A stretch of DNA of 64,000 bases, taken from assembly GCA_023055425.1 (NCBI GenBank), contig JALGPY010000007.1, positions 16,502,001-16,566,000 of the forward strand, written 5' to 3'. The notes beneath the pieces are model-generated. The model did not search any database, had not been told where the DNA came from, and worked only from the letters and a program-made list of their open reading frames with translations. Both the position numbers and the translations under genes were made by a program. The stretch is from Linanthus parryae. Lineage: Eukaryota; Streptophyta; Magnoliopsida; Ericales; Polemoniaceae. This document shows positions 1 through 64,000 of the stretch, one piece after another. Positions within the stretch are counted from its first letter, which is position 1. The number at the start of each line of letters is the position of its first letter.

Positions 1-1507
1 CACTTGTCCTTACTTCCTCAGCACCAGCATGGACATCTTCATCCATTAACACAGCATCTGCTTCAGCATCATCCGAAAGTTCGATGATATCCTCGAGAGG
101 CTCACTTGCGTGTTCACCAGCTGCGACAGGCTTCTCGGTATGGGAGCTTGGAATCGGAACATAGGACGCAGAAGGCTGACTTCTCTGCTCCAGCACAGGT
201 TCCTCAGCACGACCTGCAATATTAAATGCGATGATATGAGGTAACTTGCGCTATAAGTTATTTTGCTATCTTTGCTAAAGCTAAGAGTAAGCACCTCCAC
301 GCGAAGGTGGGATTGAGGTATCTTCATCATACACTAAGGACGTGGAACCATGTCCTATTAGTGTCTCCTCACTAAGCAAGTCTTTAAAAGGAGCGTGACC
401 TGGGATGCGAAGAAACCAGTCATGATCCTGTTTCAGGTTGCTCGGGTCTAGCAAATGCATATCGCTCAAATATTTACCTGAAGGTTCTCCGCACTTGTCT
501 ACTAGCCAACGGCGGATGTCAGTCTTTGACACACCATGCTTTAACGCACCCACAATAACATCTCTATAAGTTACTGCGAGATTGAAGATCTCACCTTTAT
601 CGCCGCCTGCGATTTCCTCAAAGTCCGATTGGACTTGCTCCAGTGCTGCTGCATCCTCTTCCGGAGCCGCATCTTCCTCCTCTGCCTGGGGAACCACTTC
701 TTCGGGAAGCTCATCTTCCTCGCTAGATGGACGCACTAAGTCGTCAACATGTTGCTCTTCGAGGCTCCGCTGTCTCACACGCTCGAGCTCCTCCTCTTCT
801 CGCTGTCTTCTTCTCTCAGCAGCTTCCGCGGATGTCTTCCTGGACTCAGCAAGAATGTCCTCGCTTATGGGATCGTCTGGAATGCCAGAATGGGTATCTC
901 TCTTTTCTCTCTTGGCCAAAAGGCCACCAATGGTCTCATCATCATCATCATCTGCGAAGATATGATTGGTTTAAGAAAAGAAGTGCAAAGAAGTTACGAT
1001 AATGGGAAAGGAAATGCGACGGAGGTACCTCCTGATTCTTCCTCATGCATCACAACTGTTGCTTCTTCTTCTTCATCACTTTCTTGGGGCTCCTGCCTCT
1101 CTTCCTCTTCCTCTTGGTTGAATGGAACGAAAGACTCAACTGCGAGCTCTTTCCGCACTTTGCTGGGCATACGACCTTTGCCTTTGTCCTTGATAGAAAG
1201 GGACCTCACTCGAGGAGAAGCTGGAGCACTTCTAGGGGAAGAAATCGTAATCCCCTTTTGCCTAGGTCTCTTCACTCTCGGCGCCGCAGTCGCTGGAGGG
1301 GACGGGTCATCTCCAGGAGGAAACGGAGCCGGAGCATTGTCTATCAGCGAGTCAGCAAAAGCATTCATGACTGCGCGAATCTTTGTTTCGACCTCAGGGT
1401 CCATCCTCCATGCTAGCCGGAACGACTACTTTTTGTCTTCTGGTGGCAACAATGGTGTTAACCAATGATTTGGAGCGATCACCAGATGCGAATCTCCGCA
1501 CATGACA
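1..1507 (-). pseudogene. Antisense gene of element A, exons 2 to 5 (broken)
   Basis: Counterpart of the B antisense gene. Read on the minus strand: exon 2 is 1507-1029, exon 3 is 951-478, exon 4 is 399-295, and exon 5 starts at 213 and runs off the window. Introns of 77, 78 and 81 nt keep GT..AG ends at the same places as in B. Exon lengths against B are 479/478, 474/471 and 105/105. The one-base difference in exon 2, near 1425-1435, is a frameshift and exon 3 differs by a whole codon. Exon 3 encodes a Glu-rich stretch. Exon 1 lies 15.6 kb away at 17193-19073 because B is inserted in intron 1. With the frameshift, the nonsense codon in exon 1 and the insertion, the gene is very unlikely to make a full protein. 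Confidence 0.8.
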
Positions 1508-1569
1508 CTACAGCAAACAGTACAAAATGAAGGCATCAGCATAAGAAAATCAAAAGGCTTAACGCACGC
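1..1569 (+). mobile_element. Element A (Tat-type Ty3/gypsy), left visible part
   Basis: This is internal sequence of an LTR retrotransposon whose 5' LTR, gag and pol lie before the window. It aligns throughout with about 12400-13965 of element B and ends where B is inserted. The interrupted sequence resumes at 17173: the bases before 1570 and after 17177 join into a stretch colinear with B around 13960. The five bases CACGC at 1565-1569 are repeated at 17173-17177 as B's target-site duplication. Orientation (plus) follows from the 3' LTR at 19767-20393. Confidence 0.9.
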
Positions 1570-2195
1570 TGTAGATACTGCTTTATGACATGGCTAATCT
1601 TAGCCACGTGGCGACCATCCAGCACACCATATTGTGCTCCACACACACAGGATCACCAGCCGAGCTGATCCATGTGGGGGCTGCGAGACAGAGCCCTCGC
1701 ATACCACTGCACGGGACTTGTAGGGATTTGTGGTTTGGAGGCTAGGGTAAGCCCTGTCGCGTGCGAGCCAAGCCCGCGCGCGACCTTTAGTAACTGTTTT
1801 GAGAGATCTATGGCACGAGCTCCCTAGACCCGGTCAATCCGGTCAAACCCGGTCAACCTCGTAACGGTTCCGGTACTCGCGCACCACGTGCTCTAACGGT
1901 TCCTATATACTCGGACGAACGTGCCGTTACGGTTAAGCTAATTAAGCCGCCATTAATGGGCGCATTAACTACACTACAACGGCCACGTTCTCCAGTATAT
2001 ATATCGTTACTCTTTCCATACAAAGAGAAGAACAACACTGCCATATGCGGAAGCTCTGCCAAACCTCTGTCTCTCTCTCAGACATTGCTACTGACTTACT
2101 CTCTCCCTACACACACCCCTATTCTTCCTGTGCGATCCCTGATCCACTACGTACGGTGTACACGGAGGTCTCCCTGCCGGAATCTCTTGTGCACA
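1570..2195 (+). repeat. 5' LTR of element B
   Basis: 626 bp, starts TGTAGATACTG and ends TCTTGTGCACA. It matches 16547-17172 with equal length and no difference that I could see, and matches the older element-A LTR at 19767-20393 with scattered substitutions. Confidence 0.95.
1996..2004 (+). promoter_or_regulatory. Probable TATA box of the LTR promoter
   Basis: The run TATATATAT lies about 190 bp before the LTR end and about 240 bp before the gag start codon, a normal place for the U3/R boundary. Transcription would start near 2030. The A copy has an equivalent TATATATAG at about 20194-20202. Confidence 0.5.
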
Positions 2196-2198
2196 TTT

Positions 2199-2216
2199 TG
2201 GTGAACCCGACGTGAA
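2199..2216 (+). other. Primer binding site, tRNA-Trp-like
   Basis: TGGTGAACCCGACGTGAA begins three bases after the 5' LTR. It is complementary to the 3' end of plant nuclear tRNA-Trp as I remember that sequence (ends TTCACGTCGGGTTCACCA). The position is right for a primer site; the tRNA identity should be confirmed against a tRNA set. Confidence 0.7.
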
Positions 2217-2235
2217 CTTACCAGCAAAAGCAACC

Positions 2236-4848
2236 ATGTCTCAGGAGGACGATGTCAGCAACCGATCGCCTTCCGCCGAAACTCCCTCAGGAGAAGAAGT
2301 CCGCCGTACTCCGACGACACCCGGTGAGGCACCGACTTTAGAGTCTTTGGACACCACTGTCCAAAGTCAGGCAAAAACTCTCAAGTCTCAATCCGCGCAA
2401 TTGGAACGGATCTTGGCCATTCTGGGCACCCTTGCGCCAAATCCTCCACCAGGTACCGCCACCCCTCAGGGAGGAGGAACCCCTACTGCTCCAGGATTGG
2501 GAGTATCGGCCACGCCTCCCAACCCTCATCTGCAGACTCCACCGTCGGCCGCGCAGCTGCCTTCGATCCAAGGATCAACAGCGCAAATGCTACCCCCTGC
2601 CGCTCACGCCTCTCAGCCCACGGCTTTGGCGTCTAACCCAACTTTGCAGTACACTCTGCCTCCACCGGCGACCATATGGGGAAACGCGGGCAGTCAATAC
2701 ACTCCCAATCCTCCGGCGGCATATGTGTCGCCACCGCCTACGGCAACCCCTCCGCCAGCTACAGAGGGGAGCATTCCAGAATGCATGACGTCCTTGCAGA
2801 AGCGCGTGGACTCCATCTTGGCTCATCAGTCGCTCGCGGATACCATCATCCCGAAGCTAGACAACGACCCGCCCATTCCACGGGAGATCTATCTCATGCC
2901 TAACCCGGTGGGGTACAAGGCTCCCAAATGGGACAAGTTCGAAGACGTCAATGGAAACGCCCATGAGCATGTCATGCGTTTCATCGATGTCATGGGTCCA
3001 TACGGAGCTGATCCCAAACTGCTGATGCGAGAGTTTCCAAAGACTCTTGGGAATGTAGCATACAAATGGTACCGGACGTTGGAGCCCGGATCCGTGAAGA
3101 CCTGGGACGACATGGTCCAGAAGTTCTACACTAAGTTCTTCCAGATGGAGGAGAAGGTGACGATGATCCATCTCTCGCGGATGTATCAGAAACGCGAGGA
3201 GGATGGGATCACTTTCATCAAGAAATTCAGAGCGAAATCTCTGGAGTGCAAGGATCCCATGCTTGAAAGCCGACTCGTAGAGATATGCCTGCAGTGCATG
3301 CGAGATGAGTACAAGAGCATGCTAATCAATTTGCAAACGCCCACGTTCTCAAAGCTCATCGAGTGCACGATGAACATCGAGCCCATCGTCGAGAGACAGA
3401 GAAAGAAGAGCGCTCCAGAACGACCTGCGAGCGGCACCACCTACAAGATCGGCAGATTCGGCTACAAGCGAGGACGCGAAGCTGAGGTCAACGCGGTTTC
3501 GCCTCAGAAACAAGCAAAAGCCGGAAACTTCGATGCACCGCCTCTGCCATGCTCGGTGGAGGAAGCAAGCGATCTCTGTAGACAGTGGCGTAAAGACGGC
3601 ATCCTGCCACCGCTAGAGCAAAAACCCTCCAAGGAGATGACGAGGGACCCCAAGTGGTGCGAATACCACGGTAAGGTCATGCACCCCACAGCCGAGTGCA
3701 AGAAGCTCAGATTCACGCTCGATCAGAAGATGAAGAGCGGCGAGCTCATCGTCAGCGACCATCGGAAGGATGTGCGCAACAACCCGCTGCCTGCCCATGC
3801 AGATTCGGGCTCAAAAGGCAAAGAGGTCGCCATGATCTCAATAGTGGACTTGGAAGAAGTCGCAGAGGATGGTCTACCCATCATCGCTGAGGTCCATGAA
3901 GATGAAGACTACAGCATGGACACGGAAGATGAGCGTGCCGACCGCATAAAAGGGTCGCACGGCTTCGACAGATTCTTCAACGAGATGAACTTCTCCGAAA
4001 AATGTCGAGCGGACGTGACAAAAGCAATCTTAAGGGTAGCAGAGGACTACGAGGAGGAACTTGTGGTCTCCAACGGGAAGGTCATCAGGGCGTCCCGTCC
4101 CACAGAAAAGATTATGACCTTTTCTGCCAGCGACAAAAAGACAGATGCGAGCCACCAGAGGCCCCTGTACGTGACCGCCATCATCAACGGCGTCGAATTC
4201 AAGCGAGCATTCGTCGATGGAGGAGCAGCGGTCAATGTTGTTCCACTCCACACACTGAAGCTAGCAGGGATCCCCGAGCACAAAGTGGTCAAACGTCCAT
4301 CCCCGCTGGTGGGATTCGGAAGCGACTCTAGAATGACGATCGGATGGATCCGCCTCGGCGTTCAGATTGGTAAGATCAAGTGTTCGGCGAAGTTCTATGT
4401 CATAGATGCGAACACCACATATCACATGATCATCGGTCGAGCCTGGATTCATCGCTTCGACGCAATCCCTTCGACGGCTCACCAGGTGATGAAAGCCATC
4501 TGGAACGACAGGATTGTCGAGATACCGGCCTCAACTAACCCGTTCAACTTGGACGAAGCACATCTCAGCGAGGCGGTGTGGTTCACCGAGATGGCGGACG
4601 AGCAAACACCCGGACCATTCAACCCTACTCCTTTACCTCTCTGGGAGGACATCAAGGACCAGTCACCTGCAGGCGTGATGGTGACAAGGGGAGACACCGA
4701 AGAAAAGCCGCCTACCCACGAAGAGGCGCCGCGCATCGCATATCATCGCAAGAGTGTCTACACTCTGAAGAGGATCGCAAAGCACGACCCCGAGGGCAAG
4801 GAGATAGAAAGCTTCTACGCCAACGGAAAGAAATGCTATCGCATATGA
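2236..4848 (+). CDS. gag: gag-protease polyprotein of element B
   Basis: 870 residues from the first ATG, which lies just past the primer site (the frame opens at 2212 only with a GTG). The N-terminus (about 1-185) is Pro/Ser/Thr-rich and low complexity. A retrotransposon gag capsid region follows at about 215-400, with the W-Y and F-x-x-F motifs typical of gypsy gag. A short Cys/His segment at about 473-490 (C-x2-H ... H-x4-C) resembles the degenerate knuckle seen in Tat elements. The retropepsin-like protease has its active-site motif FVDGGAA near residue 659, with D-G-G in place of the usual D-T/S-G, and the flap-side IIGRAW later on. It ends at a UGA beyond which the same frame stays open through pol. 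Gag packages the RNA and the protease matures the polyprotein. Confidence 0.92.
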   Translation: MSQEDDVSNRSPSAETPSGEEVRRTPTTPGEAPTLESLDTTVQSQAKTLKSQSAQLERILAILGTLAPNPPPGTATPQGGGTPTAPGLGVSATPPNPHLQTPPSAAQLPSIQGSTAQMLPPAAHASQPTALASNPTLQYTLPPPATIWGNAGSQYTPNPPAAYVSPPPTATPPPATEGSIPECMTSLQKRVDSILAHQSLADTIIPKLDNDPPIPREIYLMPNPVGYKAPKWDKFEDVNGNAHEHVMRFIDVMGPYGADPKLLMREFPKTLGNVAYKWYRTLEPGSVKTWDDMVQKFYTKFFQMEEKVTMIHLSRMYQKREEDGITFIKKFRAKSLECKDPMLESRLVEICLQCMRDEYKSMLINLQTPTFSKLIECTMNIEPIVERQRKKSAPERPASGTTYKIGRFGYKRGREAEVNAVSPQKQAKAGNFDAPPLPCSVEEASDLCRQWRKDGILPPLEQKPSKEMTRDPKWCEYHGKVMHPTAECKKLRFTLDQKMKSGELIVSDHRKDVRNNPLPAHADSGSKGKEVAMISIVDLEEVAEDGLPIIAEVHEDEDYSMDTEDERADRIKGSHGFDRFFNEMNFSEKCRADVTKAILRVAEDYEEELVVSNGKVIRASRPTEKIMTFSASDKKTDASHQRPLYVTAIINGVEFKRAFVDGGAAVNVVPLHTLKLAGIPEHKVVKRPSPLVGFGSDSRMTIGWIRLGVQIGKIKCSAKFYVIDANTTYHMIIGRAWIHRFDAIPSTAHQVMKAIWNDRIVEIPASTNPFNLDEAHLSEAVWFTEMADEQTPGPFNPTPLPLWEDIKDQSPAGVMVTRGDTEEKPPTHEEAPRIAYHRKSVYTLKRIAKHDPEGKEIESFYANGKKCYRI

Positions 4849-4889
4849 AGGTGCGCGGGGACGTCCTCACACGGGCATGAGGATGTCCC
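4846..4889 (+). promoter_or_regulatory. gag UGA codon with downstream hairpin: possible stop-codon readthrough signal
   Basis: The gag frame ends in TGA at 4846-4848. From 4849 the same frame is open without another stop to 8586. Nine bases after the stop a strong hairpin can form: arms 4858-4869 and 4878-4889 pair over 12 bp with one G-U wobble and an 8-base loop. A structure 8-9 nt past a suppressible stop is the layout used for gag-pol readthrough in gammaretroviruses. Function here is inferred. Confidence 0.55.
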
Positions 4890-4980
4890 TGGGCAAATCA
4901 ATCAAATCGAGCAAGTTGCGCTGACAAAAGAGCCAACACAGGTCGTTTCGGACGAGAAACTCAAAGAAGCACCCGAATGC

Positions 4981-7900
4981 ATGGAAGACAGGCCGCGACC
5001 ACAAAAGCAAGAGCTAAAGGAGGTGTTCCTCAGCCCGAACGAGGAAAAGAAAAGGCCAGTCTTCCTGAGTGCGGACCTCACAAGCGACGAGGAACAAGGG
5101 CTGCTACAGCTTCTAACTGAATACAAGGACGTATTCGCATGGGAATACGATGAAATGCCAGGTCTGGACACGAGCATCACCATGCACCGTTTAGACGTCA
5201 TCCCAGGGTCTAAACCGGTCAAGCAAAGCACCAGAAGCTTTAGGCCAGAGCTCAATGTGAAGATCAAACAGGAGATTGTTAAACTCCTAGATGCCAAGTT
5301 CATAGAGCCCAATCACCATCCCACATGGTTGGCCAACATCGTGCCAGTGGTGAAGAAGAACGGACAGCTCCGCATCTGCGTGGACTTCCGCGATCTCAAT
5401 CGCTTCTGCCCTAAGGACGACTTCCCACTGCCTAACATTGATTTGCTCATTGATTCAACAGCAGGCCATCGCATGTTCAGTTTCATGGACGGCTTCAGCG
5501 GGTACAATCAAATCAAGATGGATCCCGAAGATGCAAGGAAAACTGCATTTATCACTCCCGTGGGGGTATTTAACTACACGGTAATGCCGTTCGGTCTTAA
5601 GAACGCAGGGGCAACCTATCAGCGGGCTATGATGGCCCTATTCCACGACATGATGCACAAAGAGGTGGAATTCTATGTGGATGACTTGGTAGTCAAATCC
5701 AAGCACGAAGCAGATCACCTTGCAGACCTGCGAAAGGTGTTCAACAGATGCAGAAGCTTTCAACTAAAAATGAACCCCATGAAATGCGCATTCGGCGTAA
5801 CTTCGGGAAAGTTTTTGGGATGCGTGGTTCATCGCCAAGGGATCGAGCCTGACCCTGCGAAAGTGTCAGCCATCACCAGCATGACGCCACCTCACAACCA
5901 AAGCGCCTTGAAAACATTCTTGGGAAAATTGTCATATCTGCGGAGATTTATCCCAGCAATCGCTGAAATCACATGCTGTTTCAGCACTCTTCTCAAGAAG
6001 GACGCCGCGTACAACTGGGCTCCTGACCATGAAGCCGCATTCGAAAAGCTAAAGGAGATACTTACATCCCCAAAGATCATGATCGCGCCTCAACTGGGAT
6101 CACCGCTGCTGCTATATCTTACATCAACAAGGAGATCTATAGGAGCACTTTTGGCTCAGGTGTATGAGGGCCAAGAGAGGCCTATCTATTACATCTCTCG
6201 CATCGTACAGCCTGCTGAGTCAAGGTACACAGACATCGAACGTCACTGCCTTGCCTTATTCTTTGTGATAGAGAAGTTGAGACACTATTTTGCATCGCAC
6301 AAAGTAGTGGTGGTCACCAAAAGCGACCCCATAAGATACTTGCTAACTCACACTACTCCGGGCGGGAGATTGGCGAAATGGTACATGACCATCTCTCAAT
6401 ACGATGTCACATGCGTGAAGCCAAGGGCGATCAAGTCGCAGGCGGTAGCAGATCTGCTGGCACAGTTTCCCGACAACAGCCACGAACCTGTGATCGAAGA
6501 AGAGCTCGAAGGCCCTGAAATCTACGCGATCGACGTGCCCTATTGGACCCTCCACTTCGACGGTTCGTCAACCAGAAAAGGTGGAGGCATTGGGATAGTC
6601 TTGACAAAGCCCGATGGGGAAGTCATACAGATGTCCGCGAAACTCAACTTCGCAGTCACGAACAACGAGGCGGAATACGAAGCTCTTATCGCGGGGCTCC
6701 GTGCAGCGAAAGCTCTGGAAGTGAGCAACTTAACAGTCATGGGAGACTCCAAGCTGATTGTTAAGCAAGCCTCGGGCGAGTATGGTCTGAAGGAAATCAA
6801 CCTCCTGTCATACCGCACTCTAGTGCAAAAGCTGATGCAGCAATTCTGCGACGTGAAATACGAGCACAAGCCCCGAGCGGACAACAGGCATGCAGACGCC
6901 TTAGCAACCCTGGGATCTAAGGTCAGCATAGACAAATGCCCCGCGAGGATTTCCATCGAAGTGCGAACATCGTCGGCATTAACAGAAGATGCGTGCGACG
7001 ACGAACACGTAGATGACGCAGATTGGCGAAAAACAATCCTGCAAGCTATTGCGAAAGGCACCAGCAGCGAGAGCTGGGCACTCACGAAAGGATACTGCAT
7101 CCACGACAATACCCTTTACTACAAGGGTCCTGGAGGGATACTCATGCGATGTGTCTCCGAGCAAGAGGGACAACAGCTGTTAGAAAGGATTCACCAACAC
7201 GCTTGCGGAGAAAGCGAGGTGTCAATCTACAGGAAAGCTCAGAGATATGGCATTCATTGGCCAGGCATGTCAACAGCTGCAGCCCTGATACAAGGGAAGT
7301 GCGAGAGTTGCGCACTAATCAAAGATTCTCTACTTGTCGCTCCAATCGATGACGACACAGACTGGAGGAAGCCATTGTTCGAATTCCTCACCCAGGGTAC
7401 CGTACCCGAATCGAGAAAAGAGGCCGACAAATTGAGAAGGAAAGCTTCTCGATACGTGGTTCAGGAAAACCTGCTTTGGCGAAAAGGCCACGAGGGCAAC
7501 TTGCTGCGATGCCTAGACGATAGGGAAGCACAAGAAGTCATGAACCTCTCTCATCAGGTGGAACACCAGGGAGGTGCGAAATTGTGCAGACAGCTCCTCT
7601 CAATCGGATACTTCTGGCCCACGATGGAAGCCGATTGCCGCACCAAGGTGCGACGCTGCCAAGAATGTCAATTCAAAGGGAACCTAGTGCACGCTCCCGC
7701 CGTGGATCTACATGCATTAGGGACGCCATGGCCATTTCACACATGGGCTTTGGATTTCATTGGCCCCATCCGACCAACGTCACATGGGAACCATTTCATT
7801 CTCACCGCAACTGAGCTGTTCACCAAATGGGTGGAAGCAATACCACTAAAGACGGCAAACGCGCTGGCTGTGGTCAACTTCATCCAGGAAAACATCGTAT

Positions 7901-8586
7901 GCAGGTTCGGAATCCCGAATACTATTCTTTCAGATAACGGTACTCCTTTTGTTAATCGTCAGGTAGCCACGAAACTTGCGGAGTACAATATCAGGCAAAT
8001 ATGCTCTACTCCCTATTATCCAAAGGGAAACGGACAAGCCGAGGCGACTAACAAAACGCTGCTGAGAATTCTGAGCAAGATGGTCGCAGATGACCACAAG
8101 AAGTGGGCCGATTCTCTTAACATAGCTCTGTGGGCCTACAGGACCTCTCCAAGAACACCCACAGGGGCTTCGCCATTTCTATTATGTTATGGGGCCGAAG
8201 CTGTAGTACCTGCGGAGGTCAGAGTCAATTCGGCACGGCTGGCCTTCCATGCGCTCTATGAAAATCAACGCGATCACGATTTAGTCTTGCTAGAAGAAAA
8301 GCGAGAACAAGCCAAAAAGACTAACAAGCGGTACCAAGAAAGAATCGCTCGCGCCTACAACAAGACAGTTCAGCGGCGAGATTTCGCAGTTGGCGACCTG
8401 GTCTTGCGCGCGTCCGACCACTGCATGCGAGAAGCGACTCATCCGAAGTTCGCAGCCAACTGGGAAGGACCCTTCGAAGTCACAGAAGTCTTCGATAGTG
8501 GCTACTGCAGCATACGAAGGTTGCACGGCTCAGCCTCAACTCCGAGCTCAGTCAACATGCGCTGGATCAAGAAGTACTATCCTTGA
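4981..8586 (+). CDS. pol: pol polyprotein of element B (RT, RNase H x2, integrase)
   Basis: 1201 residues from the first ATG; the frame is open from 4849, so the product is probably made as a gag-pol fusion by reading through the UGA. Reverse transcriptase covers about 80-330, with the catalytic YVDD at 232-235 and MPFGLKNAGATYQR before it. A first RNase H-like region (about 360-470) has lost its leading Asp (LYLTSTRRS). A second, archaeal-type RNase H at about 520-650 keeps Asp, Glu, Asp and Asp (LHFDGSS, NNEAEYEAL, VMGDSK, NRHADALA), the hallmark of the Tat lineage. Two tandem H2C2-like modules follow (about 678-785 and 790-900); only the second has good zinc ligands. The integrase core has D925, D985 and E1021 (35 residues apart), then a GPF-type C-terminal module. 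No internal stop was seen. Confidence 0.93.
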   Translation: MEDRPRPQKQELKEVFLSPNEEKKRPVFLSADLTSDEEQGLLQLLTEYKDVFAWEYDEMPGLDTSITMHRLDVIPGSKPVKQSTRSFRPELNVKIKQEIVKLLDAKFIEPNHHPTWLANIVPVVKKNGQLRICVDFRDLNRFCPKDDFPLPNIDLLIDSTAGHRMFSFMDGFSGYNQIKMDPEDARKTAFITPVGVFNYTVMPFGLKNAGATYQRAMMALFHDMMHKEVEFYVDDLVVKSKHEADHLADLRKVFNRCRSFQLKMNPMKCAFGVTSGKFLGCVVHRQGIEPDPAKVSAITSMTPPHNQSALKTFLGKLSYLRRFIPAIAEITCCFSTLLKKDAAYNWAPDHEAAFEKLKEILTSPKIMIAPQLGSPLLLYLTSTRRSIGALLAQVYEGQERPIYYISRIVQPAESRYTDIERHCLALFFVIEKLRHYFASHKVVVVTKSDPIRYLLTHTTPGGRLAKWYMTISQYDVTCVKPRAIKSQAVADLLAQFPDNSHEPVIEEELEGPEIYAIDVPYWTLHFDGSSTRKGGGIGIVLTKPDGEVIQMSAKLNFAVTNNEAEYEALIAGLRAAKALEVSNLTVMGDSKLIVKQASGEYGLKEINLLSYRTLVQKLMQQFCDVKYEHKPRADNRHADALATLGSKVSIDKCPARISIEVRTSSALTEDACDDEHVDDADWRKTILQAIAKGTSSESWALTKGYCIHDNTLYYKGPGGILMRCVSEQEGQQLLERIHQHACGESEVSIYRKAQRYGIHWPGMSTAAALIQGKCESCALIKDSLLVAPIDDDTDWRKPLFEFLTQGTVPESRKEADKLRRKASRYVVQENLLWRKGHEGNLLRCLDDREAQEVMNLSHQVEHQGGAKLCRQLLSIGYFWPTMEADCRTKVRRCQECQFKGNLVHAPAVDLHALGTPWPFHTWALDFIGPIRPTSHGNHFILTATELFTKWVEAIPLKTANALAVVNFIQENIVCRFGIPNTILSDNGTPFVNRQVATKLAEYNIRQICSTPYYPKGNGQAEATNKTLLRILSKMVADDHKKWADSLNIALWAYRTSPRTPTGASPFLLCYGAEAVVPAEVRVNSARLAFHALYENQRDHDLVLLEEKREQAKKTNKRYQERIARAYNKTVQRRDFAVGDLVLRASDHCMREATHPKFAANWEGPFEVTEVFDSGYCSIRRLHGSASTPSSVNMRWIKKYYP

Positions 8587-8838
8587 CTCCTCTTATTTCA
8601 TACGTTTTATGATAACGTTGCTTAATATCTCATGTGGCTACGATTAATGCAATCTCCTCTCCCATATGAGAGGATTGTAATTCTACCTCTCCCATATGAG
8701 AGCGATGTAATAAAAGAATTCTCCCAAATGAGAAGTTCATATTTCTAGCCGCTTATATTGCTCTATTTTATTTAAATATCTCCGTTAACAATGATTCATT
8801 CGCTGCAAATAGCAATTCATGCAAGCACGATCTTTATT

Positions 8839-9378
8839 GATCATCAAAGCCTATCTCATACGATAGCAAACGCGATCTCAAGCGATCATCAAAGCCTATC
8901 TCATACGATAGCAAACGCGATCTCAATCGATCATCAAAGCCTATCTCGTACGATAGCAAACGCGATCTTAACTGATCATCAAAGCCTATCTCATACGATA
9001 GCAAACGCGATCTCAAGCGATCATCAAAGCCTATCTCATACGATAGCAAACGCGATCTCAAGCGATCATCAAAGCCTATCTCATACGATAGCAAACGCGA
9101 TCTCAATCGATCATCAAAGCCTATCTCGTACGATAGCAAACGCGATCTTAACTGATCATCAAAGCCTATCTCATACGATAGCAAACGCGATCTCAAGCGA
9201 TCATCAAAGCCTATCTCATACGATAGCAAACGCGATCTCAAGCGATCATCAAAGCCTATCTCATACGATAGCAAACGCGATCTCAATCGATCATCAAAGC
9301 CTATCTCGTACGATAGCAAACGCGATCTCAACCGATCATCAAAGCCTATCTCATACGATAGCAAACACGATCTCAATC
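8839..9378 (+). repeat. Tandem array, 12 x 45 bp with 180-bp higher-order period
   Basis: Twelve 45-bp units begin GATCATCAAAGCCTATCTC. Each contains CTATC-TCATAC-GATAG, a short hairpin. Variant units recur in a fixed order of four, giving a 180-bp higher-order period that repeats almost exactly three times. Because 45 is divisible by 3 the array is open in several frames on both strands (213- and 180-codon frames); I treat these as by-products. Tandem repeats after pol are a known source of satellite DNA in Tat elements. Confidence 0.93.
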
Positions 9379-10136
9379 GATCATCTAAAGCCTATCTCTT
9401 ACGATAGCAGCTGCACGCGAGTGCGATCTTAAGTGATCATCTAAAGCCCATCTCCTACGATGGCAGCCAATGCAAATGCGATTTTCAGTGATCATCTAAA
9501 GCCTATCTCTCATGGTAGCAATCAAATGCAAATGCGATCTTAAGTGATTATCTAAAGCCTATCTCTCACGGTAGCAATCAAATGCAAATGCGATCTTAAG
9601 TGATCATCTAAAGCCTATCTCTCATGGTAGCAATCAAACGCAAATGCGATCTTAAGTGATCATTAAAGCCTATCTCTTGCGATAGCAACCAAACGAAAAT
9701 GCGATCTTAAATGATCATCCAAAGCCTATCCTTTGCGATAGGAGCGAAATACAAAATGATCTCAATCGATCATCTAAAGCCTATCTATAGAAGATAGCAG
9801 GTTCTACAGATGCGATCTTATAATGGTCTTCTTAAGCCTATCTATTACGATAGCAATTTCTACGCAAAGTAATTTTGGTGAATTACCCAAGCCCGCCTGT
9901 TATGATGGCAACGTACGTGCAGAATCATTTTATTAGATCTTCCAAAGATCTATCTGCTGTGATAGCAGTTTATGCGAGAAACGATCTCAAACAAAGCCTA
10001 TCTTCTCTGATAGCAATTTGCATGGCTCAACGATCTTGATTAATCTCTGGAAAATTATCCGAAACGATGGCAACGTTGTGAACGTGATCTCATACGATTT
10101 ACAACGACCAACTATAAGCCCATCCGTCAAGATGGC
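9379..10136 (+). repeat. Degenerate continuation of the hairpin repeat array
   Basis: About 14 diverged units of 50-60 bp. They keep the order GATCATC-(T)AAAGCC then a CTATC...GATAG-type hairpin, while the spacers differ. In many units both hairpin arms changed together (for example CCATC with GATGG), so pairing outlives the sequence. It looks like the older part of the array from which the 45-bp block was amplified. Confidence 0.75.
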
Positions 10137-11136
10137 ACAGCTGCAAAATTACGATCTTAAATGATCTAGCGAAACGTCTGCGAATTGACATCGCATATGA
10201 GAAATCATTACAAGGAATTATGCAAGGCAAAACAAGCCGAAACGCATGCGAAATTGTATTTTGTTGCAAAGAACAGATAATACAAGAGCTATTTATCATT
10301 ATGAGTCAAATGACTTACAATTTATCTATCTAGATAGCAGCTTACAAGCGAAAAGCTCGCATCTAACTACACAGCCAATATGGCTTACAATACATTCGAA
10401 AAATGGCTGACAAGCCAGAAATGCGCCAAGGGAACTCTCGACTAAGAAAAGAGAGAATCCACCGGTCCTGACACCGGCAGCACAGTACGCAGATCTGAGG
10501 CCAAAGATCTGTAGCAAGTAGGATGCTTATGCGAAGAGATCAACTCGCCATTCGCTACGTCCCTGGCAGCAAGATCTGGGTGATGCTACGTCCAAGATCT
10601 CAGGATCCGACAGCTCCCCTGTCTGATCAAGATATGTACCAGAGGAACCACCTGTTCCGGCGTATGCAGTCGTGCAAAACAGGGGAAGCGGTCATTCCTC
10701 TGGTACTAGGCTCCTTGTCATGATAGACAAGGGCGTTGGCGAGCCTCCTGAGTTCAAGAACGAAGAGGCAGGAAACTCTCCTCCGGAGATGCTGGAGGAG
10801 AATCACGCCGTTCATTACGAGACGGTAGCACGGTCACTACGGCGCTGCACCTCGCCACGAGGCGGCCGGAAACATGACCTGCACACATAATACACGAAGA
10901 AATTTCTTCGAACACACATGAGGTATTATCTGCATCCTCTTTATGACGGTTATAAACGGCAATGAGCCTCATAAAGTGGATCTTGGAAACTATTTCTATG
11001 GCACAAAGCGCAAACTCAGGATTCAAAGCCTGAAGTTGCCATGAATCAACGAAAAACAAGCGTTGAAGCCAGCAGTCGTAGGGACTCACGGCAAAGCACA
11101 TGTTTGGGATGAAGAACCCAAATGACAAAGGCAGGG
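10137..11136. other. Non-coding interior of element B
   Basis: Sequence between the repeat array and the antisense gene. It still holds scattered AGATCT and GATAG-like motifs up to about 10650. Apart from the weak antisense frame at 10754-11101 I see no coding signal. Confidence 0.5.
10754..11101 (-). CDS. Small antisense reading frame, hypothetical
   Basis: 115 codons from the ATG at 11101 (an upstream in-frame ATG at 11128 would give 124). A canonical TATATAAA on the same strand lies at 11137-11144, only about 40 bp upstream, which fits a transcript with a very short leader. I recognise no domain: the product has Cys-containing hydrophobic stretches, then a Ser/Arg/Pro-rich tail. It may be non-coding. 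It is noted because a clean TATA box faces it and because it follows the larger antisense gene on the same strand. Confidence 0.2.
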   Translation of the reverse strand: MCFAVSPYDCWLQRLFFVDSWQLQALNPEFALCAIEIVSKIHFMRLIAVYNRHKEDADNTSCVFEEISSCIMCAGHVSGRLVARCSAVVTVLPSRNERRDSPPASPEESFLPLRS

Positions 11137-11144
11137 TTTATATA
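11137..11144 (-). promoter_or_regulatory. Possible antisense TATA box
   Basis: TATATAAA read on the minus strand in a CCTATATAAACC context, a near-ideal plant TATA box inside the non-coding part of B and pointing away from the long antisense gene. Confidence 0.3.
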
Positions 11145-11567
11145 GGCTCTGTGGAGACTCTTCGGTTGCTTAAGATGAGTCAGCAAATTCAAAAAGAGGG
11201 TAAGTTCAATCACTTACGCCTTGAAAAACGGTAACAATCAATTACCCTACTAAAGGCTACGACGATTCGGTTGCGTATCCTAATAAATGACGGATAGTCA
11301 TGATTCGGATGGACTTCCCAACGGAAGCGTGCTTATCTGCCGAGAAATTAGCGCGAAAATCAAGCAAAGAATCAATTGCTGATGTCATAATTGGATATGC
11401 ACAGAAAATGTCCAATCAAATCCCGAAAAGGGCAAAACGGGCAAAATCATTGTTTGTTGTCAAAAAAGAGGGGGGAGAAACCCTAGCAACATTACATTAA
11501 TGTTTCAAAGCATTACATTAATGTCTCAGCCATTTTCCTTTCTTTTCAAAAAAAAAAAAGAGAAAAG

Positions 11568-14500
11568 TCAAAACAAATTTTTGACTAAGGAGTCCTGGGG
11601 CTCGAACTGCTCGATCAGCCTCTCCACTTGTTGCACTTCTTGCTTTAGCTGCTCGCACTTGGCATTCATTTCGTCATACAGCTTCAAAGCTTCATCAACC
11701 TTTTGCTTCTGCTGCTCCACCTTCTGCATCTCCGCTGCGAGATTCTGGTGCCCGAGATTCAAGGTTACAGCTGCGCGAATCAGTGTAACTCTGTCCTTGA
11801 GGAATTTCAAACCAAGTCTGCCTTGGACTTTGAGCACGAGATTTTGGCACATGCCACACAGCAATTCAGCACTCTGGGCCGAGATGGTCGCAGGTGTAGC
11901 CGCACACAGCTGTTCCAGTATCCAAATGGCTTCAGTAAGGAATAGCCTCCTGTCAAAAGGAACGATCTCCAGACACCTCACGAACGAGCGGGGGTATCTG
12001 AGGCGCATTCGAACCACCCAGTCCACATCGGTTTGCTTCAAACCTGAGACATCAAAAACGAGTTGTAATGTCAGAACTCGCAAGCAAATAATATGACGTG
12101 CGAATGGTAAATCTCTACTTACCAGTGCCTTCCAGAATTTGGTGAATAGAGGGAATGCGAGCCACCGGGTTGTTCAAAGACTGCCCTCGCTCCATGGCTC
12201 TCCTATCAGCTGCGAGCTCCAGCCTCTCATAGTCAGGAGGAAGACTGTAGGCCGCACCAGCTGCGACTACGTTCCCAACCTGCGAGCCCCAAATGCTCCA
12301 CGCAGGAATAGGTGCTTCCGGCTCAGTCATTGACGGAGACACAGGAACAGCCGAAGTCGTTGGGCGAAAGACATTCTCAGGTGCGAAAACATTAGCATCA
12401 CTTGTCCTTTCTTCCCCACCACCGGTACGGACACCTTCGTCCATCGGCACAGCATCAGCTTCGACATCGTCGGAGAGCTCGATGACATCCTCGAGACGCT
12501 CACTTACATGTCCAGCGTCCGCGACGGGCTTCTCAGTATGAGAGCTCGAGATTGGAACATGGGATGCAGAAGGCTGACTTCTCTGCTCCAGCTCAGGTTC
12601 CTCAGCATGACCTGCGATACCAAATGCGACAATATGAGGTAACTTGTGTTATAAGTTATTTCACTATCTTTGCTAAAGCTAAGAATAAGCACCTCCACGC
12701 GAAGGTGGGATTAAGGTATCCTCATCGTATACTAGGGACGTGGAACCGTGCCCTATCAGTGTATCTTCACTAAGCAAATCTTTAAGAGAAGCGTGACCTG
12801 GGACGCAAGTAAACCAGTCATGATTTTGCCTCAAGTGGCTACAGCCTAGCATGCGCGTATTACTCAAAACAATTACCTGAGGGTTCTCCGCATTTGCTTA
12901 CCAACCAACGGCGAATGTCAGGCTTTGACACACCGTGCTTTAACGCACCCACAATTACATCTCTATAAGTAACTGCGAGATTGAAGATCTCACCTTTATC
13001 GCCACCTGCGATCTCTGCGAAGTCCGCTTGGACTTGCTCTAGCTCTGCTGTGTCCTCTTCAGGAACCTCATCTTCCTCCTCCACATGAGGAGCCACTTCT
13101 TCGGGAAGCTCGTCTTCCTCGCCAGTTGGACGCGCTAAGTCGTCAACATGCCGCTCCTCGAGGCTCCGCTGTTTCACAAGCTCGAGCTCCTCTTCCTCTC
13201 GCTGCCTTCTTCTCGCAGCAGCCTCCGCGGCTGTCTTCCGGGATTCAGCAAGAATATCCTCGCTTATGGGATCATCTGAAACGCTAGCATGGGCATTTCT
13301 CTTTTGCCTCTTGGCCACAAGGCCACCAACGGCTTCATCATCATCACCTGCGGATATACAATTGGTTCAAAGAAAAGAACTGCATAGAAGTCATGATAAA
13401 GGACAAGAAAATGCGGCGGAAGTACCTCCTGACTCTTCCTCGCGCATTACAACTGTTCCTTCTTCTTCTCCGTTACTTGCCTGGGGCTCCTGCCTCTCTT
13501 CCTCTTCCTCTTGGTTGAATGGAACGAAGGTCTCGACTGCGAGATCTTTTCGCACCTTGCCGGGCATACGACCCTTACCTTTGTCCTTGACAGAAAGGGA
13601 CCTCGCTGGGGGCGAAGCCGGAGCGCTCCTAGGGGAAGAAATCGTAATCCCCTTTTGCCTAGGCCTCTTCGCTCTCGGCGCCGCAGTCGCTGGAGGGGAC
13701 GGATCATCTCTAGGAGGAGACGGAGCCGGAGGGTTGTCTATCAGCGAGTCAGCAAAAGTGTTCATGACCCCGCGAACTTTTGTTTCGACCTCGGCATCCA
13801 TCCTCCATGCTAGCCGATACGACTCCCCCCTTCTTCTGGTCGCAACAATGGTATCCACCAGCGATTTGGAACGGTCACCAGCTGCGAACCTCCGCACATG
13901 ACACTAGACAATACAGAACAAAAGCATCAGTGCAAGCAAATCAAAGAGCTCGAAGCACACAAGGAAACTGCTTACCTCAGCAAACGCCTTGCTATATTTG
14001 ATGACCTGCGTGTCACCCTTCTTGATTGCATCGACCTGCTCCTTCAGAATGAAATCGGGGCACAAATGATTCTCGCGGTCCAACAACGAGTAGCAACCGT
14101 ACTCAGACTCGCTCAAACTGCAATTGGGGCGAAACGGAAAAGAGTTTCTCTTGATCAAGGGGGCCCTTCCTGGCTGCGCCGCCGCTTCCGTCTCCATCCT
14201 CGTATGCTGGGCAATCCAGTATGCGATCCAATTCTGGGAACAACCACCCCTGCGAGTTCCCGCAGGCTGCTCAAAGGGAAGATTGCTCATAAGGACCGTC
14301 TTGCATTCCTTTGTCAGCAAGCGCTTGTAGCACCCTCTAACGATGGACTGGGGCCAGATTGATGGGGCCACCGCATCGAAACCAAACTGAGGAGAGACCC
14401 GAGTGGGGTCAACATCCACTGTAAGCCTTTCATATCGTGGCGCGAGCTCACGAATATGCTCTGCAAGTGCAGGAAGAGAACCTCGCAGACACCAGCAAAA

Positions 14501-15856
14501 GAACTCACGATAGCGCTCGTGGAAATGCGATCCCTTCTCAAAGAGAAGGTCTTCTGACAAGACCATACCCTCGGAGGGGTATAGCTTCGGAAACCACCGC
14601 ACATTCTCAATACGTGTGGCGTAAGGCCTGGCAGTGAACTCCCTTCGCTTGTCGCATATCAAGCTCCAAGTACACTTGGTGTTGCTTGCACCAAACCATC
14701 TCGCAGCCCTTCCGCTGTTGAGCGCTTTCGTCTCGCCTGGGGGACACCACTTCTCAAGTGGGAGGGGAGTTGGAGCATAAGACGGCCAACGCTCGAACAC
14801 CCACATTGTCAAAAAGCTGATATTGACAAAGGTCAGAACATCGAGGCGGCCACGCGATTCCCTCATCGCCAGAACCAGCTGATCCAGCCTGTAATATAGC
14901 GTGCCCAAGACCAAGGGTCCAAGTGCAACTCTCTGGCCAAGAGCGAGCCTCACCGCAAGTGGCAGCACATGGTAGAAGACCCCATCATGGGGGTGACCAT
15001 CAATCAGAAATCTCGACAGCCAAGCACAAAGAAAGGCGCAAAGGGTCAAATGATAACCCTTGCCCTCTACGTAATTCTCGGCCTCCGGGTCCTCGCTCAA
15101 AAGCTTCTTAGTAATGCTGCTGCCCGCATAGTCTCGGAAGAAGTACTGCAACCATTTGTTCCAGGTATTCTTCGCAGACGTATCAACCAGCTGCCAGTTC
15201 GGAAGAGGTTTTGTGCTGGTCCACCGAGTGGAGATTTTCTTCACCTCTGCTAAGCACTCCTCCATCTGCGCGTACAAGGCTAATTCCGCAGATGTCCTTA
15301 AGTGACTCAAGGGGTCCACCTCGCCCATGGGGGAAAGCTCATACAGCATTTGAACGTCCTCGAGCGTGGGGGCAGCCTCGAACTCAGCAAAATGAAACGT
15401 GTGAGTCGCAGGCGAATAGCGGGACAGAAGGTCTAGAAGCATGGACTGATCCAACTTCACGGCAGCACCCTTCATAGCACGAACAGCGAAGAAAATGCCG
15501 GCTTCATCAAGAGTTTCGGCGTAATTACCCAACACGTGGTCAGTCCACTCATCCATATAGTCCAACTTCTGGACAAACGCCTGAGTAGAAATCGCAGTGT
15601 ATGGGAAGTGCCCGTTCTCGATTCCCAATCGAACCACATCCTCAGAGCCAACTAACTCGAGCAAGGCTGAGTTAACTGGGCGAGTCAGGGTTAACAACTG
15701 CTCAACGGGAACAGGATCAGGCATCCTCTTCGCCTTCACCCTCGCGTGGTAAAAATCTTTCCCACCCAGAAAGGGGGCTTTTCGCCACAGAGACCGCGGA
15801 AGCTCCGGCATCTCTTCATCTTCCTTGACAGGTCTGGTTACTCTCGTTTTGGCCAT
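11568..15856 (-). CDS. Antisense six-exon gene of element B, plant-mobile-domain-like protein
   Basis: Coding exons, minus strand: 15856-13976, 13903-13426, 13347-12877, 12797-12693, 12611-12123, 12043-11568. All introns are GT..AG and 72, 78, 79, 81 and 79 nt long; phases are 0,1,1,1,1. Exons sum to 3900 nt, 1299 residues plus stop, with no internal stop. Exon 1 (residues 1-627) resembles the plant mobile domain (PMD) of MAIN/MAIL1 and of some gypsy and Mutator elements: THTFHF at 151-156, then PTLEDV, and later W-rich segments. Exon 2 has a basic KRPRQKG stretch (possible nuclear signal) and an acidic run. Exons 3-5 are Glu/Ser-rich. Exon 6 ends in a Gln/Glu/Lys coiled coil. The same architecture is present in element A. 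Function unknown; PMD proteins act in silencing and RNA processing, so a role against host control is only a guess. Confidence 0.82.
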
Positions 15857-15858
15857 TC

Positions 15859-16121
15859 CTGCGAAAGGGCAAAAAAAAAAGGGGGGAGAAATACCACACC
15901 AGTCAGTTTGAATTTTGAATTCGAAACTTATGCAAAGGAATGCAAACAGTTCCGGTGCCGATTCCAGAAATTGGGTAATTGCAAGATCCAATATCGTCGA
16001 AAGAGTAAAGCGAAGCGGGATTAAAGATCAAAACCTCTTCACAGATTCCATGGGTTTACAGATTCAACGCAGTTCAAGGCAAACGCCGGTACTTTAAAAT
16101 CAAAAAGTAAACGAGGCCAAC
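15859..16121 (-). other. Probable 5' UTR intron of the antisense gene
   Basis: Just before the antisense ATG a pyrimidine-rich run ends in TTTCGCAG at 15859, a good 3' splice site. A donor AAG|GTTGGC at 16121 would give an intron of 263 nt. Element A keeps both sites and the same 263-nt spacing (19338-19076). The donor is weaker than the coding-exon donors, so the exact 5' end is uncertain. Confidence 0.5.
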
Positions 16122-16275
16122 CTTGTTTCCTTGAAGCCTGCTTGGATATGCACAGTTGAAGAATACGATTTGCAGTCTTGAACAGATGATTGATTATTTG
16201 GATCTGCTCTCGAAGATCTCCGGGTACCATTCACTTTAAGAGAAAGAAGCAATGCCTTGCAATGATGGGATACAA

Positions 16276-16286
16276 GGTATTTATCC
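16276..16286 (-). promoter_or_regulatory. Candidate TATA-like element of the antisense gene
   Basis: GGATAAATACC on the minus strand, upstream of the inferred 5' UTR exon and outside the LTR. Element A has the same core at about 19496-19505. If real, the antisense gene has its own promoter rather than borrowing the LTR. Confidence 0.3.
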
Positions 16287-16530
16287 AAAAGAATGAAGGG
16301 TTGCGTCCCTTCAGTAGTCGAATCGCAACCGTCACCGTCGTGTCGCGCAATCACAGGACGGGCTGACGTCACGCCTAAAACCCTAAAGGTCAGATGGCAC
16401 GACTCTAGGGGTTTTAGGTCATAATTACACGCACGGGGGCTGAATCTACCCGTATTTGAATTGGTACGTGACGACGACGCGCATATTGGTTTCCGCGCAT
16501 GGAAGCCTATACAGCTACAAGCCTTCACGC

Positions 16531-16543
16531 GCAGAAAGGGGGC
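16531..16543 (+). other. Polypurine tract of element B
   Basis: GCAGAAAGGGGGC three bases before the 3' LTR; same motif at 19751-19763 in element A. It primes plus-strand DNA synthesis. Confidence 0.8.
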
Positions 16544-16546
16544 TAA

Positions 16547-17172
16547 TGTAGATACTGCTTTATGACATGGCTAATCTTAGCCACGTGGCGACCATCCAGC
16601 ACACCATATTGTGCTCCACACACACAGGATCACCAGCCGAGCTGATCCATGTGGGGGCTGCGAGACAGAGCCCTCGCATACCACTGCACGGGACTTGTAG
16701 GGATTTGTGGTTTGGAGGCTAGGGTAAGCCCTGTCGCGTGCGAGCCAAGCCCGCGCGCGACCTTTAGTAACTGTTTTGAGAGATCTATGGCACGAGCTCC
16801 CTAGACCCGGTCAATCCGGTCAAACCCGGTCAACCTCGTAACGGTTCCGGTACTCGCGCACCACGTGCTCTAACGGTTCCTATATACTCGGACGAACGTG
16901 CCGTTACGGTTAAGCTAATTAAGCCGCCATTAATGGGCGCATTAACTACACTACAACGGCCACGTTCTCCAGTATATATATCGTTACTCTTTCCATACAA
17001 AGAGAAGAACAACACTGCCATATGCGGAAGCTCTGCCAAACCTCTGTCTCTCTCTCAGACATTGCTACTGACTTACTCTCTCCCTACACACACCCCTATT
17101 CTTCCTGTGCGATCCCTGATCCACTACGTACGGTGTACACGGAGGTCTCCCTGCCGGAATCTCTTGTGCACA
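16547..17172 (+). repeat. 3' LTR of element B
   Basis: 626 bp, same length as 1570-2195 and read as identical to it. Followed by CACGC (17173-17177), the repeat of 1565-1569. Confidence 0.95.
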
Positions 17173-17192
17173 CACGCGGAGAAATTGCTTAC

Positions 17193-19073
17193 CTCAGCAA
17201 ATGCCTTGCTGTATCTGACGACATGCGTATCGCCCTTCTTAACTGCGGCGATCTTATCCTTCAGAATGACATCAGGACACAAGTGGTTCTCGCGATCCAA
17301 CAGTGAGTAGCAACCATACTCAGACTCGCTCAGACTGCAATTAGGGCGAAACGGAAAAGAGTTTCTTTTGATCAAGGGAGCTCTACTTGGCTGCGCGGCC
17401 GACTCCGTCTCAATCCTCGTTTGCTGGGCAATCCAGTATGCGAGCCAGTTCTGGGAACAACCACCCTCGCGAGTTCCCGCAGGCTGCTCAAAGGGAAGAT
17501 TGTTCATGAAGACCGTCTTGCACTCCTTTGTTAGCAAGCGCTTATAGCACCCTCTGATAATGGACTGGGGCCAGATTGATGGGGCCACCGCATCAAAACC
17601 GAACTGAGGAGAAACTCGAGTGGGGTCAACGTCCACGGTAAGATTTTCATACCTTGGCGCGAGCTCACGAATATGCTCTGCGAGGGCAGGAAGGGAACCT
17701 CGCAGACACCAGCAAAAGAACTCGCGGTAGCGCTCATGGAAATGCGGTCCCTCTTCGAAGAGAAGCTCTTCTGAGAAGACAATACCTTTAGAGGGGTACA
17801 ACTTTGGAAACCATCGCACGTTCTCAATACGCGTGACATAGGGCCTGGCAGTAAACTCCTTCCGTTTGTCGCATATCAAACTCCAAACGCACTTGGTGTT
17901 GCTTGCTCCGAACCATCTCGCAGCTCTTCCGCTGTTGCGCGCTTTCGTCTCGCCTAGGGGACACCACTTGTCAAGTTTGAGAGCAGTTGGAGCATAAGAC
18001 GGCCATCGCTCGAAAACCCACATTGTCAAAAAGGAAATATTGACAAAAGTCAGTACATCGAGGCGGCCACGCGACTCTTTCGTGGCTAGAACCAGCTGAT
18101 CAAGCCTATAGTACAGCGTGCCCAAGACCAAGGGTCCAAGTGCGACTCTCTGACCAAGGGCGATCCTCACAGCAAGTGGCAAAACATGGTAGAAGACCCC
18201 ATCATGTGGGTGACCATCAATCAAGTACCTCGACAACCAAGCACAGAGAAAGGCACAAAGGGTCAAGTGATAACCTTTACCCTCTACATAATTCTCGGCC
18301 TCTGGGTTCTCACTCAGGAGCTTCTTAGTGATGCTGCTGTTCGCATAGTCTCGAAAGAAGTACTGCAACCATTTGTTCCAGGTGTTCTTCGCAGACGTAT
18401 CAACCAACTGCCAGTTCGGAAGAGGCTTTGTAGTGGTCCACCGGGTGGAGATTTTCTTTACCTCTGCTAGGCATTCCTCCATCTGTGTGTATAAAGCAAT
18501 CTCCGCAGATGTCCTCAAAGGACTCAAAGGGTCCACTTCGCCCATGGGAGAAAGCTCGTACAGCATTTGCACGTCCTCGAGTGTGGGGGCAGCCTCGAAC
18601 TCAGCAAAATGGAACGTGTGAGTCGCAGGCGAGTAACGGGACAGAAGGTCTAGAAGCATGGACTGATCCAGCTTCACGGCAGCACCCTTCATAGCACGGA
18701 TAGCAAAGTATACGCCGGCTTCATCAAGAGTCGCGGCGTGATGGTCCAAGACGTGGTCAATCCACTCATCCATATAGTCCAATTTCTGGACGAACGCCTG
18801 GGTAGAAATCGCAGTATAGGGGAAGTGCCCGTTCTCGATTCCCAATCAAACCACGTCCTCGTAACCAATCAACTCGAGCAAGGCTGAGTTAACTGGGCGA
18901 GTCAGCGTCAGCAATCGCTCAACCGGGACAGGATCAGGCATCCTCTTCGCCTTAACCCTCGCATGGTAGAAATCTTTGCCGCCTAAATAGGGGGCTTTTC
19001 GCCACAAGGCCTGCGGAAGGTCGGGTATCTCTTCATCTTCCTTGGCAGGTCTGGTTCCTTTTGTCTTGGCCAT
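17193..19073 (-). pseudogene. Antisense gene of element A, exon 1 (nonsense mutation)
   Basis: Starts at the ATG at 19073 and ends at the donor GAG|GTAAGC at 17193. Its length is 1881 nt, identical to B exon 1, with no net indel. One CGA arginine codon has become TGA at 18846-18848 (a C-to-T change in a CpG), stopping translation after about 75 residues. The rest is open as a 573-codon frame. It encodes the same PMD-like region as B. Element B lies inside the following intron (after 17177), so exon 1 is cut off from exons 2-5 by 15.6 kb. Confidence 0.85.
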
Positions 19074-19506
19074 TCCTGCGGAAGAGCAAGAAAAAAAAAG
19101 GGGGAGAAGTACCACACTTCAGTTTGAATTTTGAAATTCAAGATCTATGCAAAGGAAAACGAACAGTTTCTGGTATCAATTTCAGAAATCAGGGAGTTGC
19201 AAGATCCCATATTGTTGAAGGATTAAAGCAAAAGTGGGTTCCAAGATCAAAGCCTCTTCACAAATTCCATGGGTTTACAGATTCAACGCAGTTCAAGGAA
19301 AAAGCTGGTATCTTAAATCAAAACTAAACGAGGCCAACCTTGTTTTCTTGAAGCCTGCTTAGATATGCACAATTGAAGAATACGATTTGCAGTTCTGAAC
19401 TGGTGATTGATTATCTGAATCTGCTCTCGAAGATCTCCGGGTACCATTCACTTTAAGAGAAAGAAGTGATGCTCTGCAATAATGGAGGATACAAAGTATT
19501 TATCCA
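19074..19506 (-). other. Leader and putative promoter of A's antisense gene
   Basis: Same layout as 15857-16290 in B: splice acceptor GCAG at 19076, donor AAG|GTTGGC at 19338, and a GGATAAATAC motif at about 19496-19505. Conservation of these sites in an older copy supports the model in B. Confidence 0.4.
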
Positions 19507-19766
19507 AAAACAATGAAGGGTCGCGTCCTTTCAGTAGTCGAATCGCAACCGTCACCGTCGAATCGCGCAATCACAGGACAAGCTGACGTCACGCCTAAAA
19601 CCCTAGAAGCCAGACAGCACGACTCTAGGGGTTTTAGGTCATAATGGCACGCACGGGGGCTGAACTTACCCGTATTTGAATTGGTGCGTGGCGGCAACGC
19701 GTATGTTGGTTTCCGCGCATGGAAGTCTATGCAGCTATGAGTCTTCACGCGCAGAAAGGGGGCTAA

Positions 19767-20393
19767 TGTAGATAGTGCTTTCTGAGCTGACAGATCTTGG
19801 CCACGTGGAAACCATCCAGCACACCATATTGTGCTCCACACACACTGGATCACCAGCCGAGCTGATCCATGTGGGGGCTGCGAGACAGAGCCCTCGCATA
19901 CCGCTGCACGGGACTTGTAGGGACTTTGTGGTTTGGAGGCTAGAGTAAGCCCTGTCGCGTGCGAGCCAAGCCCGCACGCGACCTTTAGTAACTGTTTTGA
20001 GAGATTTATGGCACGAGCTCCATAAACCCGGTCAATCCGGTCAAACCCGGTCAACCTCGTAACGAATCCGGTATTCGCGCACCACGTGCTGTAACGGTCC
20101 CTATATACTCGGACGAACGTGCCGTTATGGTTAAGCTAATTAAGCCGCCATCAATGGGCGCATTAACCACACTACAACGGTCACGTTCTCTGCTATATAT
20201 AGGGCGTTACCCTTTCCATACAAAGGAGAACACACTGGCCATACGCGGAAGCTCTGCCAAACATCTGTCTCTCTCTCAGACATTGCTACTGCCTTACTCT
20301 CTCCCTACACACAACCCCACTCTTCCTGTGCGATCCTTGATCCACTACATACGGTGTACACGGAGGTCTCCCCGCCGGAATCTCTTGTGCACA
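19767..20393 (+). repeat. 3' LTR of element A
   Basis: 627 bp, begins TGTAGATAGTG and ends TCTTGTGCACA, preceded by the polypurine tract GCAGAAAGGGGGC. It differs from B's LTRs at many sites. Confidence 0.93.
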
Positions 20394-20398
20394 ACAAG

Positions 20399-20580
20399 CT
20401 ACAATATTCAGACACAACCTACATCCCTTATATAGACATATTGGACCGACTTAGTACCCAAGACATCCCAAAATGACTAGAGAATAGATAAGGAAACAAC
20501 CCAAGAACTGCCAAAGTTTTCCGCCCCCAATTTGTTTCCTAAATCTCGTAGCCGCCTTTGACTTCAAGTCATATTCAACA
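20399..20580 (-). repeat. Partial 3' LTR of copia element D
   Basis: Matches 29884-30080 (the 5' LTR of D) up to the shared end ATTCAACA, then diverges. Element A is inserted in this LTR, so the rest lies before the window. On the minus strand the LTR start (TGTTGAATATGAC) is preceded by a purine-rich run ending GAAGATT, fitting a decayed polypurine tract. Confidence 0.75.
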
Positions 20581-21294
20581 AATCTTCACATTGACTTGAA
20601 TCATCTCAGCAACCCGAACCTGAACTGATGGTTCTCTCCAATAATCAACCCCAAATGTTTCGCATATGTATGCGAAACCATGGCGTCACAAGTTTCTCCA
20701 ACTTCGCAAAGTACCTGGAACGAGTGCCCCCATCGATGCTCCAACTCCCGTCGAGTTTCTGCAATCGAACCCTATCGATGCTCCAAATTCGCTGAGTTCA
20801 TGCGATTCAATCTCATGTTTGTTGTAGCAACTCCCACCGAGCTCCTACAACAAAACCCCAATATGTTGCTCCAATTCCCACCGAATTCCTACAACGTTTT
20901 GCAAAAATTGCTCCAATTCCCACCGAATACCGGCAATATCGGCCCCTTGCGCGCCTCATACGCGCCATGTCCCTCGTCAGAGACTCCCCCATGCCAAATC
21001 CGCCTCCTCTTCAAGAGCACGGATTCCATGCCCCCCAATGGGGCTTAGAGAACTAGATCATCCTCCGAAGTACCCTCCACCTGCAGCCAAATCTGCAAAT
21101 CCTGAGTTCCTCCTTCGTCCGCCAATTTCTCTTTTTTCTTGCGTTTGAACAGGCATCAACGTAGCTTCCCCTGGCTGCCATCAACGTGTCGGGACCCTGA
21201 CTGCCTGAACCCCCATACGCAGCTCTGTGTCGCAATCCCTCTTGCTGAGACTCAAACTCAGTGGTGGTTGTACCAGCACCCCCTTTTTCAGAGG
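20581..21294 (-). mobile_element. Element D interior, 3' part (degenerate copia)
   Basis: Interior of D between its 3' LTR and the insertion site of C. At 20720-20930 it has imperfect repeats of a unit like GGTGGGAATTGGAGCA (minus strand). A minus frame running from about 21294 down to 21053 continues in frame with the gag fragment at 29411-29613 if C is removed, showing that the two parts were joined. No pol domains are seen, so D is deleted or non-autonomous. Confidence 0.6.
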
Positions 21295-21299
21295 CCCAT

Positions 21300-24253
21300 T
21301 GCAACACCCCGCAATCCCCGAACCTTCTGTTCCGGACCGGAAAACCCAGGAGGGCGATGCTAAAGAGTCGGTGACATCGTAAGCATAACATCCTTATATT
21401 ATGTTACTATTAAACATTACAAAATCCTTAAAGTCTTACACACGTCATCACGTACAACTACATTATATTTAACAAGATACTTGTGATAACGTCACTCTCC
21501 GTGAGACTCATACCCGACATCCCCATCGACTCCAGCCTCTAGACCTGCGGTGGGAAGGAAAACAAGAACCGCAGTTTCCTAAAAGTCAGCAATAAAATAC
21601 TGAGTGAGTAACATCCAAGCATGTAAACATGGAAGAGTGTTCAAACGATAATAATTCAGCAAAACACATCGGAAGTAAAAGACGATTGAATAATAGGACA
21701 TTCTCAAACTTTTATCACATTTACAAAGATTCCAGCAAACAGATACTAATCCATGGACCAAGTCAAATTCTGACAGTTTCTCATTTATCACAACAGTCCT
21801 CGTTTCATATTCCGTGTCCAAACCATAAGTTACCATTTTTAGCCATGAGTATCACGGGGAGAATACAACGAATCATATCCCAATTATCCCATCACAAGCT
21901 GCCAAGAACTTAAGTGTCGACACCCTCCTAACAGGGTTCTTGCGCCCAGAAGGAGTGAGTACAAGGAGCGAATCTGGGGCGAATTTCCACCGGGCAAACC
22001 AATAAGGGTCGAGTGGACGAAACCAACAACGACCAAACCAAATTCGTAATAATCCAAAAAACGTTCCCCGTGCAACTCTTTCCACTTTATGTTTTTACGC
22101 ATTATTATTTATCTTGTGAAAACTTCAAAACAGTCATTTAAAAATACAACCAAAACTCAAGTAAAGCATGTATATTGAAAAACACATTTTTGAGACGAGA
22201 AAATAAATTCGTGATATGACACAAAGGAAGCTAGCACGCAAGGCTTGGCATGTATACTCAGCTTAATCTTCAGTAAGTAGCACGTAGGCTCGTAGAAGAA
22301 CAGAAACCCTCCATCTACGAATTCGACACCTACAAATTATATTTTCTAAGTCAAACACAAGGTCAAGCGCCAACCTATACATTCTAACAAACGGCCTACT
22401 AGATTGACGAGATCAACAAGCCCCTTCCGGTTAAAATGTCTCATAAATTTACCCAATAACGATATTCGAACTATACAAAATTACCGAGTTGCACTTATAG
22501 TTTTGAAACGACTTGTCGGGTTATAATATTTCTAAAATGTGGTTTAGTTAGAGAAATTTTCATTAAAAAGGAACATATAGAGTTTAGTGAAATAAGAGAG
22601 TGAACAATTTGATAACTTATATTTATAAAAATATGGTTGAAGAAATAGTGGTTAAAATTATGGAAAATAGCCGATTATTGACAATTACGAATGTTAAACT
22701 TCTAAGAAAAAATATCTCTAAACATTCTTCATAATTTAGAACATTTATTAGCAAGCAAATATCAATATTTACAAGTAGTTGAACTAAACCGAGTTGGAAG
22801 TTAAGTGACAAAACACATTATTTGTTAAGTTTTTAATGAAACATAACTTGTTTAATTTTTAAATCGACGTTTCCGATAATATCCAGAAACCCTGATTACA
22901 TTTCTGAGACGAGAACGAATATTAGTATTTTTATAATATATTTTTAACCCAAAAACAACAATTTTATTTTCGCGTAAAATGACATATTTAAGTAAACGAA
23001 AATTATATCCCCCCAAATTATACTAAAAGACAGCATGCAATCCCACATCTCACATAATAATTTTAGAAAGAGGCAATCAACGCCCCATAACAGGTTTTGA
23101 AATACAAATAAACCCCTCAACTAACCCCAAAATAGTTTCTGAACCTCCAATTTGATCAATCCAAACTGAAATCAAGCAAGCAAGACGTGATTTTGGCTAC
23201 CTAAATCAACTCATGACGAAAATTAGGGACTACCAGAGCCAAGAATCGCTCGAAATGGTCGAGTTTTGGGTCAGTTCGAAGAGCATTGCGTCGTCGCCGA
23301 AGATGGTGCTCGACACCGGCGATGTGGGCCGTTCTGGGTCTGGTTGAGCCCTCTGGTGCCTTGGTCGGACCCCTAGGAGTCTCCCGGGTGATTCAGAACA
23401 GAGTGGGTGGCTTTGGTTGGCGCTGGTGGAGCTTCGTCAGAAAATTCGCCGGAAACAATGGAGGTTTCCCAGCGATCGACGGCGTCTTCTGCAACTGCTG
23501 CTGCAACTACTCTCTCTGCTGCTTCCCTTCTCCTTCTTCTTCCTTTCTGATCGCGAAAAAGAGTGGGTGGGAGGCACACTCTGAGGCCGAGATAAGGACG
23601 GACCTCCTGGTGGTGATCTTCGCTGGAAACGACGGCTCTTTAGGTGGCTGGCTGGTTGTTGTTTCCAGCCACTGCTGCTGCTTCGTGGCAGAGAAAAACA
23701 AAGAGGGAGAGAGAATAGATACACACATAGAGAGTTAAGAGATGAAGGTGAAGGTGGAGGTGGTGGGTTTTGCCGAGGAGAAGCAGGTGGTGGTGATGGT
23801 GGAAATGATGGTGATGATGATGAGGGCTGTTGTGTGAGAAATGAGGAGAAGAAAGGGTGAAATTTATACCAAGTGATGTGTGAAAGCATGTGCTCTCATG
23901 TGCACAAAAGTGAGATGAGGTGATGGTGAAAATGACCATGGCGGTGGAGGAAGAAAAATCTTGGGAAAACTTCTTCAAGAAGATGGGTGAAAGGTTAAGT
24001 TGCTTTGAGAGCACTAGAAAATGATGAGATTGGGTGCAACGGGTGCAAGACAAGTCGCAATGGTCGCACATGCGCTCTCTAATAAAATATAAAGCAACAC
24101 TATGACTATTATTTCTAATACTTTCCTAGAATTATCACCCGAATTTCTTTAACTATAAAACACAATAATTCGCCCCAACACTATTTTCAAATAAAATCAT
24201 ATTCCTATTCCCAATTTACCACTTTACCCCTGACAAATATACGGGGTATTATA
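21300..24253 (-). repeat. 3' LTR of element C
   Basis: About 2954 bp, homologous end to end with 26425-29405. Reading frames inside it (for example around 23286-23889) are low-complexity Ser/Pro/His or Cys stretches and are not supported as genes. Confidence 0.88.
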
Positions 24254-24254
24254 T

Positions 24255-24265
24255 CCTTCCCCTTA
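24255..24265 (-). other. Polypurine tract of element C
   Basis: AAGGGGAAGGA on the minus strand next to the 3' LTR, the expected position for plus-strand priming. Confidence 0.6.
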
Positions 24266-24658
24266 AAGAGAGCTTCACTCCCGAAGCTAAACTCAGACAA
24301 ATAATCAGACAAGCAGATGCGATGTCCACCATAAGGTAATTCACAAACCTCGATTCACGTAACTAACAAGTTATTTCATGTAAGCAAGAAATAGAAACTG
24401 TCATTGTATGTGCACGGAACTATATGCAACACACAATAACGGGTAAAATCGCGGTCTCATCTAATTACCATGAGGCAGGGTCAGGATTAAGCATGGTGTG
24501 GGGTTATTAGGAACGTAATGATACTAAAAGAAGGGTTGCATCCTCTCCTCCTGAGATTGACGTCACCGGAGTTCAAACAAATCCTCCAGGAAACGTTAGG
24601 ATCTTGTACCTGATGGAGTAGGTCATCACTCCAGCGTTGAGGGTATGGAAGAATAAAT

Positions 24659-25956
24659 TTAACCATAGTCAAGTAGTACGAAAGTGGTTTGCTCACAGAT
24701 AAGGAAAGTACCCGTAGAAACTCCATGAGCAGATTTTGCTTTGGTCTGTGCCAGCGCTGCAATTCTTTCCACATCAGAATTATGAGCTCCTGCTTCTCCT
24801 GTTGCACCAGCCCTATTGTTGACGTTCCCCCCGTATTCAACGTTATAATTTCCAACCCTGGGTTGAGCTCTGTTCTGTCCAGCATTGCCAAAGTTGTAGT
24901 TCTGTTGCCTTCCATGGCCATTGCCTCTATTGTTCTGGTGGTTGCGATTCCTGTTCTGTTGATTCCCAAATTGTAGGTTGCGACCGAAGTCATTATGTTG
25001 ACGATTTCTCTGGTAGCTGTTATGTTGTGGCATTTCAAAGTTGCCTCCTAGATACACTTCCTGGTTCCAGGCTACCAGAGATCGGCATTCAAAAGCTCGA
25101 TGTCCCTTCCTACCACAGTTATTGCAGTTAACCGGATTTCCATGCAATCAACTCCACGGTGGTTTTGTTGACACATCTTACAGAATTATCGACGAACTAG
25201 TTGAGTTTCAGGGTTATGCTGGTTGTCTCGGTTTTGATTGTTTCCCCCGCTGCTGGGCTTAAACTTCTTGTTCTGATTGTTTTCCCCTGCATCAGTAGCC
25301 TTGTGTTTCCCGTGAAACTCATATTGTACCTCCTGGACTTGCCACATGTCAGCTGCTCTGTCATATGTCTCATGCAAAGTGTCGTAAGTTATACTACGCA
25401 TGATCGTCTGTAATTGGAAGTGTAGTCCCGAAATGAACTTGTTGATTTTATCCTCCTCATCGGGTACCGTGTGGCCCGCAAATCTTAGGAGCTCGGTGAA
25501 ATTCTTGAAGTAGTCAGTTACTGATACGCTCCCTTGCGTGAGGTTTTTGAAGTCATTGCACTTCCTCCTCTTAACATGGGATGGATAGAACCGCGTCCTA
25601 ATAGCAGTCTTAAGAGCATCCCAGTTGAAACCAGGTCGAGCCAGCAAGACTTCCTGAGAGGTTGTCCACCAATCATCCGCTTAATCCGCCAGATGGATGA
25701 TGGCGCAGTTAATCTTCTCATCGTCAAGGCAATGCACGACCTTAAGCAGCTTCTCGAATTGTCTAATTTAATTCTGCAGTTCAACAGGATCTTCCTTTCC
25801 CCTGAATTGGCGAGGGTTCAGATCCGCTATCTGCTTGGCATAGCTTTTCCTTCCACGCTCCTCCTGACCCACTACTCTATCCAAAATTTGTGCCATCAGC
25901 GCCATGTGCGTGACCATTTGTTCCATTTGTGGTTGGTAGTTTCCTTCAACTGCCAT
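24659..25956 (-). pseudogene. gag of element C with start of protease (broken)
   Basis: The frame starts at the ATG at 25956 with a Gln/Met-rich N-terminus. A gypsy capsid region follows (motifs FYPSHVKRRK and F-x-x-L-x-Q-G near 25600-25540), then an Asn/Gln-rich linker and a C-x2-C-x4-H-x4-C zinc knuckle (CNNCGRKGHRAFEC) near 25120-25080. It ends at a protease-like VLLDYG near 24660 and goes no further. There are in-frame stops near 25768 and 25684 and a frame change near 25160. RT onward is missing. The gag type suggests a chromovirus-like gypsy element; that placement is inference. Confidence 0.75.
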
Positions 25957-26410
25957 TGGTTCACTCTTCCTGGTAGAGTACCGGTCTATCAGTTGTATTG
26001 CTACGTGTATACTTGTTATTTCGTCACTTTTCTTACTACGGTCTCGAGGTCGAACTCATCTCATAGATGCATAGCAATCACATACTACTACCTATTCTAT
26101 GGCATGCAAGTCATTTAAAGCTCATCAACTATTAATTAAGCAAGTACATCATTCACAATCCAAACACACTTTTGCAATTTTATACTCCATCCCCTCTTAA
26201 ATAAATATTACTGCTCAATAATCGTAGAACATCAATTCAGGTAGTCCAAGCATAGCCAAGCAAATCTAAGTATAGAAAGAAGAGGAAGAGGGTAGGTGGA
26301 ATGAACATACTAAAACTTAAGCTACCCATAGCCCAGTCGGCTTTCAAATTTTTATTATCTCGCCCTATGTCCATTTTAGGTTGCCCTACAGGTTTTAAGA
26401 TGAATTGTCT

Positions 26411-26422
26411 GCTCCAATACCA
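26411..26422 (-). other. Primer binding site of element C, degenerate tRNA-iMet type
   Basis: TGGTATTGGAGC on the minus strand, two bases inside the 5' LTR. It differs at two positions from the common plant site TGGTATCAGAGC. Confidence 0.6.
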
Positions 26423-26424
26423 CC

Positions 26425-29405
26425 TGCAACACCCCGCGATCCCCGAGCCTTCTGTTCCGGACCGAAAAACCCAAGAGGGCGATGCTAAAGAGTCAGTGAC
26501 ATCGTAAGCATAACATCCTTATATTATGTTACTATTAAACATTATAAATCCTTAAAGTCTTACACACGTCATCAAGTACAACAACATTATATTTAACAAG
26601 CTACTTGTGACAACGTCACTCTACGTGAGCCTCGTACCCGACATCCCCACAAACTCCAGCCTCTAGACCTGCAGTGGGAAGGAAACAAGAACCGCAGTTT
26701 TCTAAAAGTCAGCAATAAAATACAGAGTGATTAACATCCAAGCATGTAAACATGGAAGAGAGATCAAACGATACTAATTTAGCAAAACACATCGGAAGTA
26801 AAAGACGATTGAATAATATGACATTCTCAAACTGTTATCACATTTTCAAAGATTCCAGCAAACAGATACTAATCCATGGACCAAGTCAAATTCTGACAGT
26901 TTCTCATTTATCACAACAGTCCTCGTTTCATATTCCGTGTCCAAACCAGAAGTTACCATTTTTAGCCATGAGTATCACGGGGAGAATCCAACTAATCATA
27001 TCCCAATTATCCCATCACAAGTTGCCAAGAACTTAAGTGTCGACACCCTCCTAACAGGGTTCTTGCGCCCAGAAGGAGTGAGTACAAGGAGCGAATCCGG
27101 GGCGAATTTCCACCGGGCTAACCAATAAGGTTCGAGTGGACGAATCCAACAACGACCAAACCAAATTCGTAATAATCCAAATAACGTTCCCCGTGCAACT
27201 CTTTCCACTTTATGTTTTTACGAATTATTATTTATCTTGTGACAACTTCAAAACAGTCATTTCTAAATACAACCAAAACTTAAGTAAAGCATGTATATTG
27301 CAAAACACATTTTTGAGACGAGAAAATAAATTCGTGAAATGACACGAAGCAAGCTAGCACGCAAGGCATGACATGTATACTCACATTAATCTTCAGCAAC
27401 TAGCACGTAGGCTCCTAGAAGTACACAAACCATCCGTCTACGAATTCAGCACCTACAAATTATATTTTCTAAGTCAAACACAAGTTCAAGCGCCAACCTA
27501 TACATTCTAACAAACGGCCTACTAGATTGACGAGATCAACAAGCCCCTTCCGATTAGAACGTCTCATAAATTTACCCAATAACGATATTCAAACTATACA
27601 GAATTACCGAGTTGCACTTATAGTTTTGAAACGACTTGTCGGCTTATAATATTTCTAAAAAGTGGTCTAGTTAGAGAAATTTTCATTAAAAAAGAACATA
27701 TAGAGTTTAGCGAAATAAGAGAGTGAAAAATTTGATAACTTATATTTATAAAAATATGGTTGAAGAAATAGTGGTTAAAATTATGGAAAATAGCCGATTA
27801 TTGACAAGTACGAATGTTAAACTTCTAAGAAAAAATATCTCTAAAAATTCTTCATAATTTAGAACATTTATTAGCAAGAAAATATCAGTCTTTACAAGTA
27901 GTTGAACTAAACCGAGTTGGAAGTTAAGTGACAAAACACATTATTTGTTAAGTTTTTAATGAAACATAACTTGTTTAATTTTTAAATCGACGTTTCCGAT
28001 AATATTCCGACACCCTGCATACATTTCTTAGACGAGAACGAATATTAGTATTTTTAGAAAATATTTTTGACCCAAAAACAACAATTTTATTTTCGCATAA
28101 AATGACATATTTAAGTAAACGACAATTATATCCCCCCAAATTATACTAAAAGACAGCATGCAATCCTACCTCTCACATAATACTTTTAGAAAGAGGCAAT
28201 CAACACCCCATAACATGTTTTGAAATACAATTAAACCCCTCAACTAACCCCAAAATAGTTTATGAACATGGCACTTTCAAACCCCCCAAACATGAACCTC
28301 CAATTTGATCAATCCAAATTGAAATCAAGCAAGCAAGACATGATTTTGTCTACATAAATCAACTCACGGCGAAAATTAGGGCATACCGGAGCCAAGAATC
28401 GCTCGAAACGGTCGAGTTTTGGGTCAGGTCGAAGAGCACTGCGTCGTCGCCGAAGATGGTGCTCGACACCGGCGATGTGGGCTGTTGTGGGTCAGGTTGA
28501 GCCCTCTGGTGCCTTGGTCGGACCCCTAGGAGTCGCCCGGGTGATTCAGAACAGAGTGGGTGGCTTTGGTTGGCGTTGGTGGAGCTTCGCCAGAAAATTC
28601 GCCGGAAACAATGGAGGTTCCCGGCAATTGGTGACGTCTTCTGCAACTGCTGCTGCAACTACTCTCTCTGCTGCGTCCCTTCTCCTTCTTCTTCCTTTCT
28701 GATCGCGACAAAGAGGGGGTGGGAGACACAATATGAGGCCGAGATAAGGACGGACCTCCTGGTGGTGATCTTCGACGGAAACGACGACTCTTTGGGTGGG
28801 TGGCTGGTTGTTATTTCCAGCCACTGCTGCTGCTTCGTGGCAGAGAAAAACAGAGATGGAGAGAGAAGAGATAAATACATAGAGAGTTAAGAGATGAAGG
28901 CGAAGGTGGCGGTGGTGGGTTTTGCCGAGGAGAAGGAGGTGGTGGTAATGGTGGAAATGACGCTGATGATGATGAGGGCTGTTGTGTGAGAAATGAGGAG
29001 AAGAAAGGGTGAAATTTATACCAAGTGATGTGTGAAATCATGTGCTCTCATGTGCACAAAAGTGAGATGAGGTGATGGTGAATATGACCATGGCGGTGGA
29101 GGAAGAAAAATCTTGGGAAAACTTCTTCAAGAAGATGGGTGAAAGGTTAAGGTGCTTTGGGAGCACCAGAAAATGATGAGATTGGGTGCAACGGGTGCAA
29201 GACAAGTCGCGGTGGTCGCATACGCGCTCTATAATATAATATAAAGCAACACTACGACTATTATTTCTAATACTTTCCTAGAATTATCACCCGAATTTCT
29301 TTAACTATAAAACACGATAATTCGCCCCAACATTATTTTCAAATAAAATCATTTTCCTCTTCCCAATTTACCACTTTACCCCTGGCAAATATACGGGGTA
29401 TTATA
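26425..29405 (-). repeat. 5' LTR of element C
   Basis: About 2981 bp, homologous to 21300-24253. Followed on the plus strand by CCCAT, the target-site duplication. Confidence 0.88.
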
Positions 29406-29410
29406 CCCAT

Positions 29411-29613
29411 GGCAACCACATATGTTGCTGCTTCAACAAAGCATGTATCCCGATTCGCCACCCGTGGTTGTCTTTCCCTTTGAACTTGTCGAACTTGATC
29501 ATCCCTCGGCCAGTCTTCTGCACAACTCTTAGTCCAGATCTGTAACCCCCGAACGCTTGCTCCACATTGATCGCGAAATTCCTAGCTATGAATTTCACGG
29601 ATTGTGAAACCAT
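29411..29613 (-). pseudogene. gag fragment of copia element D
   Basis: About 68 codons from the ATG at 29613, ending at the insertion of C. The segment KFDKFKGKDNHGWRIGI and the following LLKQQ match the start of Ty1/copia gag (the common form is F-x-G-x-N-F-x-x-W-x-x-x-M). It continues in frame at 21294 after removal of C. It is too short to function. Confidence 0.7.
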
Positions 29614-29743
29614 AACTCTTTAGCTCCACCTTGATTTTGGAACACCGAATCCCAAGCTTTGAACACCCCCTAGATCGCTTAACCTTGCTCTGATAACTGT
29701 TTGTTATGACAAACCCCTGAGAAAACGAGCTCTGATACCATTT

Positions 29744-30080
29744 TGTTATGATCTGGAACGAGCTAGAGAACGATAAAAACGATGAACAAGAACACATCCA
29801 TTTTAACATGGTTCACTAGCATGATTGCTAGCTACGTCCACGGCCCGAAACCCTTGTTTATTGAAACAAACAATACGTATACAAGCCACAATGTTTAGAC
29901 AACCTAGGTCCCTTATATAGACATATAGGACCGACTTAGTGCCCAAGATATCCCAAAGCAACTATAAAAAAGATTAGGAAACAACCCAGAAATTGCCAAA
30001 ATTTGTCGTCCCAATTTGTTTCCTAAATCTCTTAACCACCTTTGACTTTTGCCACCTTTGACTTGAAGTCATATTCAACA
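29744..30080 (-). repeat. 5' LTR of element D
   Basis: Plus-strand ends are TGTTATG and ATTCAACA. The 3' half matches 20399-20580 with substitutions, and one short phrase (CTTTGACTT) is duplicated in this copy only. The primer site lies three bases inside. Confidence 0.85.
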
Positions 30081-30305
30081 GGATTCTTTCTCAACCATTT
30101 TGCTATACAATTTGAATGGTACATGTGCTCACATGGCTTCTCTTGAGCTATCAAACCCACCTCGTACTCAACCAAACATATAGCTTATTTCGAACCCTAG
30201 TATTTCCTCTTTTAAGTTCACCGTCCGCAAGGACTCAATCAACGACTCAGACGCCGCCGCCAAACTGCTTTTGTGACGATTATCTCTGTTGGGAGGAGAT
30301 CTCAT
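30081..30305 (-). pseudogene. RING-H2 gene fragment cut by element D
   Basis: Reads from an ATG at 30305 and resembles the RING gene at 37903-38175: a basic N-terminus (RDNRHKSSLAAASE), LKEEILGFE, then the RING. A one-base deletion near 30195 shifts the frame before the first Cys; after it the expected CEHMYHSNCIAKWLRK is readable. The sequence stops at D's LTR, so the last two zinc-binding Cys are missing here and should lie beyond D, outside the window. Confidence 0.8.
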
Positions 30306-30825
30306 GTATTTCCGCCTACTTGAAGTGCTGCATTATATTTTTCTTTTTTCAATTTGGTTTCGCGCCCGAATTTTGCTACTTAATAATATACGGATGCCGT
30401 CATACGTTACTGGCAGGAAACCTTAAATCCAAAAAGTAAAATTGTAACTCTTGATATAGGACTTCTCAACTCGCTCACTCACGTGTAGCGTCATTCGAGC
30501 CTAACAGGTACACTTTTAACAGCCAAGTAAAAGAAACACGTGTGGTTGAACCAAAAATGTGATGGAATAGAGGATCAAAATTATTGCCGATGTGACAAAT
30601 AGACTATTACAACGAACCTGTACATATTCCTCAAGTAATCAAACTTGAGGATTAAGCAAACAACATAGACTAGAAAACATATAAAAAAATTGAATAAACT
30701 AAGATAAAGTATAACATTCAATAATTGGATATATACAACAATTGGATCGAACATCAAAACTCTAACCTTGCAACTAAGAGAAAGGAAAACAAAAATACTA
30801 ATCAGCAAGTTCATTGCCATTCAAA
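30306..30825. other. Intergenic, RING-gene flank
   Basis: AT-rich sequence. About 30700-30825 is duplicated at 33776-33869 as the 3' flank of the next RING gene. No other feature seen. Confidence 0.5.
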
Positions 30826-31242
30826 TCATGTCTCGGTCATCTGATACCTGCAAAGAGGGCATGTTCTATGCCTGTCGAACCACTTGGTAATACAATCCGA
30901 ATGGTACCTATGTTTACATGGCATCTCCTTAGCCGACGATCCTACCTCGTACTCCCCAAAACATATCGCGCATTCCAACCCTTCATCGGTTATCTTCACC
31001 GCAGGCATTGCCTCAACCAACTCCTTGGAAGTCTTCGCCTGTAGGCTGCGTTTATCAGCAGTGTGCCACAGAATGATGGAATCCAAGAACTCGTATGCCC
31101 AGGACTCCGTGACGGGCTCGTCTATTATAAAGGAATCGTCTGTCAAAAAGTCGTCCATCGAGAACGAGTACTCCTCAACCTCGAGACCGTCTAACAAGGA
31201 TTGGAACATCCCCAGCCTTGGATCTTCTGAAGAGGATGACAT
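30826..31242 (-). CDS. RING-H2 finger protein, putative E3 ubiquitin ligase
   Basis: Intronless, 138 residues. The acidic N-terminus (MSSSSEDP..., many Asp/Glu) leads to a helical KELVEAMPAVKI linker and a C-terminal C3H2C3 RING: C91, C94, C109, H111, H114, C117, C128, C131, with W121 in the E2-contact position. No transmembrane segment or signal peptide. It resembles small soluble RING-H2 ligases such as the MPSR1 group; substrate unknown. A TATAAA lies at 31339-31344 on the same strand, about 95 bp before the ATG. The neighbour at 33870-34268 is a duplicate with shared flanks. All zinc ligands are present, so it is probably functional. Confidence 0.88.
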   Translation of the reverse strand: MSSSSEDPRLGMFQSLLDGLEVEEYSFSMDDFLTDDSFIIDEPVTESWAYEFLDSIILWHTADKRSLQAKTSKELVEAMPAVKITDEGLECAICFGEYEVGSSAKEMPCKHRYHSDCITKWFDRHRTCPLCRYQMTET

Positions 31243-31338
31243 TCTGCTGCTATACTACTTACTGGCCTAAGGAATCAAAATATAGGCGTAATACTAATGC
31301 GTTTTCGAGTGAGAGCGATTAAGGCCAGGCCTCTTAAA

Positions 31339-31344
31339 TTTATA
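31339..31344 (-). promoter_or_regulatory. TATA box of RING gene 30826-31242
   Basis: TATAAA on the minus strand, about 95 bp before the start codon. The duplicate gene has the same motif in the same place (34368-34373). Confidence 0.55.
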
Positions 31345-32376
31345 CTAGTAATTACCATATTCACAATCTCAAGCGGTGTAGAATTTATATTTGTTTTTGA
31401 TAAACTGGATTCATTCTAAAGCAACTGAAGCACCTGGCCCAGAGCCGGCCCAACCCTAAACCAGCTGGTGCTGCTGGTTTAGGCCCAACGTACATGAAGG
31501 CCCCAACCTACTTTACACTGAAGAGACCATAAAGGGCTCATACCCTCAACAACACATCTATGGAACATTTCTTTATTTTATTAAATTCAAACTCTCCCTC
31601 CTCCAACCAACTTCATCTCTCTCTCTCTTAAAAAGATAACTCAATTTGAAAGTCGCATCTATTGGACCATTGGATTTTATTAGCTCTGTTGGCATTGCCA
31701 TTATTTTGCCTAGGGTCATACATTTTAGGATTTTGCCATTTAGCCCTACTGTAAAGTAATTTAAGCTACGTTTTTGTGCAAGATTTTTTTTTTCTCTCTT
31801 TTCTTCCATTTTCAGAATATATTGTATGAAATAAAGGAATTCTTCTTATGAATACACATTAATTTGTAGTCTTAGAAAACCTATTTAGCATATCGTTAAA
31901 AGTTAATTCTAGCCCAAACTCGAGTTCTATCAAGGCTGCTCAAGTCCAGCCCAGCCCAGCCCGAGATAGGAGCACCGCTAGCCTGCCAAAGCCCAAATTT
32001 ATACAAATTAATTCTAGTTATGAGTGAATTTTGGCTAGCTCGTTGAGCTTAAAATGAATTTAGTTATCACTTTGAGCTCAATTTAAATTGCACCCTTAAA
32101 ATTAAATTTGTAACTTAAACGTAAAAGAAGATATTACCATGAGCATTTCAAAGTTTGTTATTGGAGGCTAAAAAATAATAACTATATTCTGCTAGATCAA
32201 ATTAAAAAAAAATCACAATTTAGGAGTATCAAATGTGTTTTTTTTTTTTTTTTTGAGTACAATAGAATAGTAACTAATCGTTGGAAAAATAAACAAACTA
32301 GTTTAAGAAAAAATGCAAATAAAAAATAGCTAATAATCAAAAGAAAATAGTAGATTAGTGTAAATTACGTTACGTA
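31345..32376. other. Intergenic, partly duplicated flank
   Basis: Up to about 31560 and again at 31795-31885 it matches 34374-34590 and 34725-34810 (upstream flank of the next RING gene). Around 31920-31990 it carries AGCCC/CAGCCC-rich sequence of the type found in plant non-autonomous DNA elements. No gene seen. Confidence 0.5.
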
Positions 32377-32605
32377 CTCCCTCCGTTCCTCCAAGTTTTT
32401 CAAAATATTATTTGGGTATTATTTAGGCTCAGCGATTTGGTTAGCAAAACGATACTAGAATTTGATAATCTTTTCATTGTGTCGCAGAGTAAGCTCTACA
32501 ATACGACAAAAAATTATCAAACTCTTGTTTTGTTTTGCTAACCAAATCGCTAAGTCCAAATAATACCAGAATAAGTTTTTGAAGAACTTGGAGGAACGGA
32601 GGGAT
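32377..32605. mobile_element. Stowaway-like MITE
   Basis: Inverted ends: CTCCCTCCGTTCCTCCAAG at left, and CTTGGAGGAACGGAGGGA at right. The whole 229 bp folds back on itself. The left side is flanked by TA and a TA lies next to the right end, as expected for Tc1/mariner MITEs. The inner arms (GCGATTTGGTTAGCAAAACG) resemble the foldback elements further right. Confidence 0.75.
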
Positions 32606-33659
32606 TAATTCTCTTCAAATATTATATTTATAGATAGTGATCATACAAATTTGGTCATTCGGCGAACCCGATTAATGTTTATGCTCAAGTCCGATCCTAA
32701 TTACAATTCGGCCTGCAAATTTATGTCTAAGTCTGTCTAAATTATTAAAAACATGTGCCCAAGCACTATTTTACTCCGGACCGGGATTTTGTCGGCCGAG
32801 TTCAGTATGTCCAAGTTGCACCCCGTAATTAATATTACAGCTATATATTTTTTTTTTTTTGAAATAGTTGCACCCTCATACTATCCAATGAATATTCTTA
32901 GAACTTTTACCTAATGAACATTCTTCAGAGGTACACCTAATGAACATTCTTAGAATATTTAAGGATGAATCAAACAGATAAAGAAAATTTTGATTTTCAA
33001 TCTGCAGAGATTTTGGAAAACACAAATGAAAGCCACTATATCTTGAAAATTAGCAATTCTTAAATCATGGACCTGCATCTCCACCCTTCGAGAAGAATGC
33101 AAGGGAAAGGGGGAGAGAGAGAAGAAGGAAAGAAAAAAATGGTTTTCAACCCCTTTGAGGGGATTAGGCCTTACCCATTTAGTAAATAAAAATGTCGGTT
33201 GTGCATAGGATCGATCTAAAACTCTTGCCTACACAGACTACTACGAATGATCGGAATAACCTCCACCCATCTTGGAATGAGTATCTTTTTCTCTTGCACT
33301 CTCAAGAGATGAAGGACCGGCTAAATGATACAAGAGCTTGTCAAAATTCTCATACTCGACCTCGTCAAAATGATAAAAAAATCAACAAAACACTCATATT
33401 GAGAAGAAATAAAATTTTAACATAGTGGATTTAAAGGAATCTTGTAAAATATACCCGCGGCTTCATCCGAACCCAGGACTAATGCGGCCCAGCAAGATCT
33501 ACCTTCAATCATTATACATTTATACATTCGTAGATGTTTGTAATGAACCAATACAATTATTATGTCCTTAAAAATTTCAAATGAAAAAAGAATTTAATTA
33601 AAAATAAATAAATAAATAAAATCTCCTCTACTTTTTTCCTCCTCACGATGGTCCTCCAT
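32606..33659. other. Intergenic, partly duplicated
   Basis: 33060-33660 is homologous to 37340-37890, the 3' flank of the RING gene at 37903. It was once the flank of another copy of that gene. No intact frame. Confidence 0.5.
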
Positions 33660-33710
33660 AATTAATTACGGCATCTTGTACCTGCAAATGGGCATGACCG
33701 ATTCATTCTC
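33660..33710 (-). pseudogene. 3' end relic of a RING-H2 gene
   Basis: Matches the last codons and 3' flank of the RING gene at 37903-38175 (there SCPICRYKMP then stop). One C is missing, so the frame is shifted, and homology ends after about 40 bp. Confidence 0.6.
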
Positions 33711-33869
33711 AACTCTGCACACTCACGCGTACCAAACATGTGATGGAATAGAGGAACAAGAATATTCCCGATGTGACATTCAATAATTGGATCGAACATC
33801 TAAACCCTAACCTTGCAACTAAGAGAAAGGAAAACAAAAATACTAATTACCAAGTTCATGCCATTCTAA

Positions 33870-34268
33870 TCAACTCTCGGCCATCCTATACCTGCAAAGA
33901 GGGCACGTTCTGCGGCTCTCCAACCACCTAGTAATACAATTCGAATGGTACTTATGTTTACATGGCATCTCCTTAGCCGTCGATCCTACCTCGTACTCCC
34001 CCAAACATATCGCGCATTCCAAGCCTTCTTCAGTTATCTTCACTGCCGGCATTGCCTCAATCAACTCCTTGGACGTCACCTGCAGGCTGCCTTCACTTGC
34101 ATTGTGCAACAGATTGATGGAGTTCAAGATTTCGTCTAGCCAGAAGTCGGTGAGGGGCTCGTCTGTCAGCAAGTCTTCTGTAGAGATCGAGAACACCTCC
34201 ACCTCAAGGTCGCCTAACAAGGATTGGAACATGCTCATCAGCATTGGATCTTCTGAAGAGGATGACAT
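33870..34268 (-). CDS. RING-H2 finger protein, putative E3 ubiquitin ligase
   Basis: Intronless, 132 residues, a close paralogue of 30826-31242: same MSSSSEDP start, acidic N-terminus, KELIEAMPAVKI linker and complete C3H2C3 RING (C85, C88, C103, H105, H108, C111, C122, C125; W115). Two short deletions in the acidic part explain the length difference. TATAAA at 34368-34373. Both flanks are shared with 30826-31242, so the pair arose by a tandem duplication of about 1 kb. Intact and probably expressed. Confidence 0.88.
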   Translation of the reverse strand: MSSSSEDPMLMSMFQSLLGDLEVEVFSISTEDLLTDEPLTDFWLDEILNSINLLHNASEGSLQVTSKELIEAMPAVKITEEGLECAICLGEYEVGSTAKEMPCKHKYHSNCITRWLESRRTCPLCRYRMAES

Positions 34269-34367
34269 TCTGCTGCTATACTACTTACTGGCCTAAGGAA
34301 TCAAAGTATAGGCGTATTAGTACTAATGCGTATTCGAGTGAGAGCAATTAAGGCGAGGCCTCTTAAA

Positions 34368-34373
34368 TTTATA
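34368..34373 (-). promoter_or_regulatory. TATA box of RING gene 33870-34268
   Basis: TATAAA on the minus strand about 100 bp before the ATG, conserved with the paralogue. Confidence 0.55.
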
Positions 34374-35376
34374 CTAGTAGTTACCATATTCTTAATCTCA
34401 CGCGGGGTAGGATTTGTATTTGTTTTTGATAAACTGGATTCATTACAAAGCAACTGTAGCACCTGACCCAGAGCCGGCCCAACCCTAAACCAGCTGGTGC
34501 TGCTGGTTTAGGCCCAACGTCCTTGAAGGCCCCAACCTGCTTTACCCTGAAGAGACAGACCATAAAGGCCTCATGCCCTCAACAACACATCTATTGGACG
34601 ATTGGATTTTATTAGCTCTCTTGACCTTGCCATAATATAATCTAGGGTCATACATTTCAGGATTTTGCCATTTTATCAGACTGTAAAGTAACATTTTTTA
34701 GCAACATTTTTTTTTTCTTTTTTCCATTTTCAGAATATATTCTACCAAATAAATAAATTCTTCTTATGAATACACATCACATTTGTACTCTTAGAAAACC
34801 TATTTTTCTTAATTTTTACCTAATAAACATTCTAAGAATTTTTAAGGATCAATTCATCCTTAAAAATCAACGTCTGCATATTGGAAATCAAACAGATAAA
34901 GAATTTTCTATATTATTTGTTTGATTCGAATCAAAGAAAATTTTGATTTTTAATATGCAGACGTTGATTTTGGAAAACATTAATGAAAGCCACTATATAT
35001 AGAAAATTAGCCATTCTTAAATCTTGGACCTGCATCTCCACTAAGCCTTGTCATCGGTCCAGTGGCCCGACCAACCCGCCCAACCCAGCCCAGTGTGGGT
35101 GGGTTTGGGTTCGGGAAATTTCAGCCCCGTACGGGCTTGGGCCAATAAAACGAGCCCGAATTGTGAATGGGTTGGGCTTGGGTTCAAGCTCTTCAGCCCA
35201 CCCCAGCCTGGCCAGTGACGGAATGAATAATCAAACATTTAATAATTATAAATATGCTTTATATATGTTTTGGATAGTTTAATTTGCAAATGTGTAATTT
35301 TGTAATTTTTAGTAACACAGGGGTATTGAATTGTCATAAAATAATATGTACTAACATATTAATATAATATAGTAGT
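34374..35376. other. Intergenic with inverted repeat
   Basis: The first 400 bp or so match the upstream flank of the other paralogue. 34863-34882 and 34952-34971 form a perfect 20-bp inverted repeat around a 69-bp centre. 35060-35220 is rich in GGGTTGGGCTTGGG/AGCCC, as in plant non-autonomous DNA elements. No gene seen. Confidence 0.5.
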
Positions 35377-37011
35377 GGGTAAAAGACAAAAACCACCCCT
35401 CGAGTATGGGGTATATACAAAAAAACCCCTCGTGTTCGGAGATATACAAAAACCACCCCTGTCAGAGTTAGTGACTAACGGCACACTAACGGAGGGGTTA
35501 AATGACATATTTACCCTCATTTTGGAAAAAAATACCACACTATATATACCTTTTTTTCTTCTTCCTCCCCATTACCTAACCCTACTGCCTCTCTCACTTT
35601 CTCCTTCCCACCTCTCTCTCTCTCTCTCTCTCCTTCCCCGTCCCTCTTTTCACCACATCAGATCGAGCTTCTCTCACCGGCGACGACGACCAGAGCTCTC
35701 TTCACTGGCGACGACCAAAGCTCTCTTCACCGTCTCTCTCTCCTTTCCCATCCCTCTCTTCACTGGAGCTTGACGTCTCTCTCCATCAGAAGACTCTACC
35801 CCAATTCGAACCAGAGATTGGAGTTCAGAATGGAACCCTACGATTCCCCCTCCGACAAACCAGCGGATAATCACTCCACCAGCGTCGGCTCCTCTAATTA
35901 CAACGAGAACGCACCGAACCCTAGCACCGCCGAAACCCCAATTCGTGTTTCTGTTACAAATCGAGGTAATTATCGATTTCTCTCTCTCTGTATGTGTGTT
36001 GAATTTGTAGAAAATTGACCACAGAAACGCCAGTATGCAATCGCCAAAACAAATCCCCAATGCGCACTATGAACTCCTCGAGATCGACACGGCACCGCCG
36101 TTCAGGGAAAGAGCTCGTCAGGTGGATCTGGTTTCTCTGACAAAGACGAAGATGACATTGATGGATTTATGAACTCCCACTGTAATGGATCCGACGAAAG
36201 CTGCGATTGAGCATAAGGTTTATGTGAGGATTGGGCTTCTGGGTAACCCCATCTCTCTCTTTCTCTAGCTCTCTGTTGTTGGTGGACAGAGTTCGTAGTT
36301 TTTGGTTATGTCTGTAAATTATGTTATAACAATTTCCGGTACTTAATCTGTGTGGTTGATGTGAAAATGTGGGGAAAGATTTGGAATCGAGACTTAAGGA
36401 TAGGTGGGTATGTTTATATAGGAGAGGAAGGTTCTGTAATTGTTGCAAACAGATTTTGTAAATACTAGTGAAGATCTGCTGTGTAACTTGATTAATCTCA
36501 TGACAGAATTTTCAGACGGATTTGCTTTCTGAGTTTGTGAATTATTAAGCTTCTAATTTGTGATTTATATTTCCCATTTTCTTGTGGTTCAGTATAATGT
36601 TATTACTTTGATTGTTGGTTACTTTTGTTGTTGTTTGTGTTGGTGGTGAGGAAGGTGGTGGTGTTGGCGGTGTTTGTGGTGGTGGAGGTGGTGGGCAAGA
36701 ACACCAATTGATAAAAAAATTGTTGTTTGTTTGTTTTGTTATTGTTGTGGCGGCATGGTGGTAGTGGTCAAGAACATCAAGATGGGTGGTCAAGAACATT
36801 AAGAACATGAACAAAAAAAAATACTCATAAGGGCAAAATGGTCATAAAAAAGACAGATTGCACCCCATACTAATTTATTGTAACAGAAGGGTGCTTTTCG
36901 TCTAACGTCCATCCACTGACAGGGGTGGTTTTTGTCTCGACAGGGGTGGTTTTTGTATATCCCCGAACACGAGGGGTGTTTTTGTATATAACCCATACTC
37001 GAGGGGTGGGT
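35377..37011. mobile_element. Mutator-like element with long inverted ends (copy 1)
   Basis: Left end GGGTAAAAGACAAAAACC and about 90 further bases (CCCCTCGTGTTCGG, GATATACAAAAACC) recur inverted at about 36925-37011. No transposase. The related element at 38360-39658 has a 9-bp duplication, which points to the Mutator superfamily. The right end here is decayed and I found no duplication. The inside carries gene-like sequence, as in Pack-MULEs. Confidence 0.65.
35830..35965 (+). pseudogene. Possible captured exon in Mutator-like copy 1
   Basis: A frame from ATG 35830 (MEPYDSPSDKPADNHS...) stays open to CGAG|GTAAT at 35965/35966, a good donor site, and the region before it looks like a CT-rich 5' UTR. 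No domain recognised. No clear second exon; 36010-36180 looks weakly coding with stops. Probably a gene fragment picked up by the element. Confidence 0.3.
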
Positions 37012-37902
37012 GACTTCTCGCTGTTTTATAGCGGCACAGCGGCTGACTTTCTTACGTGAAAACTTAGTTGATATAAAAAACATATTAAATGCGTTAAATG
37101 CAAGACCAATTTACTCATAAGTAACTTTTAAAATTTAAAATTTATTATTTTAAATAAATATTGAAATTATTTTGGTCCACGGGTTGAGTTTGGGTTTAGT
37201 GTTTTTCAAATAGGTCGTGCTTGGGTTCAAGTGTTCGCCCAGACGATGGGTTGGGTTGGACCTGGGTTCACGTTTAAAATTGCTGGCCCGGTCTGGCCCG
37301 GCCCAACCCAACCCAACCCAGCCCGGCTCATGGCCGACCCTAATCTCCACCATTCAAGAAAAATGCAGGTGAAAGGGAAAGAGAGAGAAGAAAGGAAAAA
37401 AAATGTCTTCAACCCCTTGAGGGGATTAGGCCACACAGTTAGAACTAAAACTGTCTTATGTGCATAGGATCGATGTAAAACTTCTGCCTACACATACTAC
37501 GAATGATCGGAATAGGCTCCCCCATCTTGAAATAAGTATCTTGTTCTCTTGCGCTCTCAAGAGGTGAATGACCTGCTAAACGATACGAGAGCTTGTAAAA
37601 AAATTCATATTGCACCTCCGCAAAGTGATTAAAAAGTCTGATAATACACTCATATTGAGAAGAAAAAAATATTTAACATAGTGGATTTAAAGGAATCCTG
37701 CAAAATATAGCTTCATCCGAATCCAAGACCAATGCCCGCAAGATCTACCTTCAATCATTATATACCTCAGTAAATGTTTGTAATGAACCAATACAACCAT
37801 GTCCTTACAAATTCCAAATGACAAAAGAGTGTAATTAACTAAAAGTAAATAAATAAAATCTCCTCTTCTTTCATCCACCTCACAATGGTCCTCCATAATT
37901 AA
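37012..37902. other. Intergenic flank of RING gene, no gene
   Basis: 37150-37340 is GGGTTGGG/CCAACCCAACCC-rich repeat sequence. 37340-37890 is homologous to 33060-33660. Confidence 0.5.
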
Positions 37903-38175
37903 TCATGGCATCTTGTACCTGCAAATGGGGCATGACCGTTTCACTCTAAGCCATTCTGCTATACAAATTGAATGGTACCTGTGCTTACATGGCAACTCCT
38001 TAACCAACGAGCCCACCTTGTACTCATCCAAACATATAACGCAGTACTCCAAACCTAGTATTTCCTCTTTTAAGCTCACCTTCCGCATGGACTTAATCAA
38101 GTACTCGGACGCCACTGCCGCCAAGCTGCTGCTGTGACGATTACCTCTGTTGCGAGGAGCTCCAATCGACGACAT
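37903..38175 (-). CDS. Short RING-H2 finger protein
   Basis: 90 residues from the ATG at 38175 (an in-frame ATG at 38235 would add 20). Basic N-terminus (APRNRGNRHS), a LIKSMRKVSLKEEIL helix, and a C3H2C3 RING that fills the C-terminal half: C45, C48, C63, H65, H68, C71, C82, C85, W75. It lacks the acidic N-terminal part of its neighbours and forms its own subfamily with the relics at 30081-30305 and 33660-33710. It sits between two Mutator-like elements (185 bp before one, about 890 bp after the other). Intact, but being so short its activity is uncertain. Confidence 0.75.
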   Translation of the reverse strand: MSSIGAPRNRGNRHSSSLAAVASEYLIKSMRKVSLKEEILGLEYCVICLDEYKVGSLVKELPCKHRYHSICIAEWLRVKRSCPICRYKMP

Positions 38176-38359
38176 TTTTGTTGTAGTTGTAACGTAAAAA
38201 CAGAGGGATACTGAGGTTAAAAGTACCCCCTCCACTAGCTACATCTGCAACTACAACTCTTACGTTACTAGTCTTTCTCTTCGTTCAAACTTCCTTAGAT
38301 ATGGAGACAAAATCGACCCATCAGAGAGCTAGCCTCTTGATAATTTTGATTTATAATAG

Positions 38360-39370
38360 AGGAAAAGACAAAAACCACCCTTTGAGTATGGGGTATATAC
38401 AAAAAAATCACTCGTGTTCGGGGATATACAAAGACCACCCCTGTCGAGACAAAAACCGCTCCGGTCTGTGGATGGACGTTAGACGAAAAGCACCCTTCTG
38501 TTACAATCAATAAGTATGGGGGAGCAATCTGTCTTTTTTATGACCATTTGGCCCCTATTTGAATTTTTGTGTTTGTGATTTATGTTCTTGGTGCTCTTCT
38601 TCACCACCACCTCCACCACCAACACACCACCACCACCACGAACAAGCACCAGAGACGCTTGGGTTAGAACAGATCAACCAAGAACACATCAAAAAAATCA
38701 ACAAGATCAACTGATCAAAATCAAATAAAAAACAGATATGAGATCAAACAACAGCAGCTTTACATTCCAACAATGTAAAAGTAAAAGATAACCACAATCT
38801 AAACATACAGATCTAAAGCAACAATATTTTCACTGTAAACCCTTATAATGTACAGATCTGTACATCTTGAAGCAAAAAAATCATCAAGAAAAAGAAACGG
38901 ATAGATGTAGGAGAAGAACAGACAGATGAAGACGATGCCACCAGAGAGAAAGACGGAAGACCTCTGCTGCCGATGTAGGCGAAGGCAGCGGCGACGGACA
39001 CGGAGTCGGCGATGAGGACGACCTTGTCCTCCTCCTCCACCTTCTTCTTCGATCTGGTTCCTGTCAGGTCCGGTTCGTCCATTTCTCGATCTGGATTGCC
39101 TCTCTCCGATTTGGATCGGCCACCTCTCTTAATGGCCATGGACTTGTCGTCGCCGGAGAAGCTGATACTCCTGAAACGGGAACCGAACGGAATCGGTCAG
39201 GTGGTGATTTATCCCTTCGACGCCGACGAATCGATCTGGGTAATCATACTCTCCGGATCCGAACGTGCTTCTGCTCCGGTGTGGTGGTGGAGGAAGTCTT
39301 GAAAGGAGATGGACAACCTTGGAAGGAGATGGAGGGGATGGATGGTGGTGGAGGAAGGTCCTGAGTTGGT

Positions 39371-39433
<63 letters not shown>

Positions 39434-39658
39434 CATGAGAAAGAGGGCGCTAGGGTTAGAGTGTAGGGAAGAAGAAGAAAAAATGTATTTATAGTGTGGC
39501 ATTTTTCTCCAATATGAGGGTAATTATGTCTTTTCACACCTCCGTTAGTGAGCCATTAGAGGGTAACTCTGACAGGAGTGGTCTTTGTATATCCCCGAAC
39601 ACGAGGGGTTTTTTTTGTATATACCCCATACTCAAGGGGTGTTTTTTGTCTTTTATCC
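38360..39658. mobile_element. Mutator-like element with long inverted ends (copy 2)
   Basis: Flanked by the perfect 9-bp duplication TTTATAATA (38351-38359 and 39659-39667). Ends are GAGGAAAAGACAAAAACCAC and, inverted, GGATAAAAGACAAAAAACAC, with about 90 bp of shared inner sequence (GAGTATGGGGTATATAC, TCGTGTTCGGGGATATAC). It is inverted relative to copy 1. No transposase. The inside has a GC-richer part (38890-39300), possibly a captured gene fragment, and a long GA run. Confidence 0.8.
39372..39428. repeat. (GA)n microsatellite
   Basis: About 28 uninterrupted GA units inside Mutator-like copy 2. It creates low-complexity frames on both strands that should be ignored. Confidence 0.9.
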
Positions 39659-39667
39659 TTTATAATA

Positions 39668-40139
39668 ATAAATAGTTAAATTTCATACCATCTATACTCT
39701 CTCTTTTTTGTTAGCAACACGGAAGATAAGAGGGTGTTTTATTAATTGTTGTTTTCATAACAAGTAGTATAAAGAAAAAGGTCCCTCAAAGTCAAATGGC
39801 AACTAGCTGCTGTCAGTGACAGAGCTAGAAAATCAAACAAGTTAGGGCAAGAAATAAGTCAAATTGTAGAATTGATAACTTTTGATTTTACTTCGGAAAA
39901 CAATGCAATTTTTTATAAGGGTGCACTTGTAAAAAGCCTATAAAAATGAGATACTAGTGAAATGTTCTTAAAATGAATGGGGTGATTGCCCACCTTGGTC
40001 CATTCACCCTTGGCTGGTATAACTTAAAGTATCCCGATTCAGGATAAATAACGATCCTCAACTTGACACTGCACGTGCTAGTAACTATGCAAAAGAAAAT
40101 TCAAACAAATCAACAGTGACATCATATTTATGAGTTGGC
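39668..40139. other. Intergenic, no gene seen
   Basis: AT-rich. 39815-40010 (GTGACAGAGCTAGAAAATC ... GGTGATTGCCCACCTTGG) resembles a common type of decayed plant MITE, but ends could not be set. Confidence 0.4.
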
Positions 40140-41520
40140 GTAGATAAAACTCGGATGATCTCAGAGTGAAGCAAAAAAATGTTCTGCCTCGTCAGATGGT
40201 TTCAAGGCGAAGATCGGGTTCAAGTATGGGCGATGAAAATTTATTTCCGAAAGATTTGCAAGATGGAGAGGAGATAAATATTCATGAAGTAGATCAAAAT
40301 ACGCTTGACTTCCGTTTCTCCTCCAAAGAGGTTTTGTACCGAATCAAAGGAGTAGGTGCATGAGTTTTTATAAGAAGATCTTGTTGATGAAACCTTGGAG
40401 CGTGGGACATCCCACAATGAACGTAATTTTTCATGATGTGGGTCTGGATCCAAATCTAGAACTTACCCATTTTTTTTTCAAGGAAAACTCTAGTAAGATG
40501 ACCTTGCAAAAAGCTGGAACTATTCTCAAAACAGGCCCAGGTTATGAATGGAAAAAGAGGAGATTACATCAGAACTCATGTCAGAATCAGTCTTTAGAAA
40601 CCCTAGAGTCGTGGGGGATACATCGAAGTGCTCAATCAAAAATCGTGGTTGGATTAAAAATATGAGAGAATTATTTTTGTATGTGAATGGCCTGGTCGTA
40701 TAATATATAATAGTGAAAGATGTGGGAAAGCGGAATGAAACGTTCCGATATACCGAGTTATGGCCCCTGGTTACAATTTTGCCTACCTCCACGAATAAAG
40801 AAGAGCAAACCAGTGAAACACGCCGAAGGGAACCCAAATAAAGCTATCGAGGATACCGAGGCAGTGGTAGATATGGCGAAGAAATTGGCTTAGACCTTAG
40901 TAACACCTCTGGCCAGGTACTGAGGCTATGCTAGATGAAGAAGTGGGTAATGATGGGCAGATTGTTACAATAGCAAATAACCCACTCTGGAGGGATGTAA
41001 ATCAAGAACATATTAGTGAGAAAGAAGCTAGAAATAATAAAGGAAAGGCAATAGTCACAGTTGACAAACCGGCACAAATTGGAAGACAGTTCATTTCTAT
41101 TCGTCTTCCAGGGGCCACCAAGCCTATTTTTGAATCATTGATGGGGGAACTCTAAAAGAAAATATTGTTTGATAGGTTTCAGCCCAGACCCACAGGAGAA
41201 AATGGGAGATGTTAGCTGGAAGAACCTTAATAGTAGAGGAGTTGCTGCTTGGGTGATGAGAAACAGCCAGGGGCTTGTCCTTGATGGCTTCTGTGTTCCC
41301 TGCAAAGCTACTTCTCCACAAATTGCAGAAGTTATGTCACTCAGAAGAGCAATCTGTGGAACTACAGAGTACTCTCAAGACGTTATTTTTTAGATAGACT
41401 GCAAGGAGGTAGTTACTTGGGTTAACAATGAAACCCACTCTCCTTGGAAAGTAGGAGAAATTATAAAAGATATCCAACTCTATAGACAACATAGGGTTTT
41501 CTCTCTGGTTTGGTGTAGTA
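40140..41520 (+). pseudogene. Degenerate LINE fragment: DUF4283-like and RNase H-like parts
   Basis: Several short plus frames. 40166-40665 resembles the N-terminal domain of plant L1-type LINE ORFs (DUF4283: LLMKPWSVGHPT in the place of L-x-x-K-P-W). 41205-41500 resembles the C-terminal RNase H-like domain (RVT_3: VMRNSQGLVLDGF, QIAEVMSLRRAI, then DCKEVVTWVNN). Many stops and shifts. RT is missing between them, so this is an internally deleted remnant. Confidence 0.55.
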
Positions 41521-41589
41521 TATTAGCTAACAAAAAGTAGCTGATTAATTATGTTGCTAACAAAGTGGTGGTGGCTGCTGAGCGGCACC

Positions 41590-42330
41590 GCCAACCGCAA
41601 CAAGTCTCTTGAGCTAGAATGTGCGGGGTTACGTTGTCTCTCTTCGTGATCTCGTGAAGAGACAGAAGCCCACCGTTGTCTTCTTAATGGAGATGGATAT
41701 GTATGCAACCGATATGGAGAAGGTAAGACAGAGACTTAGATACCATAGTGGCGTTTACCCAGACTGTGGCGGCAAAAAGGGTGGCCTTGATTTGTTGCGG
41801 AATCAGGATCGACGAGGTGGATTTTATGCTTCTATCGTACTAAGATATCACATTCAGAGTCGGGTTTGGATGGGTAAAGGTCAGTCGCAGTGGATTTTAA
41901 CGCGCTTTTAGGGAGACCCAGCCTAAAATGTGCGACACAATTCGTGGAAGTTCCTTACTCGAATCCTGATTCAAAACCATGCCTGGTGTGTTGTGAGAGA
42001 CTTCAATGCAATTGTTTCGGTTGTTGATAAAGAAGGGGAGTTGTATCCATCTTCAAAATTAGAGCTACGGGATATAGGTTTATCTGGAAATCAGTTTGCT
42101 TGGAGCAATAATCAAGAAAACGAATACTCATTTAGGGAATGGTTAAATCGATGTTGCGAGAGGAAACGACGTGGAGGCAGCGTTCTTGGATGTTATGGAG
42201 AAGAATACAAGAAGTGGGTCTTGCAGTTGGCGATAGAAGAGACTGTCTCAGGGGTTGATTTAATTGCAGATATATGCTTGCAACTGATGGACAATCTTGA
42301 GAAAGTAGAGCTTAGGCTCCGCTTTATTTA
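41590..42330 (+). pseudogene. Degenerate LINE fragment: endonuclease-like part
   Basis: 41621-41820 (LVKRQKPTVVFLMEMDM...) and 41960-42140 (AWCVVRDFNAIV, GLSGNQFAWSN) match the endonuclease/exonuclease/phosphatase domain of plant L1-type LINEs in two frames with stops. It lies downstream of an RNase H piece, the reverse of the normal order, so it must come from a second insertion or a rearrangement. Confidence 0.6.
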
Positions 42331-42667
42331 TTTTTTATTTTTTTTATTTTTTTTAACAGAATTCTTCTTTTTAGAAAAAAGGTAAAAAAGTTGCTTACAT
42401 TGGAATTGTTAAATTTTCTAAAAAAAATTAGGCACATTTTAATAAAAATGTAGCTTTCTTATGTTCTATTTTAGCCCCTAAAAAATAATTTTTAGATATA
42501 AAAAATAAGGAAAACTGAAGTTAAAAAAATAAATGTTTTTTGGTCTTATAAAAAGGTGAAAAACTTACCCAATAAATTATAATGAAAATGACCTAAATAT
42601 AATTTTTTTTTGACTTAAGAAAAATAAAAGGTCGTCTAAAATTACACAAAGAAACCAGGGTTTAAAG

Positions 42668-43145
42668 TAGGGATGACAATTGGGTCCGATCCGATCCGAT
42701 ATCCGGGATGATCCGATCCTATTGGAGCAGATTTGATCCGATGCGTTTGGAAATAGATCGCATATGGATCACAAGTTTTATGATCCGTGAAACCCGATCT
42801 GATTCAATTAGGTTTACGTACGTAAACATACATGTATTATTATAATTACATATATAACTTTTACTTTGTTTTACTTTAGATAACGTCCTAAGTTTGGTAT
42901 ATCTGTATTTTTGTTGTGAATAAATTGATAAAATTATAAATGTAAAATGCATGTTAATTCAGTTTTGATTTTGATTCATAATAATCTTAGGTCAGATGAA
43001 CAAAAAATATTGTCCGCCCTGATCCGATGGATAATCGGATTCGAATCAGGTAAAATTCAGTCTGAATCCGATCCGATCTGAAACCTTATGGACCTGATCA
43101 GGATTTAGACTGATCCGATCCAAACCCGCTCCGTTGCCATCCCTA
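42668..43145. mobile_element. hAT-type MITE with perfect 8-bp duplication
   Basis: Ends TAGGGATGACAA and, inverted, TAGGGATGGCAA, flanked on both sides by GTTTAAAG (42660-42667 and 43146-43153). The interior is rich in GATCCGATCC, with no coding capacity. Confidence 0.88.
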
Positions 43146-43408
43146 GTTTAAAGTCATGTTTGCAGAGGTAATAGGGTAGCAAATTTATTTGCTCAATAAG
43201 TCCTCCATGTAGGACATAGCTGCTTGTATTGAAGATAAAGAGGAATGGGAAGAAAGAATTGCTATTTATGTTATTAGCTATTTGTAATTTTTCTCCTTTA
43301 TGGGGGTTCATTTGGTATTATTAATAAGTTTTTGGCTTGTTGCTATTATGTACACATGGCAGTCAATGATTGGGTATTTTTTTCATTTTCATTGCTTTCA
43401 TCAGCTAC

Positions 43409-44415
43409 TTACCACTCCGTTTCTTCTCTTTAGCCCATTTTCTATTTTGGGACGTTTCCTCTCTTGCTCCCTCTTTCTCTTTTTGGCATGTTTAATAATG
43501 GACAATGACCACTTTGCCCTTACAATAATTTCCCACAGTTCAATTCAACATACCCTACCCTACCACTTTTCTTCACCCACATCTCACTCTCACCCACTCA
43601 TTTTGTAGATAAGATTTTCAGACTTAGAGAGAGAGTCATACAGAGGCTGTGTTTTGCAACAGAGAGAGAAAGAGAGAGAGGAAGAAGAGGCGGAAGAGAA
43701 GATGAAGAAGGGGAAGGAGATGGAAGATCTCGACGGCGGTAGCACACCATCGAGGATCTCAATGGCGATCTGAGCATCTCGATGGCATCTCGACGGCGAT
43801 CTGGCAGTCCACGAGGGCGGAGGTCCCGTAGTTTCCTCTTTCTTCATCGATCCAAGCGGTAGCTGGGTCATCACTGGCGAGAAGGCATGGCAAGGCGCCG
43901 GTGGTAGCGACCGGGTCTCTGCTCGCCGGGTTTGTGACCGGATATGTTCTTCTTTTTCCTCTTCTTCTTCCTCTAATTTTTTCTTCGATTTGTATGTTTA
44001 TTGTTTGGTCTGTAATTTTAGCAACAAATTGTTACTGGTATAGTCAAAATCATCACAAACCTGTTCCTTTCTTCTCCGATCTGTATAATCACAAACGAAT
44101 CGAAAGAAGTAATTTTCTTCTTCGATTATGCTCTTGGCTGTGTAAATATATTGTTGGATCTGTTAGTTTGTGTTGTTGTTGTTGACTTGGCGGTGGTAAA
44201 GTCTGGTGGTGGTGGTCCGGTGGTTGACTGGAGGTGGTGGAGGACTGGTGGTGTGTTGGTGGTGGGTTGTTGTTCTTCACCCATTCAAAGTAGAGAGAGA
44301 ATGAGGATATGAGAGGACTATAAAAAAAACGATAGGGGCAAAATAATAAATGACTCAAATTCCTTAATTATCGTGCCCACCCAAAGTGGGCTAAAGAGAA
44401 GAAACGGAGTGGTAA
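43409..44415. mobile_element. Inverted-repeat element, superfamily uncertain
   Basis: TTACCACTCCGTTTCTTCTC and the next nine bases (to TTAGCCCA) at the left end recur inverted at 44387-44415. The interior resembles that of the Mutator-like elements (GGTGGTGG-rich part, CT/GA tracts, short gene-like pieces around 43700-43920). I could not find a target-site duplication. Confidence 0.6.
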
Positions 44416-44915
44416 TTCTCACCTCACGATGTGGGAGGATGAGAGAGAGAATAATATTTTTTCCTTTCCATCTTTCTTTTCCTCCATTTCTCTGCAGAGC
44501 TCTAAGCTCTTCTTTTCTTCTTCTCTGCTTTGTATTTCTGAAGTATAGCTGAAACTCAATAGCTTGTTTTCCCAAACACCCGAGTGGGCCAAATTTTTAT
44601 TGGATCACGAAAATTTGGGCCAAGATGCCCGTTAAAAAGACTCGGTTGATCCTCAAGAAAAAAAGAAAATAGGTCTCGGAAAACAGAGAACGATTTTTTT
44701 AATTTTTTTGGAGAAAAAACAAAGAACGATTATTAAAATAGAAATTGAGCTTACCTAAAAAAAGTAGAAATTGAACGACGTTACAAATTTACAATAATCA
44801 GATGAGTTTCTTTTCTTTCACCTTCAGAAACAAACCCTAGAAACCCTAAAAGGTCGATTCATCTTCTTGCTCTTCTACTCTCTTCTTCTCCCTTAAAAAA
44901 TCCTCATAACAACGA
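44416..44915. other. Intergenic, 3' flank of RING gene
   Basis: The last 120 bp (from about 44800) match 50430-50557, the 3' flank of the RING gene at 50558. No gene seen. Confidence 0.5.
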
Positions 44916-45377
44916 TCATAGCTCGGTTCTTCTTCTTACTCTTCTACCCTCTTCTCCTTCACAATCCTCGTCGTCATCTTCAATCTCCTCCGGCATCTGA
45001 TACCTGCAAAGAGGGCAGGTTCCGCGGCTCTCCAACCACTTGGTAATACAACCTGAATGGTACCTGTGCTTGCAAGGCATCTCCTTAGCCACCATATCCA
45101 CCTCGTACTCCAACAAACATATCGGACATTCCAACCCTACTTCCGTTATTTTCACCGCCGGCATTGACTCAATCGACGCCTTTGACGCGGCCAAGCTGCG
45201 TTTACGCCTATTATTACTTAGGAAAAGACTTATTAGATAACGGTACCTACTTATCCTAGAAGCTATGTCCAACTCAAGCCTGTGGATGGCGTCTACATCC
45301 TCCCTCACTTGGTCTTGGTCCAACAACATCGATATATTCTGAGCGTGCTCGTCTTGATCTCCTAACGAGGATGACAT
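44916..45377 (-). CDS. RING-H2 finger protein, putative E3 ubiquitin ligase
   Basis: Intronless, 153 residues from the ATG at 45377 (chosen because MSSSLGDQDE is conserved in the paralogues; an in-frame ATG at 45440 would add 21). A helical N-terminus with basic NNRRKR, then a KASIESMPAVKI linker and a C3H2C3 RING (C84, C87, C102, H104, H107, C110, C121, C124; W114). The tail is acidic (EEIEDDDEDCEGEEG) then basic (RRVRRRTEL). TATATAA at 45461-45468 on the same strand. It is one of three close paralogues with 49325 and 50998. No membrane segment. Confidence 0.88.
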   Translation of the reverse strand: MSSSLGDQDEHAQNISMLLDQDQVREDVDAIHRLELDIASRISRYRYLISLFLSNNRRKRSLAASKASIESMPAVKITEVGLECPICLLEYEVDMVAKEMPCKHRYHSGCITKWLESRGTCPLCRYQMPEEIEDDDEDCEGEEGRRVRRRTEL

Positions 45378-46081
45378 TCTGCTACAAATATATATGGAGA
45401 GCCAAGGAGAAACAGTTATAGGATTTTGATGATAAACCAAATTGAAGCGACAGAGATTAGTTATATATTGGTTGGGGGGGGGGGGGGTGATTATTCATAG
45501 TCCTATTCAGGTTAGGGTTCGACTCTAAGAAGTGCACAGTTCGATTTAGTTGAGGAAACGATAAATCCAACTTACACCCAAACTTGCATGGTTGGTGTGG
45601 ATTTTGGTTCATCGAAACCATGAATAATAACGAACTATCCCATTCACAGGCGGGTTAGTCATGGATTCTATTATTTATTTATTTTTTGAGAAATTATTTT
45701 TGTAGTCATGGATTCTATTAATGACAATGATCGCAGTTGTTCAATTTTTATTACTTTTTTTGGAACAATAATTCAAAACGGACATAATTTTAGACATAAA
45801 TGTTAGCCAACATTTCTTGTTTTAGTAATTTTAATCAGTTGTCAATTTTTTTTAAATGTTTATCATTTTCTTAGTAGTTTTTGATTTTACTCCTTGAGAA
45901 ATTATGTATAAATTTATGTATATAAAATTACGTCCATGTAGCATGACTCTTTTGACAACAATGGTTAATACATTTAAACATGTACTACTTCATTTCACCA
46001 GATTTGTCCTCCTCTGACATTTGAGATTTACTTTAAACCGGTGATTTGGTTAGCAAAATGATCTAAGAATTCGGTAATCTT
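45378..46081. repeat. Duplicated RING-gene flank, copy 1
   Basis: Homologous to 49326-49968 (upstream flank of the next paralogue). It contains the TATA motif, a G16 tract at about 45472-45487 and, at 46036-46081, the left half of a foldback MITE cut off by element E. Confidence 0.75.
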
Positions 46082-46631
46082 TGTTGGAGGCTAAACTTGA
46101 TTTAGCCTAAATATATTTGAAGTCCAAAATAATCATACTAGTTAGATTAATTGTCAAACATTATTGTATTTGTTAGTGGAGGCTAGTAGAATTATTAGCC
46201 TAATTAGTTAGTAATGTGGTAGAAGAATCTAGAGAAATGATGAAATGTGTATTACTAGAATTGTCCTACAAAATATCTATAGGATGTTTCTAGTGGAGTG
46301 ATCTCTAGATGATGAAATCTAGAATCCTCCTAGTCTCCCTATAAATAGGGACTTGTACTTTACCATTGTGTAAGTGTCCAAGTAAGTCTTCTAGTAAGCC
46401 TTCAAGTGTCATAGTTAGTGTCTCCTATGGAGTCTTCTATTAAGTCTCCTATGTAATGTACTAGCTGTTGTCCTCCACCAATTTTTTTATCAAGCAAATC
46501 AATTGAAGCTCTTCTTCATACATTGTCATATTCTCTCTAAGTGTTCCACTACTTCCCTCTTCTACCAAATAGCCAACTAACCTCTTCTTCCTTAAACCAA
46601 CAAAGTGGTATCAAACCTTCCAAATCCAACA
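46082..46631 (+). repeat. 5' LTR of element E
   Basis: 550 bp. The end is set by the perfect primer site three bases further on. TATA-like CTATAAATAGGG at 46340-46351. Confidence 0.8.
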
Positions 46632-46661
46632 AATTGGTATCAGAGCCAAGTCGATAGCAAG

Positions 46662-48328
46662 ATGGCGAATGTTTATGTCCAATGTCCTCGCCTCACCAAG
46701 GACAACTATTTCACATGGGCATTACGCATGAAGGCTATTCTAGGCGCACATGGTGCTTGGGATATTGTGGAGAAAGGATACGAAGAGCTTGAAGGAGACT
46801 TGAGTCCAACTCAAAGAGAGGAATTAGAAGAGGTACGTAAGATAAAAAAGCTCTTGCCCTCATCCATTCTTCCTTAGATGATAACATGCTTGAGAAGATA
46901 TTTTTTGCAACCACCTCCAAGAAATCTTGGGAGATTCTCCAAAACTCTCAAACGGGTGGTGAGAGATTCAAGAAGTTGCAACTCCAAATTCTTAGAGGTG
47001 AGTTTGAATCTCTCCATATGTATGATTCGGAAACAATTTCGAATTATTTCTCTAGAGTTTTGGCTATCTCTAACCAAATGAAGAGATATGGAGATGAAAG
47101 TTTGAATGATACTTACATTGTTGAGAAAATATTGCGCTCTTTGTCTTGTGATTTTGAGCATGTTGTCGTAGCTATTGAAGAATGTAGAGATGTTACCAAG
47201 TTGTCGATTGATGAACTTATGGGCTCGCTACAAGCTCATGAGGAAAGAATGAAGAGGAGGAAACAAGAAGAGTCCATGGTGCTACAAAGCAACCTAAGTT
47301 GGAGAAGAAACTATGTAAATGAGGAATGGCGAGGAGGACGTGGACATGGGAGAAATCAAGGGAGAGGAAGAGACACGAGAGGATTTTACAATCCACCTTA
47401 TCAAGAAGAAATGGGCCAAAGTTCCCACTCACCAACGGAAGGTGGAAGACAAAGGTATGAAAAATCTCATGTGTTATGTCACACATGTTATGATTTTGGG
47501 CATTATGCTTCCGAATGTAAAACTAAGACTAACTATGTGCAAGAGAAAGTGGATTTTGTTGAAAGTTGTCAAGGGGAAGAACATATGTTGTTGATGGCTC
47601 ACCAAGAGCATGTTGTTGAAGTTGAGGAGATTACAAAATCTCCAAATGAAACATGGATGAAACTTGACCCCATTGTGTCAAGTAAAGATACGATCTTTCC
47701 CACCAACAACGACGAGCTTGATGAGAAGCATGAAGGCCAAAGAGACATTGACGTAGAAGAGATGCAAAATTGCATCGAGAAGGAGGATGTCGAGGCGCGT
47801 GAGGATCAAGAGAATTGTGTCATGGAAGACAAAAAGGAAGAGCCGACATTAAATACTCAGGATGAAGAAGGTCATCATGACGATGGACGACACATAGTGA
47901 AGGAGGTCCAAGAATATAATCGACAAGAGGTAACGTCCACCCAATCTAATTATCTTGTTATTGAAGTAAATGAAGAAATGGTAGACAATCATTGTATGGT
48001 TGAGAAAGTAGAAGAGGAATTCAAGTTATCTCATGAACCACATCATGGAGAAGGGAAAAGAAACTCTTTGCTACTTGGATTGGAGAATTCTACATTTAAA
48101 ACCGGACGGGTGAACATGGAGAAATTCGTTGATGCGGGTGAAGTTCCAATGAAGGGGATTAAGTCTCAAATTAAGGAGAGAAGAAACCTTGGCCAATTCA
48201 AGGAATTTCTCAAGAGTGTCAAGAAGCGTAAGATCACAAAGAAGAAGAAGTTCAAGATTCTCACTTCCACCGTGATGGCTTTGAAGACCACCGCAATTGA
48301 AGGCGATGGAGCTCACAAGAAGATTTAA
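46662..48328 (+). pseudogene. gag of element E (one frameshift)
   Basis: The frame starts at ATG 46662 (MANVYVQCPRLTKDNYFTWA, a copia gag start) and is closed at 46877. The -1 frame then carries the rest (ALALIHSSLDDNMLEKIFF...) to 48328, about 550 residues in all. It has the UBN2-type gag region, then an Arg/Gly-rich stretch and the zinc knuckle CHTCYDFGHYASEC (C-x2-C-x4-H-x4-C). A long acidic tail follows in which pol would normally be. The shift lies at or just before ATAAAAAAGC (46847-46856), probably a lost G from AAGGAT; a slippery A-AAA-AAG is also present. The acidic tail is open for 270 codons without a known domain. Confidence 0.7.
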
Positions 48329-48373
48329 TTTCACCCCTTCAATCTAAAATGCTAAATCAAGTTTAAGAGGGGG

Positions 48374-48904
48374 TGTTGGAGGCTAAACTTGATTTAGCCT
48401 AAATATATTTGAAGTCCAAAATAATCATACTAGTTAGATTAATTGTCAAACATTATTGTATTTGTTAGTGGAGGCTAGTAGAATTATTAGCCTAATTAGT
48501 TAGTAATGTGGTAGAAGAATCTAGAGAAATGATGAAATGTGTATTACTAGAATTGTCCTACAAAATATCTATAGGATGTTTCTAGTGGAGTGATCTCTAG
48601 ATGATGAAATCTAGAATCCTCCTAGTCTCCCTATAAATAGGGACTTGTACTTTACCATTGTGTAAGTGTCCAAGTAAGTCTTCTAGTAAGCCTTCAAGTG
48701 TCATAGTTAGTGTCTCCTATGGAGTCTTCTATTAAGTCTCCTATGTAATGTACTAGCTGTTGTCCTCCACCAATTTTTTTATCAAGCAAATCAATTGAAG
48801 CTCTTCTTCATACATTGTCATATTCTCTCTAAGTGTTCCACTACTTCCCTCTTCTACCAAATAGCCAACTAACCTCTTGTTCCTTAAACCAACAAAGTGG
48901 TATC
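48374..48904 (+). repeat. 3' LTR of element E (truncated)
   Basis: 531 of 550 bases. Its reverse strand provides the last 50 codons and stop of the RING gene 48753-49325. Confidence 0.82.
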
Positions 48905-49325
48905 CTCTTCTTACTCTTCTACCCTCTTCTCCTTCACAATCCTCGTCGTCATCTTCAATCTCCTCCGGCATCTGATACCTGCAAAGAGGACAGGTTCCGC
49001 GGCTCTCCAACCACTTGGTAATACAATCTGAATGGTACATGTGCTTGCAAGGCATCTCCTTAGCCACCATATCCGCCTCGTACTCCAACAAACATATTGC
49101 ACATTCCAACCCTCGTTCCGTTATTTTCACCGCCGGCATCGACTCAATCGACGCCTGTGACGCGGCCGAGCTGGTTTTACGCCTATTACTTCTTAGTATA
49201 ATATTGACGATAGAAGCTAAATGAAAATCAATCCTGCGGACGGCGTCTACATCCTCCCTCATTTGGTCCAACAACATCGACATATACTGAGCGTGCTCGT
49301 CTTGATCTCCTAATGAGGATGACAT
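48753..49325 (-). CDS. RING-H2 protein with transposon-derived C-terminus
   Basis: 190 residues from the ATG at 49325 (MSSSLGDQDE, as in its paralogues). Residues 1-140 follow 44916-45377: linker QASIESMPAVKI, complete RING (C75, C78, C93, H95, H98, C101, C112, C115) and acidic tail to GRRVRR. Paralogues end there with RTEL or RTEI. Here the frame crosses into the antisense strand of element E's LTR and gains about 50 residues before a stop at 48753. The RING is intact, so the ligase fold is likely preserved; stability and polyadenylation may differ because the native 3' end is gone. Confidence 0.82.
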   Translation of the reverse strand: MSSSLGDQDEHAQYMSMLLDQMREDVDAVRRIDFHLASIVNIILRSNRRKTSSAASQASIESMPAVKITERGLECAICLLEYEADMVAKEMPCKHMYHSDCITKWLESRGTCPLCRYQMPEEIEDDDEDCEGEEGRRVRRGYHFVGLRNKRLVGYLVEEGSSGTLRENMTMYEEELQLICLIKKLVEDNS

Positions 49326-49922
49326 TCTGCTACAAATATATATGGAGAGCCAAAGAGAAACAGTTCTAGTATTTTGATGATTTGCCAATTGAAGCGGCAG
49401 AGATTAGTTATATATTGGGGGGGGGGGGGGATTATTCATAGTCCTATTCAGATTAGGGTTCGACTCTAAGAAGTGTACAGTTCGATTTAGTTGAGGAAAC
49501 GATAAATCCAACATACACCCAAACTTGCATGGTTGGTGTGGATTTTGGTTCATCTAAACCATGAATAATAACGAACTGTCCCATTCACAGGCGAATTAGT
49601 AATGGAATTCTATTAATGACAATGATCGGAGTTGTTCAATTTTTTTTACTTCTTTTTAGAACAATAATCTAAATGGACATAATATTAGCCAAAATTTCTT
49701 GTTTTAGTAATTTTAATCGGTTGTCAATTTTTCTAAATGTTTAGCCTTTTCTTAATAGTTTTTTATTTTACTACTTAAGAAATTATGTCTAAATTTATGT
49801 ATATAAAATTACGTCCATGTGGCATGACTCTTTTGAGAACAATGGTTGCAATACACTTAACCATGTACTACATTCATTTCACCAGATTTGTCCTCCTTCG
49901 ATTTTTGAGATTTACTGTAAAT
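49326..49922. repeat. Duplicated RING-gene flank, copy 2
   Basis: Homologous to 45378-46035, including a G-run at about 49419-49430 and the TATATAA before the RING gene. Confidence 0.7.
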
Positions 49923-50050
49923 CGGTGATTTGGCTAGCAAAATGATCTAAGAATTCGGTAATCTTTCCATGGTGCTGTAGAGAAAGTTTAGTCTACAAAA
50001 TCATGAAAAAATTACCAAATTATTGCATCGTTTTGTAACCAAATCACCGG
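49923..50050. mobile_element. Foldback MITE, full copy
   Basis: Arms CGGTGATTTGGCTAGCAAAA and, inverted, CCGGTGATTTGGTTACAAAA enclose a central part (TTACCAAATT / GTAATCTTT). Same family as 51941, 52325 and 55340. Confidence 0.6.
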
Positions 50051-50557
50051 GCAAAGTGTGACGCTCGACTGAATCATGAGTTTTTTGGAGCAGCAAGAAA
50101 CAACTAACAAAAAGAAAATCATGAACAAAATTTCTAGGATTCTCAAAAAACTCCTCTTAAAAACTTACTAATCAATAATAACGAAATAAGACTATAAATC
50201 AGACTTAAATAGCTAAAAACCTAAATTTTATCAATAATAGCTGTAGTTCAAAAACTATTCTTAATTATAGTCATACTAAATAAAAGCACGATGGAAAAGA
50301 ACGACCCGAATCTGGTTGATAATTTGGACAAGATGCCCGTTTAATAAGACCCATTTGATTCTAAAAGAAATTAACGGTTCTCGAACAACAAAGAAATATT
50401 AGATTAGAATAAAATTAAACAATGTTTACAATGATCAGATGAGTTTCTTTTCTTTCACTTTCTGAAACAAACTCTAGAAACCCTAACTTAGTAAATAGGT
50501 CGATTCATCTTCTTACTCTTCTACTCTCTTCTCCTTCGAAAATCCTAATAACAACGA
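50051..50557. other. Intergenic, no gene seen
   Basis: AT-rich. From about 50430 it is homologous to 44800-44915 (3' flank of the RING paralogue). Confidence 0.45.
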
Positions 50558-50998
50558 TCATATCTCGGTTCTTCGTCTTACTCTTCTACCCTCTTCTCCT
50601 TCACAATCCTCGTCGTCATCTTCAATCTCCTCCGGCATCTGATACCTGCAAAGAGGACAGGTTCCGCGGCTCTCCAACCACTTGGTAATACAATCTGAAT
50701 GGTACCTGTGCTTACAAGGCATCTCCTTAGCCACCATATCCACCTCGTACTCCAACAAACATATTGCACATTCCAACCCTTGCTCGGTAATTTTCACCTC
50801 AGGCATTGATTCAATTGACGCCTTGGACGCCGCCAAGCTCCGTTTACGGCTGTTGTTGTTTAGTAGGGCTGCTATCTCCAACTCGAGCATGATGATGGTG
50901 GCTAACTCTAGCAATCGGGCCAACAACGTCGATAAATCCAGCATATGGTCATCTTCTTCTAAAGATGAGGATGACTCTTCTCCTAAAGAGGATGGCAT
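50558..50998 (-). CDS. RING-H2 finger protein, putative E3 ubiquitin ligase
   Basis: Intronless, 146 residues. A Ser/Glu-rich start (MPSSLGEESSSSLEEDD), a hydrophobic helical stretch (about 22-46, Leu/Ile-rich but broken by charged residues), NSRKRSLAASKASIESMPEVKI, and a C3H2C3 RING (C77, C80, C95, H97, H100, C103, C114, C117; W107). The acidic-basic tail ending RRVRRRTEI is the same as in 44916-45377. The N-terminus differs most from the other paralogues, so it may be the oldest of the three. Intact. Confidence 0.87.
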   Translation of the reverse strand: MPSSLGEESSSSLEEDDHMLDLSTLLARLLELATIIMLELEIAALLNNNSRKRSLAASKASIESMPEVKITEQGLECAICLLEYEVDMVAKEMPCKHRYHSDCITKWLESRGTCPLCRYQMPEEIEDDDEDCEGEEGRRVRRRTEI

Positions 50999-51353
50999 TA
51001 TGCTACTACTACAATACCGAGAAAAAAGAATTGAAATAGCAAAGGAACTTTTTTGACGAAAACGAATTTAAGCGAGAGGTTAAATATAAAGGACTCACGC
51101 GTAGTTTACTCATTAGGGTTTGTTTGTCTTGTTAGGAAGTTAATAATTAGTATATGAGGATCGGTGTGCTTCACCTTTTTTTATTCACTTTTTAATTTCA
51201 CCACCTATGTGTCAAAATATAATTGTTGGTAACTATTTATTTTAAGATCTTTCTATAATCATATCACCAATCACAAACGTCCACATAGCGGTGAAATTAA
51301 AGGGTGAAGAAGAAAAAAAAGATGACGTTTAGCTTTTCACTTAGTATATTAAA
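50999..51353. other. Upstream flank of RING gene, no other feature
   Basis: AT-rich; the presumptive promoter of the gene at 50998 lies here. GGTTAAATATAAAGGAC on the plus strand shows no clear minus-strand TATA box. Confidence 0.35.
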
Positions 51354-51786
51354 GGCTAGTTTGGGAATGTTGTGCCGTGCTAGAAAGTTGTAATGTGAAA
51401 ACAATGTTGAAAAGCTGCTGTGGATTTTTGATAATATGTTACTTGGTAAATATTACGTAAAAGCTGCAGTGAAATATTGATATAGTAATTTTGTGGTTGG
51501 TTTGTGAACTTGCTGTGAGAGGGTAAAATGACAAAAATATATGACACGCCTCATTTCTATAAATATGACTATTGATATTTTTAAAATTTATAAGGTTAAA
51601 ATCGGTTGTAGATAATTAATCAAAAGCACTTTCTGGAAAAGCATCTCCTCCCTTGTTTTCTGAAATCTGTTGTGGGACAGCAGAAACTGTCCGAAAAAAC
51701 ATAAGTTATATTTTTACCAAACACACTAAAACTGCTTCTGTTGTCATAAAGCAGTTTTGCTGGCAACAGAAGCATTCCCAAACTGG
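51354..51786. mobile_element. Possible hAT-like MITE
   Basis: GGCTAGTTTGGGAATG at the left and CATTCCCAAACTGGC at the right are near-perfect inverted ends, and the inside has AGCTGCTG/CAGCAG-like stretches. No clear target-site duplication. Confidence 0.4.
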
Positions 51787-51940
51787 CAGCAAAAGCATTC
51801 CCCGCAAGCGCTATATATCCTTTAGTGAGAGTTGAGAAAATCCAGATTGACAACAACAACCTATTTGCTCCAAATCTAAGTTCACTCATCATTGGCAAGT
51901 CGAGTCATGAATCTTCCCCAATTGGGCTTTTGAGGATAAC

Positions 51941-52080
51941 TTTCCGGTGATTCGGTTGGCAAAACGATGCAAGAATGTGGTAATTTTTTCATTGTATCAT
52001 AGAGTAAAGTTTACACTAAAACACTATGAAAATATTAAAAAAGTTGCATCATCTCAATAACTGAAAATCGGGCCAAAGTG
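51941..52080. mobile_element. Foldback MITE copy
   Basis: CCGGTGATTCGGTTGGCAAA at the left; the right arm (GTTGCATC ... GGGCCAAAGTG) is diverged. Same family as 49923 and 55340. Confidence 0.5.
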
Positions 52081-52324
52081 ATTTGTCATATTAAGTAATT
52101 ACACTTATCAGTTAGTATTTATTTAATTGAGGTTTTTTATTAAATTAGTTACATTTTTAATATTTAATTAGTGATCCCGTTTTGAGCAGGTCGGATCCAG
52201 TTTGTAAGCAACCTGATCCGGGTCAAATAGCAAAACCAAATTGTAACCGTTTGTTCCGACTAACAACATATCACTCTGTTTCTTCTCTTTTTTCCCGATT
52301 TGACTTTTTCACCCGTATCTGAGT

Positions 52325-52474
52325 TACTTTGACTTGCTAATTTGGATAGCAAAATGACGCATATTTTTATAATCGTTTCATGGTGTTGCAGAGTAAAAGT
52401 TATACTACAACACCATAAAAGGATTATCAAAAAATAGTATCGTTTTGTTATCCATATTACCGGGTCAAAGTGAT
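52325..52474. mobile_element. Foldback MITE copy
   Basis: ACTTTGACTTGCTAATTTGG at the left and CCGGGTCAAAGTGATC at the right, with inner arms GATAGCAAAATGACG / CGTTTTGTTATCC. Confidence 0.55.
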
Positions 52475-52591
52475 CCAGTGAATAGTGGTAAATTTAAATT
52501 AGGAGGAAAGAAAAGAAACATAATGGTATTTGGGCGATGACAAGTGGGGAGCGTCCATCATTTTTATTTTGACCATCCATCATTTTGTTTT

Positions 52592-55223
52592 GGCTAAATT
52601 GCACCGGAGGTACCCATATTTTGAAAAATCGACCAACTGGGTACCCAAATTTCAAAATCGAGCACCACATGTCCCAAATTTTTGCATTTTTGAGCAAGTA
52701 GGTACCCGTCGCTAACTGCCATTAGACTAATTGGATGGAAGTGACACGGGAGTTTTTGTGCAAATTGACAATTAAATACACATGCTCTCATACTTTTAGG
52801 AGTTTGGTTTTTTTGACAATAAAGGAGAGAGCTTTAGGAGTGTGGGTTTTGAAATCAATGGCGTGAATCATAGGAAGCAAAGGACGGCTTGTCGGAAACG
52901 CCGTCGTGCTCCTCATCTTTACGCTGGATTCGTTCCGGAATGTGAAAGTCGGAGAACCCACCAACGGAGCCGAAGCCAATGCCGGAGAGCGGCGACTGAT
53001 GAAATGGGAATGATGTGGTGGTCGGAGGTGGTTGTCGCAATGAAAGGTGGGTCTATCCAAGCACGAATCTATTGGGTGTTACTGGACTGAAGGGGTCCCC
53101 TCTGTTGTGAAAAGAATTGGTTGTTGCCGGCGAACAACAGCGGCGAATTGAACACAAACTCTCCACTGCTACCACCGATTGCGGCGTCTCCGTCGTGATT
53201 CCACGTCGACATTCTCTGAAACCAGTTCACATCTAAATGGATCTCTGGCCGAATCGCCGGCGTAGTATCGTACCCAATTTTTGTGGTTCCAGAGGAAACG
53301 ACGTGTTCCACCTGGTGGTGTTGTGGTTGCTGTTGACAGTCGTGGTGGAGAAAAATTGTTGGAATAGATGCCCTAGAGGCAATCTTAATTAGTATGAACA
53401 TTACTTTTGGCTAGAATATTCATTGTATTGTTTTATCGAGATATTTAATATAATGAAGTCCTTAGATTGAAAATGTGTTGTTTATCTTAAATATCCCTAG
53501 TCAATTATACTGATTAACAAGACGATCAACTATAGACTAGTATGGGATTGGATTGATATGGAGATATCACGATCCAACACATGGGTTTGCATTAAGGGTA
53601 ATAGCATACTGGATTGACCCACAACGAGGAGGCTACATACATGTTATGAAAAGTCACAAGTGCTTCTCGTAGTGACGACGGTATTGTCATCCTTAGACTT
53701 GAAGTCACTAGATCCTCTAGTTGTGGAATATTGTGTTTTGATATCTTCAAACACTACATCATAAATGGGTAGTAATAAATGCGCTTATTGGACACAATAG
53801 GAAGCAAGCTTAGAGATGGTAGTCATGTAGATAGAATTTATCCCTCCCACATAACGGGAGCAATTATCCGCGGCCACTTGAGGGATGGTGCTTATAGAAA
53901 GTCTTGTCAAACTTAGATAAATCAATATGGGATATTGATGTTATATGCATGGATAAGACTATTCCCAGGATCGAGAAACTATGGATTGTATATACAAGTC
54001 TAACTTGTATGTCTCGTGTCCAATCCGGATATAGAGACACAAGGATGAGACAATACTTGCACAAGGTTTGTCAGATTGCTGACTATTTCTATTAGTTGGG
54101 TGGCATGCATGTGTTGCTAGACACCACTCCATGTTAGTAATTGTTACTACCAACTAAGTAGAAACCTATGGGGTCACACTCCCTATGGATTAAATCGAAG
54201 GATCAATGCGCAACCACATGCGAACTTAGTGGGACTAATTTGTAATGTGGACTAGTCCATGTAAGAACATGATTAGTATCGGGGCTTTTATGTAGTTAAC
54301 AAGGAGTTTTTAGACTATATAAAGAACGCTCCTTGCTTATTTCTCATAAGAGTGTCATAATTGTTATAACACAAGGAGAGAAAAGCAAGAAGAGAGACAA
54401 GACAAGGAGGGCCGAACCGTCCCCTCCTCTACCAGTCGGCCTCAAGAGAGGCGTGCAGCCCCTCTTTTGCTCCGGTTTGCGTGATTCTTCTTCTTACTCT
54501 TTCATCCCTAGCTATCACAAAGGTGAGGAGGATCCGGAGACAATCCAAGGAGTGGACTATCCATAGAGACGTGAATAATATTTCGCGTTTGAAGTCATTA
54601 AAGGAAACCGACAAGGTATTTGATACTAAATCATTTACTATCGTTATGTTGTTTAGTCATGTGATCCTTGGAGGGTCTTTTCGGATCTTTATTTGTTTTA
54701 TTCTGCTGCGTAATTCATCACAAAACCCTACAAAAATTGGGTCATGCAGTGATTGTAGAGAAAGTCTCGGATCTTGAGGCGGTGGGAAGCTCTGGATGTG
54801 AAAGTTTAGGCGACGTGAATTGGAGGTCTCCGTCGAAGCCCCAATTGAGAAGAAGGACTTGATGGTGTCGGCGATGGATTCTTCGTTTTTCGGCGGCTAC
54901 AGATCAATATGCTCTAGTCGAGGCTCCAGGCAGCGGGTTGTGTCCATCTCAGAAGGTTCGGTTCGAGTTTGGCGTGGTTCTGCTTGAAGAAAGAAAAAAA
55001 GAAATAAGATGGTGATGAAGGTGATGATGAACATGAAGAGGGTGTCGAAATTGCACAAAAACCCGCCGTGTCAATTCTGTCCAATTAGTCTAACGGCAGT
55101 TAGCGACAGGTACTTACTTGCTCGAAAATGCAAAATTTAGAACATGTGGTGCTCGATTTTGAAATTTGGGTACCCACTTGCTCGTTTTTTGCAAAATTTG
55201 AGTACCTGCGGTGCAATTAAGCC
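52592..55223. mobile_element. Mutator-like element with about 160-bp inverted ends
   Basis: GGCTAAATTGCACCGGAGGT at the left and GGCTTAATTGCACCGCAGGT inverted at the right. Pairing continues for about 160 bp (GGGTACCC, GAGCACCACATG, TTAGCGAC). Flanks TTTTGTTTT (52583-52591) and TTTTATTTT (55224-55232) are a 9-bp duplication with one mismatch, which suggests the Mutator superfamily. No transposase. A solo LTR at 53357-54732 splits the interior; without it the element is about 1.25 kb. GC-richer interior parts (52860-53345, 54740-55010) may be captured gene pieces. Confidence 0.75.
53357..54732 (+). mobile_element. Solo LTR, probably copia
   Basis: Begins TGTTGGAATAGATGCCCTAG and ends CCCTACA, flanked by AAAAT on both sides (53352-53356 and 54733-54737). 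A TATA box TATATAAA lies at 54316-54323. No internal region: LTR-LTR recombination removed it. 1376 bp. Confidence 0.85.
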
Positions 55224-55339
55224 TTTTATTTTTGTATGTAAATAAGAAGGAACACGTGGAAGAAAGCCAATTCATAGCATGTATTACCTCTTTTTCTTTT
55301 CTATCACATCGGTTTTGTCATTTTGACTCGTAATTAGAT

Positions 55340-55487
55340 CACTTTGACCGGGTGATTTGGGTAGCAAAATGATGCAATTTTTTGATAATTTTTTCACCGT
55401 GCTATAAAGCAACTTTTACTCTACAACACCATTAAAAGATTATCTTAAAAGTGCATCGTTTAGCAACCAAATCACCGGGTCAAAGTG
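55340..55487. mobile_element. Foldback MITE, best-preserved copy
   Basis: CACTTTGACCGGGTGATTTG and its inverted counterpart CACTTTGACCCGGTGATTTG frame a 148-bp hairpin; the arms continue with GTAGCAAAATGATGCA / TGCATCGTTTAGC. Confidence 0.7.
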
Positions 55488-56104
55488 ACCAAGTGAATAG
55501 TGATAAAAATCAAACTGGTGTGACAGAGATGAAAGAGAGGGTAATACTTGTTACTACTACTAAAAAGGCAACCACTACGAATTTGTATCACCGGATCTGG
55601 TTACCTTTCAGCAGGTTCCAGTTTGTACTCATCCAGATCCAGTTTGTACTCATCCGGATCCGGTCGCAAAATTTAACTTTCGAAATTATATTATTGATAA
55701 TTAATCTATCCGAAAGTCTATCTTTCCCAAACGAAACCCAAGTCTAGACGCAAAAGGAACTACAAGCAAAGATATTGAAACAGTAGTGTAGGTGAAGATT
55801 TATCATAATTGATGAGTGAAATTGAAATTTACCCAAACACATCAGGTGAAATTCATACTCCACCCTCTCTACAAATAACTTCAGCTAAAATTATCTCAAA
55901 TGAGAAACTTACATTATGCAAATGGGTGCTAAGGTAGTGGTAGAGTATTCAATATCTCTGAAAAAAGAGTATTCAAAATCTCTTCAAAGAAATTCAAATT
56001 TTAAACCCTATTGGTCGTGGACTAGTTCATGATTTACATGTCGATGTAATTGACAAAAGGTCAAAAATTACATAATAGATTTACACTATGTTCTATGTAA
56101 TTGA

Positions 56105-56150
<46 letters not shown>

Positions 56151-57243
56151 TAGAACTTTTGCCAAATAAACCAACATGGCTTTCAGTGTCTATTTCTATG
56201 TAATTGGCAAAGAAAAAAGAAGATTGCGTTATAATTTGTTCCAAATAAACCATGACCATCAATGTCGGGGAAATTACACCGCAGAAAGGGGAGAAGCTTC
56301 AGCGTAAGCTTCATATGCTTTTGTTGAAGTCAAAACCAGCCCACCAAATCCTCAATTGAATTCCTAGCCACCCCACACTAACTTAAAATAACCTTAGGGA
56401 CCATATACAAAAACCTAGCAACTCCTAGCTACCCCAACCTCATCATTTCTTGGAATAACCGTTACCAAACCCTTTTCCTTTCCAAAGAAAAGAGATATAT
56501 TTCATTGACCATGGGAAGTATCCAGTGGTTCAAGACCATCATGAAACATTGGTACGTAACAGTTCAAATCATTCACGAATTTAGGAAGCAGTTCGAGTAT
56601 ATGTAGCACGGGTGCGGGTACCCGAATTGAGTGCCGGAATTGAGTGCGAGTACGACGGATTCCCAAAAATCAAGGATGCGGTTGCTGCTGGGTGCAACTA
56701 CTTTTTTATATGATTTGTAATAACATAATATTAATATGAAAACAACAATAATAGTAAGCTATATTATAATCAAACATAAAGTCAAAAGATCATACACAAA
56801 TTCAAAGACACGGAAAAACTACATCAACAATATCATTTCTTCATGTCGTTGTTCGTAACTGTTGAGACACGAGTAATCTAATGGTTCGAAATGTTCACAT
56901 GGATGCACGTTTTTTTGTTTAAATTATAATAATTTAGAAGAACTATCAACTAAATTGTCTGTCTTATCCGCAAATCACCCGCCAAGCACCCACGAAGCAC
57001 TCAGTGCAGGTGCGGGACCTCCCGCAAGCACCCATACATTTAGGTTTGAGTTACTAGCACCTACAATTGTTTATATATAGACGCTGCCACGTTGTAATCT
57101 TGCAACACTAGATACTTTCTTGTACAACGGACTAAATTTCCTTTTGTTTTCCACAGAAACAGGCATGCAACTTCCTCACCTCCTTCTAAGACCAGACTCT
57201 TTTTGGTTCATATTTCCAAACAATGAAACAACTCCCACCCCCA
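55488..57243. other. Intergenic, upstream of EF-hand gene
   Basis: No gene seen. 55590-55665 has a short direct repeat (CCAGTTTGTACTCATCC twice). 56106-56146 is a run of 41 A. 56600-57050 contains GTGCGGGTACCCG- and AGCACCC-rich sequence that may be an old transposon. TTTATATATAG at 57070-57080 is a possible distal TATA box. Confidence 0.5.
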
Positions 57244-57249
57244 TATAAA
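57244..57249 (+). promoter_or_regulatory. TATA box of first EF-hand gene
   Basis: TATAAA in CCCCATATAAACC, 113 bp before the ATG. The second gene has the same CCCCATATAAA at 59598-59607, 115 bp before its ATG. Confidence 0.6.
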
Positions 57250-57356
57250 CCAGCCCCACACACATCTCATATCATCAAACACAATCCCATGTTATTGAAT
57301 CCCAACTAGCCCTCTCTCATATCAACAAAGGAGAGAAAATTTTATCAGAACCAACC

Positions 57357-57923
57357 ATGTCTCTAACCAGTGTAAACCATTTTGTAGCAGAGAACTTATC
57401 CTTCAACACAATCCCCATCATCTGTTTCTTCCTTTGTGTAGCTGAAGTATTCATTTTCCATTTCTCCAAGCTCTCATGTAGATCAAAGTCTTCAACCCAG
57501 TCCCAAGATTCTCAAAAGATCATTGACAACAACCAAGTTCACGGGCCGGTTTCTTCTAGTGATGATCATGAGGAAGAAGATGGGAACATAGAGGAGGGAG
57601 ATATGGAGATTGTGATGGGGAAACTAGGGATTTTTTACCAACCTGATGAAGACAAGAGGTTGAGTTGTGATGACATTTATAGCCTTTTTGAGCAGACAAA
57701 GCCGAGTTTAGAGGAAATCAAGTCTGCTTTTGATGTTTTTGATGGGAACAAAGATGGGTTCATTGATGCTGAGGAGTTGCAGAGAGTGATCTGCAAACTC
57801 GGGTTCGAGGAAGGTTTGGAGTTGGAGAATTGCAGGAGGATGATTGGCAATTTTGATGTGAATGGAGATGGTAGGATTGAGTTTGAGGAATTTGTCAAGT
57901 TCATGGAAAATGTTTTCTGTTGA
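57357..57923 (+). CDS. Calmodulin-like EF-hand protein (CML45/46-like)
   Basis: Intronless, 188 residues, ATG in AACCATGTC context. A hydrophobic segment at about 17-37 (NTIPIICFFLCVAEVFIFHF) could be a membrane or signal anchor. A Ser/acidic linker follows, then two C-terminal EF hands. Loop 1 is at 129-140 (D129, N131, D133, G134, I136, D137, E140) and loop 2 at 167-178 (D167, N169, D171, G172, I174, E175, E178); both have all calcium ligands. An EF-like helix pair around 82-128 lacks a calcium loop. Organisation and length fit plant CML45/CML46-type proteins, calcium sensors found in stress and wounding responses. It pairs with the paralogue at 59717-60301. Confidence 0.88.
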   Translation: MSLTSVNHFVAENLSFNTIPIICFFLCVAEVFIFHFSKLSCRSKSSTQSQDSQKIIDNNQVHGPVSSSDDHEEEDGNIEEGDMEIVMGKLGIFYQPDEDKRLSCDDIYSLFEQTKPSLEEIKSAFDVFDGNKDGFIDAEELQRVICKLGFEEGLELENCRRMIGNFDVNGDGRIEFEEFVKFMENVFC

Positions 57924-59597
57924 ACTGTGTTCTTTATTTGTTCTGGTTAGAATTAGGCTATATTTGTTTCTCTGTAATTTTTTTGCTCTGTTTCATGAGA
58001 AAACAAGTAGCAAAGACTAATGCAATTTATATTTATCTTCGAACAAGTTACATCTAATCATTTTGTTATCAGTCTGGGGGGTTACTTAATAATAATTCAT
58101 TAGGACTGGGCAAATTCATCTCTAGTGTAATGGCCAGCAAATTACACCATAGAGGTAAATCAGTTTGTAACTGAGAAGGTCAATAGTAGAGCTTGTTACG
58201 AGTTGGACCTGACACTATTCGGGCCAACTAGGTCTGACTTTAAAACTGTCAAGCCCAAGTCCAACTCAATCCAATTATCGGGCTCAGGCCGGGCCAACTT
58301 TATCTGACTCTAGAGATAAACAAATGACATGTAGTAAATCTAGCAAGTCAAAAGTTCATCTTTCATATGCGTGCAGCGTGACATGTCTGTTGAGAAGTCC
58401 CACATCGGACATTCAAGAAGAACAAAAAGAATTAATAAGTGTTCTGAGCTACTCCCCTCATTGCCAATTGGTTTTGAGGTGGAACCCCATAAATTCTTAC
58501 AATGTCCACCATATACACTCAAGTATTGGGATGGAGGGAGTTTCTTTTAACCCAAACCATACCAAATGTCGGTTTTGGGTGGGTGGGTATCTCAGGCCAG
58601 TGGACTGATTGTGGCACCTAGTCAATGCACCTCCCACTTTAGGTGCATTCTTTGAAAAACCTGATGAGTATATTAGGCCGCAAACCGCATTAGAGATGTA
58701 AATCAGCCTGAGCAAGATAAGATTGCAATTGAGGCCTCAAGTTGTGGGTGCGTACTTTGTAAACAACACCATGAGATAAACTAAGTTGTGGGTGCGTACT
58801 TTGTAAACCACACCATGAGATAAACCAGTCTGAGCTAGACAAGTTTGGAGTCCAGAAAGTGTTGTGAAGGTCAACGGGCAACCCTTCATTTTATTTTATT
58901 TTTTTAATTTTGAACTTAAAGACTAAAGACTTGAGCTTGCATGCACGACCAAATCAAGTACACCACGAAAGATATTGCAATATGGACTATTCTTCGAATT
59001 AAATTAAAACATATACTTACAAGGTCCATCAATACTACTGTAGGTTGAGACTGCAAAAATCAAATATTCGCGCTTCTACCACCGTTAAGCAAAATATGTA
59101 AAAAAATCAAATATGCTTCCTAGTGTATACTGAAGAAAAATCAGTTAACGAGACAGATTTTCAATTCATATTAAAAAAGATAATTCAACACATTAAATAT
59201 TGAGAACAGATCAAACATCAGACTCAGAAGTTGCTAAGTCACAAATTTCAGTACGTATGGACCCAAAGGTGTCAAAGTCCATGGAAAATAGCGAAGGCGG
59301 CAAAGTCATGGGCATTGAAAATACACAGTGGCTCCAAAGAAGTTGTCATGGTCGACTCAAAGAAGCTTCATTCCACTTTCCTACTAGTACTAGTATTCTT
59401 GCAGTCAACTCTAACCCAACAGCAACAAGTAGTACTACAAGTTAACCTCCAATTACATAGCACTACCAATATTAATAAAATCAAAACCCAATTACCAAAA
59501 TCAGACCAAGAAAATCTGGCCAGCCTGGCCCACACCAACACCACCAGCCAAGAACCTTCCTCACCACCACCACCTCCTCATAAGCCACAACACTCCC
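57924..59597. other. 3' flank and intergenic region between EF-hand genes
   Basis: 58190-58310 has GGGCC/GGCCGGGCC repeat sequence. TGTTGAGAAGTCCCACATCG at 58388 resembles the start of several plant LTR/TRIM elements, but no end was found. 58739-58781 and 58783-58825 are a tandem duplication of about 43 bp. No further gene. Confidence 0.45.
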
Positions 59598-59601
59598 CCC
59601 A

Positions 59602-59607
59602 TATAAA
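59602..59607 (+). promoter_or_regulatory. TATA box of second EF-hand gene
   Basis: TATAAA in CCCCATATAAAACC, 115 bp before the ATG. A (CAC)n(CAA)n stretch at about 59623-59669 lies in the 5' UTR. Confidence 0.6.
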
Positions 59608-59630
59608 ACCCAACCTCACCCCACACCACC

Positions 59631-59662
<32 letters not shown>

Positions 59663-59716
59663 CAACAAAAACCAACGCCACCGTAGGCTCTCTATTTCAT
59701 CATTCTCATCGTCACC

Positions 59717-60301
59717 ATGTCTTTCACTAAACTAAACCGCTTCATAGTCGAAAACGCCGCCCTCAACACCATGCCCATCATCTGTTTGCTGCTTTGCCTA
59801 GCTGAAAGATTCTTCCTCCACCTCCTCCCCACCTGTGGCAACCTTTTATCGCGAACCCGTCTCGCGAAATCCAAGGCTGTGGAAGATGTCAAGAACAAGA
59901 GACATGATACAAACAAGCCGGTGATGTGTTGTTCTAGTGAGGAGGCAGAAGATGGATGCCTTGGGGTGGAAGACTTGGAGGTGGTAATGGAGAAGCTAGG
60001 CTTTTCTTGCAAACTTGAAGATGAAAAGCCAATCAAGTTGGGTTCTGATGACTTGTATGATCTTTTTGAGAAGGAGGAGCCTAGCTTGGAGGAAGTCAAG
60101 TGTGCCTTTGATGTGTTTGATGAGAACAAAGATGGGTTCATTGATGCTTTGGAGTTGCAGAGAGTGATGTGCAACTTGGGTTTCAAAGAGGGAATGGAGT
60201 TGGAGAGTTGCAGGAAGATGATTGGTGCTTTTGATCACAATGGAGATGAGAGGATTGATTTTGATGAATTTGTAGAGTTCATGGAGACTGCTTCACTTTG
60301 A
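59717..60301 (+). CDS. Calmodulin-like EF-hand protein (CML45/46-like), paralogue
   Basis: Intronless, 194 residues, ATG in CACCATGTC. Hydrophobic N-terminal segment at about 18-37 (NTMPIICLLLCLAERFFLHL) like its neighbour, then a basic stretch (LLSRTRLAKSK) and CC at 71-72. EF loop 1 at 135-146 (D135, N137, D139, G140, I142, D143, E146) is canonical. EF loop 2 at 173-184 keeps D173, N175, D177, D181 and E184 but has Glu178 where almost all loops have Gly at position 6, so it may bind calcium less tightly. An acidic linker (EEPSLEEVKCAFDVFDENKDG) is shared with the neighbour. Tandem duplication, same strand, 1.8 kb apart. Confidence 0.88.
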   Translation: MSFTKLNRFIVENAALNTMPIICLLLCLAERFFLHLLPTCGNLLSRTRLAKSKAVEDVKNKRHDTNKPVMCCSSEEAEDGCLGVEDLEVVMEKLGFSCKLEDEKPIKLGSDDLYDLFEKEEPSLEEVKCAFDVFDENKDGFIDALELQRVMCNLGFKEGMELESCRKMIGAFDHNGDERIDFDEFVEFMETASL

Positions 60302-60480
60302 ACCTTTTTTTTACCCCCACAATCAACTTATTCTTTTATTTATGGAATTCACCTTTCTCTTATTGAACAAATTTGACTCTGTATCTAGGCTGGCCTTGGT
60401 CCACACCTCTTCTGTAAATTTTCCCCATATTGGTATTTGGTACACCCGAAGATCTATGATAATTCCCTCAGAAAATAAGA

Positions 60481-60779
60481 TACATCTATTTCTTCCCCTG
60501 CCCTCTCTCTGTTATATTTTCCCTTTTTTTTATGTACGTGTTCATGTTAGCTTTTTAGATCAAGTCTAATTTGTAACAATACTAATTTGGGTTACTGTTT
60601 AGACCAAAAGCTCCATATCATTAAGTGTTTTGCTACAACTCTTGGTGGAACAATAATATAAGCTCACATCATGGTCTTCATCTTTACATCATTAAAATGA
60701 AGGTTTTAGCTTCAATTTCGTGAATGCCAGTATGTACAGTTTTATAGTCCTGTTTGAATTTGAAGATGTTAGACTTTAT
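60481..60779 (+). repeat. Duplicated 3' flank of EF-hand gene, copy 1
   Basis: About 299 bp, nearly identical to 62465-62763, with only about five differences seen. Begins within 180 bp of the stop codon of 59717-60301, so it probably holds the gene's 3' UTR or terminator. Confidence 0.88.
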
Positions 60780-62464
60780 TTGAACCTAGGTTACTTTATT
60801 CACATCAACTTTTTTTTCTTTGCTTGAACAGGGCTTGAGGAAATGTCTCAACGAATTGGCTCATGGCTAATTGTTTGGTGATGAAGTTGAAGTTTGTTAT
60901 TGATGCAATTGTCTCACCATAACTAGCCACAATCCTCCATAGTTGGTCAAATCTAAGAGACCCAACTTGAAAAGGCAAATCACATTTTACCCGTTCTAAT
61001 TGTCAGAGTGTTATAATTGTCTGTCTGAATTAGGAATAAATAGCTTAGTTTATTGTCATATAATTGCAAAAGACAATATTCATTTCATGTTGTATATATA
61101 GTTGACTATGCCTCGACGAGGGTGAAACGACCCTTTGTAGAAACAAATCCCCAAGATGTTAGCATTTTCTTCACAATGTTTACTTTCCGTGGCCATCAAA
61201 ATGTACATGATTTATTTATAATGTATATGATTTCTTCAGTATTGTGGACAGAACGTATGTTTGTGATAATTCACAATGACGGAAATAGCGTTCTCCCGTA
61301 AACATTGTTACACTAAAGTCAGAAGCGTCTTTGGTACAGAGATTACTCGCACAACGATGGGGAAGATGGAACATGAATGAAGGTGAAGAGTAACTGATAC
61401 ACAAATTGTGTAATTGCTTCCCCGCCACTACCTTAAAACAAAAATATATTTTGTCTTATAATATCTGAACATTCGATGTTTCCCTTCAACAACATTGAAT
61501 TGTTGGTGAAGCTCACCTATCAAAACTTCAAACAATAGAAAATGCTAATGTTGTTCTGTTATCATAGATACTTAGATATTATAGACTGTGCAATAGACTC
61601 TTCTAATACCAATAATGACTACATGACAAATATTTGTGAATATTTTTTGCAACCCCTTATATTTTAAGTGACATTGTTCCATTGGAGAAGCACATCACAC
61701 TTGGTATTTACTAATCTTGTATATATCTCTTCTTGTGGAGTTGGTAATTTTTAATTTCAGATTCTTTCACGAATTGGAGTTATGTGTAGTATACTTATAC
61801 TTACAATATTTGAAGATAATCTATAATACTCTCTAAAATTGTGAATGTGTTCTTAGTGTTTTAACAGTTTTATTGCCCCCACTCTTGTCAGTTCTTTTCT
61901 TATGAAGCACATCGTATTCAAAACATAAATCTATAATAGTCCCTGATTTCTTGGATAAATAGCTATCCCTCCTTTTGCAAGAGTTTTGTTCGTGGCACGA
62001 TAACATGATGATGTGAAGAAGGGTGAAATTGGCCACTATGATAATTCAGTGACGTAGTTGTTGAAGTTAAGGGAAGTAGACTTCTCTGTCAACTGTGAGT
62101 TGAATCGTGTTTTTTTCTGCTTATGATTTCTTCAATGAGCGTTCTTCCTCTGTGACTCTTCTGTCTCATAATCACCGTTCAATTGAGGCACTTCAGTTCA
62201 TAACAATGATTGCTTGCTCTTTAGGAATAAGATCAATAAGTACAGTCTTCACGAAAAAACATTGATGATTTGGTTTAGAGAAATCGCCTTGGTGGTCCGG
62301 ATTGCTTTCCAAGTTGCTGCGATTTTCAGGAATCTACCAGAGTTTGAGCAAGTAAATTCCTGGAATGCAAATTATACATTTCTGTACAAATGAGAGTGGC
62401 AAGTTTCTCATATCCACTGCGATTCTATATAGGTTTTATCCAAGAGATGTCACAATTACAAAGG
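60780..62464. other. Intergenic, no gene seen
   Basis: AT-rich, with only short random frames on both strands. Nothing recognisable. Confidence 0.45.
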
Positions 62465-62763
62465 TACATATATTTCTTCCCCTGCCCTCTCTCTGTTATA
62501 TTTTCCCTTTTTTTTATGTACGTGTTCCTGTTAGCTTTTTAGATCAAGTCTAATTTGTAACAATACTAATTTGGGTTACTGTTTAGACCGAAAGCTCCAT
62601 ATCATTAAGTGTTTTGCTACAACTCTTGGTGGAACAATAATATAAGCTCACATCATGGTCTTCATCTTTACATCGTTAAAATGAAGGTTTTAGCTTCAAT
62701 TTCGTGAATGCCAGTATGTACAGTTTTATAGTCCTGTTTGAATTTGAAGATGTTAGACTTTAT
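62465..62763 (+). repeat. Duplicated 3' flank of EF-hand gene, copy 2
   Basis: Second copy of 60481-60779 in the same orientation, without the coding part. It lies about 1.7 kb downstream of the first. Confidence 0.88.
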
Positions 62764-64000
62764 ATAGGCTTTTCCCTTACATCACTTCTTTACTAATCAT
62801 TGTTTTATGCAACTTACGTTCCATTACATGCCCTGAAATGCTAATTACCTCACCTTTTTTAGAGGAAATTACCTCACCTTGCTATGTTCTTTGACATGAT
62901 AATTTTACATATACACTTTTGTCGATTTTTTTATTGAGTTGACAATGGTTTCCATTTGAAGAAACGTCTCACCTGCAACGGACGTGCCTCTTAATGTTTT
63001 CAAATTTAATGTCAATGTTTTGCTGATGGGACTTAGTTTGCGTCGCTCAATATCCCTCCCAAGATATCAGACGACGCTTCCAAGAAGCAAAGACGAAATC
63101 AATCTGATAGATTTAAGCAAATATCATATTCAAAATTCGATCTAGACTCTAACAATGGTTACTGTGATTTGTGTAGCTTCTTCTTCCTTCGCCAAAAAAT
63201 CCCCTGAACAACCACTAGAGATCTCATGAGAAGACCACTAAAGTAGTCAGTAAGATGTCAAACTGGTAAGCAAAGCTCGATTTTCTTTCTCCTTTCTTAA
63301 AATCAATCAAGTATGTTCGATAAAAGGTTCATTGCTTTACTTCATGTTTTCCATCAGCTTTAATTTTTGGGCAGTAGGTACCATATGATCTTTATTTTGT
63401 TCTCTAGGTAGTTGCCAACTTCTGCCCAAAACTGCAATGCGATCTCCATTTTTTTTTTTGCAGCCATAAGATTTTTGGCCTACATTTTCTGATTTCACCA
63501 ATGCATCAACATTAGGTTATTTGCATGGGCTCTACAACTATCAGTTTCTGTAATTGTGTAGGCTCTGTGTTCTTCAGCAATAAGGTTTTTTTGCTGGTAA
63601 CTAATTGTTCCTCCAATATCATATCCATCCAGTTCTTTCCTTGAGGTAAAATTGATACTTTTTCAATCTATTGAACATTGTCATTTATTCTTGACAATGT
63701 TTTGTTTTCCTTTTAATCTACTTGCTTTTAAGTCCGAAAATCGCTGTCACATGAAATATTCATATTCATCCAGCGTCTTCCTCCTATGGTGATATCGGAA
63801 ATACGAATAACCTTTAATTCAAATATTCTTCCTATATTTTCTTACTTGAACGCCTATAGTAGAAATTAAATTTCTGCTGCTTTTTGAATTTTTATCTAAA
63901 TTAATAAATGCAAATTTGATTTTCGGTTTACCCATATGGATCTCAAAGAGATGTTATGTGTTCAATGTGAAAATCACTTTATTTATTTTCTAAATGCTTA
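62764..64000. other. Intergenic, no gene seen
   Basis: No clear frame or repeat. T-rich stretches, and phrases such as TGTGTAGCTTCTTCTTCC and CAG/GT-like sites, could be the non-coding start of a gene beyond the window; I cannot support one. Confidence 0.4.

Follow-up and report, generated by a model that had tools for sequence, protein, structure and literature searches.

The window analysed here, a stretch of 64,000 nucleotides of Linanthus parryae DNA, contains a young LTR retrotransposon that carries, wholly inside it and on the minus strand between pol and the 3′ LTR, what is very probably a spliced, selected protein gene acting for the element as a Tat-lineage accessory gene. Antisense ORFs are already known in Tat elements (Retand), as the first-pass annotation of this DNA had rightly noted, and plant mobile domains (PMDs) are known in Tat/gypsy elements; the new part is the intron-rich structure of an antisense PMD gene, of which we found no report in the literature searched. 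The coordinates of all features are collected in Table 1.

Table 1. Features of the young element, its antisense gene and the older family copy, in positions of the window.
Feature	Position	Strand	Basis and remarks
5′ LTR, young element	1570..2195	+	626 bp, TG...CA; exact match to 16547-17172; TSD CACGC at flank
Putative primer binding site TGGTGAACCCGACGTGAAC	2199..2217	+	Begins 3 nt past LTR; read from sequence
gag + aspartic protease ORF	2236..4845	+	Reading frame open from 2143; 2236 is the first Met (MSQEDD)
Single in-frame TGA separating gag-protease and pol	4846..4848	+	Junction read in sequence
pol, with RT, RNase H, integrase and, between the last two, a second RNase H	4849..8586	+	Pfam
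Tandem hairpin array, CTATC-N6-GATAG	8657..10140	+	TRF; 45-bp units, then about 56-bp units
Exon 6, last coding exon, stop TGA	11568..12043	-	Model only; outside older copy's coverage
Exon 5	12123..12611	-	dN/dS 0.21 over 70 codons covered by older copy
Exon 4	12693..12797	-	dN/dS 0.12 over 35 codons
Exon 3, long form	12877..13347	-	dN/dS 0.24
Exon 2, basic then acidic, KRPRQK cluster (putative NLS)	13426..13903	-	dN/dS 0.20; composition
Exon 1, plant mobile domain	13976..15858 (from 15856 in six-exon form)	-	PF10536; dN/dS 0.10 over 626 codons
Intron 0, proposed	15859..16121	-	Donor GTTGGC, acceptor ...TTTCGCAG; GT, AG kept in older copy
Exon 0, proposed first coding exon	16122..16230	-	36 codons + one base; in frame with exon 1
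TATA-like box GATAAATA	16278..16285	-	About 50 nt upstream of exon 0 ATG; identical in both copies (alignment)
Polypurine tract AAAGGGGGCTAA	16535..16546	+	Read from sequence
3′ LTR, young element	16547..17172	+	Followed by TSD CACGC
Older copy, first part: its antisense gene from within exon 5 into intron 1	1..1569	-	blastn, tblastn, alignments
Older copy, second part: remainder of intron 1, exons 1 and 0, leader, 3′ LTR (19767-20393)	17173..20393	-	Alignments

The young element (1570-17172) is of Tat-type Ty3/gypsy, and its identical TG..CA LTRs, 5-bp TSD, primer-binding-site-like sequence and polypurine tract are those of an LTR retrotransposon. The LTRs and TSD bracket the gene, which bears out the earlier placement of it within a retrotransposon, and it runs antisense to gag-pol. 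The gag-protease ORF matches Retrotrans_gag above the cut-off (29.4 bits), with protease matches below it, and pol matches RVT_1, RT_RNaseH, RVT_3/RNase_H (at about 567-689), Integrase_H2C2 and rve (Pfam). This order, RT-RH-INT with an extra RNase H between RH and INT, places the element in the Tat clade, the extra RNase H being a trait of angiosperm Ogre/Retand elements (PMC6317226). The Ogre lineage likewise combines Tat-clade membership, this spaced second RNase H and an extra ORF with a PMD (PF10536), but the last is not a strict Ogre marker, as it is present in 57% of Ogre elements; moreover, Ogre elements have about 274 bp between gag-protease and pol, an intron in two species, whereas the young element lacks such an intron-like gap and has a contiguous frame with one TGA (PMC6317226). 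A search against PF04195 (TRP28, the Retand marker), which the first-pass annotation had recommended, found nothing in the joined antisense protein at E ≤ 1, and TRP28 identity was rejected. A search of viral contigs gave no match.

The first-pass annotation had proposed six coding exons with canonical GT..AG borders and phases 0,1,1,1,1, and joining the exons in Table 1 (exon 1 in its six-exon form) reproduces exactly this structure, with 1299 codons and a stop, in a gene that an intron-blind ORF list splits into five ORFs of 150 codons or more. In a dynamic-programming search (GTA/GTG donors, pyrimidine-rich AG acceptors, introns of 65-210 nt), the longest minus-strand parse had 1299 codons and 5 introns, such that length and intron number were recovered unaided; the match is in these two quantities. 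On the opposite, plus strand the same search gave 597 codons; it reached at most 432 in 14 other strand-stretches of the window and at most 440 in 40 dinucleotide shuffles of the gene region, and on the strength of these shuffles and the dN/dS nulls below we reject a chance ORF. Looser rules (any GT donor, introns of up to 300 nt and a region reaching further upstream) gave longer parses of 1352 to 1433 codons, which have most borders in common with the model and follow other routes near exons 3-4 and at the 5′ end. Thus, the exon borders are not all fixed by length alone, and those proposed here are based on conservation. The looser rules also gave, as the best candidate for a second antisense gene in 8590-11300, a parse of 382 codons and 6 introns, which we consider unsupported because shuffles of the neighbouring region reach 440 codons under the stricter rules.

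Conservation was assessed against an older copy of the family, in intron 1 of whose antisense gene the young element is inserted, and whose second part is 88.6% identical to the young element. Over 1047 codons, dN/dS between the two copies is 0.137, compared to 0.63 (minimum 0.46) in a first null of 300 placements and 0.53 (minimum 0.37) in a context-preserving null of 1000 trinucleotide-matched placements. Of the 398 differences that separate the compared codons, 82, 69 and 247 are at codon positions 1, 2 and 3, respectively, and the per-exon dN/dS check that had been suggested, run against this one older copy, gave 0.10-0.24 across exons 1-5. Indels number 2 in 3259 compared exon bases vs 10 in 562 intron bases (local alignment), with none of the latter a multiple of 3. 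The window starts within exon 5 of this sole comparison copy, and the comparison covers exons 0 to 4, introns 0 to 4 and all but 276 of the 489 exon 5 bases. The earlier statement that introns are retained in two copies holds for those visible in the older copy, in which introns 1-4 and the proposed intron 0 all have an intact donor and acceptor; the older copy is nevertheless decayed, its exons being interrupted by two in-frame stops and shifted by an insertion of 1 bp. At the level of sequence, these comparisons support purifying selection on the antisense gene, with frame and splice sites kept between two insertions. We note, however, that the dS of 0.47 far exceeds the extent to which the LTRs (6.6%) or the introns (18%) have diverged, for which we have no simple explanation.

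The start codon is probably the ATG at 16230, in an additional upstream exon, which would bring the total to 7 exons and 1336 codons. Relative to the older copy, exon 0 has 7 synonymous and 2 nonsynonymous differences (dN 0.024, dS 0.383) and no indel, and intron 0 shows 15.1% divergence with 7 indels, whose lengths are never divisible by 3; the intron 0 donor is weak, and the looser parse gives other 5′ routes. We do not prefer an exon 3 shortened by a GTGAGA donor (intron 12993-12798), because the tail that it would lose (12993-12877) is constrained as coding (39 codons, 37 identical residues, dN/dS 0.09), but it may occur through alternative splicing.

The predicted product is acidic, with a mass of about 150 kDa. 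In the 1299-aa form, residues 127-498, encoded in exon 1, match PF10536 at 90.4 bits (E 1.7e-25, gathering cut-off 34.9, profile positions 5-292 of 347), and the older copy does so at 93.9 bits; the plant-mobile-domain-like region that the first reading had seen is thereby confirmed by profile. The C-terminus (exon 6) appears coiled-coil-like by eye, and there are two basic clusters, KRPRQK and KRQKR. No homologue was found at E ≤ 0.001 among 7992 candidates scored in a protein search, nor any match at E ≤ 1 in a PDB sequence search with exon 1, for which an AlphaFold model from single-sequence input was uninformative, with a mean pLDDT of 35.

From established rules of splicing and reverse transcription, the introns would persist through retrotransposition because the genomic RNA holds only the reverse complement of their splice sites and would be copied unspliced, an explanation already advanced in the first-pass annotation that we find sound. 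A separate minus-strand promoter, with the conserved TATA-like box, would then provide the mRNA that is spliced. The protein may enter the nucleus, as its basic clusters and the nuclear product of the Grande antisense gene suggest, and might there act in trans, raising the element's own success. Since selection kept the protein intact, it probably helps the element, and we infer a nuclear accessory factor, possibly counter-silencing. Passages in the literature describe the PMD proteins MAIN and MAIL1 as acting in TE silencing and, in a review, propose TE-encoded PMDs as a counter-silencing strategy (PMC8616336, PMC5418596). Our leading, tentative guess is that the antisense protein interferes with, or mimics, the PMD pathway through which the host silences TEs (MAIN/MAIL1-PP7L). 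The plant mobile domain is common to both sides, but MAIN and MAIL1 (with PP7L), as partly described in PMC7156037, are host genes in TE silencing with a standalone PMD, whereas in the antisense protein the domain is accompanied by a long tail, acidic and helical. Given that TEs are silenced by PMD proteins of the host, an intact PMD gene borne by an element opens the proposed host-element PMD conflict to direct testing.

Help and restraint cannot be distinguished by purifying selection alone, and host PMD proteins do repress TEs; a protein that restrains its own element (through copy-number control or MAIN-like repression) instead of opposing host silencing is nonetheless unlikely, although well worth weighing, as we reason that self-restraint would be hard to maintain within an element lineage unless host harm falls.

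Directly downstream of pol lies an array of 28 hairpin units (27 with ≤2 arm mismatches and one at 9893-9908 found via its flanks), the arms of which covary in the genomic-RNA strand, with a folding excess on the plus strand only (fold z -3.79 on 9405-10150); two of the stricter measures of covariation do not exceed shuffles (58 and 56 of 500), and Rfam gave no match at E ≤ 0.1 on 8580-11560. The array would suit a Rev-like or packaging regulator that binds these hairpins in the genomic RNA, beside its own gene, and Vicient, in the passages available, likens the antisense products of these elements to retroviral Tat and Rev. We consider such a regulator improbable, in that Pfam matched no RNA-binding domain in the antisense protein, two of the stricter measures do not set the covariation apart from shuffles, and the array might be used by a different factor or have arisen as a side effect of tandem expansion. 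It is likewise doubtful that the gene and array form a complete module for counter-silencing or RNA control, in which a separately promoted, spliced antisense gene encodes a nuclear PMD protein that recognises the roughly 28 hairpins. If it were so, the element would supply both factor and target (RNA hairpins or DNA palindromes), with orientation shielding it from intron loss, and many of the "multiple antisense ORFs" of Tat elements would be exons of such genes.

The remaining alternatives fare worse. The available part of a Retand survey lists 104 antisense ORFs in representative elements (63-cluster table, ORF Finder; PMC11963269), but that the present gene is merely a set of separate, unspliced ORFs of this usual kind is very improbable, as the low dN/dS tracks the joined frame across five exons and the indels concentrate in the intervals bounded by conserved GT and AG. 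That the element recently acquired a PMD gene from the host, introns included, would fit the genic look of the introns and the TATA-like box, but has similarly little to recommend it: the structure is common to two copies at dS about 0.47, as far as comparable, and gypsy PMDs have their own clades in the portion of Ikeda et al. available (PMC5418596). Finally, partial accounts hold that antisense transcripts can feed siRNA (PMC7264820) and that tea has 175 PHAS loci at PMD genes (PMC10673657), but an antisense RNA functioning in place of the protein, by forming dsRNA with the genomic RNA to limit or tune the element, predicts no codon-position bias and is scarcely credible given the third-position excess, even if such RNA may act besides the protein.

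Among known systems, the Retand antisense ORFs (TRP28, PF04195; including Grande gene23 and RIRE2) likewise lie antisense between pol and the 3′ LTR, in a region that also contains tandem repeats, as in the young element, and passages of the same sources give the Grande antisense gene its own promoter and a nuclear product (PMC11963269, PMC7264820). In the survey, as far as its available text goes, the TRP28 ORF is found in 97% of Retand clusters and the region from pol to the 3′ LTR spans 2933-6566 bp (PMC11963269), compared to 7960 bp in the young element, which further differs from Retand in having a PMD instead of TRP28 and six or seven exons. The word "intron" has 0 occurrences in the main text of either source (PMC11963269, PMC7264820). 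The PMD-A1/A2 clades of Ikeda et al. 2017, in the part available, are encoded in Gypsy elements, as here, and neither "intron" nor "antisense" occurs in the main text (PMC5418596). According to passages of a 2025 review, plant LTR elements are generally without introns, with Ogre and EVADE as exceptions (PMC12786077). A selected, intron-rich antisense gene would be a route round intron loss that is invisible to ORF-finder surveys, and splice-aware re-annotation of Tat antisense ORFs could turn fragments into real genes.

Beyond plants, HBZ of HTLV-1 is also an antisense accessory gene of a retroelement, with its antisense promoter, in the partial account at hand, inside the 3′ LTR; its main mRNA is spliced and its protein is unrelated to the antisense PMD protein. 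VANDAL is not an LTR element, and VANC is a different protein family from the antisense PMD protein. The VANC anti-silencing proteins of VANDAL, as described in the abstracts of PMC5735166 and PMC10398659, resemble the present case in pairing an element-encoded factor with rapidly diverging non-coding tandem repeats.

A further observation concerns the other reading frames of the antisense exons. In exon 1, the other five contain 11-36 stops per copy; in exons 2 and 3, one plus-strand frame has few stops (1 and 1; 2 and 1) and low ratios of 0.28 and 0.38, which we take to be a reflection of the antisense frame, since the latter has the lower ratio and is open in the young copy.

The six-exon minus-strand gene (11568-15856) that the first-pass annotation placed inside an LTR retrotransposon, antisense to its genomic RNA, was reproduced with its 1299 codons and intron phases (0,1,1,1,1). 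It sits between pol and the 3' LTR of a Ty3/gypsy element, antisense to gag-pol, and a longest-parse search of the minus strand under simple splice rules recovered 1299 codons and 5 introns. The same search gave 597 codons on the plus strand of the gene region, at most 432 in 14 other strand-stretches of equal length, and at most 440 (mean 313) in 40 dinucleotide shuffles. Looser rules with extra upstream DNA gave longest parses of 1352-1433 codons, which share most borders with the model and depart from it at the 5' end and near exons 3-4; exon borders are therefore argued from conservation.

The host element (1570-17172, ~15.6 kb, "young element") is bounded by LTRs that begin with TG and end with CA, is flanked by the target duplication CACGC and has a polypurine tract; the identity of its LTR pair indicates recent insertion. 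Pfam domains comprise gag, RT, RNase H, a second RNase H and integrase, with protease matches below cut-off; because the second RNase H sits between RH and integrase, the predicted domain order assigns the element to the Tat clade, in the angiosperm Ogre/Retand arrangement, by the criterion given in Neumann et al. 2019 (PMC6317226). One TGA (4846-4848) separates the in-register gag-protease and pol frames, either as a stop that is read through or as a recent mutation; no other copy of the junction region turned up in the window.

The young element lies within an older, decayed copy of its own family, at a point in intron 1 of that copy's antisense gene: positions 1-1569 (~85% identity) align with the antisense-gene region of the young element, and 17173-20393 (~89%) with that region and the 3' LTR. 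This older copy is a second, independent insertion, and is the sole comparison copy behind all selection and indel figures. We note that synonymous divergence between the copies, 0.47, is far above that of the introns (18%), the leader and the LTRs (6.6%); subfamilies may have switched templates, or the leader and LTR may be constrained.

The claim that introns are retained in two copies holds for introns 1-4, which keep GT and AG in the older copy; the comparison covers these and a proposed intron 0, with intron 5 and exon 6 lying outside it. The exons of the two copies differ by 2 indels, one of 1 bp and one of 3 bp, over 3259 aligned bases; the introns, intron 0 included, differ by 10 over 562 bases, and none of these 10 has a length divisible by three. 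The 39-codon tail of exon 3, removable by a GTGAGA donor, is constrained too (37 of 39 residues identical, dN/dS 0.09). Upstream, an ATG at 16230 starts a 109-nt minus-strand frame (exon 0, 16230-16122) with a conserved GT at its end; splicing there would connect it in phase with an acceptor (...CGCAG), also conserved, immediately before the ATG of the six-exon model. Seven of its 9 differences are synonymous and it has no indel; the other two frames change mostly non-synonymously, with one stop apiece. The following 263 nt (intron 0, 16121-15859) keep GT and AG in the older copy but contain 7 indels, all of lengths that would shift a reading frame. This pattern of exon change, intron indels and conserved splice sites favors a gene of 7 coding exons and 1336 residues, which is probable but not settled because the donor, GTTGGC, is weak.

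Over 1047 codons, dS is 0.466, dN 0.064 and dN/dS 0.137, compared with a mean of 0.53, never below 0.37 in 1000 runs, when the same changes are placed randomly in the same trinucleotide contexts; 2 stop codons were observed against 9.1 expected (2 or fewer in 1 of 1000 runs). By exon, dN/dS is 0.10 (exon 1), 0.20 (exon 2), 0.24 (exon 3), 0.12 (exon 4) and 0.21 (covered part of exon 5). These values include the older copy's own exonic decay (2 stops and one 1-bp insertion), and thus, if anything, understate the selection. Exon 1 is open in the antisense frame alone; the plus frame facing it third base to third base has a ratio of 0.19, but is broken by 25 and 24 stops. For exons 2 and 3 there is a plus frame with ratios of 0.28 and 0.38 that each copy interrupts with one or two stops; the antisense frame, which is open, gives 0.19 and 0.24. 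We read the low plus-frame ratios as shadows of the antisense gene.

The predicted 1336-residue protein has a mass of 150 kDa and a pI of 5.6. The suggested plant mobile domain (PMD, PF10536) was borne out by profile search at residues 127-498 of the 1299-aa form (90.4 bits, cut-off 34.9; 93.9 bits for the older copy's piece), and PF04195, also put forward, gave no match at E≤1. C-terminal to the PMD, a region rich in proline and basic residues contains KRPRQK and is followed by acidic runs; the C-terminus looks helical, and its Pfam matches are all sub-threshold. A protein search found no homologue at E≤0.001 among 7992 scored candidates, a PDB sequence search found no solved structure matching the exon 1 product at E≤1, and a single-sequence AlphaFold model of exon 1 has a mean pLDDT of 35, too low to be informative.

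Genomic RNA carries the introns only as reverse complement, so by splicing rules they would be copied unspliced, and the pair of insertions agrees with this. Transcription of the antisense mRNA presumably starts at a separate promoter, as is reported for Grande gene23 (PMC7264820), with splicing to follow. Purifying selection between the insertions implies a protein of use to the element. In the host, the PMD proteins MAIN and MAIL1 take part with PP7L in TE silencing (PMC7156037, PMC8616336, PMC5418596), and TE-encoded PMDs have been proposed as a counter-silencing strategy (PMC8616336, PMC5418596), with like speculation in the literature on PMDs captured by MULEs. Our leading guess, held tentatively, is that the antisense protein interferes with or mimics this MAIN/MAIL1-PP7L pathway. 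That it instead restrains its own element seems unlikely, and a Rev-like role more doubtful still.

Between pol and the 3' end of the antisense gene lies a tandem hairpin array, with 27 units of at most 2 arm mismatches and one identified through flanks; 5-bp arms enclose 6 nt (7 nt in one unit). Covariation was counted in 18 of 30 listed units, leaving out ten 45-bp repeats that are almost the same, the unit with the 7-nt spacer and one match that is probably due to chance; one counted unit (10322-10337) falls outside the main array. With 17 of the 18 picked by arm similarity, which biases toward pairing, and units related by duplication, the plus strand is paired in 98.8% of cells and 4 cells are altered on both sides (reached in 1 of 500 shuffles); the covariation score was reached in 0 of 500, the number of pairs altered on both sides in 58 and further pair types in 56. 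All six one-sided cells are G.U on the plus strand, where the minus strand would have A.C. Within the array, the plus strand of the diverged part (9405-10150) outfolds all 20 of its shuffles (z -3.79), but on the minus strand z is -0.56 and 6 of 20 shuffles were as good. These results point to hairpins in genomic RNA. That the antisense protein is linked to the array is a guess by analogy with VANC proteins, which have their own repeat targets (PMC5735166, PMC10398659). Separately, a strong TATA-like box, CCTATATAAACC (11146-11135, minus strand), lies 3' of the antisense gene, directed at the array; an intron-allowing parse found no credible coding gene after it.

Antisense ORFs are already known in Retand elements (PMC11963269), the extra ORFs of Ogre often contain a PMD (PMC6317226), and some PMD clades consist of gypsy sequences only (PMC5418596). 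In the literature searched, no plant LTR element was described with an antisense gene rich in introns, although Gomez-Orte 2013 and Steinbauerova 2011 may add to this. ORF Finder, the program used in the Retand survey (PMC11963269), would break such a gene into pieces. We thus take antisense ORFs and element PMDs as known, and the intron-rich antisense structure as new against the literature searched.

Coordinates of annotated features in the window
Feature	Position	Strand	Details
5' LTR, young element	1570-2195	+	626 bp, exact match to 3' LTR
gag-protease frame, young element	ends 4845	+	translation
pol frame, young element	4849-8586	+	same register as gag-protease
Hairpin array	8657-10140	+	~28 units, CTATC-N6-GATAG; also CCATC/GATGG and CTCTC/GAGAG
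TATA-like box (putative promoter element)	16285-16278	-	identical in young and older copy
3' LTR, young element	16547-17172	+	626 bp, exact match to 5' LTR
gypsy-type gag fragment	25186-25677	-	between direct repeats of 21553-28917
RING-finger ORFs, two	44916-45491, 48753-49400	-	ORF domain matches
copia-type gag ORF	46841-48325		between direct repeats 46082-46381 and 48374-48673
EF-hand ORFs, two adjoining	57249-57920, 59687-60298		ORF domain matches

Elsewhere in the window, the RING-finger ORFs belong to five direct repeats, 62-93% alike, with related repeats at 30735, 33779 and 50533, and are probably tandem RING-H2 genes or fragments; the EF-hand pair is apparently a tandem duplication. 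The repeats flanking the copia-type gag are 100% identical, and together with it probably form a short, young, gag-only copia element. The region 21553-28917, with direct repeats ~5.12-5.15 kb apart and 92-95% identical, is probably a degraded LTR element.
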